From contig NC_013740.1 in assembly GCF_000025305.1 (NCBI RefSeq), positions 1,178,001 through 1,242,000 of the forward strand: DNA of 64,000 bases, given 5' to 3'. A program made the position numbers and the translations under genes. The stretch comes from Acidaminococcus fermentans DSM 20731. GTDB taxonomy: Bacteria; Bacillota; Negativicutes; Acidaminococcales; Acidaminococcaceae. The notes beneath the pieces are model-generated. The model did no database searches. It saw only the letters and a list, made by a program, of their open reading frames with translations, and was not told where the DNA came from. Positions 1 to 64,000 of this stretch are shown here, piece after piece. How positions within the stretch are numbered: position 1 is the first letter of the stretch; each line of letters starts with the position of its first letter.

Positions 1-10
1 TGCTTCTTTT

Positions 11-253
11 TCAGCCCCGATTCTTGAAATACTGGAACAGGATCTTGCACAGGTCCTTGGCTTCGGTTTCGCTGAGGGTGATCCCCCGGCCCATTTTTTC
101 CCGGCCCGGTGCCCATTCCCGGATATCGAACCGGGGCGGACGGCCGTTGTAGGAGATCCGGTTCACCTCTTTGGTCCAGCCTTTGGGGCTGGTGGAAAGG
201 GTGCCCAGTTCGTCGGCGATTTCATAGCTGAAGTCGGATTTGTTTCTGTCCAT
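11..253 (-). CDS. YdbC/PC4-family ssDNA-binding protein
   Basis: An 80-residue protein with the PC4 (transcriptional coactivator p15) fold signature: a YEI strand near the N-terminus, then GWTKEVNRISYNGRPP, DIREW and MGRGITLSETEAKDL. Bacterial members such as Lactococcus YdbC bind single-stranded DNA and RNA as dimers, probably in repair or transcription. The length matches the family. A GGAGGAA site lies before the ATG at 253. It stands alone; the next gene leftwards is outside the window. The family call is firm, the cellular role is not known here. Confidence 0.85.
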   Translation of the reverse strand: MDRNKSDFSYEIADELGTLSTSPKGWTKEVNRISYNGRPPRFDIREWAPGREKMGRGITLSETEAKDLCKILFQYFKNRG

Positions 254-369
254 GGATGATCTTCCTCCTCGGTAGTTTATATCCCCTCGATTCCATTATA
301 CCGGAGTTTCCGGAAATGAAAACCCCTCACCGATAAGAACGGGCGTTTTACCGGCATGAATGGGAAAAG

Positions 370-2112
370 TCACCCTGCGAACTGGCTGTTGTACAGGTCT
401 TTGTAAAACCCGCCCTGTTCCATCAGTTTTTCGTGGGTTCCCTGTTCGATGATCTTCCCGTCTTTCATTACCAGGATCCGGTCCGCATTGCGGATGGTGC
501 TGAGCCGGTGAGCCACGATGAAGCTGGTGCGTCCTTCCATCAGCTTGGCAAAGGCGTTCTGGATCAGGATCTCGGTCCGGGTATCGATGCTGGAGGTGGC
601 TTCGTCCAGGATCAGCATGGGCGGCAGGGCCAGCATCACCCGGGTGATGCACAGCAGTTGTTTCTGTCCCTGGCTCAGGCTGTCATCGCTCACCACCGTA
701 TCCAGTCCCTGGGGCATCCGGCGGATGAATTCCCAGCTGTGGGCTTCTTTGGCGGCCCGGATGATTTCTTCTTCCGTAGCCTCCGGTTTTCCAAAGGCGA
801 TGTTTTCCCGGATGGTCCCCTGCTTCAGCCAGGTTTCCTGGAGCACCATGCCGTAGGTCCGCCGGAGAGAATGGCGGTCCACCCGGGCCGTATCCTGGCC
901 GTCGATGGCAATGGTCCCCCGATCCACATCATAGAACCGCATGAGCAGGTTGATGAAGGTACTCTTGCCGCAGCCGGTGGGCCCCACAATGGCGGTGGTC
1001 TGGCCCGGCTCCACCTGGAAGTTGAAGTCTTCGATCAGCGGCCGCTTTTTATTGTAGGAAAAATACACATGGTCGATGGCCAGCCGGCCTTCCTGGAAGG
1101 TCAGCTGCCGGTCCGGATCCGGGCTCTGAGGCGTTTCCTCGATGAGGGCGAACACCCGGGCGGCACAGGCCAGGGCATTCTGGAGTTCGGTGACCACGGA
1201 GCTGATATCCGTAAAGGGCTTCATGTACTGGTTGGCGTAATAGAGCAGCACGGTGAGCCCCCCGACGGTGAGCCCTCCCGCCAGGATCTCCCAGCACCCC
1301 ACCAGGGCCACCAGGGCATAGATCACATTGTTCACTGCCCGGGTGGAGGGGTTGGTCAGGGAACTGTAAAACAGGGCTCCCTGGGTGGCCTGCTGCAGGT
1401 CTTCGTTCAGGCCCCGGAACTGTCTGGAGGACCGTTCTTCATGGCGGAAGGCCTTGACCACCTTTTCATTGCCCACGGTTTCGTTGATGAGAGCGGTCTG
1501 TTTCCCCCGGATGGCGGTCTGTTTCTGGAACAGCCGGTAGGACCGGTTGGCGATGAACCGGGCCACCAGAAAGCTGACCGGGGTCAGCACCATCACCATC
1601 AGGGAAATCTTCCCGTGGGTGGAAAACATGAAGTACAGGGTCAGTACAATGGTCACCAGACCGGAGAACAGCTGGGTAAAGCCCAGGAGCAGCCCGTCAG
1701 AGATCTGGTCCACATCGGCGATCACCCGCTGGACCAGGTCCCCGGTGCTGTGGCTGTCCAGGAAGGAAAGGGGCAGCTGCTGGATCTGCCGGATAGCCCG
1801 GCTCCGGATATCCCGGACGGTGTTGAAGGCCAGTTTGTTGTTGATCAGGTTCATGGCCCAGGTGGCCAGACTGGACAGGACCACCAGCACCAGGATCTGG
1901 AAGGTGTACCCTTTTACCAGAGCGAAATCCACCTTGCCCGGCCCTGCAATGCCGTCGATGGCCCGGCCGAACAGGATGGGCACATACAGCTGCAGGGCCA
2001 CGGAAGCCCCGGCCAGGACCAGGCTCCCCACGAGGAGCAGCCGGTAGGCGTCGATGATCTGCCAGACTTTTTTCAGAGTTTCCCAACTGGAATCGTTCTT
2101 TTCCTTGCCCAT
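370..2112 (-). CDS. ABC exporter half-transporter, second subunit
   Basis: A 580-residue half-transporter: six-helix exporter membrane domain (about residues 20-310) followed by an ATPase domain. Visible motifs are Walker A GPTGCGKS (about 370), Walker B MLILDEATSS with the catalytic Glu, and the H-loop VAHRLS. The signature is LSQGQ rather than LSGGQ. Its ATG shares one base with the stop of the upstream half-transporter gene, so the two are translationally coupled and very likely form a heterodimer (YheHI/BmrCD type). Such pumps export drugs, lipids or peptides; the substrate cannot be read from sequence. Confidence 0.92.
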   Translation of the reverse strand: MGKEKNDSSWETLKKVWQIIDAYRLLLVGSLVLAGASVALQLYVPILFGRAIDGIAGPGKVDFALVKGYTFQILVLVVLSSLATWAMNLINNKLAFNTVRDIRSRAIRQIQQLPLSFLDSHSTGDLVQRVIADVDQISDGLLLGFTQLFSGLVTIVLTLYFMFSTHGKISLMVMVLTPVSFLVARFIANRSYRLFQKQTAIRGKQTALINETVGNEKVVKAFRHEERSSRQFRGLNEDLQQATQGALFYSSLTNPSTRAVNNVIYALVALVGCWEILAGGLTVGGLTVLLYYANQYMKPFTDISSVVTELQNALACAARVFALIEETPQSPDPDRQLTFQEGRLAIDHVYFSYNKKRPLIEDFNFQVEPGQTTAIVGPTGCGKSTFINLLMRFYDVDRGTIAIDGQDTARVDRHSLRRTYGMVLQETWLKQGTIRENIAFGKPEATEEEIIRAAKEAHSWEFIRRMPQGLDTVVSDDSLSQGQKQLLCITRVMLALPPMLILDEATSSIDTRTEILIQNAFAKLMEGRTSFIVAHRLSTIRNADRILVMKDGKIIEQGTHEKLMEQGGFYKDLYNSQFAG

Positions 2113-3869
2113 CAGGCTTCCTCCTTTTCCTGTGCCAGTTCCTGGTCCCGGCGGCCCGGATACTGGGAATCAAAGATTTCCTGGTACACCGGACAGGTTT
2201 CCAGGAGCTGCCGGTGGGTTCCCTGGCCCACCAGCCGTCCGTCGTTCAGCACCAGGATCAGATCCGCCTGGCGGACACTGCTGGTACGCTGGGATACGAT
2301 GAATACGGTCATTTCCCCTCCCAGAGCCTTGATGGCCTGGCGCAGGTGGAGATCGGTGGCAAAATCCAGGGCACTGGCGGAATCGTCCATGATCAGGATC
2401 TCCGGTTTTTTCACCAGGGCCCGGGCAATGGTCAGCCGCTGTTTCTGGCCTCCAGACAGGTTCCGTCCCCCCTGTTCCACCAAAGCATCCAGCTGCCCCT
2501 CCTTGCCCAGCACCACGTCTTTGGCCTGGGCGGTTTCCAGGGCCTGCCACAGTTCTTCATCGGTGGCATCGGCTTTGCCCCACCGGAGGTTATCCCGGAT
2601 GGTGCCTTCGAACAGCACCGCTTTCTGGGGCACCAGGGCGATTTTGTCCAGCAGGGTGCCTGCAGGATAGTCCCGCACATCCCGGCCGTCCACTTCCACC
2701 CGGCCCCGGATTACATCATAAAATCGGGGGATCAGGTTCACCAGAGTGGTCTTGCCGCTGCCAGTACCCCCGATGATCCCCACGGTCGCACCCTTGGGAA
2801 TGGTAAAATCAAGTTCAGAAACAGCATCCGCACCCCCTGCATACCCAAAGGAAACCTGATGGAAAGCCACGGCCGGTCCCTGGCCTACCGGTTGAAGGGG
2901 TCCGTCGGCGGAGGGACAGGTCATGGAACTTTTCACCTCCAGAATGCTCTGGATACGGTTTGCACAAGCTGCCGATTTATTCAAAGTAATCACCATGCTG
3001 CCCAGTTTCACCAGTTCGATGATCATCTGGGCCATATAGTTGTACAAGGCCACCACGTCGCCCTGGGCCAGGGCACCCAGTTCCACCCGGATGGCTCCCT
3101 GGCGGATCAGAATCACTGTGGCCAGGTTCACCAAGAGGTAAGTGCCCGGAGTCATCAGGGCGGACCAGCTGCCCACATGGAGGTTTTTCCGGGTCAGGTC
3201 GGCGTTCCGGCTGTCGAATTCATCCACTTCCGCCTTTTCCCGGCAGAAGGCCCGGATCACCCGGACCCCGGTGAGGTTTTCCCGGGTGGTCTGGAGCAGG
3301 CCGTCCAGGGCCTCCTGGACCCGGGTGAACAGCGGGATGCTCCGGAGCATGATTCCCAGGACCACCACCAGCAGCAAAGGAATTGCGGCGGCAAAGACCA
3401 GGGCACTGGGCACATCGATGGTAAAGGCCATGACCATGGAACCGAACACGATGAAGGGACTCCGGAGCAGCAGCCGCAGAGCCAGATTCAGGCCCGTCTG
3501 GACCTGGGTCACATCACTGGTCAGCCGGGTGATCAGGGTATCGGTGCCCAGGGTATCCAGTTCCCGGTAGGACAGGCTCTGGATATGGTCGAACAGGGCC
3601 TGCCGGAGCCGGGTAATGACCCCCACGCTCCCCCGGGCGGCAAAATACTGGGCGGTAAAGGAAAAGCCCATGCCCAACACCATCAGCCCCATAAGCCCCA
3701 GGAAACAGTGGAACAGGAAAGCATTATCCGCCTGGGAAAGGCCCCGGTCGATCATGGCGGCGATCACCAGGGGCACCGCCAGATCCATCAGGGCTTCCAG
3801 CAGTTTGAACAGGGGCGCCAGGATGCAGTCCCAGCCATATCCCTGAAAATAGGGAAGAAATTTTTTCAT
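2112..3869 (-). CDS. ABC exporter half-transporter, first subunit (degenerate ATP site)
   Basis: Exporter-type membrane domain, then an ATPase domain with Walker A GGTGSGKT and a canonical LSGGQ signature. The residue after the Walker B Asp is Asp, not Glu (ILIMDDSASALD), and the H-loop His is replaced by Gln (VSQRTSS). These changes are typical of the non-hydrolysing site of heterodimeric exporters and pair logically with the LSQGQ signature of the downstream partner. The ATG at 3869 has GAGGTG six bases upstream, better than the in-frame GTG at 3878. It is divergent from a LysR gene that may regulate it. Confidence 0.9.
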   Translation of the reverse strand: MKKFLPYFQGYGWDCILAPLFKLLEALMDLAVPLVIAAMIDRGLSQADNAFLFHCFLGLMGLMVLGMGFSFTAQYFAARGSVGVITRLRQALFDHIQSLSYRELDTLGTDTLITRLTSDVTQVQTGLNLALRLLLRSPFIVFGSMVMAFTIDVPSALVFAAAIPLLLVVVLGIMLRSIPLFTRVQEALDGLLQTTRENLTGVRVIRAFCREKAEVDEFDSRNADLTRKNLHVGSWSALMTPGTYLLVNLATVILIRQGAIRVELGALAQGDVVALYNYMAQMIIELVKLGSMVITLNKSAACANRIQSILEVKSSMTCPSADGPLQPVGQGPAVAFHQVSFGYAGGADAVSELDFTIPKGATVGIIGGTGSGKTTLVNLIPRFYDVIRGRVEVDGRDVRDYPAGTLLDKIALVPQKAVLFEGTIRDNLRWGKADATDEELWQALETAQAKDVVLGKEGQLDALVEQGGRNLSGGQKQRLTIARALVKKPEILIMDDSASALDFATDLHLRQAIKALGGEMTVFIVSQRTSSVRQADLILVLNDGRLVGQGTHRQLLETCPVYQEIFDSQYPGRRDQELAQEKEEA

Positions 3870-3938
3870 GATTCGCACCTCATTTTTTGAACTGTCTTTA
3901 TCTTACCACCGATATTGCTATATAATAGATATTGAATC

Positions 3939-3952
3939 TATAGATATCTATA
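3939..3952. promoter_or_regulatory. 14-bp perfect palindrome between LysR and ABC genes
   Basis: TATAGATATCTATA is a perfect palindrome in the 108-bp divergent intergenic region, 26 bp before the LysR start codon and just after a TATAAT hexamer (3921-3926). LysR proteins usually bind such AT-rich dyads and repress their own gene. Binding is inferred. Confidence 0.5.
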
Positions 3953-3977
3953 TGTTTTCTAAATAGGAGGATGGAAC

Positions 3978-4832
3978 ATGAATCTGGAACAGCTGAACTG
4001 TCTCATTGCCGTAGTGGAAGAAGGCTCCATTTCTGCAGGAGCCCGACGCCTGAACCTTACCCAGCCCCCGGTATCCCTACAGCTCCAGCGGCTGGAAGCC
4101 CAGTGCGGAGTACAGCTGCTGGAAAGGGGCAGCCGGAAGATCCGTCTCACGGAAGCGGGCAAAAGCCTGTACGATACCGCCAAACGGATCCAGAGCCTGA
4201 CCCTGGCAGCCCAGGAGGATATGAAGAATTTCCATCTGGGGAAAAAAGGCAGTCTCCATCTGGGGATGATCTCCTCGGGAGCCGGGAAACGGTTTTTCCG
4301 GGGGATCCGGTATTTTCTCCAGAAGTATCCGGATATCGCCTTCCAGCTGTACGAAGGGAACACCTACCAGATGCTGGATGCCCTGGAAAAGGAAACCGTG
4401 GATCTGGCCGTGATCCGGACCCCCTTTTCCCGGAGCCGGGTGGAGAGAAAGGAGCTGTGCCGGGAAAAGTTCTGCGCCGTGGGGATGGAAGACCTGTTCC
4501 CCCACCCTGTGCCGGAAACCTTTGCCCTGAAAGATCTCCAGGATCTGCCCCTTCTGGGCTACCGGCGGTGGGAGCGGATTATCCAGGACACCTGCCGGAA
4601 ACAGGGGTTCACGCTCTATTTCCGCTGCCTGGCCGACGATGCCCGGAGCTGCCTCCAGTGGGCCCAGGCCGGGCTGGGTGTGGCCCTGGTGCCGGAAAGC
4701 GTGGTGAACCTGAGCCAGGGACTGACCGCCGTCCCCATCCAGGAACAGGCCCTGGAAAGCCAGGTGTGCCTGGTACGCAAAAAAGGACGGGCTCTCCACG
4801 AGTCCGCCCGGTTGTTTTGGGAGAATTATTAG
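3978..4832 (+). CDS. LysR-family transcriptional regulator
   Basis: A 284-residue LysR regulator. The N-terminal winged helix-turn-helix is clear (MNLEQLNCLIAVVEEGSISA, then ARRLNLTQPPVSLQLQRLE) and the effector-binding domain follows from about residue 90. An AGGAGG site lies seven bases before the ATG. It is divergent from the ABC exporter pair, so it probably responds to a metabolite and controls that pair; the ligand is unknown. Confidence 0.9.
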   Translation: MNLEQLNCLIAVVEEGSISAGARRLNLTQPPVSLQLQRLEAQCGVQLLERGSRKIRLTEAGKSLYDTAKRIQSLTLAAQEDMKNFHLGKKGSLHLGMISSGAGKRFFRGIRYFLQKYPDIAFQLYEGNTYQMLDALEKETVDLAVIRTPFSRSRVERKELCREKFCAVGMEDLFPHPVPETFALKDLQDLPLLGYRRWERIIQDTCRKQGFTLYFRCLADDARSCLQWAQAGLGVALVPESVVNLSQGLTAVPIQEQALESQVCLVRKKGRALHESARLFWENY

Positions 4833-4903
4833 GAAGCAGGGTTCGTTCATCGTGGGCCGTGAGTCGTTTGTCGTAAGGCCCCTTTTGGTCGAATCCTTTC
4901 CAT

Positions 4904-5395
4904 TCAATCAATCAGACCCTGTTTCCCTAAACGTGGATGTTGACAGGCCTGCTGCTCATGCAGCAGGCTCTCACACCCATCCATCACATCCCGATAGGTG
5001 CTGACAAAATCCCCCGTATACCAGGGGTCGGCGATTTCCCGGGGGTGATCCGTGAAATCCAGCAGCAGATGGATCTTCCGGTCCGGGTCTCCCCCGGCGA
5101 TCCGGCGGATCTCCCGCAGGTTTTCATCGTCAAAACCGATGAGAAGATCATAGTACCCATAGTCCTCCCGGGTCATCTGCCGGGCCTTCCGGGACGTGTA
5201 AGGAATGTGGTGGAGCTCCAGCTGCTCCTTCGTCCCCCAATGGGTATCGTTGCCGATTTCCTCCCGGCTGGTGGCAGCCGAAGCGATTTCATACGCATCC
5301 CCAAGATGGTCTCGCCGGACCAGTTCCTTCATAACAAATTCCGCCATGGTGGAACGGCAGATGTTGCCGTGGCAGATAAATAGTATTTTGATCAT
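4904..5395 (-). CDS. Low-molecular-weight protein-tyrosine phosphatase
   Basis: The N-terminal P-loop CHGNICRS fits the CX5R signature of low-molecular-weight phosphatases (catalytic Cys, phosphate-binding Arg), and the general-acid Asp lies in the DPWYTGDF motif near the C-terminus. Length is normal for the family. These enzymes remove phosphate from tyrosine, often on exopolysaccharide kinases, but no kinase gene is nearby. An in-frame GTG two codons upstream (5401) is an alternative start with a GGGAG site. It appears monocistronic. Confidence 0.93.
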   Translation of the reverse strand: MIKILFICHGNICRSTMAEFVMKELVRRDHLGDAYEIASAATSREEIGNDTHWGTKEQLELHHIPYTSRKARQMTREDYGYYDLLIGFDDENLREIRRIAGGDPDRKIHLLLDFTDHPREIADPWYTGDFVSTYRDVMDGCESLLHEQQACQHPRLGKQGLID

Positions 5396-5600
5396 GGACA
5401 CGAAACTCCCTTCTATGCCGAAATATGCCGAATTACTGCGGGTTTGCCCGTTTCACCTGTTCACGGAGAAAAGGACATAATTTTGCAAAAAACGGCACAA
5501 CTTTCCCCATTGTAGTAGTAAAAATGGTAGTAAAACGGGATGTTATTACTACTGCACTTTTTGTGGGGTGAAATTTTTCTCTGTTATTATAGCAATCAGG

Positions 5601-5644
5601 CAAGAAAAAAGCACCTGGCATTTTTGCTGGGTGCTTTTTTCTTG
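5601..5644. terminator. Bidirectional intrinsic terminator
   Basis: A 15-bp near-perfect stem (CAAGAAAAAAGCACC pairing with GGTGCTTTTTTCTTG) around a 14-base loop, with A/T runs on both sides. It ends the two small minus-strand genes that follow and can also act on the opposite strand. Confidence 0.85.
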
Positions 5645-5661
5645 CGCATAATACAATCATC

Positions 5662-5910
5662 TTAATCCAATTGGGACACATCTACCATTGGCAAAATTTC
5701 CTTCAAAGGACGTCCGCTCACTATGAAATTATTCAATAAATCGTCCATGTCTTTAAATTCCTGAGCAGAGTCTTTGTATTTTCCATATATATCTGTAGTA
5801 GCGGTAATGCTACCAGGGCCTTTTAACCCCGTATATATTGCAAACTGAAAATTTTCTAGGGAACAAATGACGTCTCCCAACATTTCATTTTCCAGTTCTT
5901 CTTTCGTCAT
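5662..5910 (-). CDS. Small acidic hypothetical protein
   Basis: 82 residues, acidic, no signal peptide or membrane segment, no family recognised. It starts at an ATG with AAGG upstream, 13 bp after the end of the next small gene, and the pair ends at a strong terminator. Small acidic proteins in such accessory zones are often immunity proteins or antitoxins, but nothing in the sequence proves it. Confidence 0.55.
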   Translation of the reverse strand: MTKEELENEMLGDVICSLENFQFAIYTGLKGPGSITATTDIYGKYKDSAQEFKDMDDLLNNFIVSGRPLKEILPMVDVSQLD

Positions 5911-5923
5911 GGCCGACTACCTT

Positions 5924-6160
5924 TCAATTCAAATCATCCGTCACTACATGCCATTCTCCAAATGGCCATGGATCAAAGAATTTATGGGGATCTTGCTTAA
6001 CTTCTCCTGTACTCTTAGACACTATATATGACTTTGGACCATATACCACCTCTCCGGGTTTAAAAATGGAAAAGGCAAAACTATCTTCTGAATCAGCATA
6101 TTTATGAAATTTAGTTCCCACATGGTTTTCGGCAATTTTCAAAGCTTCTCCTACGGTCAT
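5924..6160 (-). CDS. Small hypothetical protein, possible immunity-type fold
   Basis: 78 residues beginning MTVGEALKIAENHVGTKFHK, with a pattern (N-terminal helix, VVYGPKSYIVSKSTGEV strands, then a PFGEWHV end) resembling YrhB/PepSY-like immunity proteins. The resemblance is weak and by eye. It is first in a two-gene unit. An IS3 element sits 35 bp upstream and may have cut off its original promoter or partner genes. Confidence 0.5.
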   Translation of the reverse strand: MTVGEALKIAENHVGTKFHKYADSEDSFAFSIFKPGEVVYGPKSYIVSKSTGEVKQDPHKFFDPWPFGEWHVVTDDLN

Positions 6161-6361
6161 ATTATTATTGGTCGTTTCACCCCCCCCCTTATACTGTACC
6201 CATAAGTGTGGACACTTTTTAAGAGTAGCACCTGCCCATAAAATTGGACAGGCTACAATTTGAATCCTTTAAAATTGACGTGCTCATTTTGGACCCAACC
6301 TATTGAACACAATCATATGTATGTGGTATCCTCAAATCCAATAAAGCCAAGGAGAATCCAC

Positions 6362-6766
6362 ATGAGCAGAAAACTTTTTACTGAGGAACAGATTGCAGCG
6401 TTGCGTCAGAACCCTTATGTGTATAGCGTAAGCCGCTCTACCCTGGTCCTGAGGAAGTCCTTTAAAGAAATCTTTTACACCGAATATATGGAAGGAGTCT
6501 ATCCTAAAGACATCTTCAAAAAATACGGCTTTGACCCTGCTGTGCTGGGCGAAAGACGCATTGGCGGTGCTCTCCAGCATATCAAAGAGGAATATGCCAA
6601 ATATGGTTGTTTCTATGAAGGCAGGAGACCCGCCGACAGGTCTGACACCGCCGCCAAGGTCAAGCCTGAAGATGACATTAAGGCCCTCAGACATGAAGTT
6701 GAATACTTGCGGCAGGAAGTGGAATATTTAAAAAAAATTTCCGCGATCAAGAACACAAAAAGGTAG
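6362..6766 (+). CDS. IS3 transposase OrfA (HTH protein)
   Basis: A basic N-terminal helix-turn-helix segment (KLFTEEQIAALRQNPYVYSV onward) and a C-terminal leucine-zipper-like heptad stretch (DIKALRHEVEYLRQEVEYL). OrfA proteins recognise the inverted repeats and multimerise with OrfB. The ATG at 6362 has AAGGAG upstream and is preferred over the longer in-frame start at 6260, which lies close to the repeat. The end runs over eight A residues (6730-6737), a likely slippage site producing the OrfAB fusion. Confidence 0.88.
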   Translation: MSRKLFTEEQIAALRQNPYVYSVSRSTLVLRKSFKEIFYTEYMEGVYPKDIFKKYGFDPAVLGERRIGGALQHIKEEYAKYGCFYEGRRPADRSDTAAKVKPEDDIKALRHEVEYLRQEVEYLKKISAIKNTKR

Positions 6767-6777
6767 GTTCTCTGCTC

Positions 6778-7776
6778 ATGAACGATTCCTCTTGTGTGTT
6801 CGAAATCATAGAAAAGACGGTAAGTACCAGCGAGAACAGACTTTCCATCAGCAGTTTATGCAAGATGGCAGGCGTGTCCCGAAGCGGTTATTATGCCTGG
6901 GTAAAGGCGGAAGCATTTCGGCAGGCCCAGCAAGAACAGGACCGCAAGGACTTTGAACTGATCCTTGCCGCTTACAAAAGACGAGGGTACAAGAAGGGCG
7001 CCCGCAGCATCTATATGGAGCTGCTCCACATGGATCCGCCCGTCATTATGAATGTGAAGAAAATCCGTCGTCTGATGAAAAAGTTCCACCTGCTTTGCCC
7101 CATCAGGAAGGCGAATCCCTATCGGCAGCTGGCGAAAGCCCTGAAGACCAATACGGTGGCCGATAATCTGCTGCAGCGCCAGTTTGAGGACTATGGTCCT
7201 CGCATGGTACTGCTGACAGATATTACCTATCTTCCTTACAATGGGATCTTTGCTTATCTTTCCACCATACTGGATGCCTATACCAAGCAGATTCTGGCGT
7301 ATGTCCTCAGCGATTCTTTGGAGGTGGATTTCGTGGTAGAAACGGTGAACAACCTGATTCGAGATCACGGCGTCTCACTGCATGCTGAAACCATCGTGCA
7401 TTCTGACCAGGGTTGCCATTACACGAGTCACAGCTTCATCGATATCCTCCATGACAAGGATCTCAGACAATCCATGTCACGGCGGGGGAATTGCTGGGAC
7501 AATGCGCCGCAGGAAAGCTTCTTCGGCCGTATGAAAGACCATGTGAAAAAGAAAATTGCAGCAGCAGTGAGCTTTGGGGAGGTGAAGGCCATCGTAGATG
7601 ATTACATGGATTATTACAACAACGAGCGCTACCAGTGGGAACTGGCGAAACTGTCGCCAAACGAGTTCTACCAATTTGTAACAACAGGGGTTTATCCGCT
7701 CGATATTCCCAAGATGCCCGAGGTTCCTACATTGAAGCGGAGAGCCTGTGAGCTGGGGAACCAGCTCACCTCATAA
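6778..7776 (+). CDS. IS3 transposase OrfB (DDE integrase core)
   Basis: 332 residues. An HTH_21-like segment (RRGYKKGARSIYMELL) is followed by the rve integrase core with all three catalytic acids visible in context: D in LTDITYLPY, D in HSDQGCHYTS and E in NAPQESFFGRMK. The frame is open upstream of the ATG back into the A8 run at 6730-6737 and is -1 relative to OrfA, so production as an OrfAB fusion by -1 frameshifting is expected, as known for IS3. Confidence 0.92.
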   Translation: MNDSSCVFEIIEKTVSTSENRLSISSLCKMAGVSRSGYYAWVKAEAFRQAQQEQDRKDFELILAAYKRRGYKKGARSIYMELLHMDPPVIMNVKKIRRLMKKFHLLCPIRKANPYRQLAKALKTNTVADNLLQRQFEDYGPRMVLLTDITYLPYNGIFAYLSTILDAYTKQILAYVLSDSLEVDFVVETVNNLIRDHGVSLHAETIVHSDQGCHYTSHSFIDILHDKDLRQSMSRRGNCWDNAPQESFFGRMKDHVKKKIAAAVSFGEVKAIVDDYMDYYNNERYQWELAKLSPNEFYQFVTTGVYPLDIPKMPEVPTLKRRACELGNQLTS

Positions 7777-7968
7777 AATGGCAAAAGCAGCCATTTTATG
7801 AGTAAGGAGCCAGTGCATAAGATTGGATGGTTAGGGGCCTTCTGATAGACAATTACCAAACGTCCATTTTAAAGGTACCAGGATTGTTGAACTGTCTAAA
7901 ACAAGGGGTCCTACTTTTAGAAACTGTCCTTGACAAGGGGTACGGTTTACCTTTTATCCATCTATTCT

Positions 7969-8538
7969 CTACCACCCGATTTTATCTAAAAACTTTTGAA
8001 AGAGGGTTTTATGTTCTTTAGATTTAGGGTAGGGGTTGTGGACACCAGGAAGCTGGTTTTTTCTTACTATTTCCTGTTTTTCCTTTATAGAATCGTAAAT
8101 TGGTCCCAAAGAGGCCTCAAAACTGCCCATAAAGAGATTTTCTGTTGCTTTCCACTTGGCTTTATCCCTATTCCCCCATTCCTCCAAATACCAGCCGACT
8201 CGACCTGTCTTTTTCTCTACTTTTGGGAGTCCCCCACCATACCATCGCCCAGAAAATACGAATCCTCGCTCGGTTTCATAATAGTTTGTAATTAGGGCAC
8301 CAGGGCATTCTAATTGGGCAAGCATGTAGGCTGTATCAGCAGTAATGGTCCGCATAGGCCAAAAAAGCCGTTCCATGGCCTGCCTTGTCACTACCCATGT
8401 ATCTTGAATTTTATCCACTTCATCATCATGAAATTTGGGCTGATCTAAAGGCCCAGCAGTTATACATTTTAGTAGACCTTCATACTTGATACCCCAGATA
8501 ACAGAGGCTTCTGCCAAAGTCATAACGTCGTTGAGCAT
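7969..8538 (-). CDS. HTH-domain hypothetical protein
   Basis: About 189 residues. The N-terminus (MTLAEASVIWGI, then DTWVVTRQAMERLF) matches a small helix-turn-helix module common in Negativicutes proteins. The rest has aromatic-rich strands (RGFVFSGRWYGGGLP, RVGWYLEEWGN) and a lysine-rich C-terminus, with no family recognised. The ATG at 8538 has AGAGG eight bases upstream. It starts 18 bp after a decayed gene and ends next to the right end of the IS3 element, so its former downstream context may be lost. Confidence 0.6.
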   Translation of the reverse strand: MLNDVMTLAEASVIWGIKYEGLLKCITAGPLDQPKFHDDEVDKIQDTWVVTRQAMERLFWPMRTITADTAYMLAQLECPGALITNYYETERGFVFSGRWYGGGLPKVEKKTGRVGWYLEEWGNRDKAKWKATENLFMGSFEASLGPIYDSIKEKQEIVRKNQLPGVHNPYPKSKEHKTLFQKFLDKIGW

Positions 8539-8556
8539 TTTGCTCACCTCTCAGTT

Positions 8557-8859
8557 TCACAATTCCAGGTTTTCAATTTCGGGAACAATTTCCGTAAGAC
8601 TTTTTCCATCAAAAAACGGTTTATTCATCACATCATCTATACTTGTCATGGTTTCCGCCTTATCACCGTACCATACATCAAACTCTTTATGGAAAATGGC
8701 GAGACAACGGAATCATTCAACACACACTTGCCGTCGTCCTTATACGGAAAGGTTATGTTCTACAAAGTATTTTTGAATCACCTGATGAACCTGGGGTTTC
8801 AAGTCCTTCCACATTGTATCAATGGACAGCCCATGTTTATGACTACGGTTTGTACTCAT
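8557..8859 (-). pseudogene. Decayed small gene with frameshifts
   Basis: A good ribosome site (GGAGG) and ATG at 8859 begin a peptide (STNRSHKHGLSIDTMWKDLK) that stops after about 38 codons. A second frame continues KDDGKCVLNDSVVS, and a third carries FHKEFDVWYGDKAETMTSID to a stop at 8557. The three pieces join into one plausible protein of about 100 residues broken by at least two frameshifts. The family is not recognised. It lies just upstream of the HTH-domain gene and was probably co-transcribed with it. Confidence 0.6.
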
Positions 8860-8955
8860 ACTTGCCGCACCTCCATCCTGGTTCTTTACCCACAGTCACT
8901 CTTACTTCTTGCTTTATATTCATTATAGCAAATGCCCTATCCAAAAATCACGACA

Positions 8956-8997
8956 GAAAAAAGCCCGCAATCAATTCGACTGCGGGCCTGCTTTTTT
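8956..8997. terminator. Intrinsic terminator
   Basis: GCCCGCA pairs with TGCGGGC around an 11-base loop, with an A run on the left and CTTTTTTG on the right. It separates the ATP-grasp remnant from the decayed small gene. About 160 bp between it and the remnant hold no gene that I can support. Confidence 0.75.
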
Positions 8998-9154
8998 GTC
9001 CCCTGGGCGGCCGGGGATGGGCTTCCCTGCGGGCAGCCCCTACACCGTTGGAGTCATAGGTTCGTGCATCTAGCGGGAACGCCGGACCTGCGGGTCCTAC
9101 GATATTGCAATAGCTCATTGGATTTCCTCCGTACCGCTCTGCACTCTTCACTCT

Positions 9155-9442
9155 TTACTCTGCACTCACCTTGGGCTGGCTCTCGCCCACCTGCTCCAGT
9201 TCCTTTCGGACATTCTCTGCCGGATAATCCAAGTCTGGATAGGAGAAACCCATTTCGTCCAAATGTCTCTGGACCGCTTCTACATAACCGACCAAAATAT
9301 CTTCCGGCTCAGCCTGCCGCATTTCCGTTGGATTATGAAAAAAGCGGATTTCAGCCCCCAGTTCTTCAAACCCGCACATGGCCTCAAAAAAATTCTTGTT
9401 GTCAGGACGATCCCCTTTGTGTGCCTGTATCCATACTCTCAT
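9155..9442 (-). pseudogene. Truncated R2K-type ATP-grasp gene fused to an integrase tail
   Basis: The first 75 or so residues (MRVWIQAHKGDRPDNKNFFE, later FHNPTEM and HLDEMGFSYPDLDYP) match the N-terminal part of R2K-clade ATP-grasp proteins (DUF4343), which normally exceed 200 residues. The last 20 residues (ENVRKELEQVGESQPKVSAE) instead match the C-terminus of the integrase at 15672-16970 (ENVRKELEQVGEIQPKV). DNA similarity runs 9167-9220 against 15696-15749. So the ATP-grasp gene has been cut and joined to an integrase 3' end. Its start is five bases after the Sel1 gene stop, making it the third gene of that operon. Confidence 0.75.
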
Positions 9443-9447
9443 TTTGT

Positions 9448-11397
9448 TCACTTCCTTTTGTTCACTTCTTGGAAGCATTTTCTTATGCTTTCTATTAATC
9501 CCATGTTTTCTTCATGCGGAATCTCCGAAGTGGGAGAAGTGAAGCTGCTCACCTTAGAACCGGCAGCTTCTTCAGCAGCCTTTAAAGATGCTAAGGCTTT
9601 TTTTGCTTGCTCAATCCCTTGGTCAGAGGTTTTTTTGTACCACTCACGTGCCTTTTCAATCGACCGGGTTACCCCTTTCCCATATCGGTACATACTCCCA
9701 AGATTATATTGTCCACATGCCTCTCCTTGTTCAGCACTCTTTCGATACCACTCAACTGCCTTCTCGTACGACTGCTCCACTCCTTGTCCGTACTCATACA
9801 TAACACCAAGATGGCATTGACCTCTGGCATTTCCTTGTTCTGCTGCCTTACGGTACCACTCTACCGCCTTCTCGTACGACTGCTCTACTCCTTGCCCGTA
9901 CTCATACATAAACCCAAGATTGCATTGACCTCGGGCGTAACCTTGTTCTGCAGCCCGCTGATACCATTTGGCCGCTTCTGTTTGGCTACTAGGAAAACCA
10001 ACTCCACTGTCATACATAAGGCCCTTGACGTTCTCTGCCAAAAAATCCCCCTTATCTGCTAATACAGATATTTCGTTCTTTACTTCTTCAATAGTTTTAT
10101 TTTTCTCTTCTGAAGAATCCGGCATCCGGCTTGCATAATCATATCCTGCAACAGCGTACCCCGCCTCAAAGGATTTCTTATAACACTCCGCTGCCTTTTT
10201 TGAATCTATCGGTACAATTCCATATCCGCCTCCATAGTACTTTCCTAGCATATAGAGTGCCTTCCCATCCTCCTGTTCTGCTGCCTCACGAATGGTATCA
10301 AAAGCCTCCTTGGAATGGTCTTCGACAAACAGACGAGAGAGGGAATCACCTACAGGTTTCAAGAGCTTTTCAGATTTAGCTTCCGACAGGTTAAAAAGCA
10401 GATCCAGAAGAAAATCATACGCTTCTATATCGCATTGCAGGTCCACAGCGGCGCACTGTTTCATGTATTCGTTGACCAACTGGTCTTTGATGGTATCAGG
10501 TGCCATATTTACGCCTATTTTTTTCACACAGGAAACCGTAGTATTTACTACATAATTTTCCCGGTTTTCCAACGCATCCAGCTTATCCAAAGTACCAAGA
10601 GAAATCAGATAGGACGGATCATCAATCGTTTTAAGCTCCTGTTTCCCCAAGAGTTTCTGTTTTAGATTAGGATTTTCTGCAATTTCCTTGATTGTTGCAA
10701 AGAAATTGACTTTCTGATGTGGAGAAATTCCCACTTGCCCCATTGCTGCTTTTAAAAGCAGCAGATCGGACGTCGTCCAGTTGCCGCCTGTAATATCATA
10801 AAAGTCACGGGTCAGGCAGACAATCTTACTTGCATCATCCAGCTCGCTGTATTCTATCCCATCATAGTCAAGATATTCGATAGCATTTTGCCAGTTGAGG
10901 AGCTTCACATTCTTTTCGACCGCGTTCATCCGCATTTCAAGGTTTACAATGTCCCTGCGATTTTTGAGGAAGAACTTGCCCATCATCATGAACTGATTCT
11001 TGAACATCTCATTCGTTGCCTCGATAGACGCGTTCAGTTTATTGTTGATGGCTGTTACCAAGTCAAAAGTCATCATGTTCTGCTCCGCCAGCTTCTGCAG
11101 CGTCACCTGAGAAGCATACCGTGCAGCCCGCATATTACTGTTGATCTTGTCCTGGAGGCGTTTATTGCTTCCGGTAATCCCACCAATCAATCTGCGAAAA
11201 AAGCCTTTATTGGCCAGTTGGCTTGAGGCGTCATCCGCTTCCGTAAGGGCAGCCGTGCATTCAAAGGCAAGCCGATTGATTTCCTGCCGGTTGTTTTTAT
11301 GAGCTCTGATGATACGGTCGATTTCCTGGTTCAGAGCATTCTGCTCCTCTACCGTAAATACGGCATTCCCATCTACAATTGCCAGTTGATTGTCCAT
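9448..11397 (-). CDS. Sel1-repeat protein with long coiled-coil N-terminus
   Basis: 649 residues. The N-terminal third is helical with long coiled-coil stretches (about 15-160) and a short GGITGSN glycine segment. A middle helical domain follows, then several Sel1-like repeats (about 375-590; for example LGFMYEYGQGVEQSYEKAVE, then WYRKAAEQG). Sel1 repeats form superhelical protein-binding scaffolds. No signal peptide or membrane helix is seen, so it is probably cytoplasmic. A GGAGGAG site precedes the ATG. It lies 5 bp after the glycine-zipper membrane protein gene and 5 bp before the truncated ATP-grasp gene. The function is unknown; the pairing suggests a scaffold for the membrane partner. 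Confidence 0.8.
   Translation of the reverse strand: MDNQLAIVDGNAVFTVEEQNALNQEIDRIIRAHKNNRQEINRLAFECTAALTEADDASSQLANKGFFRRLIGGITGSNKRLQDKINSNMRAARYASQVTLQKLAEQNMMTFDLVTAINNKLNASIEATNEMFKNQFMMMGKFFLKNRRDIVNLEMRMNAVEKNVKLLNWQNAIEYLDYDGIEYSELDDASKIVCLTRDFYDITGGNWTTSDLLLLKAAMGQVGISPHQKVNFFATIKEIAENPNLKQKLLGKQELKTIDDPSYLISLGTLDKLDALENRENYVVNTTVSCVKKIGVNMAPDTIKDQLVNEYMKQCAAVDLQCDIEAYDFLLDLLFNLSEAKSEKLLKPVGDSLSRLFVEDHSKEAFDTIREAAEQEDGKALYMLGKYYGGGYGIVPIDSKKAAECYKKSFEAGYAVAGYDYASRMPDSSEEKNKTIEEVKNEISVLADKGDFLAENVKGLMYDSGVGFPSSQTEAAKWYQRAAEQGYARGQCNLGFMYEYGQGVEQSYEKAVEWYRKAAEQGNARGQCHLGVMYEYGQGVEQSYEKAVEWYRKSAEQGEACGQYNLGSMYRYGKGVTRSIEKAREWYKKTSDQGIEQAKKALASLKAAEEAAGSKVSSFTSPTSEIPHEENMGLIESIRKCFQEVNKRK
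9748..9963. repeat. Two near-identical 108-bp tandem units encoding Sel1 repeats
   Basis: Units at 9748-9855 and 9856-9963 encode 36-residue Sel1 repeats and are almost identical in DNA, including third codon positions (shared GCCTTCTCGTACGACTGCTC block and GTACTCATACATAA block). This points to recent duplication or gene conversion and to possible copy-number variation. Confidence 0.8.
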
Positions 11398-11402
11398 AGC
11401 CT

Positions 11403-13118
11403 TTACTCCTCCACAAGTTCGTCCAGTGCATTTTTCAGCTCGGTTAATTCTTTTTCCTGCCGCCTAACTTTTTCAGTGTGTCTTTCCTCATCACGTTTCA
11501 TTCTTGATAGAAACATCTCCTGCTGCAAGCCAACCAGGTTCATTTGCTTTGTCGCGTACCAGGCCTTATCAGCCGCGTGCTTAGAAATATCCCTACCCAG
11601 CAGTTGCTTTCCCATAGCGACAGTATCCACCTGTATTCCTTTCAGATGGTTCTGCAAGGCAACCGGATTTTTTCCCAGTTCCAAAATCCTGCCAAGTCCT
11701 TCCATAAAATCGCTATTCTCCGGAATTAGGATCCGGGTACGGAGCCTTACAATCTTATCAATGATTTCTCTCAGAAGCTCGTCGGCGAACTGCTTTCTGT
11801 CCTTGCTGGCAAACATCTGGAGTAGTTTATCTTGTACAAGCTGGACATTAAGATCTTCTAAAACAAGGTTGACTTCTTCCTCATCCAGCAAATACTCCTG
11901 AGCCAGTACTACGAATCTGTCATTCAGGATTCTTACCATTGCGACCGCATCGTCCTCAATGAAATGCCCCAGAACACTATCCGCTCCCTTTCCCGCGAGC
12001 ATACCGCCTGCTATGCCACCGATGATTGCTCCTGCGGGTCCTCCAAGTGCGCCCCCTGCTGCAGCCCCTGCATAGGCCCCACCCATACTGATACCCAGTG
12101 TAGTAACATTTTTAAAGAGCTGTTTCCCCGAAATCTTGCCACTAAAGAAATGACTGATGTCAGAAGCAGAAAGAACGATTGTAAATACTGCAGAAGTAAT
12201 GATATTACTGCTCCACAGTTTTGCCAGATTGCCCGCCGTTCCCCTGCCATAGAACAGGGCCCCGTTTTTCATGGCAGATACCAGGGATTTTCTTATTGCC
12301 GGTGGAAGTGCCTTGATGGCACCAATTACTGGTTGCTGGATAGCCGCGTTAAGGGATGTCCTCGTCAGCTGAGCAGAAATGACGGAGCTGATGAAAGCAG
12401 CACCGCCGCATTGAAGCCCAACGTACATGGCGTTATCAATGGATTGCTCCACACTTTGCCCAGACCACATACTCCTTGCAAATGTGATCACAGCAGAAAT
12501 ACCAAACGCGCTTTTGGCAATGACTGCCCCGTGCGTAGCATCAAAGACGAGAGAATCTATTGTACCGGCTTTGGCAATGTTACAGGCCTGCTGATAGGTA
12601 ACATTCCCTTTGCGTACAAGCTTAGTCGCAGCATCTGGATCCTTCACACCTGGCACTTTGCCCTCGGCGATTTTTCTGCGCATAAGCTGAACGGCTTCGT
12701 TATATTGGTCGCTGGGTACTTCGAGCTGCATTGGTGTTCCGTTTCTATCAATGTATCTGTAGTATTTCGTCTGGGGGTTAAATGCTGCATTGACGGAAGC
12801 CTGGGCAGTTTGACAGTACTTGCTCTGGATGAGCATTCCATCCACCAGCCGATCTGCACCATTTTTAGCATTGTCGTTGCCAACAATTTGTGCGTTTTTT
12901 CCTCCCATACTGTCAATAAGGTCGTTTGCCTGCTCCGCAGCAAATCCCTGCCCCTGTCTGGCATTAAACCGTAACATCTGTTCGTTGTGTGCGGCACTAT
13001 CCATTGATCCATAAAGAGAACCGCCAATTTTACCAGTATCTACTTTTTCTTGTTCGTTGGCATTTTTCCGCAGCTTCTCGGCAAGGCCACTATTTTGATG
13101 GTATATTTTTTTCTCCAT
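11403..13118 (-). CDS. Glycine-zipper membrane protein
   Basis: About 571 residues from the ATG at 13118, which has GGGGGG upstream; a longer frame to 13271 lacks a ribosome site. The N-terminus is hydrophilic (MEKKIYHQNSGLAEKLRKNA). Several hydrophobic helices occupy the middle, including a glycine-zipper hairpin (AYAGAAAGGALGGPAGAIIG then GIAGGMLAGKG). The C-terminus is a charged coiled coil (RMKRDEERHTEKVRRQEKEL). Glycine zippers occur in pore-forming and membrane-inserting proteins. First gene of an operon with the Sel1 protein. No named family recognised. Confidence 0.75.
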   Translation of the reverse strand: MEKKIYHQNSGLAEKLRKNANEQEKVDTGKIGGSLYGSMDSAAHNEQMLRFNARQGQGFAAEQANDLIDSMGGKNAQIVGNDNAKNGADRLVDGMLIQSKYCQTAQASVNAAFNPQTKYYRYIDRNGTPMQLEVPSDQYNEAVQLMRRKIAEGKVPGVKDPDAATKLVRKGNVTYQQACNIAKAGTIDSLVFDATHGAVIAKSAFGISAVITFARSMWSGQSVEQSIDNAMYVGLQCGGAAFISSVISAQLTRTSLNAAIQQPVIGAIKALPPAIRKSLVSAMKNGALFYGRGTAGNLAKLWSSNIITSAVFTIVLSASDISHFFSGKISGKQLFKNVTTLGISMGGAYAGAAAGGALGGPAGAIIGGIAGGMLAGKGADSVLGHFIEDDAVAMVRILNDRFVVLAQEYLLDEEEVNLVLEDLNVQLVQDKLLQMFASKDRKQFADELLREIIDKIVRLRTRILIPENSDFMEGLGRILELGKNPVALQNHLKGIQVDTVAMGKQLLGRDISKHAADKAWYATKQMNLVGLQQEMFLSRMKRDEERHTEKVRRQEKELTELKNALDELVEE

Positions 13119-13200
13119 ATGTAACCCCCCGCAAATCAACATGTACGTAGATGAGTGTTCTGGCACAAAGCCATTTCCACTTCTCCCTGCATTTACACTT

Positions 13201-13209
13201 ATTATAACA
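13201..13209 (-). promoter_or_regulatory. Extended -10 promoter for the glycine-zipper operon
   Basis: On the minus strand TGTTATAAT is an extended -10 element (TGN plus a consensus TATAAT), 83 bp before the start codon at 13118. No good -35 hexamer stands at 17 bp, as is common for extended -10 promoters. Confidence 0.45.
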
Positions 13210-13245
13210 TAGGCAATGTGCAAATTTTGGGACAACAAGAAAAAA

Positions 13246-13278
13246 GGACCGTGGCAGGGTCTTCCTACCACGGTTTCC
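13246..13278. terminator. Terminator hairpin
   Basis: GGACCGTGG pairs with CCACGGTTTCC across a short loop containing CAGGGTCTTCCTA. It resembles the GCCATGG(CAGG) hairpins at 17.3, 19.9 and 20.6 kb and separates the IS66 remnant from the glycine-zipper operon promoter. Confidence 0.5.
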
Positions 13279-13396
13279 TTCTTTTCGGGACCATTTTCAC
13301 TTGCAATTCTGCTTCAACGCCGTCGATGGATTTCCGCATGTCCGTATATCCACAGGCAAGGTAGATATGGTCGGCCGTGAGATGGCGGATTAAACA
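13265..13396 (-). pseudogene. IS66 TnpB N-terminal fragment
   Basis: The reading frame encodes LTADHIYLACGYTDMRKSID followed by GVEAELQV and an early TAG. YLACGYTDMRKSIDG is the hallmark N-terminus of IS66 TnpB (Orf2). The rest of TnpB and all of the TnpC transposase are gone, so this is the dead end of an IS66 element. Confidence 0.8.
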
Positions 13397-13467
13397 TTAT
13401 CTGGAGTGTATCTTTGAAAGAGGCAGCCCAGATCAGACATGATACGTTGCGTACGGGTATTTTAAGT

Positions 13468-13583
13468 CCGTTGCCCCTTCGGGAAATCTATAACAAATAT
13501 GCTCCCAGCTATCAACAGGTCCATCAGACCAGGCTGTTGACATCTGGGAGCATATTTGTTGGAATCTAGGTAAGGGGCAACGG
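13468..13583. repeat. 116-bp imperfect palindrome (MITE-like)
   Basis: Outer arms CCGTTGCCCCTT (13468-13479) and AAGGGGCAACGG (13572-13583) are perfect, inner 17-bp arms AACAAATATGCTCCCAG (13492-13508) and CTGGGAGCATATTTGTT (13544-13560) are perfect, and a third short pair, CAACAG/CTGTTG, lies near the tip. It sits between the IS66 TnpA and TnpB remnants, as an inserted miniature element would. The transcript would fold into one long hairpin. Confidence 0.75.
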
Positions 13584-13631
13584 GAAACCATCGGACTACG
13601 TAAAGGACTTATCCTGGATGGACTCCATATA

Positions 13632-13997
13632 TTAACACAGAAACACATCTTTCAGCACCTGCAGCATGCGCTGCAGCTCTGATGCAGAGATTCCTGCTGG
13701 GATTTCCAGAGAAGCAGGCCCTACATGAACAACCATATTTCCGCAGGGATGGTGTTCCTCCCGCGCCTGAGAGACGGCGGCAAATTGGGTCGTTGGGCAG
13801 GCAGAAGCATTGGGATTTGCATTGGCCAGCAGCACTTCCTCCCTCATTTCTTTAATCCAGTAGTACATGGCATGATGGCTTATCTGACGGGAACGGCAGA
13901 ATGCCTTGACAGACAGTCCGCTTTCCTGCTGCTCCTTCACCATGTGGATCCAGTATTCCAGAGCCTGCTGATGTTTTATGTTTTGGATTTTACTCAA
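13632..13997 (-). pseudogene. IS66 TnpA-type accessory gene, orphaned
   Basis: The product (about 121 residues from a TTG with GGAGG seven bases upstream) has the IS66 TnpA helix-turn-helix pattern QQALEYWIHMVKEQQESGLS, then VKAFCRSRQISHHAMYYWIK. TnpA is an accessory DNA-binding protein needed with TnpB and TnpC. Here only a TnpB stub remains downstream, separated by a palindromic insertion, so the gene is unlikely to act. Confidence 0.75.
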
Positions 13998-14331
13998 AAA
14001 ACCACCTCCAGGAATGAGTAGCACGAATGGCTCGAAAAAAGCGACAATCTCTACGCCGTAGGGAATTTCGTTCTTTTCGTGTGACATTTTCTACATTCGT
14101 ATTATCTCAAACTGGAGGTGGGGATTCCATACACCGGATTTTTAAGCGCTTACGGTTAAGTACCTTTTGGGAGCAAAAAAAGCCGGTATGGAACTCCTTC
14201 CCGATGCTCCACACCAGCTTTTCTCATGCAATCTTCTGTTTTACACCTGTGAGGTAGAGTTAGTTACAAACAGCTGCTCATCATTACGAAAATGAATATA
14301 CATTAACAATCTATCCACTTAATCAATTCCC
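13998..14331. other. Gene-free stretch beside IS66 remnant
   Basis: I see no supported gene. A weak hairpin (AGCCGGTATGGA with CCACACCAGCTTTT) at about 14177-14220 could be a terminator. The string ACACCGGATTTTTAAGCG near 14131 recurs with small changes near 55281 (ACACCGGATTATTAAGCG), a short dispersed repeat. Confidence 0.4.
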
Positions 14332-14590
14332 TTACAATTTTTGAAAGCATCTTTTTATATCTGCTTCATTTAACGTTGATAGGTCTTTTGGAAGTGTTTT
14401 TAATCCTGTTAAGCGATTTGCTTGAAAGGCTATGGCCTTCTCCAAAATGGTACGAACGGTTTGGGCATTTCCAAAAGTATCATCTTTTTACCCTTTATCA
14501 GATTAGTAAGACTTTCTTTTAACAAATCCCTTCTACTGTCGGTAATATGATATGCGTATTTATTATAACAGAAAATGAGGGCTCTGCATC
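14332..14590 (-). pseudogene. C-terminal remnant of a SpoVK/CbxX-type AAA ATPase
   Basis: One frame gives DTFGNAQTVRTILEKAIAFQ then ANRLTGLKTLPKDLSTLNEA and DIKRCF to a TAA at 14332. This matches the sensor-2/lid end of SpoVK/CbxX AAA proteins (GNAR-VR-E-A--QA-RL). Upstream the frame shifts and continues as YAYHITDSRRDLLKESLTNL, also typical of that region. The Walker motifs are absent. It is a short relic with one visible frameshift. Confidence 0.6.
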
Positions 14591-14600
14591 TTTAACCAAA

Positions 14601-14642
14601 AAGAAAAGACCTACAACTGTTTAGACTGTCGGTCTTTTCTTC
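14601..14642. terminator. Bidirectional terminator
   Basis: AAGAAAAGACC pairs with GGTCTTTTCTT around a 19-base spacer, flanked by A and T runs. It ends the secreted-protein gene at 14675-15529. Confidence 0.7.
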
Positions 14643-14674
14643 TTATTCAACTACACTTGGAAACGTTACTGTTA

Positions 14675-15529
14675 TTATTCATTTTTGTAATTATTCGATC
14701 GCCTGTTTGATTTTTGAAATACTTTTTTCTTCTTTTCCTTTTTTAAATCATGTTTTACGGCATTTCCATTAGTATCATATAAAACTAATCGTTTCTTTCC
14801 TTCTGATGTTATATAAAATTTTTTATCTTTAAACATCTTGAAAGCAGCGTTATAAATAGCCTCTTCTCTTGATTCAGGTATAATTTCTTCTGGTCCCCTG
14901 CCAATAATAATCTTATGTTTATTAAATTCACAACCAAAGCCCCTGATGGAAAGAATTTGATCCACTACCTGCTTCATTGCACTTTTATCGCTGCTTTCAA
15001 GAACATCTTTAGTCTTAAAAAATGCTCTAAAATAATTTATGTCCTTGAAGTAAACATTTGCGTCAGGTGTTATATAATACAATTTTCCATTAAACTGGCC
15101 AATGTAGTTCCATTGGATGGGCTTATCTCCATATACTTTAGGAATTTTTAAATAGGAAGAAACTCTATCTGCTAAGTCTTTTTCATATCCTTCCGGCGAA
15201 ATCCCATTAGGTATCAAGACTTTATTTGCTTTCTTCAAATGTGAAGTTTGTTGATTAACTTGGCTTCCTTCTTCTAATCTAATATAGCTTTTAATTTCAT
15301 AGTCCAACAAGTATTTACTTATTATGAACGTTCCAGGTTCATCTAAGGCTTCTGATTTTACCCATACAACTGCTTTTCTCTTTTGAGGATTATATTGAAT
15401 TGATTTTTTATCAAAGAAAGAATTCAAATGAAAAGGATTTTGGTAAAACCATTCCCATCTGTTATCATTGGCATACGTGAAAATTGGTATCATCATCAGG
15501 TATATGGCAATGAATATTGTCTTGAGCAT
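14675..15529 (-). CDS. Secreted protein with Adhesin_E-like N-terminal region
   Basis: About 284 residues from the ATG at 15529 (AGGAGG upstream), with a signal peptide (MLKTIFIAIYLMMIPIFTYA). The mature N-terminus (NRWEWFYQNPFHLNSFFDKK, then SIQYNPQKRKAVVWVK) follows the pattern of the two short secreted proteins at 17.4 and 19.4 kb and of the surface-adhesin E family: tryptophan strand, aspartate, S/T-I, then a V-W-hydrophobic strand. A Lys-rich C-terminus (residues about 255-284) is extra. It probably acts in the periplasm or at the outer surface; the role is unknown. Confidence 0.65.
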   Translation of the reverse strand: MLKTIFIAIYLMMIPIFTYANDNRWEWFYQNPFHLNSFFDKKSIQYNPQKRKAVVWVKSEALDEPGTFIISKYLLDYEIKSYIRLEEGSQVNQQTSHLKKANKVLIPNGISPEGYEKDLADRVSSYLKIPKVYGDKPIQWNYIGQFNGKLYYITPDANVYFKDINYFRAFFKTKDVLESSDKSAMKQVVDQILSIRGFGCEFNKHKIIIGRGPEEIIPESREEAIYNAAFKMFKDKKFYITSEGKKRLVLYDTNGNAVKHDLKKEKKKKVFQKSNRRSNNYKNE

Positions 15530-15671
15530 TTTAGCCTCCTGTTTCCATGAATTAGTTAAGTCTAAATTGAAAACTTGTAATTTTATTGTAACAGAAAAAA
15601 ATTTACTTTTCACTAAAAAAATAAAGACCCTCAATGAAATGATTTATGGGCCTTTATTTTACGTTAATTTA

Positions 15672-16970
15672 TCACGCCTTATTGGGAAACCGGATCACCT
15701 TGGGCTGGATTTCTCCCACCTGCTCCAGTTCTTTCCGTACGTTTTCCATCTCCTTCTGCTGCCGTATCTGGATCAGTTCCACTTCCTTTTGGGCATCATC
15801 GAACTTGATATGGGTGTACACATTGAGGGTGATGGAAATGTCGCTGTGGCCCATCAGGTACTGGAGGGTCTTGGCACTGACCCCGGACAGAGCCATATTG
15901 GTGCAGTAGGTGTGGCGGCAGACATGAGGTGTAACTTTTGGAAGCTGATATTTATAGATGCGGTTGTATTTATTCACGATTTGCTTAAAATAATGTTCCC
16001 AATGCAAGGCTACCATTGGATTCCCATTTTTATCATAAAAGAGAAATTTACCAACGCCATCGATGATGGGTTCTACCTTCGGAGGTCTTCTGCGCTGCAG
16101 GATGGTCACAAAGCATTGGTAAACCTCATCCGTCATGGGCAGCAGCCTGGCTCCGGCCTTGGTTTTTGTAGAAAGGATGTAGTACTTCCTCTCGTTCCCT
16201 TTCTGGAGCTGCTTGTCCACGTTGATTGTTCTTTTTTCCAAGTCGATATCGTTTACCGTCAATCCGCAAAATTCCGAGATCCGCAGCCCAGTATGGAACA
16301 GGATGAAAATTCCCTCATAATATCTACAATAATACTCGTCATTCTTTACGAAATCCAGGAAAATCCGCATATCTCTTTTGGAAAGAGCTTCCCTTCTCAC
16401 ACTGTCGTTGATCAAGACCTCTTTCATTTCGAAATTAAAGGGATTTCTCCACAAGATTTCATCATCTACAGCCATTTGGAAGGCGGGCCGCACCACACCC
16501 CGGATGCTGTGAATGGAACTGTATCCCTTTCCTTCGGACTGCAATTTGATCAGCCATAATTTGGCATCGGACATTTTCACTTTCCCAATGGCTTTCTGGG
16601 CAAAGCGTTCTTTCTTCAGGGCATTGACCACGAACTTGTAGTTGCTCAGGGTATTGGGTTTGACACCCTTTTTCAGCATCAGGTACCGCTGGACCAGTTC
16701 CAGGACGGTCATGGAATCCGAATGGGCATTGGGGCAGATCACCAGTTTCACTTCCAGGCTGTCTTCCATTTCCCGGAGGGATAGGCAGGGTTTCCGTCCC
16801 GGCGGCAAGGGATCCGTAGGCTCCAGCTTCCAGCTGTACAGGAATTTCGGCCGCCCGTTCACCATATATTTGAACTGATACTTTCCATCGATCCGCACGG
16901 ACTCTCCCGCCCGTAAGATCCTTCTTTTCTTGTCCCGGCGCACACGGCCCCGCATATGGATTTTTTTCAT
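15672..16970 (-). CDS. Tyrosine recombinase/integrase
   Basis: 432 residues: basic N-terminal region, SAM-like core-binding domain (about 85-175) and a catalytic domain with the full tyrosine-recombinase set, R230 (HTGLRISEF), K about 270, H349 and R352 (HVCRHTY), H375 (MGHSD) and Y385 (NVYTHI). This resembles Tn916/phage-type integrases. It is transcribed with the small excisionase gene just upstream, the usual int-xis arrangement at an element end. Its last 20 residues recur as the tail of a broken gene at 9155. Confidence 0.93.
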   Translation of the reverse strand: MKKIHMRGRVRRDKKRRILRAGESVRIDGKYQFKYMVNGRPKFLYSWKLEPTDPLPPGRKPCLSLREMEDSLEVKLVICPNAHSDSMTVLELVQRYLMLKKGVKPNTLSNYKFVVNALKKERFAQKAIGKVKMSDAKLWLIKLQSEGKGYSSIHSIRGVVRPAFQMAVDDEILWRNPFNFEMKEVLINDSVRREALSKRDMRIFLDFVKNDEYYCRYYEGIFILFHTGLRISEFCGLTVNDIDLEKRTINVDKQLQKGNERKYYILSTKTKAGARLLPMTDEVYQCFVTILQRRRPPKVEPIIDGVGKFLFYDKNGNPMVALHWEHYFKQIVNKYNRIYKYQLPKVTPHVCRHTYCTNMALSGVSAKTLQYLMGHSDISITLNVYTHIKFDDAQKEVELIQIRQQKEMENVRKELEQVGEIQPKVIRFPNKA

Positions 16971-17034
16971 TGGTTTTCCCCTTTCTCCTTGTTTGGCATC
17001 CTAATTCATCACTCCAAATGTCAAATAAGTCAAC

Positions 17035-17238
17035 TTAAATACAGGACGTCTGGCGGAGGAACTTTTCAAACTCCTCCCGGATGATCAGCACCTTCCGTCC
17101 ATTCCAGACCAAAAACTCCGCTCCAGGGTGTTCCGCCGCAATCCGCCGCAGCCGCTTTTCCCCAATGTGGAAATACTGTCTGGCCTCCTTCACGGTCAGA
17201 GCGTACCTCTGGTTGATGGGGATTTCTTTACTTTCCAT
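17035..17238 (-). CDS. Excisionase (Xis)
   Basis: 67 residues, MESKEIPINQRYALTVKEAR then QYFHIGEKRLRRIAAEHP, a winged-helix MerR-like excisionase of Tn916 Xis type that bends DNA and directs the integrase toward excision. The ATG at 17238 follows AGGAGG. It precedes the integrase by 64 bp. Its promoter region carries the first copy of the GTACTTA-N13-TGTCCTGTTA motif. Confidence 0.85.
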   Translation of the reverse strand: MESKEIPINQRYALTVKEARQYFHIGEKRLRRIAAEHPGAEFLVWNGRKVLIIREEFEKFLRQTSCI

Positions 17239-17273
17239 AATTTCAAACCTCCTGTTCTGTCTGTTTCTACTGG

Positions 17274-17303
17274 TAACAGGACAGGAAAGGGGGAAATAAG
17301 TAC
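17274..17303 (-). promoter_or_regulatory. Shared phage control motif, copy 1 (xis)
   Basis: Read on the minus strand: GTACTTA, 13 bp, TGTCCTGTTA, lying 36 bp before the xis start codon. Identical blocks with identical spacing occur at 42283-42312 and 48393-48422. Probably a promoter or regulator site common to the element. Confidence 0.7.
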
Positions 17304-17320
17304 TTTTTCCACGAAAAAAA

Positions 17321-17348
17321 GCCATGGCAGGATTTTTTCCACCATGGC
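17321..17348. terminator. GCCATGG-family terminator hairpin
   Basis: GCCATGG with a CAGG extension pairs with CCACCATGGC, preceded by an A run and followed by TCTCTTTATT. One of several look-alike hairpins in the 13-21 kb region. It lies between xis and the secreted-protein gene. Confidence 0.65.
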
Positions 17349-17411
17349 TCTCTTTATTACTGCACAAAAAATGCAGACTTTGCTCGTTCCGTATGAAAAT
17401 TTCCTTGTATT

Positions 17412-17840
17412 CTATGCCTTATGAGGAATGTAAATAGTAGCAATTGAATATATAAGTTCACTGTTCGTATCGGGAACAACATTAACTGGATTATCTTTAA
17501 TTTGATTTGCATACACAGAGTCTATTAAATTTCCCTGCATATCGTATTTAAGGCCTTCCATAATGTAAATCTGTCTATTATTTATATCTACATTGTATAG
17601 AATTTTAGCATAATATTCATCTGGCGAATTTTCATATTGTAATGTCCACAATCTTACTTGATACCTACCATAATTTTGTTTAACGGATACCGTTCTTTTA
17701 TCAAACCACAACCCTGTTGTTTCATTGGAATTTATCCATACCCATCTACTTGGATCCGGCTGAAATTCAGCAAAACAAAGAGTCATAAAAGAAAGTAAGA
17801 CTGCTAAAACTATAACAATTCGACTGCTTAATCTTTTCAT
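17412..17840 (-). CDS. Small secreted Adhesin_E-like protein
   Basis: 142 residues from the ATG at 17840, with a signal peptide (MKRLSSRIVIVLAVLLSFMT LCFA region) and a mature start FQPDPSRWVWINSNETTGLW followed by FDKRTVSV. It is a clear paralogue of the protein at 19403-19837 (FQPNPKRWTWIASNSTRSIW, FDRQSIYA). The fold resembles the surface-adhesin E domain. It lies just upstream of xis on the same strand, so it may be cargo of the element. Function unknown. Confidence 0.7.
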   Translation of the reverse strand: MKRLSSRIVIVLAVLLSFMTLCFAEFQPDPSRWVWINSNETTGLWFDKRTVSVKQNYGRYQVRLWTLQYENSPDEYYAKILYNVDINNRQIYIMEGLKYDMQGNLIDSVYANQIKDNPVNVVPDTNSELIYSIATIYIPHKA

Positions 17841-18165
17841 TTTCTTTGCCCCTTTCGTTTCATAACTTCTCCCAATAATCATAATCGAAAATCCTTTTTC
17901 ACTTTGCGATCATTATCTCCTAGTTTAATCATTATATCACATATCCTGGGTGAAAAAATCGACAGTAAAGTTGGATTCTAATGCATTATGAGCTTATATT
18001 TAAACTTTAAGATGAGTACAATTTTTGCTAATGCATTTGTTTGAAAAATGCGGTAAAATTAATTTACTAACATACACCGGCTCTTGTCTTTAAAAGAATA
18101 AAAAATATTTATGTGGTTTTAATTTTTTTCAATAAGAGACAACTATATATTCACGATATCCCATC
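17841..18165. other. AT-rich intergenic region
   Basis: A 325-bp stretch between divergent genes with no supported gene, unusually AT-rich. It must hold the promoters of the secreted-protein gene (left) and the J-domain gene (right), but I see no hexamer pair good enough to name. Confidence 0.5.
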
Positions 18166-18180
18166 AGGAGGTATTAATTG

Positions 18181-19362
18181 ATGACAGATTATTACGAAAT
18201 TTTAGAGGTGCATCCAAAAGCATCCCAAGAAATAATTAAAAAAGCCTATTTTACTTTGGCCAAAAAATATCATCCTGATGTATATCCAGACAAGGAATTT
18301 GCCGTTAAAAAAATGGCAATTTTAAATGAAGCTTACGATGTATTAGGTAATCCTGACAAAAGAAGAGCTTATGATGCTCAGAGAAATGGAACTGCCAGTA
18401 AAACAACCCAAAATAATCAGAGTCGAAACACATCTTCTTCAAGAAGAAACTCATCCCAAAACACGACCGAAAGACAGAAACAACAATATCAAGATGACAG
18501 TACATACGATGACCTATCACCATTGCAAATTTGTATTCTCCGTGCCTTACATTTAGCCAAAGAAAATGGTGAAAAAATATACAATCCAGAGGATCCATTA
18601 ACATTAAGGCGAGTAAACGGAATTGGCTTTACCTTAATTGGAAAAAAAGAAGAAGATAAATATAGCGGAAGCTATATTAAATCATACTGGTTTACCATTC
18701 TATGGATTCCTGTTTTTCCTATAAAAGAATATCGTGTTTTGAGTCCTTCCCTGGATTCATACATTATCATAAGTTCTAGGCGATCTTCCGGATTTAAATT
18801 ATTGCAAGCTGTTGCATTTGCTATATGGGGCTTAATAATTTTTGCAGGCGTAAGTTCATCGAATTCTACAAGTAAAAAATCTCAACCGCCAAAAGCTCCA
18901 TATAAAGCAGTAAATAAAGCCCCTGCTAAAGCAGCCCCAGTAAAATCCGCTTCTAAATTGACTCCCAAAAAAGGTGTAGTAACAGGATATGTCAAAGGAG
19001 AACCCATTAAAAATAATAAAGGGTATAGCACGATCGAAGTCGACAATTCCCAGAACAGTGCACCAGTTTATGTGAGGATTTGGTCCTTAGATGGCTCCCC
19101 TAGACCTGTACGGTGTTTTACCATTAGAGAGGGTGAAAAATTCACAGCAAAAAATATAACTCCTGGGAACTATGATGTCCGTTTTAAATATCTTTATGAA
19201 GAACAAGATGCTAAGGCTGGATCAAAATCACAACCAGTAAAAATAGAAGAAAAACCCAGTCCCTTTGGAGATGGAATTCAATATACAAGCTATAGTTTGA
19301 CACTGTTTACGGTAAGGAACGGAAACACACGCATGGACGAAATTTCTATAGATGAAATTTAG
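18181..19362 (+). CDS. Membrane J-domain (DnaJ-like) protein
   Basis: 393 residues. An N-terminal J-domain (1-65) has the catalytic HPD at 31-33 (KKYHPDVYP), so it should stimulate an Hsp70 partner. A Ser/Asn/Gln-rich linker follows, a middle domain (about 105-210) and one membrane helix (about 212-235, LLQAVAFAIWGLIIFAG). An Ala/Lys/Pro linker leads to a C-terminal beta domain (about 265-393) resembling carbohydrate- or protein-binding modules. AGGAGG lies nine bases before the ATG at 18181; a TTG codon earlier is too close. It is followed by secreted-protein genes on the same strand, so it may aid their handling (inference). Confidence 0.8.
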   Translation: MTDYYEILEVHPKASQEIIKKAYFTLAKKYHPDVYPDKEFAVKKMAILNEAYDVLGNPDKRRAYDAQRNGTASKTTQNNQSRNTSSSRRNSSQNTTERQKQQYQDDSTYDDLSPLQICILRALHLAKENGEKIYNPEDPLTLRRVNGIGFTLIGKKEEDKYSGSYIKSYWFTILWIPVFPIKEYRVLSPSLDSYIIISSRRSSGFKLLQAVAFAIWGLIIFAGVSSSNSTSKKSQPPKAPYKAVNKAPAKAAPVKSASKLTPKKGVVTGYVKGEPIKNNKGYSTIEVDNSQNSAPVYVRIWSLDGSPRPVRCFTIREGEKFTAKNITPGNYDVRFKYLYEEQDAKAGSKSQPVKIEEKPSPFGDGIQYTSYSLTLFTVRNGNTRMDEISIDEI

Positions 19363-19402
19363 TTCTAGCAAGTTCCGTTTTGTTGAAAAGGAGCAGGTTA
19401 AA

Positions 19403-19837
19403 ATGAAAAAAATAATTAATGTTTTTCTACTTATTGCAATGTTTTCTTGCTTTCTAACACCTTGTTTTGCAGAGTTTCAACCAAATCCTAAGCGATGGAC
19501 ATGGATTGCATCAAATTCTACTAGAAGTATATGGTTTGATAGACAATCAATCTATGCAAGAAAAGAAGATGGCTATAAAAAGGTCAATTTATGGTTGTTA
19601 TTTTATAGAAATTCTCCAAAAGAAGAGATAATGGAATGTGACTGGACTGTAGATCTTATAAATAGAAAGCTCTCGATGAACAATGTATATGTTTATGATA
19701 TGAATTGGAATCTCATAGATCAAATAGAAGATGATGAAAATAATCGAATTTGGAAACCAGTTGTTCCTGAAACCGCTTCAGAAAAGATATACAAAATTGC
19801 TAAATACTTCTATCTCAAAAATTATTCAAAAAAGTAA
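19403..19837 (+). CDS. Small secreted Adhesin_E-like protein
   Basis: 144 residues with a signal peptide (MKKIINVFLLIAMFSCFLTP, then CFA) and a mature domain starting EFQPNPKRWTWIASNSTRSI. It is paralogous to the proteins at 17412 and, more distantly, 14675. The start codon lies 38 bp after the J-domain gene stop with AAAAGGAG upstream, so both are probably one operon. Likely periplasmic or surface located; function unknown. Confidence 0.7.
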   Translation: MKKIINVFLLIAMFSCFLTPCFAEFQPNPKRWTWIASNSTRSIWFDRQSIYARKEDGYKKVNLWLLFYRNSPKEEIMECDWTVDLINRKLSMNNVYVYDMNWNLIDQIEDDENNRIWKPVVPETASEKIYKIAKYFYLKNYSKK

Positions 19838-19900
19838 AGTCAACTTAAATGACAAAACTATAACTATAATATTACAAAATATTTGGTTTATAATAAAAAA

Positions 19901-19928
19901 GCCATGGCAGGAACTATCCCACCATAGC
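19901..19928. terminator. GCCATGG-family terminator hairpin
   Basis: GCCATGGCAGG pairs imperfectly with CCCACCATAGC after an A run and is followed by TCTCTTCATTTCC. It ends the J-domain operon. The flanking sequence also resembles the copy at 20596. Confidence 0.65.
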
Positions 19929-19995
19929 TCTCTTCATTTCCCAACTAAAGCCGCTATATTAATTTAATTTTATTCACATAGGGAGGTTGGAAAAA

Positions 19996-20589
19996 ATGAA
20001 AAAATTCTTTTTCATACTTGTTGCACTTTTTACCTTTGCGTTTTCATCATCAGTCTCTGCAGCGGATGACGACTGGACTTACGCTGGGCGATTTGGTCTG
20101 TTATGGACCCCACCAGTTGCACATAATGTAGATATGTATTTAATCAATCATCTAACAACCTTTCGCGGAATTACGTCTATGAGGGATTCTGAAAGTCAGT
20201 TACCATATGATGTCTATTATAAACATGATCATTCAACAGATACTGGTGATAACCACCATGAGTATAATAACCACAGTTTTCAGTTCCAAGTTAAAATTGT
20301 CCCGTTAAATGTTTACGGAACAACGATGGGATCAGGCACTTATGCAGGTACAATTATATGCAGCTATAGGATTGCAGCCAAAGGTGCCTTCAGTGTCGTA
20401 ATGAAAAGCTTCAAGGTTTTTGATACTAACACCTATCAACAACTTTTTAATGCAGAAGGAAATTTTGGATCAGAGATAATGTACAAAGACTCTGCGGCTG
20501 AAGCAATTCTGAAAGACAGTGCACCACATCCCGTTTCCCAAAGTACGGCTAATCAATTAAATGGTACAGGCTATTATAAATATAGATAA
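19996..20589 (+). CDS. Secreted hypothetical protein
   Basis: 197 residues from the ATG at 19996, nine bases after GGGAGG (a TTG at 19987 abuts the site). Signal peptide MKKFFFILVALFTFAFSSSV, SAA cleavage region, then a mature domain with DDDWTYAGRFGLLWTP and a His-rich HDHSTDTGDNHHEYNNH stretch that could bind metal. No family recognised. It stands in the same secreted-protein cluster and ends at its own terminator. Confidence 0.65.
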   Translation: MKKFFFILVALFTFAFSSSVSAADDDWTYAGRFGLLWTPPVAHNVDMYLINHLTTFRGITSMRDSESQLPYDVYYKHDHSTDTGDNHHEYNNHSFQFQVKIVPLNVYGTTMGSGTYAGTIICSYRIAAKGAFSVVMKSFKVFDTNTYQQLFNAEGNFGSEIMYKDSAAEAILKDSAPHPVSQSTANQLNGTGYYKYR

Positions 20590-20595
20590 AAATAG

Positions 20596-20625
20596 AGCCA
20601 TGGCAGGAACACTCCCACCATGGCT
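20596..20625. terminator. GCCATGG-family terminator hairpin
   Basis: AGCCATGG pairs with CCATGGCT, with CAGG and CCCA side bases as in the copies at 17321 and 19901. It ends the secreted-protein gene. Confidence 0.65.
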
Positions 20626-20629
20626 GCAC

Positions 20630-20713
20630 TCATTTCCGCACCAAAGCCGCCAGCAGCACCGTCCCTATCCCATAAGCCAGGTTCCGCTGGGCCTTCAGCC
20701 GTTTCTGTGTTCT
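20630..20713 (-). pseudogene. Possible phage-protein C-terminal relic
   Basis: The frame encodes RTQKRLKAQRNLAYGIGTVL LAALVRK and a stop: a basic segment and one membrane helix, as at the end of XhlA-like phage proteins. There is no usable start. A similar 3' flank (CATTTCC, AAAGCCGC) follows the hairpin at 19901. Tentative. Confidence 0.25.
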
Positions 20714-20812
20714 AACGATTAATACATGCCGTATTTCTGTAAAACTATTGACAAGTCTATTTGTTTTGTCCGAAAATAAAAGAAAGCATTTAGTTCTCAA
20801 AGGAGACACGTT

Positions 20813-21265
20813 ATGGCAGATGATCAGAAAAGTACTAAATATCAATGCCCCCGTTGCCATTCAGAAAATATTCAGAGCTATCCTGTAATCCATTCTACTG
20901 GGTTCTCTAAAATCAATTTGACAACTGTAGGTGTAGGATTTTCCGATTCTTTAGGAGTAGGACGGGCAGAAAGCCATGGAACAAAACAGACAAATCTTGC
21001 TGCCTTCACCACTCCTCCCAAGAAGAAGTCTGTCTGGAAGCGTTTTCTTTTTACCTGGGCCATAGGAAGCGGGCCTATTGTTTGGATACTTCGTCTTTGC
21101 AGATTTGATTTAATCGCTAAAATCGCAGAAATTGGATCACTTATCTTGGGATGCATACTAGCCTACTTAGCATTTCAATGGAACAAATCAGTATTTCCCC
21201 AACTGATACAGGATTGGGAACATTCATATATGTGCCTGCGTTGTGGAGCCCGTTTTAAACTTTAA
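20813..21265 (+). CDS. Double zinc-ribbon membrane protein, copy 1
   Basis: 150 residues: an N-terminal zinc ribbon half (YQCPRCHSENIQSY), a Gly/Ser/Thr-rich middle, two hydrophobic segments (about 70-120) and a C-terminal ribbon half (YMCLRCGARFKL). The CPRC and CLRC pairs probably fold together around one zinc on the cytoplasmic face. AAGGAG precedes the ATG. It is 23 bp from a paralogue of identical length. A TTGACA at 20748-20753 could be its -35. No function is known. Confidence 0.7.
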   Translation: MADDQKSTKYQCPRCHSENIQSYPVIHSTGFSKINLTTVGVGFSDSLGVGRAESHGTKQTNLAAFTTPPKKKSVWKRFLFTWAIGSGPIVWILRLCRFDLIAKIAEIGSLILGCILAYLAFQWNKSVFPQLIQDWEHSYMCLRCGARFKL

Positions 21266-21288
21266 AGCCTAGCTAAAGGAGGCATACT

Positions 21289-21741
21289 ATGACGGATAAT
21301 CAAGAAAATTCAAAATATCAATGTCCTCGCTGTCATTCAGAAAATATACAAAGCTATTCATTAATTCATTCCATGGGTATCTCTAAAATTGATTTGTCAA
21401 CTGTCGGTGTTGGGTATTCCAATAACCTAGGAGTTGGGAGAGCCGAAAGTCATGGAACCCAGCAGACAGCCATGTCAGCCAGTACAGCTCCTCCTAAAAA
21501 ACGAAGTCCTGCAGGAGATTTCTTCGGTAGTTGGTTGGTGTTTTCAATTCCAGGTGTAATTTGTAAATATTTGAATTTCCATTATCTGATAGTGAATATT
21601 CTCGTTTGGGGAGCCGTTATTTTAGCTTTCTTCATGGCTCGTGATGCCTACCGATGGAACAAATATACATTCCCGCAAAAAATGCGCGATTGGGAACATT
21701 CCTATGTATGCCTGCGCTGCGGAAATCGTTTTATCCTTTGA
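21289..21741 (+). CDS. Double zinc-ribbon membrane protein, copy 2
   Basis: 150 residues, aligned end to end with the preceding gene (YQCPRCHSENIQSYSLIHSM; YVCLRCGNRFIL), so a tandem duplication. The ribbons and the GVGRAESHGT motif are conserved, whereas the membrane segments have diverged. AAAGGAGG precedes the ATG. The two are probably co-transcribed and may form a heteromer. Confidence 0.7.
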   Translation: MTDNQENSKYQCPRCHSENIQSYSLIHSMGISKIDLSTVGVGYSNNLGVGRAESHGTQQTAMSASTAPPKKRSPAGDFFGSWLVFSIPGVICKYLNFHYLIVNILVWGAVILAFFMARDAYRWNKYTFPQKMRDWEHSYVCLRCGNRFIL

Positions 21742-21807
21742 AATTTTATTTAATATAGGGTAGAACACTATGATGATGTCAATACTCCATCAGAAGGAGG
21801 TCCGCTC

Positions 21808-22056
21808 ATGAAAACCTGGGACGATTACAAAAGCCACGTGAAATCCCTCCGTGAAAAAGAACGCCGCAATATGGAAAATATCGAAGAACTTGCTGAACTC
21901 ACGTTCCCCTCTTACAATCTAAAAGCTCTCGGCAGTATGACAAGAAAAGAACTGACTGCCGAAATTCTGAAAAGCATTGATTCCCTCAAGGCCGGGCGGG
22001 TATATACCGCTGAGGAAGTGGATAAGATTCTTGAAGAAGATTTCATCAAAAGATAA
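21808..22056 (+). CDS. Small helical hypothetical protein
   Basis: 82 residues, mostly charged helix (MKTWDDYKSHVKSLREKERR). The C-terminal part (AGRVYTAEEVDKILEEDF) resembles the tails of small antitoxin-like proteins, but no toxin gene adjoins. AGGAGG precedes the ATG. Probably a real, monocistronic gene ending at the next terminator; function unknown. Confidence 0.55.
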   Translation: MKTWDDYKSHVKSLREKERRNMENIEELAELTFPSYNLKALGSMTRKELTAEILKSIDSLKAGRVYTAEEVDKILEEDFIKR

Positions 22057-22071
22057 CAGGTTGAACTGAAA

Positions 22072-22111
22072 CAAAAGCACCCTGCCGTCATTACAGGCAG
22101 GGTGCTTTTGC
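22072..22111. terminator. Bidirectional terminator
   Basis: AAAAGCACCCTGCC pairs perfectly with GGCAGGGTGCTTTT around a nine-base loop. It serves the small gene on the left and the transporter gene on the right, which converge here. Confidence 0.9.
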
Positions 22112-22119
22112 TATTCATT

Positions 22120-23556
22120 TTACCCCAGCACGGCCACTCCGAGAGGATACCCCACCAGGACGGTCACGGCAATAGCCACAATCATCATGGCTCCCCCTAC
22201 TTTCAGGACCTGACCGGTAGTGGTCTTTTCAGAACCAATGGCCAGTGCCACGGCCGGATGGGCCGGCGGCGTTGCATAAGCGTAGCTGGCAATCATTCCG
22301 ATCAGGGCACAGATGACCGCCGTATTCACCGCCCCCTGTGTTGCATTGCACAGAGGGATGGCAATGGCTGTCACCACCGTGACAGTAACCATATTGGACG
22401 AAACATTCGTCTGGATGGATGTCCAGGCAATAAGGAAGACAACCAGAGACAGGGGAGAAGCAGACTGCAGGACAGGGGCTAGGCCCTGAGAAATCCAGCT
22501 GGTGATTCCTACAGCCTTATTGGTCATGGCGGCACCCAGGGCCAGAGTCCCGGCGGCCATAATGATGCTGCCCCAGTCCACGCCTTTGCTGACGGCTTCT
22601 TTAAAATCAAGCAGAGGTTTGCCGTCCAGCGTCAGCATACACAGCAGGCTGGCCCCCACAAGAGGCGGAAAAGCCGTTCCCTGTGTTCTAAAGAACTGGT
22701 AGACTGCCGGGCTGACGTTTTTCAGGAATCCGGGCACAATCCACATAACCACTACCATGACAAAAATGCCCAGTACGGTTTTTTCGTATTTTTCCATAGG
22801 CGGAACCGTTTTTTCCAGAGCATCAAAATCCAGATCGGCAATTTTCGACATATCCGGTTTCAAAACAAACCGGAAGATCAGCATGAGTACCGCAAAGCAG
22901 ATCAGGCCTACGGGAACCGCAAACAGCATATAGTCCCCATACGCTATGGTCCTGCCGGTGGCGGCACTGTAGAAGCCCAGCGCCATAATAGGAAATACAT
23001 GAGCAATAGGGGTCATGCCACAGGACATCTCGGAACAGATCAGCTGTCCCAGGATCAGGCTGTTGGTTAGGGAATCTTCATTCCGAAGCTTCAGTTCTTC
23101 ACAGATGGCGTCCAGAATGGGAAGATAGATAACAAAAAGCACCACAGGAGACATAAACATCCCGATAATCAGGACGGAAGCACAGTAGGAAATCAGGAAC
23201 CACCATGATCCCTTCCGGGCAATCCGGCTGCAGATGAACCCAATGGCACACCGTTTGACAAAAGGAGTCTTGGACAGTGCATAAGTGCACATAAAAGTAA
23301 AAAGCAGAAAAGAAAAGGTGGAATTCCCCACAGATACCGCCAGAAGTTTATTCAGGCTGAGCCCCGGCACCGTGGCCAGCATGGCAATAGCCAACAGGCT
23401 GGGCCAGTGGATGGCAATGGTCAGCCACATGAGCAGCACCCCAGCAAATATGCCCAATACCTGCATTCCGGCAGGTGTCAGTCCTCCCAATGGAGGAAGT
23501 ACCTTTCCCAAAGCCATACAGAGAAGTCCCGCAATTACTGCCACATTTCGTTTCAT
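22120..23556 (-). CDS. SLC13/DASS-family anion permease
   Basis: 478 residues, about twelve membrane helices, with DASS-family features: duplicated halves, SNT-like loop (SIQTNVSSNMVTVTV) and a conserved C-terminal YAYATPPAHPAVALAIG segment. Members take up di- or tricarboxylates, or sulfate, with sodium. It follows the FAD oxidoreductase gene by 16 bp in one operon opposite a LysR gene, so it probably imports the organic acid that the oxidoreductase acts on (inference). Confidence 0.85.
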   Translation of the reverse strand: MKRNVAVIAGLLCMALGKVLPPLGGLTPAGMQVLGIFAGVLLMWLTIAIHWPSLLAIAMLATVPGLSLNKLLAVSVGNSTFSFLLFTFMCTYALSKTPFVKRCAIGFICSRIARKGSWWFLISYCASVLIIGMFMSPVVLFVIYLPILDAICEELKLRNEDSLTNSLILGQLICSEMSCGMTPIAHVFPIMALGFYSAATGRTIAYGDYMLFAVPVGLICFAVLMLIFRFVLKPDMSKIADLDFDALEKTVPPMEKYEKTVLGIFVMVVVMWIVPGFLKNVSPAVYQFFRTQGTAFPPLVGASLLCMLTLDGKPLLDFKEAVSKGVDWGSIIMAAGTLALGAAMTNKAVGITSWISQGLAPVLQSASPLSLVVFLIAWTSIQTNVSSNMVTVTVVTAIAIPLCNATQGAVNTAVICALIGMIASYAYATPPAHPAVALAIGSEKTTTGQVLKVGGAMMIVAIAVTVLVGYPLGVAVLG

Positions 23557-23572
23557 ATCCCTTACCTCTCTT

Positions 23573-24829
23573 TCAAATCAGAGCACCCTGCCGCAGCAGT
23601 TCCTGCTGAACAGCACTCACCGATTCTTTTCCGTTTCTGTATAGTGCTGCTGCAACTCCGGCTGCCTGCCCGGTAGCAAATCCGCAGCCCATGACTCTGA
23701 CGGATGCAAAAGCTACAGGATCGGCACTGATGGTCCGTCCGGCACACCAGAGATTCTTCCAGTTTCTGGGACGGAGACAGCTCAACGGGATTCCATAATA
23801 ATCGTCATTGTCCACAAAAATATATTTTGCCATTTTATTAATTTCCGTATGCATTTCACAGGGCCAGCCGCCCCGTGCCACCGAATCTTCCGGTTTCACA
23901 GCATGGAGCACCTGTTCTCCGGTAAGGACTTTTTCTCCCAGGATATGCCGGGTATCTCTCAGACCCAGCTGAACACCAGTGGAAATCAGCCGGCAGTTTT
24001 CCATTCCCGGCATATATTTCCGGAATACGTCCAGATAATCCTGTGCCTGTCTCCGGGTATCCATTTCGCATTGGGTCAGCGTCTTGGCACTTAAATCAGG
24101 GACCCACACACTGGGCAGGATGGCAAAAGCTGTATCGTCGTTGACTCTGAATACGATACCCGATTCTTTGGTAAGATGCTGATACCCGTCTTTTTTCGCC
24201 TGGGTAAAGATCTTATCCAAAAGATCAAGTTTGAACCGGACCTTAGGATCTACCCGGTCCAGCATCAGGATCCGGGTGGAAGCCTGCCCTTTTCCATTTC
24301 CGTCCCCATACCGAAGTTCGGCCCCTGCCAAATAGGCCAGGTTGGCATCGCCTGTGGCATCCACAAAGGCATCAGCAGAAAATTCGTAACTGTCCTGATC
24401 ATCCACGCAAACAATATGCTGCACCGTTCCGTTCTCCGCATCGGCTTCTGCCCGGATCATCCGGCAGTGGAGGAGCACATCCACCGGATAGCGGGAAATC
24501 ACATTGTCCAGAGCAAATTTTGTTGCTTCCTGGTCCAGCGTTACAATGGCATTTCCTACCGGGGAGAAACTGAATCCATCATAATATCCCAGCCTGTGGA
24601 GTTCCTCCAGCACTTCTTCCCCTGCCCCTTTAACAATCTGCTGTGCATTCTTCCCATGGGTAAAAAAACCGCAGTAGGAAGCCACATTGGCCGTGGTTGC
24701 CTGTCCTCCCAGACATCCGTACCGTTCCAAAAGCAGACAGCTGGCTCCCGTTTTGGCGGCCCCGATCGCCGCCGCAATCCCGGAAGCACCTCCCCCAACT
24801 ACCACAACATCATAATTTTTCCGCAGCAT
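23573..24829 (-). CDS. FAD-dependent oxidoreductase (FAD_oxidored type)
   Basis: 418 residues with an N-terminal dinucleotide-binding motif (YDVVVVGGGASGIAAAIGAA), a GCLGGQATTANV flavin segment and a DATGDANLAYLAGA motif, typical of the soluble PF12831 group. C-terminal WCAGRTISADPVAFASVRVM is also conserved there. Substrates of this group vary. First gene of an operon with a DASS transporter; a TATAAT lies on the minus strand in the divergent region. Probably oxidises or reduces an imported organic acid. Confidence 0.85.
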   Translation of the reverse strand: MLRKNYDVVVVGGGASGIAAAIGAAKTGASCLLLERYGCLGGQATTANVASYCGFFTHGKNAQQIVKGAGEEVLEELHRLGYYDGFSFSPVGNAIVTLDQEATKFALDNVISRYPVDVLLHCRMIRAEADAENGTVQHIVCVDDQDSYEFSADAFVDATGDANLAYLAGAELRYGDGNGKGQASTRILMLDRVDPKVRFKLDLLDKIFTQAKKDGYQHLTKESGIVFRVNDDTAFAILPSVWVPDLSAKTLTQCEMDTRRQAQDYLDVFRKYMPGMENCRLISTGVQLGLRDTRHILGEKVLTGEQVLHAVKPEDSVARGGWPCEMHTEINKMAKYIFVDNDDYYGIPLSCLRPRNWKNLWCAGRTISADPVAFASVRVMGCGFATGQAAGVAAALYRNGKESVSAVQQELLRQGALI

Positions 24830-24902
24830 TTGACATGCCCCCCTGTTTTTTATATATTTATTATAATATTCAAATTTTAAGCAGTAAAAATCATTGATTC
24901 TA

Positions 24903-24918
24903 TAAACTTCATAGTTTA
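24903..24918. promoter_or_regulatory. Dyad in divergent LysR/oxidoreductase promoter region
   Basis: TAAACT-TCAT-AGTTTA is a perfect dyad with a four-base centre, placed between the oxidoreductase start (24829) and the LysR start (24963). It fits the T-N11-A type recognition box of LysR proteins. Inferred operator. Confidence 0.5.
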
Positions 24919-24962
24919 AAACTATATTATCTTCTTAAAAAAACTGAAAAGGAGGCCTTCCT

Positions 24963-25850
24963 GTGATCAGCCACATCCAAATGGAATACCTGCTGGCTGT
25001 TGCCCGCACCGGGAATATTACCAAAGCCGCCCAGCAGCTGCATATCTCACAGCCTTCCCTGAGCAATCAGATCATCGCCCTTGAAAAACAGCTGGGCATC
25101 CCTTTGCTGGAACGCCGCCGCAAGCGGATCTATCTGACAGACGCCGGCCTGTATTTTGCCAACCAGTCGTATAAGATCCTGACCCAGAGCCGCAATCTGG
25201 AATACGCCATGAAGGAATTTTCCAGACTGCAGAATGGCTCCCTTCGTGTCGGACTGCTCCCCATCCTCTGCCCGCTCCAGCTGCCGGAAGCCATTGCCGA
25301 TTTTCAGCGGATCTATCCGAAAGTAAAGTTAACCCTGACCGTAGAAGGCAGCCGCCAGCTGCTGGAAAAACTGGATTCAGATGATCTGGATGCAGTCCTG
25401 GCCATTCTGGAAGAAAAAGATCTGGAAAAAGACATTTCCTTCCTTCCATTCAAAACCTCTCCCATCTGCGCCGCCCTCCATGAAAGCCATCCTCTGGCAG
25501 GTTTTTCAGCGCTGACTGCAGAGCAGCTGACCAGAGAAACGCTGATTCTCAGCAGCGACAGCTTCGTTCTCCAGCAAATCATCCTGGAAAACATCAAAGC
25601 CGGAAATACCCCGCCCGCAAACAGCATGAAATGCAGCCAGATCGAATCCTGCCTGGCCCTGGCTGATAAAAACATGGGTATCGCCTTCTGCAGTCCGGAA
25701 GTAGCTGATTATTACCATTTTTCGCACATCGTCCTTCGGCCGTTAAATCCTCCCATCACCCGCTGTGTCTATCTGGCTTATAAGAAAAATCCCAACTATT
25801 TTCCTCTGCTGAAAGCGTTTGTACAGCATATTCAAGGCCTTGCAGAATAA
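24963..25850 (+). CDS. LysR-family transcriptional regulator
   Basis: 295 residues; N-terminal winged HTH (GNITKAAQQLHISQPSLSNQ) and a periplasmic-binding-like effector domain. The start is a GTG, seven bases after AGGAGG; the first ATG is seventeen codon bases further and badly spaced. Divergent from the FAD oxidoreductase/DASS operon, which it probably activates in response to the transported acid. Confidence 0.9.
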   Translation: MISHIQMEYLLAVARTGNITKAAQQLHISQPSLSNQIIALEKQLGIPLLERRRKRIYLTDAGLYFANQSYKILTQSRNLEYAMKEFSRLQNGSLRVGLLPILCPLQLPEAIADFQRIYPKVKLTLTVEGSRQLLEKLDSDDLDAVLAILEEKDLEKDISFLPFKTSPICAALHESHPLAGFSALTAEQLTRETLILSSDSFVLQQIILENIKAGNTPPANSMKCSQIESCLALADKNMGIAFCSPEVADYYHFSHIVLRPLNPPITRCVYLAYKKNPNYFPLLKAFVQHIQGLAE

Positions 25851-25852
25851 AG

Positions 25853-25899
25853 CAATGCCCGTCAGAACAATCTTTTCGAGATGTTCTGACGGGCATTTT
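25853..25899. terminator. Bidirectional terminator
   Basis: AATGCCCGTCAGAACA pairs perfectly with TGTTCTGACGGGCATT, loop of about 13 bases, then a T run. It serves the convergent LysR and hydrolase genes. Confidence 0.88.
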
Positions 25900-25926
25900 T
25901 GATGGAATCTGATTTTCAGCTCCGGT

Positions 25927-26643
25927 TCATTTCCGGAACAGGCTGTTTAAGAATTCCATACAATGCTTCTGATATTCAGCGGCCGCATCCCACATGGGAG
26001 TATGTCCGGCATCCAGTTTATAAACTTCCGCCTGAGGCAGACATTTTTCCAGCTGCAGTAAGGAAGTCAGCGTCCGTCTCCGGTCTTTTTCACCCCATAA
26101 AATCAGGACAGGTGCTTTAAATCTTTTCACAGACTCCGAATAATTCGCCTCCCGCAGGGATGCTGAAACTTCAATGGCTTTATCCAAAGGTGCCTGAAAC
26201 GCATACTGAAGCATTTTCCCTCCGATTTCTTCTGGCAGACAGCCATCCACAAAACAGCTTGACAAAAAACCCTGCATAAACTCCGGCTCCCGGCCATGCT
26301 CTTTCAGCTCCTGCGGAAAATGACTTTGGCTGTTCCCGGATGCACAAACACCGGTATTGGACAGGATCAGCCCCTGGAACAGTTCAGGTGCTTTGGAGGC
26401 GGCCGCCAGAGCTATGACTCCGCCGGCCGAATATCCCAGCAGAACAGCCTTTTCATATTGATCTTTTCTGACCTGCCCGATCAGTTCATCCGCAATCTGA
26501 TCTACGTTTCCTGAAGAGCACTGATTCAGATAATCAAAGTGTTCTTTCCGGAAGCACGGCGGAAACTGGATTTTGGCAAAGACATCAGGAGCACACAGAT
26601 TGCCGGCCAGACAGTAAACTGCAGCGTCCTTTTTCCCGGTCAT
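25927..26643 (-). CDS. Alpha/beta hydrolase
   Basis: 238 residues from the ATG at 26643 (AGGAGA upstream). The nucleophile elbow is GYSAGG, the acid is probably Asp in LWGEKDRRR and the His is in DAGHTPMW, the expected triad order. Last gene of a three-gene operon with another hydrolase and a CitMHS transporter. Likely an esterase, thioesterase or C-C hydrolase on an imported compound; the substrate is unknown. Confidence 0.8.
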   Translation of the reverse strand: MTGKKDAAVYCLAGNLCAPDVFAKIQFPPCFRKEHFDYLNQCSSGNVDQIADELIGQVRKDQYEKAVLLGYSAGGVIALAAASKAPELFQGLILSNTGVCASGNSQSHFPQELKEHGREPEFMQGFLSSCFVDGCLPEEIGGKMLQYAFQAPLDKAIEVSASLREANYSESVKRFKAPVLILWGEKDRRRTLTSLLQLEKCLPQAEVYKLDAGHTPMWDAAAEYQKHCMEFLNSLFRK

Positions 26644-26656
26644 TTCACTTTCTCCT

Positions 26657-27961
26657 TTACGCAATGCCAACAATCACGGCAAACACCAGCATGATAATGC
26701 TGACCAGCCATTCCCATTTGAACGTGAACTTGATATGGTCATTCAACTCCACACCAGCCAAGCCAACACCCAGGAACGTAGTAGCTACGCACGGGCTGAC
26801 GCTCAGGGCAACGTTTTCCCCGATCAGCATGGCATGAGCGACTTCCGTTGCTGTAACACCATAAGGAGCCACCGTTTCGATGATCAGCGGCATAACTGCA
26901 TAGTAATACGGATCCGGCCCCATGATCATACCGATAGGAGCCCCCAGCACACCCATGATAAGGTGCAGATAGCGCAGCAGGAATGCAGGAAGCAGATTAA
27001 TCAGGACCTGTGCCATCTTCGTAATGATACCGGCATTGGCAAAGACTCCCAGGAACACACCGGCGCAAAGCAGGGTGACCGTCAGATCGATACAGTTGGG
27101 AGAATATTTTTTCAGCAGCTTGCTCTGCAGTTCCATATCCGGGTAATTGATCATCATGGCAATCAGCGTTCCAAACATGAAAATCAGGAACGGTGTAATC
27201 TTCGTAAATACCAGCATTGCAATAACAGCAACCGTCAGCAGCAGATTAATCCAGAACAGTTTCGACCGGGCCAGGGATGTATCCATATCCGCAGTACCGC
27301 CTTCCTGTTCAGAAGCAGTCTGGCTCAGATCATAGCCTTCTTTGGCCAGGCGTTTCTTTTCCATCCTGCCGCAGAGTACAGCCCCCACCACAGAAACCAG
27401 CAGACCAAATACCTGCATGGGGATCATTTCAACCCACAGCTGCGTGGCATCATATCCGATAGCCGTTGCCGCACGGATGGTCGGCCCTCCCCAGGGGACC
27501 AGATTCATGATACCTGTCGAAAGCCCAACCAGAAGCAGCAGCACCAGCGGATTCAGGTGCATCCGTTTATAAATCGGCAGCATCACAGGAATCGTAATCA
27601 GATATGTGGAAGCGGAAGCACCATCCATATGGCCAACCATAGCAATCAGACTGGTGGCCACCATAATCATGGTAACATTATTTCCTGCTTTTCTGACCAG
27701 TGCCTTCACAAGAGGATCAAACAGCCCCGCATCATTCATGGTACTGAAATAACATACCGAGAAAATAAAGAGGATGGCCGTTTTCCACATGGTGGTTTCC
27801 CCTTTATTGACAAAGCCTAAAATATCTTTGGCTCCAAAGCCGCACAGGACCGCACCGATGACCGGCAGCATGGCAAAGCAGAAGGCTGCCGTTGCCTTTT
27901 TCTTCAAAATCATCACCATCATGACGGCCAGGATGCCATACCCAATAATTGCTTGATACAT
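26657..27961 (-). CDS. CitMHS-family (citrate-Mg:H+ type) transporter
   Basis: 434 residues with about twelve helices. Family-typical features are DGASASTYLITIPVMLPIYK, NLVPWGGPTIRAATA and a C-terminal MLIGENVALSVSPCVATTFL. CitMHS carriers take up citrate as a metal complex, or related acids. It is the middle gene of an operon between two alpha/beta hydrolases, opposite a LysR gene, so the substrate may be an ester or amide of an organic acid cleaved after entry (inference). Confidence 0.87.
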   Translation of the reverse strand: MYQAIIGYGILAVMMVMILKKKATAAFCFAMLPVIGAVLCGFGAKDILGFVNKGETTMWKTAILFIFSVCYFSTMNDAGLFDPLVKALVRKAGNNVTMIMVATSLIAMVGHMDGASASTYLITIPVMLPIYKRMHLNPLVLLLLVGLSTGIMNLVPWGGPTIRAATAIGYDATQLWVEMIPMQVFGLLVSVVGAVLCGRMEKKRLAKEGYDLSQTASEQEGGTADMDTSLARSKLFWINLLLTVAVIAMLVFTKITPFLIFMFGTLIAMMINYPDMELQSKLLKKYSPNCIDLTVTLLCAGVFLGVFANAGIITKMAQVLINLLPAFLLRYLHLIMGVLGAPIGMIMGPDPYYYAVMPLIIETVAPYGVTATEVAHAMLIGENVALSVSPCVATTFLGVGLAGVELNDHIKFTFKWEWLVSIIMLVFAVIVGIA

Positions 27962-27975
27962 AACTTACGCCTCCC

Positions 27976-28812
27976 TTATTGATTTTGCTGTTCATGGACT
28001 TTCTGTAAGAAGTTTTCAATCTGCTGGTTAAACGTATCCGCTTTGATCCAGAAGAGCATATGGCCCCCTTCTTGATAAATATAGTGTTCATGATAGGTTC
28101 TGATCAGTTCTTCATAATGTTTTCCCATAGAAGGAGTATGCCCTTTGGAACTGCCGCTAAAAATAATGACAGGAACGGTGAGTTCCGGCAGAAATTTCGT
28201 GCAGTCCCGGTGGCACCAGTCACTGTGCAGGGCAAATCCGATCCAGGGCGGAGTCTTCTTGATTTCTTCCCGGACCATATTCGCAGCTTCTTCAGAAAGC
28301 CCGGGCTTGACCCTGTTGCAAAAGTTATCCAGATAGGTTTCCGGGTCTGCATACCAGAGTCTGTATTTCCGATTCCAGTCATCCATGTTGTAGTTTTTGG
28401 AATTATAGGAATTCCAGTCATCTGGCGAAAACGGAAACAGACAGGCATCCAGCAACCCCAGGGCAATCATTTTCTCTTCATGATACTTATGGGCATAGGT
28501 CGTCACCACACTTCCGGAAAGAGACCATCCAATCAGCAGGATATTTTCCAGATGCAGGAACTGGATCAGTTCATGGATATCATCGCAGTGCCGTTCGATG
28601 GAATTTCCCTGGAGAGGTTTAGACGAGTTTCCAAATCCCCGGCTGTCAAAGCATACGACACGATGATTTTTCTTAAGTTCCTCTACATTTTTCTGATAGA
28701 ATTTCGTCGTGCACATATGACCAGGGACAAAAACAATCGTATCGTTTCCCACTTCTGTATCTTCGAAATAAATGAAAGCGTGATCGCTGGTTTCAAAATA
28801 TCCCTTCCGCAT
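27976..28812 (-). CDS. Alpha/beta hydrolase
   Basis: 278 residues from the ATG at 28812 (GAGGG upstream). Nucleophile elbow GWSLSG, oxyanion region VPGHMC, catalytic His in QEGGHMLFW. Similar in layout to haloperoxidase/esterase-like hydrolases. First gene of the hydrolase-CitMHS-hydrolase operon and divergent from a LysR gene. The two hydrolases of the operon are not close copies, so they may act in sequence. Confidence 0.82.
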   Translation of the reverse strand: MRKGYFETSDHAFIYFEDTEVGNDTIVFVPGHMCTTKFYQKNVEELKKNHRVVCFDSRGFGNSSKPLQGNSIERHCDDIHELIQFLHLENILLIGWSLSGSVVTTYAHKYHEEKMIALGLLDACLFPFSPDDWNSYNSKNYNMDDWNRKYRLWYADPETYLDNFCNRVKPGLSEEAANMVREEIKKTPPWIGFALHSDWCHRDCTKFLPELTVPVIIFSGSSKGHTPSMGKHYEELIRTYHEHYIYQEGGHMLFWIKADTFNQQIENFLQKVHEQQNQ

Positions 28813-28933
28813 TGTTTTCCCTCTTTTCATACTATTTAGTCTATTTACACTTCTATTATCGCAGGATATAATTTATAAGTACACTACATGAAATCTATAT
28901 TTTGTATGCATTGAAGTTATACAAGGAGGTTCT

Positions 28934-29851
28934 ATGGATTTTCGAGACTTCACCTTTGTGCAGGCGATTGCACAGGCCGGTACTCTTTCCAAAGCAGCGG
29001 CACAGCTTTTTGTTTCCCAGCCCTCCCTGACGAAATTTCTGCAGAAACTGGAAAAAGAAATCGGGACCCCTCTGTTCAGTCGGGTCAACCGCCGGCTCAT
29101 TCCAACGTATGCCGGACAAAAATTCCTTGACGCCGGGTCCCAGATTTTCCAGATTGAGAGCCAGTTAAAGAATACGCTGAAGCAGGTTGCCAGCAACAAA
29201 GCCGGGACCCTGAATATTGCAATTACAACAAACCGCGGTTATTATGTTCTTCCCAAAGTACTGCCGGCTTTTAAAAAGCTGTATCCCAGTTACCATATCG
29301 AAATCCTGGACCTGTCGGTTCCTGCATTGGAAAATGCACTGCGGAACGGCCTCGCTGACATTGGTGTCTATTCTCAGGCTGAACAAAACCGGGAATTCCA
29401 ACATTATCCCATCAACACGGAAGAAGTTGTCCTCTGTCTGGCTGCTGACCACCCCTGCAGACGTTTCATCACTTCCAGACCCGGTTTTAAATATCCCTGG
29501 CTTGATCTGAGACTCCTGCAGGGAGAAACATTCCTCATCAACGATCCTCTGCAGTGGCGCATCGGACAGATTGCCCAGCGTCTGCTGCGGGAGTATCAGC
29601 TCCAGCCGCCCGTTCTGCTCCTGCGAAGTCTGGATACCTGTCTGGCCCTCGCCAGCCGTGGTTTGGGCTGTACTTTCAGCTTTGATATCTGTATATCCTG
29701 TTTCCATGATTTCGATGCCCCGCCCCTGTACCTTTCTACCGGAACAGAACCGATTCAATCCGAATTCTTCGTTGCCACACGGAAAGGCCATGTCCTGGAT
29801 CAGGCCCAAAAGGACTTCATCACCATTCTCAAAGATCAGTTCGGAAAATAA
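28934..29851 (+). CDS. LysR-family transcriptional regulator
   Basis: 305 residues. N-terminal HTH (AGTLSKAAAQLFVSQPSLTK), then an effector-binding domain. AAGGAGG lies before the ATG, and a TATAAT lies at about 28868. Divergent from the hydrolase/CitMHS operon, its probable target. Third LysR gene in the window with this divergent layout. Confidence 0.9.
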   Translation: MDFRDFTFVQAIAQAGTLSKAAAQLFVSQPSLTKFLQKLEKEIGTPLFSRVNRRLIPTYAGQKFLDAGSQIFQIESQLKNTLKQVASNKAGTLNIAITTNRGYYVLPKVLPAFKKLYPSYHIEILDLSVPALENALRNGLADIGVYSQAEQNREFQHYPINTEEVVLCLAADHPCRRFITSRPGFKYPWLDLRLLQGETFLINDPLQWRIGQIAQRLLREYQLQPPVLLLRSLDTCLALASRGLGCTFSFDICISCFHDFDAPPLYLSTGTEPIQSEFFVATRKGHVLDQAQKDFITILKDQFGK

Positions 29852-30075
29852 GCAAAAAAAGGCACCGGTTTGTAAAAACCGGGACTTCTGAAGGCAGGGA
29901 TTTCTATTGCAGAGTGATTCAGTGATCACCGGAAGAATTGGCTTCTCATTTTTTCTTCCAGATTTTGAACATGAATGATAACCTCATTCAGTTTGCAATG
30001 CCATATTAAGAAGAAGAGGAGTTGATATATGGCTCACTTTTTCGTTGACATCCACAGAAATTTTAATTATTTCCC

Positions 30076-30104
30076 TTGACATGATGAGATATAACTCATA
30101 TTAT
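30076..30104 (+). promoter_or_regulatory. higBA promoter with embedded operator
   Basis: TTGACA (30076-30081), a 17-bp spacer and TATTAT (30099-30104) form a near-consensus promoter. The spacer contains the dyad ATGAG-ATATAA-CTCAT (30084-30099), placed so that antitoxin binding would block RNA polymerase. Consistent with toxin-antitoxin autoregulation. Confidence 0.7.
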
Positions 30105-30121
30105 GGTATCAGGAGGTACAA

Positions 30122-30478
30122 ATGGAATTTGAAGTAATTTTCTATGAAACGGAAAACGGTCAAAAACCTGTTGAAGATTTTTTGTTAAGCCTCAACACAA
30201 AAATGCGAACCAAAATGGTTCAAATGATGGAAATTCTTGAAGATAAAGGGCTTGCGCTTCGAGAGCCCTACACTAAGCCATTGGGAGATGGTATTTTTGA
30301 ATTGAGATGTAAGCTAGCGAGCGATATTTCCCGTGCCTTATTTTTCTTCTATATTGGCCAAAAAATCATTGTCACCAATGGCTTTATAAAAAAGACAATG
30401 AAAACACCACAGAAGGAAATCCGTCTGGCACAAGAACGCCGAGCCGATTACATCAGACGAATGGAGGAGGCAAAATGA
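30122..30478 (+). CDS. higB: HigB/RelE-type toxin (Gp49-like)
   Basis: 118 residues of the phage-derived Gp49-like/HigB family: FYETENGQKPVEDFLLSLN at the N-terminus, ELRCKLASDISRALFFFY core, then a C-terminal helix. These toxins cleave mRNA on the ribosome. AGGAGG precedes the ATG. The toxin comes first and overlaps the antitoxin by four bases (ATGA), the HigBA order. Confidence 0.85.
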   Translation: MEFEVIFYETENGQKPVEDFLLSLNTKMRTKMVQMMEILEDKGLALREPYTKPLGDGIFELRCKLASDISRALFFFYIGQKIIVTNGFIKKTMKTPQKEIRLAQERRADYIRRMEEAK

Positions 30479-30768
30479 AAACTTTAAAAGAATTCAAAGC
30501 GGAACAAATGAAAGATCCTGATTTCGCTTCCGCTTATATGGAACTTGAACCCGAGATGAATATCATCCGTGCTATTGTGGACGCAAGAATTAATCAACAC
30601 CTTACCCAGAAGGAATTAGCTGCAAAAGCTGGGATTGCACAAACAGAAATCAGCCGAATCGAAAATGGAACCCGCAACCCATCCCTAAAAATCCTGCAGC
30701 GTTTAGCAGAAGGAATGGGAATGGTTTTAAAAATATCCTTTGAGCCCAAAAAGAAATTAAGTGTATAA
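30475..30768 (+). CDS. higA: HigA-type antitoxin (XRE HTH)
   Basis: 97 residues with a Cro/C1-type helix-turn-helix (LTQKELAAKAGIAQTEISRI). It should bind and neutralise the upstream toxin and repress the shared promoter at the ATGAG/CTCAT dyad. It ends shortly before an intrinsic terminator. The pair stands exactly at the border between chromosomal genes and the prophage remnant. Confidence 0.87.
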   Translation: MKTLKEFKAEQMKDPDFASAYMELEPEMNIIRAIVDARINQHLTQKELAAKAGIAQTEISRIENGTRNPSLKILQRLAEGMGMVLKISFEPKKKLSV

Positions 30769-30773
30769 AAGCT

Positions 30774-30806
30774 CCCCTGCCCAGTTTTGAGCAGGGTCTT
30801 TTTTTA
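30774..30806 (+). terminator. Intrinsic terminator of higBA
   Basis: CCCTGC pairs with GCAGGG around CCAGTTTTGA, followed by TCTTTTTTTAT. Confidence 0.85.
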
Positions 30807-30849
30807 TACAAACAACACCCCCCGTGAATCATAGACACTCCCATGGGCA

Positions 30850-30996
30850 TTATTCCCGCACCGGATGGCCGGCCCAGGTCCCCTTGGTGTGGCACAGGCT
30901 CTCGATGAAGGCCACTGCATAATCTGCTAATTCTTTGTTGTAGGTGGACGTTTTAGCTTTGAACTTGGTGGGCTTGTACTTTTTGAGTTTCCGCAC
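30850..30996 (-). pseudogene. 5' stub of the large terminase gene (terL)
   Basis: A GTG start with AGGGAGG upstream encodes 48 residues: VRKLKKYKPTKFKAKTSTYN, then KELADYAVAFIESLCHTKGT and WAGHPVRE before a stop. This is the N-terminal lead of phage large terminase subunits, which normally continue with the ATPase Walker motifs. Everything after is missing, and chromosomal genes follow. The stub marks where the prophage's packaging and structural region was deleted. Confidence 0.72.
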
Positions 30997-31030
30997 GAGG
31001 ATCCCTCCCTTCTTCTAAAAGTTGCAGTAG

Positions 31031-31057
31031 AAAAGGAGCCCGCAGGCTCCTTCTTTT
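31031..31057. terminator. Intrinsic terminator
   Basis: GGAGCC-CGCA-GGCTCC with an A run on the left and TTCTTTT on the right. It lies after the phage gene at 31074 and before the terL stub. Confidence 0.75.
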
Positions 31058-31073
31058 GGGTTTTCCCCGCTCC

Positions 31074-31517
31074 TCAAAGGCTGAAGATGTAGGCGGGGAC
31101 TTTTTCGTATTCGTTGCTCATGAGTTTCCTGCCAGATCCGTAAATCTCGGTCATCCCTTTGAGAGTGCAGCCCATCTGGGTAAATTCCCAAGCCACCTGG
31201 ATGGCGCTGGACCAGGTAGAGGAAAAGGTGAATTCCTTCACCCCAAATTCCCGGAAGGTTTCGAGGATCTTTTCTGGTTCCCGGTAGGTCCCGGAAAGGT
31301 CCAACCGGCTGTTGCCATGCTTTTTCATGTCGCTGTAAAGCCGCATCATATCCCCGAAGGCTTCCCCCTCAGCCCGGACTTCCTGGAGAAGATCCTGGTA
31401 GGCATCCTGGCAAGCATCCATGGTTTTTGCGTCCCCGGCTTTTTCGGCTGCCTCGAACTTTCTTTCCAGTTCCTCGTTCCGCCCGTAGAATCTTTCGATC
31501 ATTTCCATCTTCGTCAT
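31074..31517 (-). CDS. Phage hypothetical protein
   Basis: 147 residues, soluble. N-terminal charged helical half (MTKMEMIERFYGRNEELERK onward), then a compact domain with FREFGVKEFTFSSTWSSAIQ and GCTLKGMTEIYGSG. I recall similar uncharacterised proteins from clostridial phages, but cannot name a family with certainty. AGGAGG precedes the ATG. A 32-bp element shared with two neighbouring operons lies 47 bp upstream. Confidence 0.6.
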   Translation of the reverse strand: MTKMEMIERFYGRNEELERKFEAAEKAGDAKTMDACQDAYQDLLQEVRAEGEAFGDMMRLYSDMKKHGNSRLDLSGTYREPEKILETFREFGVKEFTFSSTWSSAIQVAWEFTQMGCTLKGMTEIYGSGRKLMSNEYEKVPAYIFSL

Positions 31518-31563
31518 TGTTTTTTCCTCCTTGTGATTGTGTATCTTTGCCTTTTGGCATGTC

Positions 31564-31595
31564 TATTAATCACTCTAAAGGCACATAATAGCAAG
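31564..31595 (-). promoter_or_regulatory. Shared 32-bp upstream element, copy 1
   Basis: Minus-strand core CTTGCTATTATGTGCC followed by TTTAGAGTGATTAATA, 47 bp before the start codon of the gene at 31517. Copies 2 and 3 lie at 32621-32652 and 33732-33763. TATTAT inside could be a -10. Confidence 0.7.
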
Positions 31596-31677
31596 CAAAA
31601 TCTGTATATTTATGCAAGTATACAAGAGAGAGAAACAGGGCCTTCGGGGCCCCGTTCCCTACCTGTAGCTACCTTCT

Positions 31678-32574
31678 TCAAGCGGCGTTTCTCCAGGCGG
31701 CGTTTCCAGTAAGATGTTTCAGCAGGTGCAGCCGGCAGGTCTTGAATTCGTCTCCAATGAGCCCAAGCCGGAGCATCCAGCACCGGAAGGCATATTTTTC
31801 GTTGTCCGTCTCCGTCTTTTTGGCCGAGGCTTTCTTTTGGGTCAGGGCCTGATGGGCTAACGCTAGGCAAAACTGGATGTATGCCTTGATTTCCCCAGCG
31901 TGGAGGGTACCGTTGAAAAGCCGGAACTCTACTGTCCCTTTGGTGAAAGTGGCGTGGAGATTAAGTCCGTGGTACCGACTGCAATTGTAATGTTCATTCC
32001 GTCCGAAGGGGGCCTGGATGTACCAGATATCGGCAAATTCTGCCATAGTCTGAGGCTGCTTTTTGTTCAGTTTGGCAAGAAAAGTACAATCTGTCTTCTG
32101 GCAATATCTGCCTTCCCGGATCGGATCGATCTGGAGAGCATGGTAAATCATGTCTTCCTTGCTGGCCATCAGGTTTACCAGGTTCCGCAGGGTTTTCGGA
32201 GTGAACTGCTCGGCTCCCACATGGATGTGGATCCCGCAGGAGCTATTTACCAGGGCTCCTGCTTTTCTCAGAGTCCGTACCAGTTCCTGCAGCTTCGGGA
32301 TGTCATCGTAGGAAAGGATGGGGCTAACCACTTCTGTGCGATACTCATTGGTGGCTCCTTCGATCTGGCCGTCCACCTTTCTCTGCGCCCAAATGCTGGA
32401 ATCACTCATGGCTTTCCAGGTTCTACTCTTGTCATCGCTGGCAGTGTAGGTGTCGTAGGCACCGCCTTTATGGGTACCTCTTCCCGTCCCGAAAAAGGCG
32501 CCCATCAGATTGGCGGCTTGTGCTCTCGTAATCCCCGTCATTTCCATTTCAATCCCGAAGTGCAGTGTTTTCAT
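31678..32574 (-). CDS. Amidoligase-family protein
   Basis: About 298 residues of the COOH-NH2 ligase/amidoligase family (PF12224): FGIEMEMTG at the N-terminus, SCGIHIHVGAEQFT in the middle and KGTVEFRLFNGTLHAGEI later carry the expected acidic, His and Arg residues. The family is related to glutamine synthetase and gamma-glutamylcysteine ligase and is predicted to form amide bonds on peptides or proteins. The C-terminal 40 residues (YAFRCWMLRLGLIGDEFKTC onward) recur in the protein at 32892-33698. The ATG at 32574 is better spaced from AAAGGA than the one at 32586. Confidence 0.82.
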   Translation of the reverse strand: MKTLHFGIEMEMTGITRAQAANLMGAFFGTGRGTHKGGAYDTYTASDDKSRTWKAMSDSSIWAQRKVDGQIEGATNEYRTEVVSPILSYDDIPKLQELVRTLRKAGALVNSSCGIHIHVGAEQFTPKTLRNLVNLMASKEDMIYHALQIDPIREGRYCQKTDCTFLAKLNKKQPQTMAEFADIWYIQAPFGRNEHYNCSRYHGLNLHATFTKGTVEFRLFNGTLHAGEIKAYIQFCLALAHQALTQKKASAKKTETDNEKYAFRCWMLRLGLIGDEFKTCRLHLLKHLTGNAAWRNAA

Positions 32575-32620
32575 AATTCTCGTCATCCTTTCGCTAGGTT
32601 TGTGTGTTCTTTGGCATGTG

Positions 32621-32652
32621 TATTAATCACTCTAAACGCACATAATAGCAAG
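32621..32652 (-). promoter_or_regulatory. Shared 32-bp upstream element, copy 2
   Basis: Same core as at 31564 with one change (GTGCG for GTGCC), located 47 bp before the amidoligase start at 32574, matching the distance of copy 1. Confidence 0.7.
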
Positions 32653-32674
32653 GGATTTCGAGAATAATTATCCG

Positions 32675-32908
32675 TTATTTTGCTTTTTTATTCAGTTTTT
32701 GGACTACATCCACCCCATGGATCACATTCAGGTGGGAACCGTTGTCCCAATCCACTAGAATAGATCCCATATCATCCACCCCGGTTACCGTCCCTTTTGT
32801 CCCCAAAGGCGGAGCTTGGGGATCATCCATCCGCACCAGGATAACCCGCGTCCCGGAAGGATACTCTCTTCGAAGAAATTCCAGCATTTCTTTATTGGGA
32901 AACCGCAT
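32675..32908 (-). CDS. DUF4314 protein
   Basis: 77 residues, MRFPNKEMLEFLRREYPSGT, then VILVRMDDPQAPPLGTKGTV and TGVDDMGSILVDWDNGSHLN: the DUF4314 SH3-like small domain frequent in clostridial phages and conjugative elements. Role unknown. The ATG at 32908 overlaps the end of the preceding gene by 17 bases, showing coupling; a longer upstream frame has no ribosome site. Confidence 0.82.
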   Translation of the reverse strand: MRFPNKEMLEFLRREYPSGTRVILVRMDDPQAPPLGTKGTVTGVDDMGSILVDWDNGSHLNVIHGVDVVQKLNKKAK

Positions 32909-33698
32909 CTTTTTCCCCTCCATCCCGATAGGCTGCGGAACCGCTGAGGTTTTCCAGCAGGATCTTCCGGCATTCCTTGTATTCCTGTCCGATGAACCCC
33001 AGCCGCAGGAGGAAGCACCGGAAGGTGTATTTTTCATTGAGCACTTCGTGCTCTTTGGCGGTGATCCGTTTAGACTTCTTGGCCATTTGGCAAAGGGCTG
33101 TCACCAGTTTGGCATAGGCCTGGGCTCTGGCACTGCCTGTTCCATGGAACCAGGGGAAGGAAATCTTCCCATCTGCCCGCTGGATGGTCAGGTTGTCGGT
33201 CCCCAGGGCCTTTCTGAACAGGTTGGCCTTGGAATCCACCAGGTTTTGGAGCTTGGCAAAATCCTCGTCCGTCAGATTGTCCGGAAGGGAAATGGTCAGG
33301 GTATCGGCCTCATTCGTTTCCGGTTCTTCTGCGTATTCCGTACCATTCTGGGCCGACTCTGTTTCAGGAGTTCCTGCTGTTTCCGGTTCTTCCGCTGGCT
33401 CTGGGGATTCCTCGGCTGCCACCGTTTCCACTGGATCCGTGGTTTCCGGAGCCGTTTCCTCCAAAAAGTCCACCGGTTCTGCCGGCTTGATTCCCAGGTT
33501 CACCAGTTCCTTCACCACCTTTTGGAGAAGCTCGGCGTCTTCACATTCCACGGTTCCGAACTCCTCCACCCGAATGCTGCCGATCTGGTAAGCCCGGGTG
33601 GGAAGAAACAGGTATTTCGCCTTTGTGCAGGTAATGTCGCTGATGGCCTGCACCAGTTCTTTTCTCGCTGCACCTTGTCTGTAGTATTCAACCTTCAT
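32892..33698 (-). CDS. Phage protein sharing the amidoligase C-terminal module
   Basis: 268 residues. N-terminal domain (about 1-75) has TCTKAKYLFLPTRAYQIGSI. A Pro/Glu/Thr-rich acidic linker follows (about 78-135), then a helical domain, and a C-terminal segment YTFRCFLLRLGFIGQEYKEC onward nearly matching the end of the amidoligase. The shared module may be an interaction or recognition tag. The linker suggests a flexible two-part protein. No named family recognised. It is preceded by element copy 3. Confidence 0.65.
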   Translation of the reverse strand: MKVEYYRQGAARKELVQAISDITCTKAKYLFLPTRAYQIGSIRVEEFGTVECEDAELLQKVVKELVNLGIKPAEPVDFLEETAPETTDPVETVAAEESPEPAEEPETAGTPETESAQNGTEYAEEPETNEADTLTISLPDNLTDEDFAKLQNLVDSKANLFRKALGTDNLTIQRADGKISFPWFHGTGSARAQAYAKLVTALCQMAKKSKRITAKEHEVLNEKYTFRCFLLRLGFIGQEYKECRKILLENLSGSAAYRDGGEKDAVSQ

Positions 33699-33731
33699 AA
33701 TGAGTACCTCCTTAGGGTATTTTGGTACTGT

Positions 33732-33763
33732 TATTCATCACTCTAAAGGCGAATAATAGCAAG
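33732..33763 (-). promoter_or_regulatory. Shared 32-bp upstream element, copy 3
   Basis: Core CTTGCTATTATTCGCC then TTTAGAGTGATGAATA, 34 bp before the start codon at 33698. It differs from copies 1 and 2 at a few positions. Confidence 0.68.
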
Positions 33764-33785
33764 CAAAATGTAGCCCTTTTTGTAC

Positions 33786-35036
33786 TTATTTTTCAGGACC
33801 TACCAATTCCTGGTAGGTGTACTCTTTCCCATCTCGGAGGACGGTTACCGTTTCGTTCTTATGAGAAGCCAGGTATCTTTTTACCGCTACGTCTACGAAC
33901 TTGGGTTCCAGTTCCACCCCATAGCAGATCCGGCCCAGCTGGTCACAGGCCATCAGGGTGGAAGCAGACCCCAGAAAGCCATCCAGCACCACCCCGTTGA
34001 TCTGGCTGCTCAACTTGATCAGATAAGCCAGCATGGGTACGGGCTTGCTGGAAGGATGCCCAAATCCGTCCTCTTTACTATTCTTAATTCCATCAAACTC
34101 GAATACCGCTTTCTGCTTCTGATCCCCATACCAGTTGTGTTTCCCGTCTTTCCGCCACCCGAAGATGATGGGTTCCATGTTGAACTTCCAATCGGTACGC
34201 ATGAACGGGGCTTTGGGTTTCTTCCAAATGAGCCCGGCACCTACTTTAAATCCTGCATCTTCAAAGGCATCATAAAAGACCCGAGCCTTCATGGTGGCAT
34301 AGAACACATAGATGGAGGCGTCCTGGGCCATGACATCATGGAAGCAGGAGAAGGCTTTCTTCAGGAATTCGTACCCTTCCTGGTCGTTCAGGTCATCGTT
34401 CTTGATCTTTCCGGAAGTGCTCTGGAGATTAACTAGGTACGGAGGATCCGTCAGGACCAGGTTGGGCTTGACCCCATCCAGAAGTTTTTCATAGCTTTCC
34501 GGTTTGGTAGAGTCCCCGCACAGGACCCGATGCTTGCCTAGCTGCCAAAGGTCTCCAGCTTTGGAGAACACAGGCTTCTGGAGTTCTTCTTCCACATCGA
34601 AATCGTCTTCCTTAGCTTCCGTTTCTTCGTCAAAGATATGGGCAATTTCATCATCGCTAAAACCGGTGAGACTTACATCGAAGTCGACTCCCTGGAGGGA
34701 TTCAATTTCCACCCGCAGCATCTCTTCGTCCCAGCCGGCATCCAGAGCCATCCGGTTGTCGGCCAGGATATAGGCCTTTTTCTGGGCCTCTGTCAGATAA
34801 TCCACCAGGACGCAGGGGACTTCTTTGATTCCTTCCTCCCGGGCAGCCATCACCCGACCATGGCCGGCGATGATGTTCTTGTCCCTGTCGATGATCACAG
34901 GGTTGATGAATCCGAATTCCCGCAGGCTGGCCCGGAGCTTGTTGATCTGTTCCGGGGAATGGGTCCGGGCATTGTTTACATAGGGGATCAGCTCATCGAT
35001 GGGAATGAGCTTCATCTCCTTGGTCGTTTTTTCCAT
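33786..35036 (-). CDS. ParB-like/DNA methyltransferase fusion
   Basis: 416 residues. Residues about 8-110 form a ParB-like domain with the GHGR motif (58-61). From about 160 comes an N4/N6 DNA methyltransferase with LTDPPY (195-200) and, later, VLDGFLGSASTLMA, the SAM-binding motif, giving a beta-class order. Common in prophages beside the small terminase, where it methylates phage DNA and may protect it from host restriction. GGAGG precedes the ATG. It follows the terminase gene by 12 bp. Confidence 0.9.
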   Translation of the reverse strand: MEKTTKEMKLIPIDELIPYVNNARTHSPEQINKLRASLREFGFINPVIIDRDKNIIAGHGRVMAAREEGIKEVPCVLVDYLTEAQKKAYILADNRMALDAGWDEEMLRVEIESLQGVDFDVSLTGFSDDEIAHIFDEETEAKEDDFDVEEELQKPVFSKAGDLWQLGKHRVLCGDSTKPESYEKLLDGVKPNLVLTDPPYLVNLQSTSGKIKNDDLNDQEGYEFLKKAFSCFHDVMAQDASIYVFYATMKARVFYDAFEDAGFKVGAGLIWKKPKAPFMRTDWKFNMEPIIFGWRKDGKHNWYGDQKQKAVFEFDGIKNSKEDGFGHPSSKPVPMLAYLIKLSSQINGVVLDGFLGSASTLMACDQLGRICYGVELEPKFVDVAVKRYLASHKNETVTVLRDGKEYTYQELVGPEK

Positions 35037-35048
35037 ACTTTCCTCCCT

Positions 35049-35576
35049 TTAAACCTTTCGAGATCGCAGGAGCCGCTCCATCACGTCATCCTGGGGCGTG
35101 TTTCCGGCAAACTCCACAGAGCAGTTCTCCTTCACCACCTGGTAGATCTGGTACCAGATCTGGTTCACCTGCTTCATATAGTTCTGGCTCATGGTCACGT
35201 AGGGAGAAGCAATGGCCGCATTAGTGGTAGGGTGCTTGGCCAGGAACCCGTATTCGGAGATGGCGTGTTCGCACTGGATCCACCGGGAAACAGCCATGGC
35301 ATAATGGCTGATCAGCTGGGGGCTCACTAGCTTTTCGCAGTGCCGTGCTTTGAGCCACAGCCAGGTTTCCCGGTAGATTTCTTCGGCTTCCAGCTTCCCA
35401 CCGTTTCTCTGTTTTTCCTTCATGTAGGCTTTTGGTTCCGGCATGTCTTCTCCGTTAAGGTCCGCTCCTTCCGGTATGTCCATCACTTTCAGCGGCCGTT
35501 TCCCCGGATTGTCTGGCAGTTTGTCCAGCAGGGCCCTGGGTTTCCGGCCCTGGCCGACTCTGAGTCCGCCTCGCAT
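35049..35576 (-). CDS. Phage terminase small subunit (P27 family)
   Basis: 175 residues. MRGGLRVGQGRKPRALLDKL basic start, then a helical body with WLWLKARHCEKLVSPQLISH and ASPYVTMSQNYMKQVNQIWY, typical of P27-family small terminases that recognise phage DNA for packaging. The large subunit gene should follow but only a stub remains 4 kb away at 30850. Hence packaging is lost. Confidence 0.85.
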   Translation of the reverse strand: MRGGLRVGQGRKPRALLDKLPDNPGKRPLKVMDIPEGADLNGEDMPEPKAYMKEKQRNGGKLEAEEIYRETWLWLKARHCEKLVSPQLISHYAMAVSRWIQCEHAISEYGFLAKHPTTNAAIASPYVTMSQNYMKQVNQIWYQIYQVVKENCSVEFAGNTPQDDVMERLLRSRKV

Positions 35577-35736
35577 GGTTCCGTCTTTGGCTATTTTTCA
35601 CACCCCCCTTATTTCCATGGGTCAATACCTTGTTTGAATACGCGTTTTTTGTGCGCGTGACCCCTCGCCCGTTCTGGCTTTCCGGGCTTCCAGAGATTCA
35701 TACGCCCCCTGGGTATGTCACTTTGTTTCAGATTTA

Positions 35737-36123
35737 TCATTCTGAGAGTTCACTTTTTCTTGTGACTTTCTGGTGCCACCGATCTCCTCTTTGGGCATGG
35801 ATCCGGGCATGGCAGGCTTTGCACAGGGCAATCAGGTTGTTCCAGGCATGGGTACCACCTTCGGCCAGAGGTTTCTTATGGTGGACTTCTTCTGCCACCA
35901 CGTACCGGCCGTTCTTCAGGCAGAGTTCACAGAGAGGATGGCTGGACACGTAAGCATCCCGGATCTTCTTCCACGATTTGCCGTACCGTTTCTTTGTTGC
36001 AGGACTACGTTCATACTTTTCATACCGTTTGGCGATGATCTTCTGGTGCTTCTCACAGTACCGCCCGTCCGTCAGGTTCGGGCAGCCAGGAAAAGAACAG
36101 GGTCGTTTTGGTTTTCTCGGCAC
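35737..36123 (-). CDS. HNH endonuclease
   Basis: About 128 residues from the GTG at 36123 (AGGAGG eight bases upstream; the GTG at 36132 overlaps the site). An N-terminal cysteine cluster (RPCSFPGCPNLTDGRYCEKH) binds zinc; the HNH motif is VHHKKPLAEGGTHAWNNLIA with LCKACHARIH. HNH nucleases next to terminase genes assist cohesive-end phage packaging. Located just upstream of the small terminase gene, as usual. Confidence 0.88.
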   Translation of the reverse strand: MPRKPKRPCSFPGCPNLTDGRYCEKHQKIIAKRYEKYERSPATKKRYGKSWKKIRDAYVSSHPLCELCLKNGRYVVAEEVHHKKPLAEGGTHAWNNLIALCKACHARIHAQRGDRWHQKVTRKSELSE

Positions 36124-36187
36124 AGCTGCCACCTCCTTTCAGGCATGAAAAAAGCCCTGCAGATTTCTCTGCAAGGCTACCCCACGA

Positions 36188-36216
36188 TTGTATTTTCACA
36201 GGGTTTAACTTACAAT
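36188..36216 (+). promoter_or_regulatory. Promoter of plus-strand cargo gene
   Basis: TTGTAT (36188-36193), 17-bp spacer, TACAAT (36211-36216), 35 bp before the start at 36251. A hairpin (GCCCTGCAGA/TCTGCAAGGC, about 36161-36175) upstream isolates it from phage transcription. Confidence 0.55.
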
Positions 36217-36250
36217 AAAATAAGAAAAACAATGGGAAGGAGCGCACCTC

Positions 36251-36679
36251 ATGAGTCTGGGTTACGGCGGTATTGCAAAAAAAGTAAATGAAGATAATAC
36301 CTATGTGCTCTACGCATATGGTGCCTTCAACTGGAACCTCCCTGAATGTAAGAACGATGATTACACACTTGATGGTTCTATCCTGATCCCAAAGAAATGT
36401 TTTGTCGGTCCAGAAATCCATCAAAAGATAAAAAAGATGCCATCTGGCAGGAAAAAGCTGGTTACTAGACCCGTCTATATTTCTTGTATTGATATAGTAT
36501 GCAATGCAGTGGAAAAAGGTTTAATCGAAATAGATAACTCTCGGTTCGCCTGGAAATTTTACTCAGATTCTGCCAACACTAAAAAGTTTGATTTCATAGC
36601 CCTTCGGCTTCTTGATAATGCTTTTATGGAATATCAAGAAACGGGGAAGATTCCTGAAAAAGTCTACTCCCTTGTATAA
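36251..36679 (+). CDS. Prophage cargo (moron-like) hypothetical protein 1
   Basis: 142 residues, soluble, MSLGYGGIAKKVNEDNTYVL with later PKKCFVGPEIHQKIKKMPSG. No family recognised. It is on the strand opposite to all surrounding phage genes, has its own promoter and a strong terminator, and lies between HNH and DUF1492 genes. That is the typical arrangement of morons expressed in lysogens, often defence or exclusion genes. AAGGAG precedes the ATG. Confidence 0.65.
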   Translation: MSLGYGGIAKKVNEDNTYVLYAYGAFNWNLPECKNDDYTLDGSILIPKKCFVGPEIHQKIKKMPSGRKKLVTRPVYISCIDIVCNAVEKGLIEIDNSRFAWKFYSDSANTKKFDFIALRLLDNAFMEYQETGKIPEKVYSLV

Positions 36680-36722
36680 AAAAAGCCTTGTAGGATTTTT
36701 ACATCCTGCAAGGCTTGTCTTT
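36677..36722. terminator. Terminator of cargo gene 1
   Basis: AAGCCTTG, AGGAT pair with ATCCT, CAAGGCTT across a TTTTAC loop, then TGTCTTTATT. Confidence 0.85.
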
Positions 36723-36770
36723 ATTCCCTTTTCTCGTGAGTTTATCATACCACGAAGGGGCTATTAAATT

Positions 36771-37223
36771 CTAGTGTGTATCTACTGCATTTTTCTGCAA
36801 TTCACTGCACGCCTCCAAAATTTTTTCAACAGCTGCCATCCCTTCCCCATGGACTGTGTAGACCCATCGGATTCCTTTGCCCATGCTCCGGGCAATGTCC
36901 TCCCAGGCATCGAAATGAATGTACCGATCTCGAAGTACCAACCGCTGGGCTTCATCTTCCACCTGATCGATGACCTGACCGATTTCATACTTCAGATCCA
37001 CCAGATGGTCCACTTCCCGATTGATTTCCTGCTCCCTCTCCCAGATCTTTTCAAGTGTCCGGACAAAGGGTGCTTCTGTAGGCCGGTTGGGGTTGTGGCT
37101 TTCTTCCAGTCCGGCTGCGGAGATTCCCAGGCAAAGGTGCCGCAGTTCGGCTACTTCCCGCAGGTTGCTCTCTATTTTTTTATCCAGGTAGAATCCCTGT
37201 TGCAAATACTCTTTGGCGTTCAT
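36771..37223 (-). CDS. DUF1492 family (ArpU-like late regulator)
   Basis: 150 residues, helical, with a sigma-like HTH near the C-terminus (RDRYIHFDAWEDIARSMGKG, IRWVYTVHGEGM). DUF1492/ArpU-like proteins sit immediately before phage packaging genes and resemble sigma region 4; they likely activate late transcription. Its ATG overlaps the helicase stop by four bases. It could act on the 32-bp elements downstream, but that is a guess. Confidence 0.8.
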   Translation of the reverse strand: MNAKEYLQQGFYLDKKIESNLREVAELRHLCLGISAAGLEESHNPNRPTEAPFVRTLEKIWEREQEINREVDHLVDLKYEIGQVIDQVEDEAQRLVLRDRYIHFDAWEDIARSMGKGIRWVYTVHGEGMAAVEKILEACSELQKNAVDTH

Positions 37224-38569
37224 GCTTTTTCCTCCAAATCCGCTTTGACAGCTTCAATCAATGCCGCTTGAGAACTGTCTTTCTTTTCCAGGGCTTTCAG
37301 AATCCGTTCGTCAATGGTGCTCTTGGTCACAATGTGCTGGACAATCACCGTCCGGCTTTCCTGTCCCTGCCGCCAGAGCCTGGCCACCGTTTGCTGGTAC
37401 AGTTCCAAACTCCAGGTGAGCCCGAACCAGATCAGGATGGACCCACCCTGCTGCAGGTTGAGGCCATGGCCGGCAGAAGCTGGGTGAATGAGAGCCACCG
37501 GAATCTTCCCGGCATTCCAGTCTGCAAAATCCTGGGATGACTTCAGCTCCCTAGCTTCCATCCGCTGACAGATCCGCTCCTTGTCATGACGGAACCAATA
37601 GGCCACTAGCACCGGCCGGCCATTGGCACTTTCTACCAGATCTTCCAAGGCATCCAACTTTCGGTCGTGAAGATGGATGGTCTTCCCATCATCGGTATAG
37701 ATGGCTCCGTTGGCCATCTGGGTGAGCTTCAACGTCAGGGAAGCCGCATTGGCTGCTGTCACTTCCCCGCCTGGCAGTTCCATCACCAGAGACTTTTTGA
37801 AATCTTGATACCGCTTCCGTTCCGCTTCTGAAAGATTCACCTCGGTCCGGACGCTCACCAGGTCCGGCATCTTCAGGTAGTCCGTGGCCTTCATGGAGAC
37901 GGTGATATCCGAAATTTTCCGGTAGATGGCTTCTTCCGCTCCTGGCAAGTGCTTGTAGGAAAAGACCACCATTCCATTCCGCTTGTCCGGCTGAAAGTAG
38001 GTGTTCCGGTACTGGCTGATGTACTTTCCTAGTCTTTCCCCCATATCCAAAAGCCGGAATTCGGCCCACAGGTCCATAAGCCCATTACCGCTGGGAGTTC
38101 CTGTAAGGCCCACAATCCGTTTCACCTTAGGCCGCAGGGCCTTCATGGCTTTGAACCGCTGGGCCTGGGGATTCTTGAAAGAGGAAAGTTCGTCCAGGAC
38201 CACCATGTCAAAATCCAGTCGGCAGTTCCGGGAGAGCCACACCAGGTTCTCCCGGTTCACGATGTAGATGTCCGCCGCTTTCTGGAGGGCCCGCCTTCTT
38301 TCCGTCACGGTGCCCACCACCACGCTGCAGGTGAGATCTTTCAGGTGGTCCCATTTCCGGATCTCCTCCGGCCATGTGTCCCGAGCCACCCGAAGGGGAG
38401 CCACCACAAGGACCCGCTGGACTTCAAAGGTGTCCTGCATCAGGTCCCGGATGGCCGTAAGGGTGGTCACCGTCTTTCCCAAACCCATGTCCAGGAGAAG
38501 CGCCGTTACCGGATGAGTCTTGATGTATTCGATGGCGTATTGCTGATACGCATGGGGTACGAATTTCAT
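37220..38569 (-). CDS. SNF2/DEAD-type phage helicase
   Basis: 449 residues. Walker A LDMGLGKT (26-33), motif II LDELSSFKN, motif III GLTGTPSGN, and C-terminal motifs including SAGHGLNLQQGG and QTVARLWRQGQESR. It is a superfamily 2 SNF2-like ATPase common in phage replication modules. Its ends overlap the VRR-NUC and DUF1492 genes by four bases each, so the genes are tightly coupled. Confidence 0.9.
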   Translation of the reverse strand: MKFVPHAYQQYAIEYIKTHPVTALLLDMGLGKTVTTLTAIRDLMQDTFEVQRVLVVAPLRVARDTWPEEIRKWDHLKDLTCSVVVGTVTERRRALQKAADIYIVNRENLVWLSRNCRLDFDMVVLDELSSFKNPQAQRFKAMKALRPKVKRIVGLTGTPSGNGLMDLWAEFRLLDMGERLGKYISQYRNTYFQPDKRNGMVVFSYKHLPGAEEAIYRKISDITVSMKATDYLKMPDLVSVRTEVNLSEAERKRYQDFKKSLVMELPGGEVTAANAASLTLKLTQMANGAIYTDDGKTIHLHDRKLDALEDLVESANGRPVLVAYWFRHDKERICQRMEARELKSSQDFADWNAGKIPVALIHPASAGHGLNLQQGGSILIWFGLTWSLELYQQTVARLWRQGQESRTVIVQHIVTKSTIDERILKALEKKDSSQAALIEAVKADLEEKA

Positions 38570-38868
38570 GGGGTCTCACCTCCTTCCGCAATTTTCTTCA
38601 GCAGCCCGGGAATGGCGCTGGCATCATCCAGGACAAACACCTGAAAGCCAAGGGCCCGCAGCATCCTGTGCTGTTTCTCTTGCAGCACCCGTGGTTTCTT
38701 CCCAGGTGCCTTCACTTCCACAAAGGCCATTTTCCCGTCAGGCAGAAGGACCAGCCGGTCCGGCATGCCGGCATAGGACGGAGACACGAACTTCAGGGCC
38801 AGACCGCCCTGTTTCCGAACTGCCGTCACCAGGCTGTGTTCAATCTGTTTCTCTCTTAAAAAGTTCAT
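38566..38868 (-). CDS. VRR-NUC nuclease
   Basis: 100 residues from the ATG at 38868: MNFLREKQIEHSLVTAVRKQ, then GMPDRLVLLPDGKMAFVEVK, showing the PD-(D/E)XK core (PDR and EVK) of stand-alone phage VRR-NUC domains, which act on branched DNA. A VRR-NUC followed by an SNF2 helicase is a conserved phage pair. Confidence 0.9.
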   Translation of the reverse strand: MNFLREKQIEHSLVTAVRKQGGLALKFVSPSYAGMPDRLVLLPDGKMAFVEVKAPGKKPRVLQEKQHRMLRALGFQVFVLDDASAIPGLLKKIAEGGETP

Positions 38869-38989
38869 CCGTTTTTTCCTTCGCCAGGGCCCTGATTTCT
38901 TCATCAACGACATTTCTCGGTTTTTCGATGAAATTCCCGTAAAACACATCAAGGTACTCATTGCTGATTTCCGGATGGTCATGGAACAT
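38840..38989 (-). CDS. Small phage hypothetical protein
   Basis: About 49 residues from the ATG at 38989 (MFHDHPEISNEYLDVFYGNF), acidic, helical C-terminus. It overlaps both neighbours by short stretches, as expected in a compact operon. The ribosome site is weak. No family recognised. Confidence 0.45.
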   Translation of the reverse strand: MFHDHPEISNEYLDVFYGNFIEKPRNVVDEEIRALAKEKTDELFKRETD

Positions 38990-39176
38990 ATTTATCTTCT
39001 GCCCGGGAACGCACTTCATCAATCTTTTGAATGGCCCGTAAAAACTTATCCGTATCCGGAGCCAAAAGAACCTGAGAAATGTGGAGTACAAGTATATCAG
39101 CTAGAGCCATGAACAGTCTCATTTCTGCTCCAGCTTCCTTGTAAAGGTCAAGCGTCCGTTCTTTTTTATAAATCAT
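38979..39176 (-). CDS. Small phage hypothetical protein
   Basis: 65 residues from the ATG at 39176 (MIYKKERTLDLYKEAGAEMR), helical, with a hydrophobic stretch LADILVLHISQVLL. It overlaps the next gene by eleven bases. No family recognised. It lies directly downstream of a 104-bp inverted repeat. Confidence 0.5.
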   Translation of the reverse strand: MIYKKERTLDLYKEAGAEMRLFMALADILVLHISQVLLAPDTDKFLRAIQKIDEVRSRAEDKYVP

Positions 39177-39201
39177 AATCTTATCCTCCCTTACTTTTTG
39201 G

Positions 39202-39305
39202 AGGTGTGACACTCATGTTTATCCCACTCTTAACTTCTTATATAGGTATATTTATTTTTATCCCTATAGGAACTTAGTAATGAGAGTATCATGAGCGTCA
39301 CACCT
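39202..39305. repeat. 104-bp imperfect inverted repeat
   Basis: Outer arms AGGTGTGACACTCATG (39202-39217) and CATGAGCGTCACACCT (39290-39305) match with one mismatch. Inner arms around ACTTCTTATATAGG and CCTATAGGAACTT pair partly, leaving an AT-rich centre. It fills the gap between the primase gene and the small genes downstream. It could be an origin-like site, an attenuator or a regulator site. Confidence 0.65.
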
Positions 39306-39313
39306 TTCCAGAT

Positions 39314-41601
39314 TTAGTCCAGGAAATCCTGTCCTTCCTTCAGTTTCAAACCACGGACAAAACTTCCATCCCGTGTGCGATGACGGAAGAATCCCGCCTT
39401 TTCCAGGTTTCCATAGAAATCCGTGGTACTTCTGATGTATTCACCGCTCTGCAGACAGATGACCCGGTAATGCTGATACAGTTTCCCTGATCTCTCTGTG
39501 AATGATGGGTCAATTTCACAGTGATCCTCCAGAAACTGCCCCAGCCAGTCATTGTCCTCCCGATATTTTTCCACTGCATTCCGCACTGCTTTCGGTTCCT
39601 CGATTTTAAATCCCTTTCGGATAGCAGTTTCCGCCCCCTCGATGACCCACTTCAGAATGGCAGGGCCTGCATGTTCGAACAGATAGTCCGAGTAGTTCTT
39701 GATGTCACTCTTGCCGGTAATCTTGGCGTTGAAGGGAATGACGATCAGTCTGCGCCAGGTACCATCATCGTTAGCCGTCACCTTGGGCAGGTAGTTGGTG
39801 TAAAGAACCAGGGTGTGGGAGGGTACGAAATGGAATGGATCCTTGTACTTCTTTTCTGCCTCAATGGGATCAATCGAACAAATCTGTTTGACCATTCCTG
39901 TATTGAGACGCTGCCCTTCTTCCAGTTCTGATGCAATGATGAGCCGTTTGCCCTTGAGTTCTGCCATCTCGGGTTTCACGTTTCGCTTGCAGCTCATGGT
40001 CAGGGCATCTGCAGAAATTTTTCCGGAATAGGTGCCAAGGACCCTGGCGATGGTATTCCAGAAGGTGGATTTACCATTTGCCCCGCCACCATAGGCGATA
40101 ATCATCTGTTCGGCATAGACTCTTCCAACAGCTGCCATCCCAACAATCTGCTGAACATACTGGATCAGTTCCCGGTCATGGCAGAAGAAAAGGTCAAGGC
40201 TCTCCTGCCAGAGTTCCATTCCCTTATCCCCCGGAGAGCAGGCCGTAATTTTCGTGATCAGGTCATCCGGATCGTGAGGATGGCTTCCCCTCGTTCCCTG
40301 GGTTAAGTCATACGTAGCTTCAGGTGTATTGAGGAGTTCCGGATCATAGTCCAGTTCACTGACATCCAGAGCCAGCATCGGTTTGGCTGCATTCTGGGTG
40401 TTCACGATATACCGGTAGTTGCGGTACCTCATGACGAATTTTTTGTAGGCATCAGCTCCCTGCAGGGCCAAAAGCAATCCCAGCTTTTCTCGGGAATCTG
40501 GTTCACAAGGGTCTTGCTTCTGGACTTTACCTCGGCCTCTGAGACTCCGATGGCAACCAGGGCTTCTTCCGCCAAGCGAATCTTCTCTCCTGCATCTTTC
40601 AACTGGTCATCCATAAAATCTTCAATAACTCCGAGGGCCTTCGCCCGGTCTTCATACCAGTGGTCACCAACGAAGGCGATATAGTCTGTGGCACTCGTAT
40701 ACCGAAGTTTCCCAATACAAGCCATGGCCAGTACTTTCGCTTCCCCCATATCGGAGTAATCTTCCGGCTTCAAAATACCTTTGCTGAATACATTGTCATA
40801 TTCCTCTGGTGGGACATACCCTTCACTGCCTTCGATTTTGTTCCTGAAAAATTTCAGTGCGCTTTTCCAGATGGTCCCCAGTTCCTTTTCCGGCAAATGC
40901 GGGTCGCATTTTCCTGCCCTTTCCAGGTAGGCTTCATACGCTTTTTCCGTATCCCCGAAACGTTTCAGCACCCGGCTGGCGAAGTGGGACATAGTGTTGT
41001 TACGGCTGCCTTCGGGGATGGAATTTCCCGTGTACAGGGGTGGCTCCATCTGGTCATGTTCCACTGGTTCCCGGCCAGTCAGGAATTCAGTTATCGTCAT
41101 CTCCCCTTCCTGCCAGAGGATATCTTCCGGATCGACATCTGTGCCATAAAGGAACCGGGCCGCATCCAGGGCCTTTCCGTCAAAGAAAGGGAACACCTCC
41201 CAGATGGCCTGCTTCAGGGCCGTGTAGGCTTCTTCGTCCTGCATCTCCGGAATGGGGAAATAGGCATGGAACCGAGGCCGGGCTTTCCGGCCGTCTTTGG
41301 CTTTCCCATTATTCCGGGAAGGGACGATGGCCACAGCCACCCGGGGCACCTGGGCCAGGAACTGTTCTCCACTCACCCATTCCCGGGGATTTTCCGTATG
41401 ATCATTGTCACAATCCATGACGGCCACATCGGACCAAAGGAAGTTATCCCGGCTCCGGTAGCTGTTTTTGTAGGCCGCGCAAACATGATCGAATTGAGCC
41501 GCCACTTTTAGGTCCTGAGCATTTTGGATTTCCCGTTTCTGAGGATACCGGCAGTTGGATTCCACCCCTGTATAGGATGCCGTAAATAATGTAAATTTCA
41601 C
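39314..41601 (-). pseudogene. P4-type primase/helicase gene, frameshifted
   Basis: Two overlapping frames make one protein. The first (40429-41601, GTG start at 41601) holds the N-terminal DUF5906/primase-like part (LWSDVAVMDCDNDHTENP, ARPRFHAYFP). The second (39314-40477 and open upstream) continues SREKLGLLLALQGADAYKKF and carries Walker A GGGANGKST and the D5/P4 helicase motifs (YTNYLPKV). The break lies in the CAGATTCCCGAGAAAAG stretch near 40485-40504. Without frameshifting or an assembly error, primase function is lost. It follows DUF4406 directly (stop codon adjoins the GTG). Confidence 0.85.
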
Positions 41602-42000
41602 CTAGATCACCTCACTGATATACTTGATGGGCTTTCCCTTTTTCTGGGCATAGCGGATCTCCAGTTCCATTCCTTGGGAGATGGTCTCCCCAAAAATCCA
41701 AAGTTCCGCACATTTGGACAAAAGAGCAATCCCCATAAAAAGAGCCAGATTCCGTTCCGTCTTTTCATCCAGGAACTGGGGCAGGAACAGATGGGGCGCC
41801 AGGGGAATGCACCCATGGTCTGCGGCGTACCGGCAGCAGCGCCGAGCCCGCAGGACATTTCTTTCCACGTCTCCTGCATAAGGTGAACAAACGTACACTA
41901 CCGGTCGGAAGGGAAACCTGGGCGGCTCTGCATTCCGGATAGCCTGATAAGCCGTGGGATCTGGATAATGTTCAGCATTCCGCTTTTGATCCATTTCCAT
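41602..42000 (-). CDS. DUF4406/nucleoside deoxyribosyltransferase-like protein
   Basis: 132 residues: VVYVCSPYAGDVERNVLRAR, GCIPLAPHLFLPQFLDEKTE and AELWIFGETISQGMELEIRY, the pattern of DUF4406, related to nucleoside 2-deoxyribosyltransferases. May act in nucleotide metabolism or base modification during phage replication. GGAGG precedes the ATG. It overlaps the upstream zinc-ribbon gene. Confidence 0.85.
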   Translation of the reverse strand: MEMDQKRNAEHYPDPTAYQAIRNAEPPRFPFRPVVYVCSPYAGDVERNVLRARRCCRYAADHGCIPLAPHLFLPQFLDEKTERNLALFMGIALLSKCAELWIFGETISQGMELEIRYAQKKGKPIKYISEVI

Positions 42001-42202
42001 GGCCCACCTCCATCAGCTCCCGGGAACAGTCTTCACACAAGACGGCTGTCCCGAATAAGTCCCCTTTTCCTTTGCCCAAGACTTCTTCCAGGTTCACCGG
42101 CACTTCCTTCCCGCAAACCGGACACCGACAAAACACATTCTTGTCCATAATTTCCATCTGGAATTCCATATTGTCCGTAATCGGCTCCTTCACATAAAAC
42201 AT
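41972..42202 (-). CDS. Small zinc-ribbon phage protein
   Basis: 76 residues with two cysteine pairs (CPVCGKEV and CEDCSREL) that should bind zinc. AAGGAG precedes the ATG. First gene of the operon containing DUF4406 and the primase. It overlaps DUF4406 by 29 bases. Motif copy 2 lies 81 bp upstream and a hairpin GAGAAGA-TTT-TCTTCTC at 42260-42276 sits in the leader. Confidence 0.65.
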   Translation of the reverse strand: MFYVKEPITDNMEFQMEIMDKNVFCRCPVCGKEVPVNLEEVLGKGKGDLFGTAVLCEDCSRELMEVGHGNGSKAEC

Positions 42203-42282
42203 GGCGTTATCACTCCTTCAAAAAATAAACAGCAGATTCCAATCCCGCTACATGGACTAGAGAAGATTTTCTTCTCTACCTG

Positions 42283-42312
42283 TAACAGGACAGAATCCGC
42301 GGGGTTAAGTAC
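42283..42312 (-). promoter_or_regulatory. Shared phage control motif, copy 2
   Basis: Minus strand GTACTTA, 13 bp, TGTCCTGTTA, with the same blocks and spacing as copies 1 and 3. It is upstream of the zinc-ribbon/DUF4406/primase operon. Confidence 0.7.
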
Positions 42313-42346
42313 CAAAAAAGAGAAAAATTTTGAGCAGAATCTCTGG

Positions 42347-42375
42347 TTGTCTTTCTGGGTCAACTTCGTTATGAT
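42347..42375 (+). promoter_or_regulatory. Promoter of plus-strand cargo gene 2
   Basis: TTGTCT (42347-42352), 17-bp spacer, TATGAT (42370-42375), ahead of the gene at 42438. Confidence 0.55.
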
Positions 42376-42437
42376 ATTGTTATAGAAAGTGCCTTTTCGG
42401 CCTGATGATTTCCTGTTTTAGGAGGCGTATCACCAAT

Positions 42438-43154
42438 ATGGAAAAGCAGAAAGTCCATCCCGCGGAGTCCTCTCGGGATGAAAAGATGGATGAGTTGCTG
42501 CAGCATATTCCGGATGACTTATTTTTTGCAAAGAAAGCAAAAGTCTCTGACTGCAGCCTTGATTTTGCAACCCAGGATGTCTTGAAATTTCAATTTGATT
42601 TATCTGGTGGCGAATGGTACCGCCTGAAATATAAAGGGCGGAATCTTAGATCGTATGATCACTTTATCTTCTATGAACCTGGGCTCAAGGGAATACTGGC
42701 CTTCTTTTATGCCCTTGACAGAGGATATGAAACGGTCCATCTCGAAGAAGTCGATACCATGGACTCCACCCTCTGTTTCCGGTTAGAAGCCGTTTCAGAG
42801 AAAACCGCTGATTCCAGTCTCCTTACTTTTTCCTATTCTTTTCATACCAGAAAATGTAAAATCAGCAAAAAGAAATCCATCAATTATTTCAAGCTCCAGA
42901 TGCAGAAAAATTTTTCCGACGAGGAAAGGCTCCGGAACTACTTACGGGAACGATTTGATGCGTACTGCAACCAGTCCGTTCTGGACGAAGAAGTAAAATA
43001 TTTTGACCGGTCAGTTGAGACCGTGAATTTCATTCGAAGCCTTTCCTGGATATTCGGTACTCCCTTGCCGCCCTTAAGCCTGGCAGAATTTCTATCCCCT
43101 GACCAAATCGCACTCTATGAAACGAAGAAGAAACAGGTAAACAAAGATAACTGA
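42438..43154 (+). CDS. Prophage cargo (moron-like) hypothetical protein 2
   Basis: 238 residues, soluble, from the ATG at 42438 (AGGAGG twelve bases upstream, a little far; an in-frame ATG at 42405 precedes the site). Aromatic-rich body (GGEWYRLKYKGRNLRSYDHF) and a Lys-rich C-terminus. No family recognised. It is on the strand opposite to the phage genes with its own promoter and terminator, between the polymerase and primase operons, so a lysogenic cargo gene is likely. Confidence 0.65.
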   Translation: MEKQKVHPAESSRDEKMDELLQHIPDDLFFAKKAKVSDCSLDFATQDVLKFQFDLSGGEWYRLKYKGRNLRSYDHFIFYEPGLKGILAFFYALDRGYETVHLEEVDTMDSTLCFRLEAVSEKTADSSLLTFSYSFHTRKCKISKKKSINYFKLQMQKNFSDEERLRNYLRERFDAYCNQSVLDEEVKYFDRSVETVNFIRSLSWIFGTPLPPLSLAEFLSPDQIALYETKKKQVNKDN

Positions 43155-43157
43155 AAG

Positions 43158-43206
43158 AAGAAGCGGCCACAAGTGAGATGGTTCCCTTGCGGCCGCTTCT
43201 TTTATT
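43158..43206. terminator. Bidirectional terminator
   Basis: AAGAAGCGGCC, CAAG pair with CTTG, GGCCGCTTCTT, followed by TTATTTTT. Shared by cargo gene 2 and the DNA polymerase gene, which converge here. Confidence 0.88.
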
Positions 43207-43208
43207 TT

Positions 43209-46124
43209 TCAGTCCTTCTGATAAAACGCACACTCATACCCATCTGCCCGAAGTACCAATCCCTCCGCCCAGGGTGGGGTCCGACTCATCTGCTCGCAGA
43301 TGGCATCTACACTGACCTCTTTACTGCACTCGATGATCAGTTCATCATGGACGTGACCCACAATGGCACAGCACCGAAGGGTCTGCATGGCGTAGCAAAG
43401 AATGTCCCTGGCCGTTCCCTGTACGATGTTTTCCACGAACTTGGGCCCGTAACTTTCCAGGCGCTCCCACTTCTTGGTGGCCCCGATGCCTTCATAAGTT
43501 ACGGATTCCCCGCCGAACTTGTTCTCCCCGATCCGAGGTTTCACATAGGAAAGCTGCCGGCCACTTGGGAGTTCGATGAACAGCATGCCGCTTTGACAGA
43601 CGAACCGGATGTTATTCACCCAGACGGGGATCCGCTGCTTGATGGCGGTCTTCACAGCCCCATCCACCTGCCACCAAAAATCCACAATATGTGGATTGGC
43701 TGAGCGCCAGGACTGGACCAGGGACCCCAGTTCTTCTTCCGGGATTCCCATGTCCAGGGCTCCCATGGCCTTCAGTGCTCCAACAGACCCGCCATAGCCA
43801 CAGTTGTGGACGAGACATCCCGATACGGTAAAACGGTGATATGGTCCGGCATTTCGTATGTCATAAAGTCGAGCCGTGCGCTTATGATATGCCACCTTTT
43901 TCGTTTCTCTTTCACTGCTTCCACTGCGTCCTTTATAATCTGCTCTCTGCTTTCTCCGTGCGTCAGTTTCCGTATCACAGTTGTGTAAGCATACGGCCAA
44001 TATTTCTGTTGGAATTCCGACAGTACCGTTAATCGGCGATTGCCCCGATTCACCTTCAATGGGACCATATGGAGATTTCCCGGAGCATAATCTCCATTGT
44101 TGTTGATTCGGTCGATTTCGTATCCTCTTTCTGGAATACCGAAATGCTCCAGCAAATATAACCCTGCTGCAAGTACACTTGGAAACATGAAACGGATTCC
44201 CCGTGCTCCATAATTCGGATACCCAGGATCCCTCGGATTTTCGCAGCGTTGTTTGGCTGCCGTCAAACGTTTGTAGAGCCACAAAGGTATTTTTCTTGTT
44301 TGCGAACAATGCTGACATCCCTTGCTTTTGCCGCTTACCAGAGCATCGAACAGAGTCCATTGGATGGAGCCGCAGCCCTGGCATTGCGTCAATACATAAC
44401 AATGGTTCTGCTTCTTGTTCCAACGTTTTTCCGGACTGATGATTTTCACCCATCCGTATTGCTTTCCTACAATTTCCGGTTTGCAGGAGATGTGCGCCGC
44501 TGGAGGCGGCGATTCCAAACTGTACCGGCTCTTGTTTCCCCTGCACCCAAACCAGGTGGTCGGCAGTAGCTGTGAGTCCTTCATAGGTAATGACCTCTCT
44601 TTCCCCTTTATAAACCACACCTTCGTGCTTTACCCAGTGATTTCCATCCCACACACGGTCATCCGTTGTTACTTTCTCAATGGGGATAAGGCCATGGTCT
44701 GTAAGGACAAGCTGACCTTCTGCTATACAGGCCAGTTCTGCGATTTTCCCCTTTTGACGGAGTTCCCCGTTGACTCCATGTTTCACCACCGGGACCCCAA
44801 ACATCTGGCTGGCCGTTGAGCAGTAGATGTCCTTCCCGGCTGCAAAAGCTGCCGACTTCCACTTTTCCCCGGCCATCCAGGAAATGACTCGCGCCTCAAT
44901 GGCTGAGAAGTCCGAAACCACAAACTTCATCCCCGCCCTGGGCACAAAAGCCGTCCGGATCAACTGAGACAGCACATCGGGAATGGAATCGTAGAGAAGG
45001 TCCAGGGCTTCGTAGTTTCCCTGGCGCACCAGCTCCCGGGCTTCGGAAAGGTCCGGCAGATGGTTCTGGGGAAGATTTTGCAATTGGATGTGCCGGCCGG
45101 CAACCCGTCCGGTCCTATTGGCTCCATAAAACTGGAACATTCCTCTCGCTCGCCCGTCTTCGCAGACTGCATTCTCCATGGCCTGGTACTTCTTCACCGA
45201 GGACTTGGCCAGCTTTTGACGGAGCTGCAGCACACTGCGGAGAGGCTCCTGGGCCGTTTTCAATAATTCCTTCACCTGCTTTTTCCCCAGGGAGTCCGTC
45301 TTTAATCCATGGTCTTCGAGCCATCCCAACATCTGAAGGACGGAATTGGGATTCTCCAGCCCGGTCTTTTCTTTCAGGGCTGCCATCAGGCTTTCCCGGC
45401 TTTTGGCATCCATGGCCACCGCTTGTTTGGCCAGTTCCAGGTCAATGGCAATGCCCCGGTCGTTGATCTCCTGGTCCAAATGGTATTCCTCCCACACCTG
45501 TTCCGGCACCGGGTACTTTTGCAATCGCTGCTGGATGGCCATTTCCACTTCTACGTCCCGTTTGTTGTAACTTTTGAACTGGTTCCATTTGTCCAAAGCA
45601 TGTTGAGGAAGGTTCCTGGTCCGGCCGCCGTTGGTCCTGGTTTCCTTGCAGGGAACGCAAAAATACCGGATCAGTTCCCGCCCTTCCTTCATTTTTTGAT
45701 TGTCCAGATTCAGCACGGCCCCTACTCCTTCCAAGGAAAGAGGCAGCCCCATATAAGCGGACCAGACCATGGAGCACTTCCACCCTGCAGGACTCAAGAA
45801 CCGGGCACATTCTTGAGACAGAGGATGCTGATCCTGGAAGGGGTCCACGCTCCGCCCCAGATCGGTAAGATACCGGGAGAGACACACGCGCTCGAAATTG
45901 GCATTGAAGGCCCATTTAGTAACAGTATCATCGGTGAGGGCATCCAGAATTTCTTCCGGAATGGTCTCCCCCTGAGCCAGGTCGATGACCTGCACCGCTC
46001 CCCCATCTACCGCATATCCAAAAAGAAGGATTTCAAAGGCCGGGGATTCTGCATACTTGTACACACCACACTTGGCCAGGTTCACATCGCTATAGGTTTC
46101 CAGATCCAACGAAAGAGTTTTCAT
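43209..46124 (-). CDS. Phage DNA polymerase I-like protein with intein
   Basis: 971 codons open throughout. The N-terminus carries a DnaQ-like 3'-5' exonuclease motif (LSLDLETYS) and the polymerase domain shows VVSDFSAIEARVISW (motif A) and VGHVHDELIIE (motif C). Motif B is split: RQKGKIAELA is followed by an intein (codons 466-774) and then CGYGGSVGALKAMG. After splicing the polymerase is about 662 residues, the normal size for this phage family. It replicates phage DNA with the SSB-like and primase proteins of this region. AAGGAG precedes the ATG. Confidence 0.9.
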   Translation of the reverse strand: MKTLSLDLETYSDVNLAKCGVYKYAESPAFEILLFGYAVDGGAVQVIDLAQGETIPEEILDALTDDTVTKWAFNANFERVCLSRYLTDLGRSVDPFQDQHPLSQECARFLSPAGWKCSMVWSAYMGLPLSLEGVGAVLNLDNQKMKEGRELIRYFCVPCKETRTNGGRTRNLPQHALDKWNQFKSYNKRDVEVEMAIQQRLQKYPVPEQVWEEYHLDQEINDRGIAIDLELAKQAVAMDAKSRESLMAALKEKTGLENPNSVLQMLGWLEDHGLKTDSLGKKQVKELLKTAQEPLRSVLQLRQKLAKSSVKKYQAMENAVCEDGRARGMFQFYGANRTGRVAGRHIQLQNLPQNHLPDLSEARELVRQGNYEALDLLYDSIPDVLSQLIRTAFVPRAGMKFVVSDFSAIEARVISWMAGEKWKSAAFAAGKDIYCSTASQMFGVPVVKHGVNGELRQKGKIAELACIAEGQLVLTDHGLIPIEKVTTDDRVWDGNHWVKHEGVVYKGEREVITYEGLTATADHLVWVQGKQEPVQFGIAASSGAHLLQTGNCRKAIRMGENHQSGKTLEQEAEPLLCIDAMPGLRLHPMDSVRCSGKRQKQGMSALFANKKNTFVALQTFDGSQTTLRKSEGSWVSELWSTGNPFHVSKCTCSRVIFAGAFRYSRKRIRNRPNQQQWRLCSGKSPYGPIEGESGQSPINGTVGIPTEILAVCLHNCDTETDARRKQRADYKGRSGSSERETKKVAYHKRTARLYDIRNAGPYHRFTVSGCLVHNCGYGGSVGALKAMGALDMGIPEEELGSLVQSWRSANPHIVDFWWQVDGAVKTAIKQRIPVWVNNIRFVCQSGMLFIELPSGRQLSYVKPRIGENKFGGESVTYEGIGATKKWERLESYGPKFVENIVQGTARDILCYAMQTLRCCAIVGHVHDELIIECSKEVSVDAICEQMSRTPPWAEGLVLRADGYECAFYQKD
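43772..44620 (-). CDS. HNH-type homing endonuclease in an alternate frame
   Basis: A 282-codon frame inside the intein region. From about residue 48 it reads EIVGKQYGWVKIISPEKRWN with CQGC and CQHC zinc pairs, then RLTAAKQRCENPRDPGYPNY and GARGIRF, then YEIDRINNNGDYAPGNLHMV. This is the full domain order of phage HNH/AP2-type endonucleases. It is offset from the polymerase-intein frame and ends 31 bp into the C-extein. No ribosome site is convincing, so expression may need internal initiation or frameshifting. The polymerase frame is open across the whole stretch. Confidence 0.75.
   Translation of the reverse strand: MWFIKGKERSLPMKDSQLLPTTWFGCRGNKSRYSLESPPPAAHISCKPEIVGKQYGWVKIISPEKRWNKKQNHCYVLTQCQGCGSIQWTLFDALVSGKSKGCQHCSQTRKIPLWLYKRLTAAKQRCENPRDPGYPNYGARGIRFMFPSVLAAGLYLLEHFGIPERGYEIDRINNNGDYAPGNLHMVPLKVNRGNRRLTVLSEFQQKYWPYAYTTVIRKLTHGESREQIIKDAVEAVKEKRKRWHIISARLDFMTYEMPDHITVLPYRDVSSTTVAMAGLLEH
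43803..44729 (-). other. Intein in polymerase motif B
   Basis: 309 codons. Block A starts at Cys 466 (CIAEGQLVLTDHGLIPIEKV); block B has GLTATADHLVWV with the TxxH pair; blocks F and G are YDIRNAGPYHRFTVS and LVHN, then the +1 Cys. All residues for splicing are visible. The insertion is in the most conserved catalytic motif, as usual for inteins. The roughly 200-codon centre does not look like a known endonuclease in this frame; the endonuclease is in another frame (43772-44620). Confidence 0.85.
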
Positions 46125-46141
46125 ACCTTTCTCCTTATAGA

Positions 46142-46173
46142 AAAAGGTGGCAGTTGGAACACCGCCACCTTCC
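46142..46173. terminator. Hairpin between SSB-like and polymerase genes
   Basis: AAGGTGGC pairs with CGCCACCTT around a 14-base spacer. There is an A run on one side but only a weak T tail on the minus strand, so partial termination or mRNA processing is likely. Confidence 0.45.
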
Positions 46174-46187
46174 GTTCTTCTATCCGC

Positions 46188-46754
46188 TTACCCAAGAAAA
46201 TCCTCATCATCCGCCGTGGCAAAGTCGTCCTCTGCCCGAGGCTTGCCGCCCAGAGGTTCCCCGTCCCGGATCTTCTGCAAGTTGTTCAGGCTGCAGGCGA
46301 TGCCTTTATTCCCATTGCTGTTGAAAGCATAGAAGCTGATGGAAGCACGGCCATACACCCCGGAATACACTTCAGAGCGTTCCAGAATATGTTGACAGTT
46401 GGCATCTACAATGCCCGGCTGAGTGGCAGAGTTGGCATTGATAAAGAAGCTATCCTTGTAGGCATCATCTCCCGGCCGTTCCAGATCCCCGTCCCGAAGT
46501 GGGGTCTTGATGGCTTCCAGGGCCGGGACTACCCGGCTGTTCCCTTTCAGTTTCCCTTCCCCTTCCTGGTAGGCAGCCTTAATGGCTGCCCGGACCTTTT
46601 CCACCGTCTTGGTGTCGGATTTGGGGATGATCAGGCTGACACTGTATTTGGGCGTTCCCCCATTAATGGATTTGGGTTCCCACACATTGGCATAACTCCA
46701 ACGGGTATTCACTCCAGTAATTACTTTGCACGGATTCACATAACTCTTAGACAT
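46188..46754 (-). CDS. DUF2815 (SSB-like) protein
   Basis: 188 residues from the ATG at 46754 (AAGGAGG upstream): MSKSYVNPCKVITGVNTRWS, KYSVSLIIPKSDTKTVEKVR and GVYGRASISFYAFNSNGNKG, ending in an acidic tail (AEDDFATADDEDFLG). DUF2815 proteins are OB-fold single-stranded DNA-binding proteins of phage replication modules, and the acidic tail is the usual partner-binding end. It overlaps the Cas4-like gene by eight bases. Confidence 0.87.
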   Translation of the reverse strand: MSKSYVNPCKVITGVNTRWSYANVWEPKSINGGTPKYSVSLIIPKSDTKTVEKVRAAIKAAYQEGEGKLKGNSRVVPALEAIKTPLRDGDLERPGDDAYKDSFFINANSATQPGIVDANCQHILERSEVYSGVYGRASISFYAFNSNGNKGIACSLNNLQKIRDGEPLGGKPRAEDDFATADDEDFLG

Positions 46755-47895
46755 TCTTGTTTCCTCCTTCATTTTCCTTAGAAAAATCATCTGCCGCCGT
46801 ATGCATGGCCGGCCGTTTATCCGTTTCCGGGACCAGGACCGGCTTGCCCTGGGGCTTTTCAATCAAATCGGTCAGAAGTTCATCAAACCGTCTCTTTCCC
46901 AACAGTTTGGTCAAGGCCGTAATCCCCAGGAGTTTCTTCTCATAGGGAGAATATCCTGCCTCTTCCACTTTGGCGGCAACCGCTTCTTCATTAACGTACC
47001 TCCGGTTGGACCGGCCTTCCACCACTTTCCACCCGGCCCAGGTCTTGCCGGAAAGAGCCTGCTGTAGGGCATAATCTTTCACGTCCCCAACCCAGCTTAC
47101 CAGTTCATCGGCTTTGGCCAGAATGGCTTCCATTTCTGGATCTTCCAGAGTGGATGGCATGGCAAAGTCGTACTTGGCCAGCTCCAGGTTGTACTCGGCC
47201 CGTTTCCGACAGGTGGCCCGGATCTTGCAGAACCGGCAGTGGTCACCAGCCTTGTATTCCCCTTCTCCCTTGGCCGCCAGGTCTGCAGTAGGCTTCAGCA
47301 CCGTTTCTGCCCATTGAAGCAATTCTTCCTTGGGCAGAGTGTAGGTACTGACGTTTTCCCGCCTAGGCTGGAAGATGGTCATGGACACCTTTTGGATATC
47401 GTAGATCCCGTCAAAAAGATCCAGGGCCCCCAGGGCATAACACATCATCTGGGGATTCTTCTCTGCATCCACCAGCACTCCCAACCCGTGCTTATAGTCG
47501 ATGACGGTCAGGGTGTCATCTGCCACAATGAGGCAGTCCCCGGTTCCGAATCCCTCCGGCACCCACCGGGAAAAGTCCAGGCGCTGCTCCACCAGCACCA
47601 GAGGATCCTTACAGACGGTTTTGGCCGCTGCCAGGCTCTCCAGCACAAACTGGGCATAGGCATCGGTGCATTCGGCCATTTCTTCATCGAAGGTGGTGAG
47701 GGACTTTGTGGGGTTCGTCACCTTCTCCCCCAGGGCCTTCTTCACCTTGTATTCGCACAGGGCATGGGCTTCCGTCCCCTGTTTGGCAAAGTCGCTCTGC
47801 ACATCCGGCAGTTTGGCACACTCCAGCGCAGACGGCGGACAGGCCAGCCACCGGTAACTGGACGAAGCGGAAAGAACCGCGTGGTTACCCGGCAT
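46747..47895 (-). CDS. DUF2800 Cas4-like nuclease
   Basis: 382 residues: GTEAHALCEYKVKKALG, FGTGDCLIVADDTLTVIDYK (PD-(D/E)XK core, D and DYK) and a cysteine cluster CRFCKIRATC typical of the iron-sulphur Cas4/AddB-like exonucleases. DUF2800 is found in the same order before DUF2815 and DNA polymerase in many clostridial phages. It probably processes DNA ends for recombination. GGAGGTG precedes the ATG. Confidence 0.9.
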   Translation of the reverse strand: MPGNHAVLSASSSYRWLACPPSALECAKLPDVQSDFAKQGTEAHALCEYKVKKALGEKVTNPTKSLTTFDEEMAECTDAYAQFVLESLAAAKTVCKDPLVLVEQRLDFSRWVPEGFGTGDCLIVADDTLTVIDYKHGLGVLVDAEKNPQMMCYALGALDLFDGIYDIQKVSMTIFQPRRENVSTYTLPKEELLQWAETVLKPTADLAAKGEGEYKAGDHCRFCKIRATCRKRAEYNLELAKYDFAMPSTLEDPEMEAILAKADELVSWVGDVKDYALQQALSGKTWAGWKVVEGRSNRRYVNEEAVAAKVEEAGYSPYEKKLLGITALTKLLGKRRFDELLTDLIEKPQGKPVLVPETDKRPAMHTAADDFSKENEGGNKNV

Positions 47896-48196
47896 GGCCC
47901 ATCACCTCCAGGTCTTTCAAAAAGGCCTCATACTTCTCCGGCTTCATACTGGACAGCTTGTCGGCCCCATACTTCTGGATCAGCCTACGGACTTCATCTG
48001 TGAATCCCTGACGGGATTTATCCGCCGCCACCTTCCGCACCTCTTCCAGGGTGAGTTTTGTAGGAACCACCTCATTCTTTGGAGGTTCCGGAGCCGGAGC
48101 TTCCTCCTTGAACTTCATGGCTTCCGCAATCTTCAACAGGGCTTTTCCACAGTTTTCCAGTTCAACGGATAATTTGACCAACGTTTCCTCTTTCAT
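47885..48196 (-). CDS. Phage hypothetical protein
   Basis: 103 residues: N-terminal helix (MKEETLVKLSVELENCGKAL), Pro/Glu linker, and a C-terminal helical domain (LTLEEVRKVAADKSRQGFTD, EVRRLIQKYGA) resembling short rRNA biogenesis protein-like phage proteins. It precedes DUF2800 in conserved phage order and overlaps it by eleven bases. Function unknown. Confidence 0.65.
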   Translation of the reverse strand: MKEETLVKLSVELENCGKALLKIAEAMKFKEEAPAPEPPKNEVVPTKLTLEEVRKVAADKSRQGFTDEVRRLIQKYGADKLSSMKPEKYEAFLKDLEVMGHAG

Positions 48197-48347
48197 TGAG
48201 ATTGACTCCTTTCGATTTTCTCTTGCTTCTCAGGATCATGAGATTCCTAGCAGCCCGTTCCGCTGTGTCGCTGATTTTCATTAGTACCCCAGCCAGTTCC
48301 CGGTCCAGGTCCTGACTTCGGTTTCTCAGCATTTGTCCATTTTCCAT
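48162..48347 (-). CDS. Small phage hypothetical protein
   Basis: 61 residues from the ATG at 48347 (AGGAGG upstream): MENGQMLRNRSQDLDRELAG then KISDTAERAARNLMILRSKR. Helical and basic at the end. It is the first gene of the early replication operon and overlaps the next gene. Motif copy 3 lies 45 bp upstream. No family recognised. Confidence 0.55.
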   Translation of the reverse strand: MENGQMLRNRSQDLDRELAGVLMKISDTAERAARNLMILRSKRKSKGVNLNERGNVGQIIR

Positions 48348-48392
48348 GGCTTGTCCTCCTCTCCAGGGGCTTCTTGTTTTGCCCTTCATCCA

Positions 48393-48422
48393 TAACAGGA
48401 CAAGTTCCCCTAGGATAAGTAC
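48393..48422 (-). promoter_or_regulatory. Shared phage control motif, copy 3
   Basis: Minus strand GTACTTA, 13 bp, TGTCCTGTTA, 45 bp before the first gene of the replication operon. Confidence 0.7.
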
Positions 48423-48473
48423 CCATTTTTAGAAATCCGGCCAGAAATTTTTTAGCCGGATCTTCTGTTCCCG

Positions 48474-49049
48474 TTACCGGTAGTCCTCCAGACGTTCCCG
48501 GAGCTGTTCCAGGAGCCGGTGTTTCCTTTTGTTGACCCCTTTCTGGGAAAGACCAACTTTCCGACCGATGGCGGCTTCACTGCTTCCATTCATGGCCATC
48601 TGCAGGATGGTCTGGTCCAGTTCTTCCAGCTTGGCCAGCTCTCTGTGCAGGGCATCCAGAAGCTCTTCCTTTTCCAAAATGGCATCAGGGGTGTCCTGCC
48701 GGGTATCGTCCATAAATCCATATCCCGTATCATGCAATTCTTCAAAGGAAACGGCCGTGTCCCAGCCCTGGACGGACGGATCCACCCGGTGTTCCTCCTG
48801 GGCCTGTTCCCGCTTCCGCCGTTTCTCGGCCAGCCGCTGCTGACGCTTGTCTTCCTTCCACTCCGGCCGCATATAGGCCTCGTACTGTTCTTTGGTAGCC
48901 GGGATGAGGATGGTGCGGACCATCTTGTTCCCGATTTTCGACCACTGCCGTGGCGCGTTTTCATATTCCTTCGTGATGATCGTTTCCTCCTTCACTTCCA
49001 GTGGAATGTAGTACTGCTGTTTGACTCTGGTTTTCTTTTGGTTGCCCAT
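48474..49049 (-). CDS. Sigma-70 region 4-like regulator
   Basis: 191 residues from the ATG at 49049 (AAGGAG upstream). The N-terminus is basic, with a Lys/Arg-rich helix about residues 70-90. The C-terminus is a clear sigma region 4 helix-turn-helix: LDQTILQMAMNGSSEAAIGR then KVGLSQKGVNKRKHRLLEQL. No region 2 is visible, so it is probably an autonomous regulator acting like a phage sigma-like activator. It is transcribed just ahead of motif copy 3, making it the best candidate to read that motif. Confidence 0.78.
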   Translation of the reverse strand: MGNQKKTRVKQQYYIPLEVKEETIITKEYENAPRQWSKIGNKMVRTILIPATKEQYEAYMRPEWKEDKRQQRLAEKRRKREQAQEEHRVDPSVQGWDTAVSFEELHDTGYGFMDDTRQDTPDAILEKEELLDALHRELAKLEELDQTILQMAMNGSSEAAIGRKVGLSQKGVNKRKHRLLEQLRERLEDYR

Positions 49050-49243
49050 GTGCGATCTCCTTCGCAAAATGCGAAGCGAAGACGCAAATAGGCTGCCTGT
49101 CTGTATTGACCATGAGATGCATCCTCTCTTCCATGGTCAACCACCCCAGTAGGCTGACGATAAACTTGGGTCCGGCTCATCGCTCTGGGCACCCCCGCGT
49201 CCGGGAGTGAACTTTGAGCCGGGAATTTACAGATACAAAAAAA
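49050..49243. other. Leader of the early region
   Basis: No supported gene. TTGACCATG and CATGGTCAA (about 49108-49142) form an inverted repeat that could be a repressor operator. Short frames here have no family. Confidence 0.35.
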
Positions 49244-49282
49244 GAGCTATCCACATGACCTTCTGGTCAATGTAGATAGCTC
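49244..49282. terminator. Terminator-like hairpin
   Basis: GAGCTATC, ACAT and GACC pair with GGTC, ATGT and GATAGCTC around a TTCT tip, with an A run on the left. Confidence 0.6.
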
Positions 49283-49327
49283 CGTCTGACAGCTCCGTAC
49301 AAAATACGGACTGTTATGGTAACTTCT

Positions 49328-49522
49328 TTATCCTTCTGAACTTGCCCGTTTCGCTGCCTCCACCTGCAGCAAAATATCTTCCCAGGGAACCTGGACCAGC
49401 TGCTTCCTGCTGGTCTTCAGTTCAATGATCACCCGGCCTCCCTCTACAATGGCATCAAACAATCTTTCTCCATCCGCAGAACCATCGCGGAGATTCCGGA
49501 TGTGTTTTCTCACTTTCCCCAT
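49328..49522 (-). CDS. Small phage hypothetical protein
   Basis: 64 residues, MGKVRKHIRNLRDGSADGER, then VEGGRVIIELKTSRKQLVQV; a basic start and a small alpha/beta body. No family recognised. First gene of the phage module in reading direction. An AT-rich promoter-like region (GCTATAATAAGC on the minus strand, about 49575-49590) lies upstream. Confidence 0.5.
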   Translation of the reverse strand: MGKVRKHIRNLRDGSADGERLFDAIVEGGRVIIELKTSRKQLVQVPWEDILLQVEAAKRASSEG

Positions 49523-49889
49523 ATTGCCATACCCCCTCGGATTTTCACGCTATTGAACATTTGTTCGTTTATATGCTTATTATAGCATAAGTCTGCAATT
49601 TTAGAAGGGAAAATTTTGTGCCCGTTTCTCAGGGTAAAGGATTACTTTTTGGATAGAAAGATAGCAAAACCGCATTATATCTAGGCTTTTGCGGATTCTT
49701 AGCTGTGTAAGATTTCTCAAAAATTCCAAGAAAATTTATTTTTCCCGGTTTCTCCTCCGGATTTAAGAAAATTTTATCATGGCTACGCTCGAACAAAAGT
49801 TCGCTTAATAAAGGTAAAAAGACAGGACTCCCCCAAGTTTTCTGGGGAAATCCTGTTTGGTTTCCGTCTTTCACCTGGTTATTTTCAGT
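49523..49889. other. Gene-free stretch at the right edge of the phage module
   Basis: No supported gene in about 370 bp. It contains a TATAAT on the minus strand serving the gene at 49522 and a hairpin (ACAGGA-CCCC/GGGG-TCCTGT, 49828-49857). An 81-codon frame here lacks a ribosome site and coding character. The prophage attachment site may lie here but I cannot define it. Confidence 0.4.
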
Positions 49890-50042
49890 TCATGAAATCA
49901 GGAATTTCCGCATCGCTTTTCGCCATGCTTCATTGGCAAGGCAGGCCGTCCCATAACAATGCTCCTTGTATAGGCAAAGTTCCCGGCAGATGAACTGATC
50001 TGCATCCTGGCGTTTCAGTTCTTCATCCGATGGCAACTGCCG
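49890..50042 (-). pseudogene. Truncated copy of the gene tail at 55.3 kb
   Basis: Encodes LPSDEELKRQDADQFICREL, CLYKEHCYGTACLANEAWRK and AMRKFLIS, nearly the same as the C-terminus at 55301 (LPSDEDLELQTADQFICREL, CLYKDHCNGTACLANADWRE). The cysteine pattern is kept. There is no start or upstream domain. The two copies bracket the Tct transporter island. Confidence 0.75.
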
Positions 50043-50124
50043 TCGGATAATAGAGGTTATTGCCGGGAACAGCATGATGCAGAAATCCGAACAACACAAT
50101 TACTAAATGAAAGAAGATGGCTGA

Positions 50125-50215
50125 TGCTTTGGTCATTTTAATCCGACCAGAATTGTTCATTTTAAGTCCGGCCTTGACACCGACTCTGAGTGGCTGTTTT
50201 AATCCGACTCTAACA
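50125..50215. mobile_element. End of an IS21-type element (remnant)
   Basis: Three repeats, GGTCATTTTAATCCGACC, GTTCATTTTAAGTCCGGC and CTGTTTTAATCCGACTC, in tandem. IS21-family elements have such multiple ATTTTAATCCG repeats inside their ends. No istA or istB gene is present, so only one end remains. It adjoins the stop of the amidase gene. Confidence 0.6.
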
Positions 50216-50980
50216 TCACTGGAGACGATCTCTTAGGACGGGAAACTTTTTACGAATTTCCTGAACATGTTCTGGGTTGATTTCAGCCGAAACAATCGTT
50301 TTTTCAATTCCTGCTGCTGCAATTTTTGTACCCCAAGGGTCATAAATGGCACTATGTCCAAAATAAACATTTCCTCGTTCCGTCCCAACACAGTTACAGG
50401 CAAGTAAATAACTGACATTTTCTATAGCTCGGCACTGAGAAAGTAAGCACCAATGTTCCAACCTCGGAAAAGACCAAGCAGCTGAAAGAACAATAATATC
50501 AACATTTTTTTCTGTCATTTCAATAAAATTCTTAGGGAATCGAACATCATAACAAATTGCGAATCCAATACGTCCAAACGGAGTATCGACGACTGTTGAT
50601 TCTTTACCGTTTTGAATTAGTTTTACTTCTTCAGAATTAAATGTCACAAGATTCCGTTTACGATAAGTAGCAATACATTTTCCTTCTGGAGAAATAAACG
50701 GCAAAGAATTATAATATTGATCTTCTATTTTTTCAATAATTGTCCCCCCTGCAATATAAGCACCAGTTTCTTTTGCTTTTCTACATAAAAAATCAATAAT
50801 TTTATTATTTTCTTCGATATGATGATATCTTTCAAAACAATAATAGCCCGTCGCCCACATTTCTGGAAGAACAATAAGACTTGACTCTTTACACAAATCA
50901 ATTTGTTGTTCCATCTGTGCAATATTGGCATCCACATCATACTTTTCATTTCTTTCAAATTGAATTACTGATACTTTCAT
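50216..50980 (-). CDS. Carbon-nitrogen hydrolase (nitrilase superfamily)
   Basis: 254 residues with the nitrilase triad in order: E40 (VLPEMW), K108 (TYRKRNL) and C143 (FAICYDVRFP). The layout fits the omega-amidase/NIT2-like branch, which hydrolyses amides of dicarboxylic acids such as alpha-ketoglutaramate. It lies downstream of the Tct transporter operon on the same strand but a terminator intervenes. AAAGGTG precedes the ATG. The context suggests it releases an organic acid from an amide taken up by the transporter. Confidence 0.85.
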   Translation of the reverse strand: MKVSVIQFERNEKYDVDANIAQMEQQIDLCKESSLIVLPEMWATGYYCFERYHHIEENNKIIDFLCRKAKETGAYIAGGTIIEKIEDQYYNSLPFISPEGKCIATYRKRNLVTFNSEEVKLIQNGKESTVVDTPFGRIGFAICYDVRFPKNFIEMTEKNVDIIVLSAAWSFPRLEHWCLLSQCRAIENVSYLLACNCVGTERGNVYFGHSAIYDPWGTKIAAAGIEKTIVSAEINPEHVQEIRKKFPVLRDRLQ

Positions 50981-51276
50981 TTTCTCACCTTTTTCATCGA
51001 GTAGAATTCAATCATTTGCTTTTCGCAAAAAGCTTGAAAAAGACCATATAGAAAAGGACTGGAATTTTTATATTAAAAGACGCTGTAACAGAGACCAATG
51101 ACCTCTTTTAGAAAAAATTTGGGGACGCCTTGCGATTCTGTTAGCAAACATTTTTCCGGGCATCCCCAATTAGCTTAAGCGCCTCAATTGAAAATTTGCA
51201 CATCATTAGCAAATTTCAAGCGAAACAGTTCCGTTAGATTTATCATTAATTGTTTTACCAAAAAATGATATTTTAT
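50981..51276. terminator. Intergenic region with terminator of the tct operon
   Basis: TTGGGGACGCC (51119-51129) pairs with GGGCATCCCCAA (51158-51169) around 28 bases. On the minus strand it is followed by ATTTTTTC, so it can end tctBAC transcripts. Nothing else is seen in the 296 bp. Confidence 0.55.
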
Positions 51277-52272
51277 TTACTTTTTGTAATCTTTAAGCCA
51301 CTTTTTATAGTTTTCTTCTTCTTTACCAATATAAGTAACCGCATCTTCCGGTTTCATATACTTAGGCGTAACTAAAACAGAATTTGCTTCTTTAATATAA
51401 TCCTTGTTCTGGCACACCTTCTCCATTGCAGCGGAGAATTTATTAACAATTTCATCAGGTGTATCCTTAGGAAAAGCGTAGAAGAAGAACTTAGAAATCG
51501 ACAAATCTACTCCCTGTTCCTTAAAAGTGGGAACGTTTGGAATGAGCGGGTTCCGTTTTTCCGACATTACACCAAGGCAACGGAAATCGCCAGATTCAAT
51601 GTAATCTTTCACTACACCATATTGACAACCGATTACCTCAATCTGGTTGCCGAGAAGAGCGGTTGTATAAGCAGCCATATCACCAAGATCTGCCGCAACG
51701 ATATTAGTACCAGTCATTTGTTCAAATGCAAGCAGTTGCAGGTGCGTAAACGACCCAATAGAAGTAGCAAAGCGAATCTTCCCAGGATTTGCTTTTGCAT
51801 CATTAATGAGGTCTTGCAGATTTTTATATTTAGAATGACTGGAAACTACAAAAACATTGGCGTCATCAGTAAGCCCAATACCAGCGTTTTTGAAGTTTTT
51901 CCACGAGATATCTGTCAGGCCGATTAAGTTGTTCATGAGCATAGTGGGATGGTTAAACAAAACAGTGTAACCATCTGGTTTAGAATCCAATACTTGCTGG
52001 GACCCAACTACTCCAGAAGATCCAGCAACATTGGTTACAATAACGGGTTTTCCAAGTTCCTTACTTAAGTATTTAGACATTACCCGTGCGTTTGTATCTG
52101 TATCTCCTCCTGCTCCATAGGGCACTACAATTTGCACTGTTTTGTTCGGATAGTTTTTTGCTGCACCTTGATTTGCCTTACTAGAAGGATTTTTGGTTGC
52201 ATCTGATCCGCACCCTGCCAAAAGCATACCAAGTGCCACCACCATTGAAAGGACTGCCAATTGTTTTTTCAT
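51277..52272 (-). CDS. tctC: Tripartite tricarboxylate transporter substrate-binding protein
   Basis: 331 residues from the ATG at 52272. A lipoprotein signal (MKKQLAVLSMVVALGMLLAG then Cys) shows lipid anchoring in the envelope. The Bug-family fold follows: NKTVQIVVPYGAGGDTDTNA and VGSQQVLDSKPDGYTVLFNH. It captures a carboxylate for the TctAB membrane proteins. The AGGAGG is ten bases from this ATG; a GTG three codons before overlaps it. Confidence 0.9.
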   Translation of the reverse strand: MKKQLAVLSMVVALGMLLAGCGSDATKNPSSKANQGAAKNYPNKTVQIVVPYGAGGDTDTNARVMSKYLSKELGKPVIVTNVAGSSGVVGSQQVLDSKPDGYTVLFNHPTMLMNNLIGLTDISWKNFKNAGIGLTDDANVFVVSSHSKYKNLQDLINDAKANPGKIRFATSIGSFTHLQLLAFEQMTGTNIVAADLGDMAAYTTALLGNQIEVIGCQYGVVKDYIESGDFRCLGVMSEKRNPLIPNVPTFKEQGVDLSISKFFFYAFPKDTPDEIVNKFSAAMEKVCQNKDYIKEANSVLVTPKYMKPEDAVTYIGKEEENYKKWLKDYKK

Positions 52273-52297
52273 TTTTAACACGCCTCCTTTAAAATTT

Positions 52298-53812
52298 TTA
52301 ACCTAAGGTTATTCTACTGTGTTCCTGGTTTTTATTTTTTCTTACCTGCTGAATCAGGGTAATAACAATGGAGAGTACAGTAGCAACAATAAAGAATGAG
52401 CAAATGGGATGTTGCAAAAAGGGCCAGAAGCTTCCGCCAGTCAACATCAATCCTGATCTCAAGTTCTTTTCAGCGATTGGCCCCAAGATGAACCCAAGAA
52501 TAACAGGTGCCAATGGATAGTCAAAGACATCAAATGCAATGGAAATAATTCCAAAGAAAATAACAGTCCAAATATCAAAAGTTCTGTTATTTAGTCCGAA
52601 TGCCCCAACTGCACAAAGTACAAAGATAATCGGGAGTAATATGTATTTAGGAATATACAAAACCTTTGTAAATAACCTTAAACCATAAAACTCCATTATC
52701 AGCATGATGACATTGGAAACAATCAGAGCTGCAAAGATGGAATAAACTATCGTACCATTTTTTGCAAACAACAGTGGTCCAGGCGTTAAACCATGTATCA
52801 TAAACGCACCTAATAACATGGCTGTCGTTGATTCACCTGGAATGCCGAGAGTCAAAAGCGGAATCATTGCGCCACCAATTGTTGCATTATTTGCACTTTC
52901 AGAAGCTACAACACCATCCATTATCCCAGTCCCAAATTTTTCAGGATGTTTAGAACTATTTTTAGCTGCAAAATATGCAAGCACACTCGAGGTCGATCCA
53001 CCAACTCCAGGCAGAATTCCCATCGCAATACCAATGAAGCTAGATCGAATAAAGTTTACAAATTGTTCTTTAAATTCCTTAATAGAAAATCCAAAACCTT
53101 TTATATTTTCCCTTTTTAATGTAGCCTTTTGTAGTTCAGGAGAGTCATTTCCTGCCTTAATTACTTCACTGATTGCAAAAAGGCCAATCATTACGACTAA
53201 GATATCAAAGCCACCTTTGAGTCCTTTAACGCCAAAAGTATATCTTGAAAAAGAATCAATTGGTGCTGGTCCAACCATAGCAAACGCCATGCCTATCAAA
53301 CCAGCAATCAGACCTTTAGCCATTGATTGTTTTGAAATAGAAGCGATTAATGTCAGAGAAAAAACTGCAACGCCGAAATATTCATACGGTCCAAAATGAA
53401 TAGCAATTTTAGCTAGAGGCGGCGAAATGAAAAACAATGCTAAAAAACTTAATGTCCCCCCAATAAAAGAGTAAAACACGCCAATTCCCATTGCTCTCTG
53501 AGCATGCCCATTAACTGCCATAGGGTGCCCATCAAAGCAAGTTGCAATGGAGGATGGAGTTCCTGGGACATTAATCAAAATTGCCGGAATCAGTCCCCCT
53601 GATATACCGCCAATGAAAATACCACATAATAACGCCATCGATGGAACCATATCCATAGAATAGGTCAATGGTAAACAAAGAGCTATTCCCATGGTTGCTG
53701 TTAATCCTGGGATAGAACCAAACATGATTCCGATTAACACGCCCAGTCCCATAAGTAATATATTTGTGGGCATTAAAATATTACTGAATCCTACAGAAAA
53801 TAGTTCACTCAT
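52298..53812 (-). CDS. tctA: Tripartite tricarboxylate transporter large membrane subunit
   Basis: 504 residues with about twelve helices. TctA signatures are visible: GIMFGSIPGLTATMGIALCL near the N-terminus, GVFIGGISGG-type loops with PAILINVPGTPSSIATCFDG and the repeated MGILPGVGGSTSSVLAYFAA in the second half. It forms the sodium- or proton-driven channel with TctB. Between tctB and tctC with 16-25 bp gaps, one operon. Confidence 0.92.
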   Translation of the reverse strand: MSELFSVGFSNILMPTNILLMGLGVLIGIMFGSIPGLTATMGIALCLPLTYSMDMVPSMALLCGIFIGGISGGLIPAILINVPGTPSSIATCFDGHPMAVNGHAQRAMGIGVFYSFIGGTLSFLALFFISPPLAKIAIHFGPYEYFGVAVFSLTLIASISKQSMAKGLIAGLIGMAFAMVGPAPIDSFSRYTFGVKGLKGGFDILVVMIGLFAISEVIKAGNDSPELQKATLKRENIKGFGFSIKEFKEQFVNFIRSSFIGIAMGILPGVGGSTSSVLAYFAAKNSSKHPEKFGTGIMDGVVASESANNATIGGAMIPLLTLGIPGESTTAMLLGAFMIHGLTPGPLLFAKNGTIVYSIFAALIVSNVIMLIMEFYGLRLFTKVLYIPKYILLPIIFVLCAVGAFGLNNRTFDIWTVIFFGIISIAFDVFDYPLAPVILGFILGPIAEKNLRSGLMLTGGSFWPFLQHPICSFFIVATVLSIVITLIQQVRKNKNQEHSRITLG

Positions 53813-53828
53813 AATTCATCCCCTCCCA

Positions 53829-54314
53829 TTAGCCTAAAATTCCTTCCGGAAGCATAAGTTGAAATAGATCCCGGAATGTGAAATAAACAATCAAAACAGT
53901 CACAATACTAACAACGCCAAAGAGCAAAGGCTTTCTTTTCTTTTTAGGACAAAGCACCATAATTTGGAAGAAAAGATAAACTGCTGTCGTAATAAGAAAA
54001 CCAATTTGCGCTAAACACAATGCATAAGCAACCATCAAAAGCAGCGTCATAAAAGAAGTTTTTAAAACGGATTTTGTTTTTTCACTTTCTGATCCGTTCG
54101 TGTCGTTTTTATCAATTTTTTTCAGTTTCACAATTGCTGAAATAAAAACAATTGCACCTAAGACGAACATTAAGCCGAATACCAGCCTTGGCATAAATTC
54201 CGGTCCAATGGCCATTACCGTTAATCTTTTCATGAAAAATGTCATATAAAAGCAGATACTTGAGATAGCCATAATAAACAGTCCTGAAATAACATCTTTG
54301 TAATTATTTTTCAT
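53829..54314 (-). CDS. tctB: Tripartite tricarboxylate transporter small membrane subunit
   Basis: 161 residues with four predicted helices (DVISGLFIMAISSICFYMTF, FGLMFVLGAIVFISAIV, a third and a fourth). TctB fold and size. First structural gene of tctBAC after the regulator gene. A FadR-type operator match lies at 54348-54358. Confidence 0.87.
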   Translation of the reverse strand: MKNNYKDVISGLFIMAISSICFYMTFFMKRLTVMAIGPEFMPRLVFGLMFVLGAIVFISAIVKLKKIDKNDTNGSESEKTKSVLKTSFMTLLLMVAYALCLAQIGFLITTAVYLFFQIMVLCPKKKRKPLLFGVVSIVTVLIVYFTFRDLFQLMLPEGILG

Positions 54315-54347
54315 TTTGCACCTCTCAATCTTTTATCTACTTGTTAC

Positions 54348-54358
54348 TCGTCCTACAA
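54348..54358. promoter_or_regulatory. FadR-type operator before tctB
   Basis: TCGTCCTACAA fits TNGTNNNACNA, the core bound by FadR-subfamily GntR regulators, within a wider ACTTGT/ACAAGT dyad between the gntR stop and the tctB start. Confidence 0.6.
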
Positions 54359-54367
54359 GTTTGCTTT

Positions 54368-55063
54368 TTATTCTTTTTTTATCATACTGATTCTGTTCAA
54401 ATTCCCTTGAATATGTTCCTTCATTATTTTTTTTGCCAATTTGGGTTTTTGCTCACGAATAGATTTTAATAAAATAGTATGGTAATAAATAGCATTTTGA
54501 TAACCGTTATTTTGATAGCCAAAAATTTCTTTAGCTTTATTTTTATTTGATGCACTTCTCCGTATAGTATCTATGAGACTGCTTTCAATAAACATATTGC
54601 CACATGCTCTAGCGATTTCCAAATGAAACTTAGCATCAAGATCTGCCATTTTATCATCATCACCGACATGTAACAGCATTTCTTCCGTTGCTTTCGTTAA
54701 ACATTCAAGATTCTCATCTGTCCGATTTAAGGCTGCTAAATAAGCTGCTTCCGGCTCTAATATTTGACGAAACTGCAACATTTGCATAATTTCACTTTCA
54801 ACAGATTTAGGAGTTGATGTGAAATTAGAAAAAGCACTTAAATCCTCCGATTTCACATATGTGCCTTTTCCATGAAGACTAACCAATGCTCCGACAGCAA
54901 TAAATTGTTGAATGGCAAAACGCACACTGGAGCGACTGACTCCTAAAATTTTAGTCAATTCATTTTCAGAAGGAATTTTTTGTCCAACTTCCCATGCATG
55001 TGTTTGAATATTATTTTTGATATAATCGACAACTTGTTCAGTTACACTTATTTTTTTAATCAT
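54368..55063 (-). CDS. GntR-family (FadR subfamily) regulator
   Basis: 231 residues. N-terminal winged helix (VGQKIPSENELTKILGVSRS, SVRFAIQQFIAVGALVSLHG) and a C-terminal FCD domain with the metal-binding D/H pattern (LDAKFHLEIARACGN and later YYHTILLKSIRE). It senses an organic acid. Two operator matches, one before its own gene and one before tctB, suggest that it represses both until substrate is present. AGGAG precedes the ATG. Confidence 0.9.
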   Translation of the reverse strand: MIKKISVTEQVVDYIKNNIQTHAWEVGQKIPSENELTKILGVSRSSVRFAIQQFIAVGALVSLHGKGTYVKSEDLSAFSNFTSTPKSVESEIMQMLQFRQILEPEAAYLAALNRTDENLECLTKATEEMLLHVGDDDKMADLDAKFHLEIARACGNMFIESSLIDTIRRSASNKNKAKEIFGYQNNGYQNAIYYHTILLKSIREQKPKLAKKIMKEHIQGNLNRISMIKKE

Positions 55064-55081
55064 AATTTTATCTCCTACAAC

Positions 55082-55092
55082 TTGTCTTACAA
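55082..55092. promoter_or_regulatory. FadR-type operator before gntR
   Basis: TTGTCTTACAA matches TNGTNNNACNA exactly and is the centre of the perfect dyad AACTTGT-CTT-ACAAGTT (55079-55095), 16 bp upstream of the regulator start codon. Confidence 0.7.
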
Positions 55093-55230
55093 GTTCATTA
55101 TAAGCAAGAAAAAATAAATTGTCAATAAATTTTGTCTTATCCCAAAATAAAACTTAGAATGCTCTTATTTAATCACACAAAATATTTCAATTATTACATG
55201 AAATCACTATTTTTAGCTAGAATAATATAA

Positions 55231-55275
55231 AAAAGCCACCCTGCCGGCGTTGACCGGCAGGGCCTTGTGCTTTTC
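55231..55275. terminator. Intrinsic terminator
   Basis: CCCTGCCGG pairs with CCGGCAGGG around CGTTGA, with an A run on the left and GTGCTTTT on the right. Confidence 0.8.
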
Positions 55276-55300
55276 GTATATACACCGGATTATTAAGCGG

Positions 55301-56016
55301 TTACTTTCTCATATCTTCCCGCCAATCAGCATTGGCAAGACACGCCGTCCCATTGCAGTGATCCTTGTAAAGGCAAAGTTCACGGCAGATGAACTGATCT
55401 GCAGTCTGAAGCTCCAGGTCCTCATCTGACGGCAGATCATACGCCCCGATTTTCCAGATGCCCTGGGGATTCCTTAGGCCGAAATCCAGCATCTTTCCAT
55501 TCCCGGTCTTCACATAGCGATAGATTTTTGCGGTAAAAGACAAATTGTCTCCGGCCTTGTAGGATTCAAAACCACGGCATTCCATCCACACATGGTCTTC
55601 CTTGCCGAAGAATCCACTCCCATCACAGGAGGAGGCACCCAGATAAACCCACTCAAAGCAAATCCGGCCTTTGGCCTTGTTGATTTTTCAATCTGCCCTT
55701 TGCAGGCTACCCAGCAATTTTCATAGTAGGCTTTTTCCAAGTCATGTCTTACCTGATCCCCGGATGCCTTCTGCAGTTCCAGGTATTCCTCATAGGACAT
55801 TCCTTCTCCGCCCACCAGATTTTTCAGCCCACTGGGATCAAAATCAATGAATCCCCATTCCGTGATGACCCCCAGCCTGGATCCGGAAAGCTCCCTTTTC
55901 GCCGCTTCCCAACGCTCCTCTTCAGAAGCACCCTCAGGGGCAACACCGGGCAGCCCGCTTTTCCTGGCGTACTCTTGCAGTGCATTCGCCATCACCAGAT
56001 CATAATACCGTTCCAT
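55301..56016 (-). pseudogene. Cysteine-rich-tail hypothetical gene, frameshifted
   Basis: The first frame runs from the ATG at 56016 (MERYYDLVMANALQEYARKS, later YENCWVACKGQIEKS). After a run of five A residues at 55684-55688 (minus strand) the sense continues in another frame: NKAKGRICFEWVYLGASSCD, FFGKEDHVWMECRGFESYKA, and the tail QFICRELCLYKDHCNGTACL. One missing A explains the break. The intact protein would be about 237 residues. Family not recognised. Its tail has a truncated copy at 49890. Confidence 0.7.
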
Positions 56017-56145
56017 TTTAACTCTCCTTTGCTTTGTAAGTGCAGCCTAGGCTGCCTGACATGCGCGGCAAAGAAAATAGTGGAAATCAGACGTACCAGT
56101 GCTCCGTCCCCTTGCGGGGATTAAGGATCTGCAAAACGGCTGCCG

Positions 56146-56514
56146 TTAACGGATCCCATACCCCTTGTCCGCCAGAACCTGCAGCGCTTTTTCAAAATTT
56201 CCCTTTTTGACAAGGATGTAATCCGTATTAAAAGTGGAAACAGCGAAAATCCCGATTCCCTCCTCCGCCAAGATGGAGGAAAGCTTTGAAAGAATGCCAA
56301 TCAGGGAAAAATCAAGGATCCCCTCGATCCGGAAGGCTTTCCAGCCGTCGTCCCGTTCCAGGGTGTTTGCCGGCGTGCGGTCCGTCTCACAGACAAGGGA
56401 AATCTCTTCATCGGTCCTCCCGATAAAATAAAACCCCTGGTCCAGAGTAAGTTCACGTATGGTCGGGACCTTGCAGACCGTAAGATCCAGATCCATTTTC
56501 TTTAGCCGCATCAT
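56146..56514 (-). CDS. ACT-domain protein
   Basis: 122 residues from the ATG at 56514 (GGAGG eight bases upstream). Two ACT-like halves: LDLTVCKVPTIRELTLDQGF and FRIEGILDFSLIGILSKLSS, then ILAEEGIGIFAVSTFNTDYI. Such stand-alone double-ACT proteins (CASTOR-like) bind amino acids and regulate metabolism. It is monocistronic. The chromosome rather than the phage is its likely home. Confidence 0.85.
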   Translation of the reverse strand: MMRLKKMDLDLTVCKVPTIRELTLDQGFYFIGRTDEEISLVCETDRTPANTLERDDGWKAFRIEGILDFSLIGILSKLSSILAEEGIGIFAVSTFNTDYILVKKGNFEKALQVLADKGYGIR

Positions 56515-56676
56515 AGTCATATCCTCCGATTCAACACTGTTCACTATCTTGCTGGTCTTGCTTTGCTTCGAATTCATTCTAAAGGTAGAAATTCCATATA
56601 CCGACTTTTTACCTGCTTATATTTGTCTTCTTGCCCTTTCTTCACGCAATGCAAAAAATCTAAAAACAAACTATCA

Positions 56677-59436
56677 TTAAATATTGATATATTTGTTAAT
56701 GATTCCATCTACATCTTTAACTGAAAATGACATGTCACTGACCCAATGTCCAAATTCTCCTGTACCATTGACAGCTATAATCCACTCTTCCAAAGCTTTC
56801 TGTTTAGCAATCACTTCCTCTGACTTCTGGCCTTTTGTTTCTAAAACCAACATGATTCCGTTGCTCAGCTTAATCAGAAAGTCAGGGAAATAACTATGGA
56901 TTACTCCTTTAAATGTATAGAAGATTTTAAATCCAAGATGATCGTTTTTAGCATAAGCTTTTACATAGGGATTTTTTTCCAGGACATACGCTTCTGTATC
57001 TTCCCAGCTGCTATCAGAAACCACATGGCTAATCTGGGATTTATTGGTTACTGTACAAGGCTTACTGGTAAACCATGTCATCATATCTGCCGTACTACGA
57101 ATTTTTTTCGTTGAATCAAAGAGTGGCACCATTTTTTCGGTCTGATCTGATTTTATATAATCCCAGATATGCTGGACAATTTTATTCATGTTCAGCACAT
57201 ACATAATTCTTTTCCTCAAAGGGCTCGTGTTAAAGAGCACGGGATTGATATGAATTTTTCCGGATTTCAAAAATTGTTCTGTCAAACGAATAACCTGACC
57301 TAAAAGTGCATATTTCGTCCCTTCATTTTGCCAGGAAGATTGTAAAGTATCATAAACCTGACCAGCCGTTTCAAAAATTATCTTTTGAAGTCTGAGTTCT
57401 TTATCCAGCTTCTCAAGATCTATTTCGGTACATTGACTTAAATCAGTCTGCCCATCAAGAACCGGGGCCAGATCAGCTCTAAGTCTTGTATCCGTAGCAT
57501 CAAGCACTAATTCAGGTATATGCTGAACATCCAAAGTAAGTTTTTGTTTCCAGACACGATCAAAACGAATAATATTAGGCCATGCGATTTCATACTCCGC
57601 TCTTTCTGGCAAAGATTCAATCTGTGTTTTAGGCTTAGGAGGATGGCCGCTATTGCTTCCATCATCTTCAGTGGGCAAGAATCTAAAAGGAATCCCAAAT
57701 ATATTGACATACTCAGGAGAAAACAGCTCATTACCTTCCTGTAGATCATAAGAGGTCCTTCTAAGACCCCGCCCTACCACTTGTTCACATAAAAGCTGAC
57801 TGCTGAAAGCGCGCAATCCCAAAATATGAGTTACAGTTTTAGCATCCCAGCCTTCTGAAAGCATCCCAACAGAAATCACATTGCGTATTTGTTCTCCAGG
57901 TTTTCCTTTTTGTCCTACTGTATCAACAATTTCACGTAATTTCTCGGCAGCTTCTTTCTTTGTTCCGCTTCCTGAATCAGCCGCATCCAAAATCTTTGAG
58001 TCAATCCGCACCGTATATTTTGGTACACAGAGTTCATTTATGTCAATCCGATGCTTATCAAAAGCATTTTTGATGCGTGCAGCCGTTTCTGTCCGATTCG
58101 CCACCGTAATCATAACCGGAGGAGTTGGCATTCCATGTTCTTTCCAATTTTTAAAAGTGACTTGCCAATCTTTCCCTAAAAGGTAATATGCCTGGATGAG
58201 CAAATCAGGCAATGGTTCTGTTGCCTCAGCAGGTCTGTTAATATCATCTTTTACGTCAGGATCTGAATATATATGATAAAGTTTGGATCTGAATTCATTT
58301 CCATCTTTTACAGAAATACCATCATCTCGGACTACTATTCTAGGAGTTTTGACCAGCCCTGATTCAATTCCATCGTTCAAGCCAAAGTCACTGACAATCC
58401 AATCAAATAAAGCTTCTTCTCCGTTTTTTTTCCCAGAAGGAGCAAATGGGGTTGCCGAAAAATCATAGCAGCAAAGAATATTTCGAGTTTTATTAATACG
58501 GTCCAATCCACTAATCCAAATTGTGGCCTGTTCCTCATTGGCTACATATTCTTTCCTTTCCTGACCTTTTAAAGCAATTTTAACTTCAGGATTTTTACGC
58601 CAGGCATGATGTGCTTCATCATTGATAACAATGATATTATGTGCATTTGCCATATCACCTAAAATCTCACGAGTATAAGCTTCATCACTCAATGGCCCGC
58701 GTTTATCCACACTTTTCCTCTTTGCAAGTTGTTCTGCCGTTTCCCATGCCAGACTTTGCCAGTTAATAATTTTGATGTTTCCCTGGCGCAAATAATCTAA
58801 AAGGCCAGCTGGTACTACGCCGAATTGGATATAATAGTTTTCATTGCCACCGGTTTTCAGAACTTCCAACCGGCTTTTAACTGTTAAACCAGGTGCTACA
58901 ATAAATACGTTTTTAGAAAATCTTGTATCCTGTGGGTAAGCGACTTTATTACAAACCTGCCATGCTATTAGCATGGACATAACGGTTGTTTTTCCACTGC
59001 CCGTACACATCTTAGTACAGAGACGTCTGAATAATCCACCATCAGATGGAATATGTATGCCCACTTTATCGGCATCAGGGGCTTCTGTAAGCCAAATTAA
59101 CGTTTCTATAGCATCCATTTGACAGAAGAAAAATTGATACTGCCTGGCATCCTTATCATGCCAATGTTCCAGTAATCGCTTTGTAATCCCTGTGATGCCA
59201 GGATACCCTGCCTCTCTCCACGTTTTTACTCTAGGACGGATTTTATTGACCAATGGCAGCTCAACAAAACGGCCCATATCATTATAAGCATTGCGTTCCT
59301 GCCCCGAAACGATATATCCCGCTGGTCTCCTACCTTTTTCCTGATAAAACTTTTTAGTTGGAATATCATATTTCCAGTGAGTAGATGGTTCTTTATATGC
59401 AGAATTGATAATAAGTTTTGTAATTCCTGCCATCAC
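56677..59436 (-). CDS. res: Type III restriction endonuclease subunit
   Basis: 919 residues. Helicase motifs: Walker A TGSGKTTV (about 145), DEAH box INDEAHHAW, QVVGRGLRR (motif VI). A C-terminal nuclease core reads YFPDFLIKLSN and LVLETKG (PD-ExK). Type III Res translocates or switches on ATP and cuts unmethylated DNA, in complex with Mod. Its start codon overlaps the mod stop by four bases. Complete and in frame. Confidence 0.92.
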   Translation of the reverse strand: MMAGITKLIINSAYKEPSTHWKYDIPTKKFYQEKGRRPAGYIVSGQERNAYNDMGRFVELPLVNKIRPRVKTWREAGYPGITGITKRLLEHWHDKDARQYQFFFCQMDAIETLIWLTEAPDADKVGIHIPSDGGLFRRLCTKMCTGSGKTTVMSMLIAWQVCNKVAYPQDTRFSKNVFIVAPGLTVKSRLEVLKTGGNENYYIQFGVVPAGLLDYLRQGNIKIINWQSLAWETAEQLAKRKSVDKRGPLSDEAYTREILGDMANAHNIIVINDEAHHAWRKNPEVKIALKGQERKEYVANEEQATIWISGLDRINKTRNILCCYDFSATPFAPSGKKNGEEALFDWIVSDFGLNDGIESGLVKTPRIVVRDDGISVKDGNEFRSKLYHIYSDPDVKDDINRPAEATEPLPDLLIQAYYLLGKDWQVTFKNWKEHGMPTPPVMITVANRTETAARIKNAFDKHRIDINELCVPKYTVRIDSKILDAADSGSGTKKEAAEKLREIVDTVGQKGKPGEQIRNVISVGMLSEGWDAKTVTHILGLRAFSSQLLCEQVVGRGLRRTSYDLQEGNELFSPEYVNIFGIPFRFLPTEDDGSNSGHPPKPKTQIESLPERAEYEIAWPNIIRFDRVWKQKLTLDVQHIPELVLDATDTRLRADLAPVLDGQTDLSQCTEIDLEKLDKELRLQKIIFETAGQVYDTLQSSWQNEGTKYALLGQVIRLTEQFLKSGKIHINPVLFNTSPLRKRIMYVLNMNKIVQHIWDYIKSDQTEKMVPLFDSTKKIRSTADMMTWFTSKPCTVTNKSQISHVVSDSSWEDTEAYVLEKNPYVKAYAKNDHLGFKIFYTFKGVIHSYFPDFLIKLSNGIMLVLETKGQKSEEVIAKQKALEEWIIAVNGTGEFGHWVSDMSFSVKDVDGIINKYINI

Positions 59437-62000
59437 TCTTCACCGACTTTCAAAACACGCAAACTTTCAATACCACGATCATCAATGATTTTGACAGCAA
59501 TCATGGTATTGGGCTCTGCCGTAAACCACAAAGATTCATTTCCAGCATATTTACCAATCAATTCCTGATTGATTTCAGCTTTCAATGTTTTTGCCAGTTT
59601 ATTCCACCCATCCTTTTTTCCACCCATAGGGAAAAAGACCTGGTTGGGTTCAATACAGTTCATTGGATCGTAATTTGTATCCAGCATCCACATGGCAATA
59701 TTACTATCCGTACCAGAAATAACAGTCCCTTTTTTTACGTCATAGTAGTCAAAACCGTTGACTATTACTTTATATCGGTTTTTAGTTCTTCCGTCTTTAA
59801 TAAGTTCCACATCAGGCTGCCCGACTAACCAGAAACTCTGGTTGGAAGAACGTTTCTTTTTCAAGTCCTCCGTCATCAGATCCGTATTCATTTGGACTTT
59901 AAGCACCGTGACCCCTGGCCACAATGCCTCATCAAGCATCTGGGAAGCTTCAGGTCCAAATTGAAAAGCTGCAAAAATAATGTATCCCGGTGTTGGACGC
60001 ATATTCTGTGCTTCATTAAGAGCCATATCAATAAATCTGGCATCCATGACCTTAGTCTCACTGCCAAAACAAATGATAGCTCTTTTGGGTGAATCTTCTT
60101 TAGTTTCTCCTTCTGCCTGAAAATAAACACTTCCTTCAAGCGGCTCGATTCTGGAAAAATCAAGTTTATTGCCATTTTTCCCCAGTATCCCAGTAGCAAG
60201 TAATTCACTTCTCCATTGACTTTGTTTAGAAGTCATATTTTCGGCTTCAGCAGTTGATAATGTCTCTTCTAATGGTTTGACAATTGGTGCAGGAAGAGAT
60301 TCTACTGTAAATGGACCAGATACACGCACTTTCGTTTTATCAATCTCAGGCTGATCATAAAGAGTTTCTTCTGCTGGGGGCTCATTATTAGCAATAGATT
60401 TTAATGTAATATGAGGAACTGTTTTATAGATGAACCCGCTGGAAATTCCCTGATCTGGATGCGCAAGTTTATAATAATCAAAAGATGCTGTCATCAAGCG
60501 CTCCTTAGCCAACTCAATGGCCACGCGGGACGTGTCGCAAGTAATCCAGCGGCGTCCCCATTGTTCAGCTACATAAGCTGTTGTACCGCTACCACAGGTG
60601 ATATCAAGAACTAAATCATCAGGATCAGACGTCATAAGTATGCATCTTTTGGGAATTTCATTAGGTGTCTGTACAACATACATTTTATCATTTACCGCCC
60701 CAATTCCTGTCCACAAATTATTAAGACGCGAAATAGGATAATCTTCATAATAAAGTTTTACTCTAAGATTATCTCCCTCTTCTTGCAGCCTATTTGCAAT
60801 TTTTAAGTCATTCAATCCATTAGGGTAAGAAGTTTTCCACTGTGTACCTTTTGGAGGATAGTATGTTTTTCCATTATATTGGTATCCTTGTTGCTTTTCA
60901 TTACCTTGTGCATTCAAACTCCAAGTGCCAAATAATTTGATGTTTTTATTATCTTTCATAAAGGCTTCAATATTATGTCGTTTGTTTGGTGGTACCCGCT
61001 TGCACCCTTGACCATGTATATTTTCTAACCATAAATGTGAACCACAAGTATCAGCAAAATCTTGAGGATCTTTCTTTTTGAACAAAGAATGAAATTTAAT
61101 TTTATTTTTATCCTTTGCGTACCATACTAAATAATAAGTTGCACTATTTAACAACTTTTTAGCAAACATAACTGATCCTTTTTTTATTGAAATTTGAGAA
61201 ACAAAATTTTCTGGTCCAAAAATTTCATCGCAAATATTCCTTACAAAATGCACATTTTCATCGCTAATTTGAATAAAAATACTTCCAGAATCTTTTAATA
61301 AATTATAGCTTAATAAAATTCGGTTTCTTAAATAGGTAAGATATGAGTGGATACCTAATTCCCAAGTATCTCGAAAGGCAGTAATCATTTCTGGCTCTTG
61401 TGTTAAATCCTCATCTTTATCTCCAGATTTAAGAGACATATCATTAACAAATGGTTGGAAATTTGACCCGTATTTAATTCCATAAGGTGGATCTATATAA
61501 CACATCTGTACTTGCCCTGCCATGCCTTCTTTTTCCAACAGCGAATTCATAACGACAAGGCTGTCCCCGGCAATGAGTCTGTTCGTCCAGTCAACCCCGT
61601 GTTTATAAAATTCCAACGCATCACGGCGGCGGCGCTGTTTTTCTAAGGGATCCTCTCCAAATAAGCTCATTTGAGGATTTTCAAAATCATCACCAATGAC
61701 CTGGACGGGACGCAAAATTTTAGAAGGCTTTATGGACTCCTGAATATGGATAGAGGTATCAGGAACATCAAATGAAACTCCTTCTGCTTTCCCTGCCCAT
61801 TCAAGTGTAGGATCAAGATTAGGATCAAACTGATAAGTCGTTATATCCTCAGCCACTCGGTCAAATTTAGCAATTCCTATGGGCGGATTATTTGTTCGTT
61901 TCTTATCTAGATGATCATAGGCATCGATCGTTCTAAGTTTATCAAGGTGTTGCGCCTTAGATAATTCCTCAACAGTCAAAATACGTTTCTTGCGAGCCAT
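59433..62000 (-). CDS. mod: Type III DNA methyltransferase subunit
   Basis: 855 residues from the ATG at 62000 (AAGGAG upstream; longer starts lack a site). Motif IV IDPPYGIKYGSN precedes motif I LVLDITCGSGTTAYVAE, the beta-class order of type III Mod adenine methyltransferases. The variable middle region is the target recognition domain and the C-terminus carries ESLWFTAEPNTMIAVKIID. Mod sets specificity and protects host DNA. No simple-repeat tract suggesting phase variation is seen near the start. Confidence 0.92.
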   Translation of the reverse strand: MARKKRILTVEELSKAQHLDKLRTIDAYDHLDKKRTNNPPIGIAKFDRVAEDITTYQFDPNLDPTLEWAGKAEGVSFDVPDTSIHIQESIKPSKILRPVQVIGDDFENPQMSLFGEDPLEKQRRRRDALEFYKHGVDWTNRLIAGDSLVVMNSLLEKEGMAGQVQMCYIDPPYGIKYGSNFQPFVNDMSLKSGDKDEDLTQEPEMITAFRDTWELGIHSYLTYLRNRILLSYNLLKDSGSIFIQISDENVHFVRNICDEIFGPENFVSQISIKKGSVMFAKKLLNSATYYLVWYAKDKNKIKFHSLFKKKDPQDFADTCGSHLWLENIHGQGCKRVPPNKRHNIEAFMKDNKNIKLFGTWSLNAQGNEKQQGYQYNGKTYYPPKGTQWKTSYPNGLNDLKIANRLQEEGDNLRVKLYYEDYPISRLNNLWTGIGAVNDKMYVVQTPNEIPKRCILMTSDPDDLVLDITCGSGTTAYVAEQWGRRWITCDTSRVAIELAKERLMTASFDYYKLAHPDQGISSGFIYKTVPHITLKSIANNEPPAEETLYDQPEIDKTKVRVSGPFTVESLPAPIVKPLEETLSTAEAENMTSKQSQWRSELLATGILGKNGNKLDFSRIEPLEGSVYFQAEGETKEDSPKRAIICFGSETKVMDARFIDMALNEAQNMRPTPGYIIFAAFQFGPEASQMLDEALWPGVTVLKVQMNTDLMTEDLKKKRSSNQSFWLVGQPDVELIKDGRTKNRYKVIVNGFDYYDVKKGTVISGTDSNIAMWMLDTNYDPMNCIEPNQVFFPMGGKKDGWNKLAKTLKAEINQELIGKYAGNESLWFTAEPNTMIAVKIIDDRGIESLRVLKVGEE

Positions 62001-62101
62001 AATTTTATTACTCTCCTTATCCATACTGAATAAATGTGTTACTTTCAACCTTCACTGAACAACAAAACAAATTCAGTTTATGATCAGATATTTCGAAATA
62101 C

Positions 62102-64000
62102 CTACTCCTCTATCCCCATCATCCCCGCAAACCACTGATACGTCTCCTCCAGTTTCCACTCCTTCGATTCCCTGGGAAAATACAAGAGCATCCCTTTGCG
62201 GCTTCGGGTTAGAAGCACCCGGTACACGTTTTCCAGGACTTTTCTCAGATCCTTCAACCCTGGATTGGTGGCCTTGGGATCTACCACCCATTTTCCATTT
62301 TGGATGTAGAAATCACCGATGAAGGAAACGATGGGAAATTCCAATTCGATCCCCTGGATCAGGAATTCTGATGCGCCCCGGGTCAGCTTGTAACTTTCTT
62401 CATTATACCATTGATAGGCTTCGGTAGCCTTAACATAGCTGCCCCTATACTGGGGACCAAACATCCCTGGGATATGTCGAAGATGGGAGGAAACCACGAT
62501 CCCCGTATGGTCTCCTGGATAGTTCTGCTGGACATAGGAAACGAAACCGGGGAGTTTCTTGGGGTCCCAGGCTCTCCAACATAGAAACCCTTTGGCCAGC
62601 ATGTCCTGGTACGCCTTCCTGGCTTTGTCCATGTTGAGTTCCAAGATCGCTTCCACCCAAGGGCTTACGTTGATAAAGTCATGCCGGATGGATGTGGTGA
62701 GCATCAATTCCGGGCTCACATGAAGGGTAGGAACACTGCTAAAAAGCTGTTTGTAAGAATCAGGAACATAGGCATTCCAATCACTTCTATTGGATAAGGC
62801 ATCCACCCAAAGGGGCATGCCCGTTTCTTCGTGACGATGAATGGCCTGGCCATCTCCAATCAAGCACAAGATGGTCACCTTTCCATATTTCGCCGCAATC
62901 CGGTCCCCCAGACGTAACAGCAGGGTGGCTTCGTTTTCTCCTGGTTCCTTGGTGTCCGTATCCCAGGCCCGTTGGGCTTCATCAAATACAATAATATGGT
63001 GCAAAGGAACCGTTACCCCATGGGCCAGGTATTTGAAGTCTTTCATGGACTGGATGTAGCTTCCGCCTTCTTTGTCCACCCCGTTGGTGGATAAGGTATG
63101 CTGCAGAATGTTGACCAGGGGATCATTTCCGGACAGGTAGATGGGTGTCAAGGTTTCCAGGTCATGGGCATGATCGTAGACGGTTTTCAGACCTACCAGG
63201 GTCTTCCCCGAGCCCGGGACGCCAGAAACAAAGATGATGCTTTTGGCAATAGAGGGATCCGCAATGACGGCATTGATGGAGTCTAGGGTCTCTTTAATAT
63301 CGCCTTCTCGGATGGTCTTGATATTGGGCAGGTCCCCTTCTTTGAAAAGCTGCAGAGTGGCATCGGCAATATTCTTCAATGGGTAGAAGGGAGAAGCAAT
63401 CCAATTGTACCATTCTTGTTCGGTCATGGGAACCTGGTCTTTTAGGGTGTTTAGAAGGGTGGACGTAAAGTTACCAGGATGCAACACATCCACCAGGTGA
63501 TGATTCCCTTCCGGGTCCACATGGGTATAAACCAGATGAGCTTCCACCTGCATCTCGTTCTTTTCCGTTTCGTAATGATAATGGGAAATGCTTTGCCGAT
63601 ACCCAGCAGCCTGGGCCACATCATCTTTGAGGATGGCCCTTTTTTCCTTAAATTCCAAGATGATCACCTTATCCCGGGAAAGGAGCAGTACGTCCGCACG
63701 CTTTTGGGAATCGGGCATCATATATTCAAAGGCCAGGGTAAAATTATCCAGTGCCGCATCGATAGGAAGATATTTTTGAAGGAACTCATAGCAATCGTAC
63801 CAGGAGCGATCGTTGGCCTCCCCTACTGAACAACCGCAGGTCTTTTCTACAAAATCATGACAAGCGGCCACAAACCCTTCTTGGGTGATTTCTTCCCGAA
63901 ATTCCTTCAAGGTTGTGACAAGAGCAGCTCTATCTTTAACTAGGTATTTCCGAAAAGCCGTCACCACAATCCGATCCGCCGGCAGCCAATCCACATCATC
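62102..64000 (-). CDS. DUF2075 (Schlafen-like helicase) protein, 5'-partial
   Basis: At least 633 codons, open to the window edge. The first part carries a nuclease-like region (SRDKVIILEFKEKRAILKDD, a PD-(D/E)XK-like EFKEK). The ATPase has VSGVPGSGKTLVG (Walker A) and IIVFDEAQRAWD (Walker B), and the C-terminus is typical DUF2075 (VYRVLLTRSRKGMLLYFPRE). These proteins act in nucleic-acid stress or defence and occur beside restriction systems. It lies 101 bp upstream of mod on the same strand. Confidence 0.85.
   Translation of the reverse strand, partial: DDVDWLPADRIVVTAFRKYLVKDRAALVTTLKEFREEITQEGFVAACHDFVEKTCGCSVGEANDRSWYDCYEFLQKYLPIDAALDNFTLAFEYMMPDSQKRADVLLLSRDKVIILEFKEKRAILKDDVAQAAGYRQSISHYHYETEKNEMQVEAHLVYTHVDPEGNHHLVDVLHPGNFTSTLLNTLKDQVPMTEQEWYNWIASPFYPLKNIADATLQLFKEGDLPNIKTIREGDIKETLDSINAVIADPSIAKSIIFVSGVPGSGKTLVGLKTVYDHAHDLETLTPIYLSGNDPLVNILQHTLSTNGVDKEGGSYIQSMKDFKYLAHGVTVPLHHIIVFDEAQRAWDTDTKEPGENEATLLLRLGDRIAAKYGKVTILCLIGDGQAIHRHEETGMPLWVDALSNRSDWNAYVPDSYKQLFSSVPTLHVSPELMLTTSIRHDFINVSPWVEAILELNMDKARKAYQDMLAKGFLCWRAWDPKKLPGFVSYVQQNYPGDHTGIVVSSHLRHIPGMFGPQYRGSYVKATEAYQWYNEESYKLTRGASEFLIQGIELEFPIVSFIGDFYIQNGKWVVDPKATNPGLKDLRKVLENVYRVLLTRSRKGMLLYFPRESKEWKLEETYQWFAGMMGIEE

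What the first reader, a model, noticed from the sequence alone, without database searches (positions are those of the whole stretch)
9155..13118. Glycine-zipper, Sel1 and ATP-grasp operon
Three genes with 5-bp gaps: a membrane protein with a strong glycine-zipper hairpin and coiled-coil end, a long coiled-coil Sel1 scaffold, and (here truncated) an R2K-type ATP-grasp. Glycine zippers suit membrane insertion, Sel1 repeats suit sensing or scaffolding, and R2K ATP-grasp enzymes are predicted peptide-modifying enzymes in biological conflicts. Together they look like a defence or contact system I cannot match to a named one.
Basis: partly seen in the sequence, partly recalled or inferred. Interest (0 to 1): 0.7.

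Follow-up and report, generated by a model that had tools for sequence, protein, structure and literature searches.

The report
Two-gene membrane nuclease-like defence candidate
A bacterium carries a two-gene unit, a probable membrane protein with a nuclease-like head plus a repeat-protein partner, that recurs as a pair in related bacteria and sometimes sits near anti-virus genes; the third "gene" beside it is only a broken leftover from another part of the genome.

Summary
Gene 1 (11403-13118, minus) is a probable glycine-zipper membrane protein. Its overlooked N-terminal domain carries an E...D...QxK motif, kept in 34 of 34 aligned copies. The modelled strand order resembles PD-(D/E)xK nucleases, but model confidence is mixed, fold matches are weak and a profile comparison with Mrr was negative. 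Gene 2 (9448-11397) joins a conserved helical domain to Sel1 repeats.

In 300 genomes of the class, gene 1 was found in 26, gene 2 in 18 and both in 13. They are neighbours on one strand in 12 of those 13.

The "ATP-grasp" is a remnant fused to an integrase tail. Two intact R2K copies lie elsewhere in the genome, and none was found in the stretches held around other pairs.

Gene 1's core is homologous to E. coli YeeR (near full length in 1780 of 5426 complete genomes; my searches found no function for it). It weakly resembles the defence candidate PDC-M09B. Some relatives lie within 6 kb of WYL regulators, type III or IV restriction genes, AbiD or SIR2.

Best reading: a membrane-anchored, nuclease-like immune effector gated by a Sel1 sensor or scaffold. 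Function is untested.

The parts
11403..13118 (-). Gene 1: 571-aa YeeR-core probable membrane protein (nuclease-like domain, hydrophobic glycine-zipper region, long C-terminal helix)
12549..12950 (-). Residues 57-190 of gene 1: conserved domain with E62, D89, Q98-x-K100 and E133; strand order resembles PD-(D/E)xK
   Evidence: (block pLDDT 50-66 over 51-90, 71-92 over 91-180); profile comparison with Mrr_cat negative
11991..12095 (-). Residues 342-376 of gene 1: glycine-zipper hydrophobic stretch with overlapping GxxxG motifs
   Evidence: (GxxxG start positions 342-372, hydropathy 1.45 at 357-375); weak match of a wider region to phage tape-measure profiles
11409..11582 (-). Residues 513-570 of gene 1: long C-terminal helix, possible coiled coil
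   Evidence: helix 513-570; block pLDDT 76-85 only over 541-570
9448..11397 (-). Gene 2: 649-aa helical N-terminal domain plus Sel1 repeats
10378..11397 (-). Residues 1-340 of gene 2: conserved helical domain, without a Pfam family over cut-off; a Vibrio relative lacks Sel1
   Evidence: no PHROG at E 0.01 or better
9559..10344 (-). Residues 352-613 of gene 2: Sel1-like repeat solenoid
   Evidence: Pfam Sel1 E 2.5e-47; solved Sel1 proteins Z 18-21
9155..9442 (-). Third frame: non-partner remnant, 5' end of an R2K ATP-grasp gene fused to the 3' end of an integrase gene
15672..16970 (-). Tn916-type tyrosine integrase whose 3' end is partly repeated in the third frame
   Evidence: Pfam PF00589 6.8e-33 and PF02920 9e-28; 42 bp at 90% to 9166-9207

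Best explanation
Genes 1 and 2 form an accessory two-component immune (anti-phage or anti-mobile-element) system. Gene 1 is the effector: a cytoplasmic PD-(D/E)xK-like nuclease domain tethered to the inner membrane by a glycine-zipper hydrophobic region. Gene 2 is the sensor or scaffold: its helical N-terminus binds or restrains gene 1 and its Sel1 solenoid reads the trigger. On infection the complex is released or clustered at the membrane, where it cuts incoming DNA and/or breaches the membrane, so the infection aborts. Shown: the pair, its adjacency, the invariant motif residues, the Sel1 repeats, purifying selection, and defence genes near several relatives. Inferred: membrane insertion, nuclease activity, the direction of control, the trigger, and the outcome for phage.
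For: Pair: in 300 class genomes gene 1 in 26, gene 2 in 18, both in 13, odds ratio 54, Fisher p 3.6e-12. Same-strand neighbours in 12 of those 13. In 12 loci measured the spacing is -29 to +39 bp except one at +394; three loci with broken gene 2 (L066, L067, L071) were not measured. A Shine-Dalgarno-like GGAGGAG for gene 2 lies in the last codons of gene 1 (by eye). Motif: E62, D89, Q98, K100, E133 in 34 of 34 aligned copies. Fold: residues 57-190 are modelled as helix-strand-strand-strand-helix-strand-helix. Of the 50 structures listed, XisH proteins (Z 5.5 and 5.4), MspJI (two entries, Z 4.7) and Can2 (Z 4.5) cover that part; that these are PD-(D/E)xK folds is recalled. Membrane: 30 of 34 copies have a hydropathy window of 1.6 or more after that domain. 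Context, from 10 chosen neighbours of which 6 matched PADLOC: type III restriction gene 2 kb from the pair in a same-genus genome (1.5e-292), type IV restriction gene next to another pair (1.8e-223), AbiD 5.8 kb away on the Lactococcus plasmid (4.5e-68), WYL and HerA in the G611 array, and a kinase (PD-T4-6). WYL + PDC-M09A + PDC-M09B + a gene 1 relative in L021; the same block lies about 1 kb from a SIR2 gene on an E. coli tRNA-Thr island. PADLOC PDC-M09B matches gene 1 at 4.4e-5. Accessory: gene 1 in 2 of the 9 same-genus genomes listed (G000 counted).
Against: No function was tested. Overall structure confidence is low (mean pLDDT 55), and E62 and D89 lie in blocks of only 66 and 50. All fold matches are in the range a tool note calls common, a sixth listed structure that covers the domain (XptA2, Z 5.9) is unrelated in kind, and no Foldseek match reached E 0.001. 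The gene 1 domain shows no profile similarity to Mrr_cat (4 of 7 fetched sequences used), no better than shuffled controls, and no Pfam family over cut-off. The window protein's own hydropathy peak is 1.48. One paired copy (L110) is recognised only over its hydrophobic half, so the nuclease-like half may be dispensable. In 13 of 26 gene 1 genomes gene 2 was not found, and in 5 of 18 gene 2 genomes gene 1 was not found. Four of the 10 neighbours tested had no PADLOC match, and no background rate was measured. Of the window, only the operon's own frames were scanned against PADLOC.
Confidence: 0.42

Rival explanations
1. The pair acts through the membrane alone: the glycine-zipper region forms a pore or disrupts the membrane when the Sel1 partner releases it (abortive infection or toxin-antitoxin-like), and the N-terminal domain only binds something without cutting.
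For: The GxxxG run is conserved (G351 in 31, G355 in 29, G367 in 29 and G372 in 28 of 34). The L110 variant keeps the hydrophobic half and the gene 2 partner while its N-terminal half does not align. Weak matches of the region to phage tail profiles: a tape-measure family 5.7e-7 for gene 1, a tail-associated lysin family 9.8e-10 for L019.
Against: The invariant residues include a catalytic-like pattern in the N-terminal domain (34 of 34). Glycine-rich hydrophobic segments give compositional matches easily. The window protein's hydropathy is modest.
Confidence: 0.25
2. The unit serves mobile elements themselves: a superinfection-exclusion, entry-exclusion or element-maintenance device carried by prophages and plasmids rather than host immunity.
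For: Relatives lie just after the endolysin in a phage record and in related viral contigs, on plasmids of Selenomonas, Lactococcus and Klebsiella, and here 2.5 kb from a Tn916-type integrase.
Against: In most paired loci read I noticed no phage structural genes by eye, but replicon type was not tested. Exclusion is also a form of defence, so this overlaps the main reading.
Confidence: 0.15
3. A three-gene peptide-modification or contact system with the R2K ATP-grasp as the enzyme, as first proposed.
For: 5-bp spacing in this one genome. R2K enzymes are predicted peptide ligases in conflicts (PMC4431377, passages read).
Against: The frame is 95 aa, stops before the R2K_2 match of the intact copies (the R2K_3 match does begin inside the shared part) and ends in integrase sequence. 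Intact copies stand without gene 1 or 2 elsewhere in this genome and in a sister genome that lacks both. Not found in the stretches held around other pairs.
Confidence: 0.03
4. An envelope or protein-quality function unrelated to conflict, with Sel1 as an adaptor.
For: Sel1 proteins often serve as adaptors (recalled; the solved relatives include SEL1L-HRD1). In E. coli the relative yeeR is in one transcription unit with the adhesin gene flu and irmA (PMC6480617, passages read).
Against: Patchy distribution (26 of 300 and 18 of 300 class genomes), several broken gene 2 copies, and defence genes near some copies.
Confidence: 0.12

Closest known systems
YeeR family (E. coli CP4-44 / Ag43 islands)
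   Same: Same core: tblastn 39.9% identity over residues 40-338, E 4e-52, to a Klebsiella plasmid protein; motif residues kept. A 99.6% identical E. coli gene is named 'YeeR family protein' in RefSeq, in 1 of the 6 records listed; the other 5 say hypothetical.
   Different: YeeR of this type is 838 aa, with roughly 350 extra N-terminal residues that look rich in hydrophobic segments by eye; it lies between Ag43 and IrmA genes with a GTPase gene upstream, and no Sel1 partner is annotated there.
PDC-M09 (PADLOC phage-defence candidate, proteins A and B)
   Same: Gene 1 weakly matches the PDC-M09B model (4.4e-5). Both share a D-x(n)-(I/V)Q-x-K stretch (27 columns, E 0.0062, probability 6). In L021 a gene 1 relative directly follows PDC-M09A and B.
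   Different: The PDC-M09B of L021 scores 1e-211 against 4e-5 here; no PDC-M09A among the three frames; gene 2 has no PADLOC match.
Bunzi (BnzA with a TerB protein)
   Same: Other gene 1 relatives (L004, L018) carry an N-terminal extension matching BnzA (6.3e-12, 7.5e-23), and L004 directly follows a TerB gene. TerB is listed for Bunzi in PMC10952713 (passage read).
   Different: The window protein has no such extension and no BnzA match.
Type IV coiled-coil nuclease systems and Mrr-type nucleases
   Same: Idea of a nuclease paired with coiled-coil proteins (CoCoNuTs, PMC11090510, seen only in a search listing).
   Different: No McrB-type match among the three frames (neighbours not scanned); no profile similarity to Mrr_cat.
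R2K ATP-grasp enzymes
   Same: The third frame is the start of one; two intact copies elsewhere in the genome match R2K_2 and R2K_3.
   Different: The remnant ends before the R2K_2 match and was not found with genes 1 and 2 elsewhere.

Membership tests
YeeR family | Homologous core over the soluble and hydrophobic domain | tested here: met
   39.9% identity over residues 40-338, E 4e-52; profile score 521 bits for the Klebsiella YeeR-like protein, though that profile (A3) contains a related enterobacterial row; RefSeq name in 1 of 6 listed records
YeeR family | Long N-terminal extension as in the enterobacterial YeeR-like protein | tested here: not met
   In the alignment the window protein begins roughly where the YeeR core begins
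PDC-M09 (PADLOC) | A PDC-M09A and a PDC-M09B protein side by side | tested here: not met
   Gene 1 only 20 bits to PDC-M09B; gene 2 and the third frame none
Bunzi | BnzA-type protein with a TerB-domain partner | tested here: not met
   No BnzA match for gene 1 at E up to 1; gene 2 has Sel1, not TerB
PD-(D/E)xK nuclease fold | Conserved acidic, acidic, (D/E/Q)-x-K active-site pattern | tested here: met
   E62, D89, Q98-x-K100 in 34 of 34; that Q can take the third place is recalled; one recognised relative (L110) lacks the region
PD-(D/E)xK nuclease fold | Core fold of helix, three strands, helix, strand | tested here: inconclusive
   Strand order fits but E62 and D89 sit in blocks of pLDDT 66 and 50; Z 4.5-5.5 only; Foldseek none at E 0.001
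PD-(D/E)xK nuclease fold | Profile similarity to a characterised member family (Mrr_cat tried) | tested here: not met
   hhalign probability 0.1, E 0.71, within 20 shuffled controls (E 0.14-0.85); 4 of 7 fetched Mrr_cat sequences used
PD-(D/E)xK nuclease fold | Metal-dependent DNA cleavage | not testable with these tools
   Needs purified protein
Sel1-like repeat proteins (gene 2) | Tandem Sel1 repeats | tested here: met
   Pfam PF08238 158 bits, cut-off 30.7; Z 18-21 to solved Sel1 proteins
R2K ATP-grasp (third frame) | Complete catalytic ATP-grasp module | tested here: not met
   The matching 244 bp correspond to the part before the R2K_2 match of the intact copies
Anti-phage defence system | Protection against phage | not testable with these tools
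   Needs infection assays
Anti-phage defence system | Patchy distribution and company of other defence genes | tested here: inconclusive
   26 and 18 of 300 genomes; 6 of 10 chosen neighbours match PADLOC, SIR2 nearby, no background rate

The most novel reading that the evidence does not exclude
YeeR-type proteins are a large unrecognised class of membrane-tethered immune nucleases. They are built as one core effector (nuclease head plus glycine-zipper anchor) plugged into interchangeable sensors: a Sel1 protein in the window's class, BnzA/TerB modules in other Firmicutes, WYL-controlled PDC-M09 and GTPase/Ag43 islands in E. coli. They cut DNA as it enters through the phage's membrane channel, to which the tape-measure-like hydrophobic segment may bind. 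The orphan yeeR carried near full length by about a third of complete E. coli genomes would then be an immune gene.
Probability: 0.2. Interest if true: 0.78.

Novelty: new variant of a known kind. Interest (0 to 1): 0.5.

Why it matters
It turns an isolated reading into a testable pair and links it to a common E. coli gene for which my searches found no function: the YeeR-like query is 80% or more covered in 1780 of 5426 complete E. coli genomes. If the invariant E, D, Q and K are catalytic, one point-mutant experiment in a laboratory strain would assign a function to a family seen here in Selenomonas and Anaerovibrio, Flavonifractor, Lactococcus, Klebsiella, E. coli and phages. It also shows how a remnant placed by recombination can look like a third operon gene.

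Tried and rejected
ATP-grasp as operon partner: rejected. Membership in PDC-M09 or Bunzi: rejected for the window operon. Mrr_cat homology: no signal. Foldseek against PDB and viral models: nothing at E 0.001. No solved structure related by sequence to the gene 1 profile or to the gene 2 N-terminus at E up to 1. Gene 2 relatives in viral contigs: none confirmed. The Tox-REase-7, IpaB_EvcA, C19orf12 and T7SS matches are below Pfam cut-offs and were dropped. BnzA in 119 phylum genomes: two short matches, one in this genome far away (near 1557522), neither resembling gene 1 by eye. The gene 2 N-terminus has a weak YjcZ match in two near-identical copies (0.0056 and 0.009, below cut-off), not pursued. 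The PDC-M09A-B-YeeR-like block of L021 is rare in E. coli: 8 of 5426 genomes have any match and 4 cover 80% or more. Literature: PDC-M09 (none); YeeR with CP4-44 or phage defence (five papers listed, one opened for passages); glycine zipper with Sel1 and defense (two papers that looked unrelated in the listing); glycine zipper with anti-phage, membrane and nuclease (none); three or more of YeeR, glycine zipper, Sel1, toxin, phage resistance (eight listed, none opened, none counting YeeR); YeeR family/nuclease/phage (none). The library holds open-licence PMC papers only, no preprints.

Limits of counts. The gene 2 profile (A5) was built mostly from copies next to gene 1, which favours finding pairs. 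The 300 genomes are taken to be the same sample because handles and totals agree; related genomes are not independent. Five of the 26 gene 1 genomes (G296, G599, G619, G657, G672) show only partial matches to the hydrophobic part, four of them weak (G599 is 3.2e-20); G660 among the 18 gene 2 genomes is a short weak match. Rows left out of the 34: L024 (truncated), L110 (domain not recognised), the short matches L008-L011, the five partial matches just named, and copies of rows already in (L012, L015, L017, L023, L058). One short copy (L076, 282 aa) was kept.

Full report
What is there. On the minus strand the window holds gene 1 (11403-13118, 571 aa), gene 2 (9448-11397, 649 aa) and a third short frame (9155-9442, 95 aa), each 5 bp after the one before. 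Gene 1 has overlapping GxxxG motifs from residue 342 to 372 and hydrophobic windows at 298-324 and 357-375, and a long C-terminal helix in the model. Its hydropathy peak is modest (1.48), but 30 of 34 aligned copies reach 1.6 or more in the same region, so membrane insertion is likely but predicted. Gene 2 has five Sel1 stretches (Pfam 2.5e-47) behind a conserved helical N-terminus. A Shine-Dalgarno-like GGAGGAG for gene 2 lies in the last codons of gene 1 (by eye). Both genes are under purifying selection relative to a same-genus copy, where gene 1 is 64% and gene 2 65% identical.

The third frame is not a gene of this operon. Bases 9215-9458 are 93% identical to the start of two ATP-grasp genes about 58 and 63 kb away in the same genome (G000:C1 from 1245911 and 1250850), and bases 9166-9211 are 96% identical to the 3' end of an integrase gene there. 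The frame is thus an ATP-grasp start fused to an integrase tail; the window's own integrase at 15672-16970 has a related end (42 bp at 90%). The intact copies are R2K enzymes (best R2K_2 1.2e-53, best R2K_3 3.1e-45). The remnant stops before the R2K_2 match, while the R2K_3 match begins inside the shared part. A sister genome (G466) has two ATP-grasp copies and no match to gene 1 or gene 2. An intact copy used as tblastn query found nothing better than E 4 in the stretches held for 14 other distinct pair places and the G611 array; those stretches are 6.6 to 21.7 kb long, so a distant gene would be missed.

Genes 1 and 2 are a real pair. In 300 genomes of the class, gene 1 was found in 26 (five of them only partial matches to the hydrophobic part) and gene 2 in 18; 13 have both, odds ratio 54, p 3.6e-12. 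This p-value is optimistic: the gene 2 profile was built mostly from paired copies, and related genomes are not independent. They are neighbours on one strand in 12 of the 13; in the other (G611) they lie about 10 kb apart in one same-strand array. Two further pairs come from an uncultured Clostridiales and a Flavonifractor (L002, L003). Of 20 class loci fetched for gene 1, 11 have gene 2 next to it and 9 do not. In 12 loci measured (window included) the spacing runs from -29 to +39 bp, except one of +394. In a wider phylum sample both are rarer: gene 1 in 7 of 398 genomes, four of these short weak matches, and gene 2 in 2 of 396, G000 counted in each. All 10 further gene 2 proteins scanned, from 9 loci, show Sel1, 8 of them over the Pfam cut-off. 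The helical domain also occurs without Sel1, for example after a DUF726 hydrolase gene on a Vibrio plasmid.

Gene 1 carries an overlooked domain. E62, D89, Q98, K100 and E133 are invariant in 34 of 34 aligned copies (exclusions are listed under Tried and rejected). The structure model is poor overall (mean pLDDT 55). Its best long stretch is residues 91-180 (block means 71-92); residues 51-90, with E62 and D89, are at 50-66; parts near the C-terminus also exceed 70. The model shows helix 58-71, strands 76-78, 89-92 and 95-99, a short helix 105-110, strand 131-134 and helix 136-151. That order, with E in the first helix, D in the second strand and QxK at the third, is what PD-(D/E)xK nucleases have (recalled). 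Known structures aligned over that part include XisH proteins (Z 5.5, rmsd 3.5, 97 aligned; Z 5.4, rmsd 3.9, 99 aligned), MspJI (Z 4.7, rmsd 4.2, 120 aligned) and Can2 (Z 4.5, rmsd 5.0, 131 aligned), but also the unrelated XptA2 (Z 5.9, rmsd 15.4), and most of the list concerns the helical parts. These values are low, and the tool warns that such Z is common. A profile comparison with Mrr_cat was negative. I therefore call it nuclease-like.

Relatives place it in known territory. The gene 1 core is the YeeR family: 39.9% identity over residues 40-338 to a Klebsiella plasmid protein (E 4e-52) lying between an Ag43/Cah-type and an IrmA-family gene. A 99.6% identical E. coli gene is named 'YeeR family protein' in 1 of 6 records listed. 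This query matches 2560 of 5426 complete E. coli genomes, 1780 of them with at least 80% coverage. PMC6480617 (passages read) reports yeeR in one transcription unit with flu and irmA, and truncated in K-12. In an enterobacterial contig (L021) a longer relative follows a WYL regulator, PDC-M09A (2.4e-120) and PDC-M09B (1.2e-211). That block is rare in E. coli (8 of 5426 genomes with any match, 4 at 80% coverage or more); in strain PSJ-29 it lies about 1 kb from a SIR2 gene on a tRNA-Thr island. Gene 1 itself matches PDC-M09B weakly (4.4e-5), as do some relatives: 3 of 9 for one PDC-M09B model and 2 of 9 for another. In a two-way comparison only 27 columns around the QxK motif align (E 0.0062, probability 6). 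Two other relatives carry a BnzA-like extension, one directly after a TerB gene; TerB is listed for Bunzi in PMC10952713 (passage read).

Defence company. Of 10 neighbours I chose to test, 6 matched PADLOC: a type III restriction gene 2 kb from the pair in a same-genus genome (1.5e-292), a type IV restriction gene next to another pair (1.8e-223), AbiD 5.8 kb away on the Lactococcus plasmid (4.5e-68), WYL and HerA genes in the G611 array, and a kinase near an unpaired copy (PD-T4-6, 1.3e-31). Four did not match (a 1040-aa and a 406-aa protein in that array and two small proteins in L108). I chose these because they looked promising and measured no background rate. Of the window, only the operon's own three frames were scanned against PADLOC.

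How it most likely works. A membrane-anchored nuclease-like effector (gene 1) is held or activated by a Sel1 sensor-scaffold (gene 2); infection releases or clusters it at the membrane. Steps shown: pairing, motif conservation, repeat content, distribution. Steps inferred: membrane insertion, catalysis, trigger, outcome. The main result against this is L110, a paired copy in which only the hydrophobic half of gene 1 is recognised; a pore-only mechanism remains open. Weak similarity of the hydrophobic region to phage tape-measure and other tail profiles may be compositional or may hint at contact with the phage DNA channel.

Novelty. The searches showed no paper describing this pair or a function for YeeR; preprints and most subscription papers are not held. 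I class it as a new variant of a known kind: a candidate defence pair related to YeeR and PDC-M09. The class is probably Negativicutes: one unnamed contig (G646:C10) has the length of Selenomonas plasmid pSRC1 and gene 1 at the same place. The genome length (2,329,769 bp) suggests Acidaminococcus fermentans; this is recalled and was not checked.

Noticed in passing
L120 11088-21729 (E. coli PSJ-29): PDC-M09A, PDC-M09B and a long YeeR-type protein are consecutive genes behind a regulator annotated as helix-turn-helix (same length and spacing as the L021 regulator that matches WYL), and a SIR2-family gene lies on the same tRNA-Thr island.
   Followed up: partly
L055 5408-6148 and 10347-11087 (same genome, outside the window): Two near-identical R2K ATP-grasp genes about 5 kb apart, one next to a second copy of the Tn916-type integrase; also duplicated in a sister genome (L056).
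   Followed up: partly
window 8008-9458: A mosaic of blocks 88-93% identical to a stretch near 1243-1246 kb of the same genome, ending at about the stop of gene 2; a short tandem repeat at the junction (by eye) suggests recombination there.
   Followed up: partly
L066, L067, L071, L012/L072: Several gene 2 copies are split or carry an in-frame stop while gene 1 reads through.
   Followed up: no
L075 and L108 (G611): A large same-strand array: WYL regulator, unknown 406-aa gene, gene 1, a 336-aa probably coiled-coil gene, 1040-aa gene, HerA-like 1099-aa gene, small glycine-rich protein, a 285-aa gene and a gene 2 relative (not scanned for repeats).
   Followed up: partly
L016 6211-8525 (Vibrio cyclitrophicus plasmid): A gene 2-type helical protein without a Sel1 match directly follows a DUF726 hydrolase gene, so the helical domain may serve other effectors.
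   Followed up: no
L015 7461-9413, L022, L023: A YeeR-core protein just after the endolysin in an Oscillospirales phage and in related viral contigs, a little before recombinase genes.
   Followed up: no
L060 9093-10487 and L004 4359-5408: Kinase-like genes close to gene 1 copies that lack gene 2; the L060 one matches PD-T4-6 models (1.3e-31), which may be just the kinase domain; the L004 one was judged by eye.
   Followed up: partly
window 33786-48196: Minus-strand genes that look by eye like a prophage replication and packaging block (helicase-, polymerase- and ParB-like); no family search was run.
   Followed up: no
window 6260-7776 and 13632-14087: Transposase-like frames (by eye) on both sides of the operon, in line with a shuffled mobile region.
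   Followed up: no
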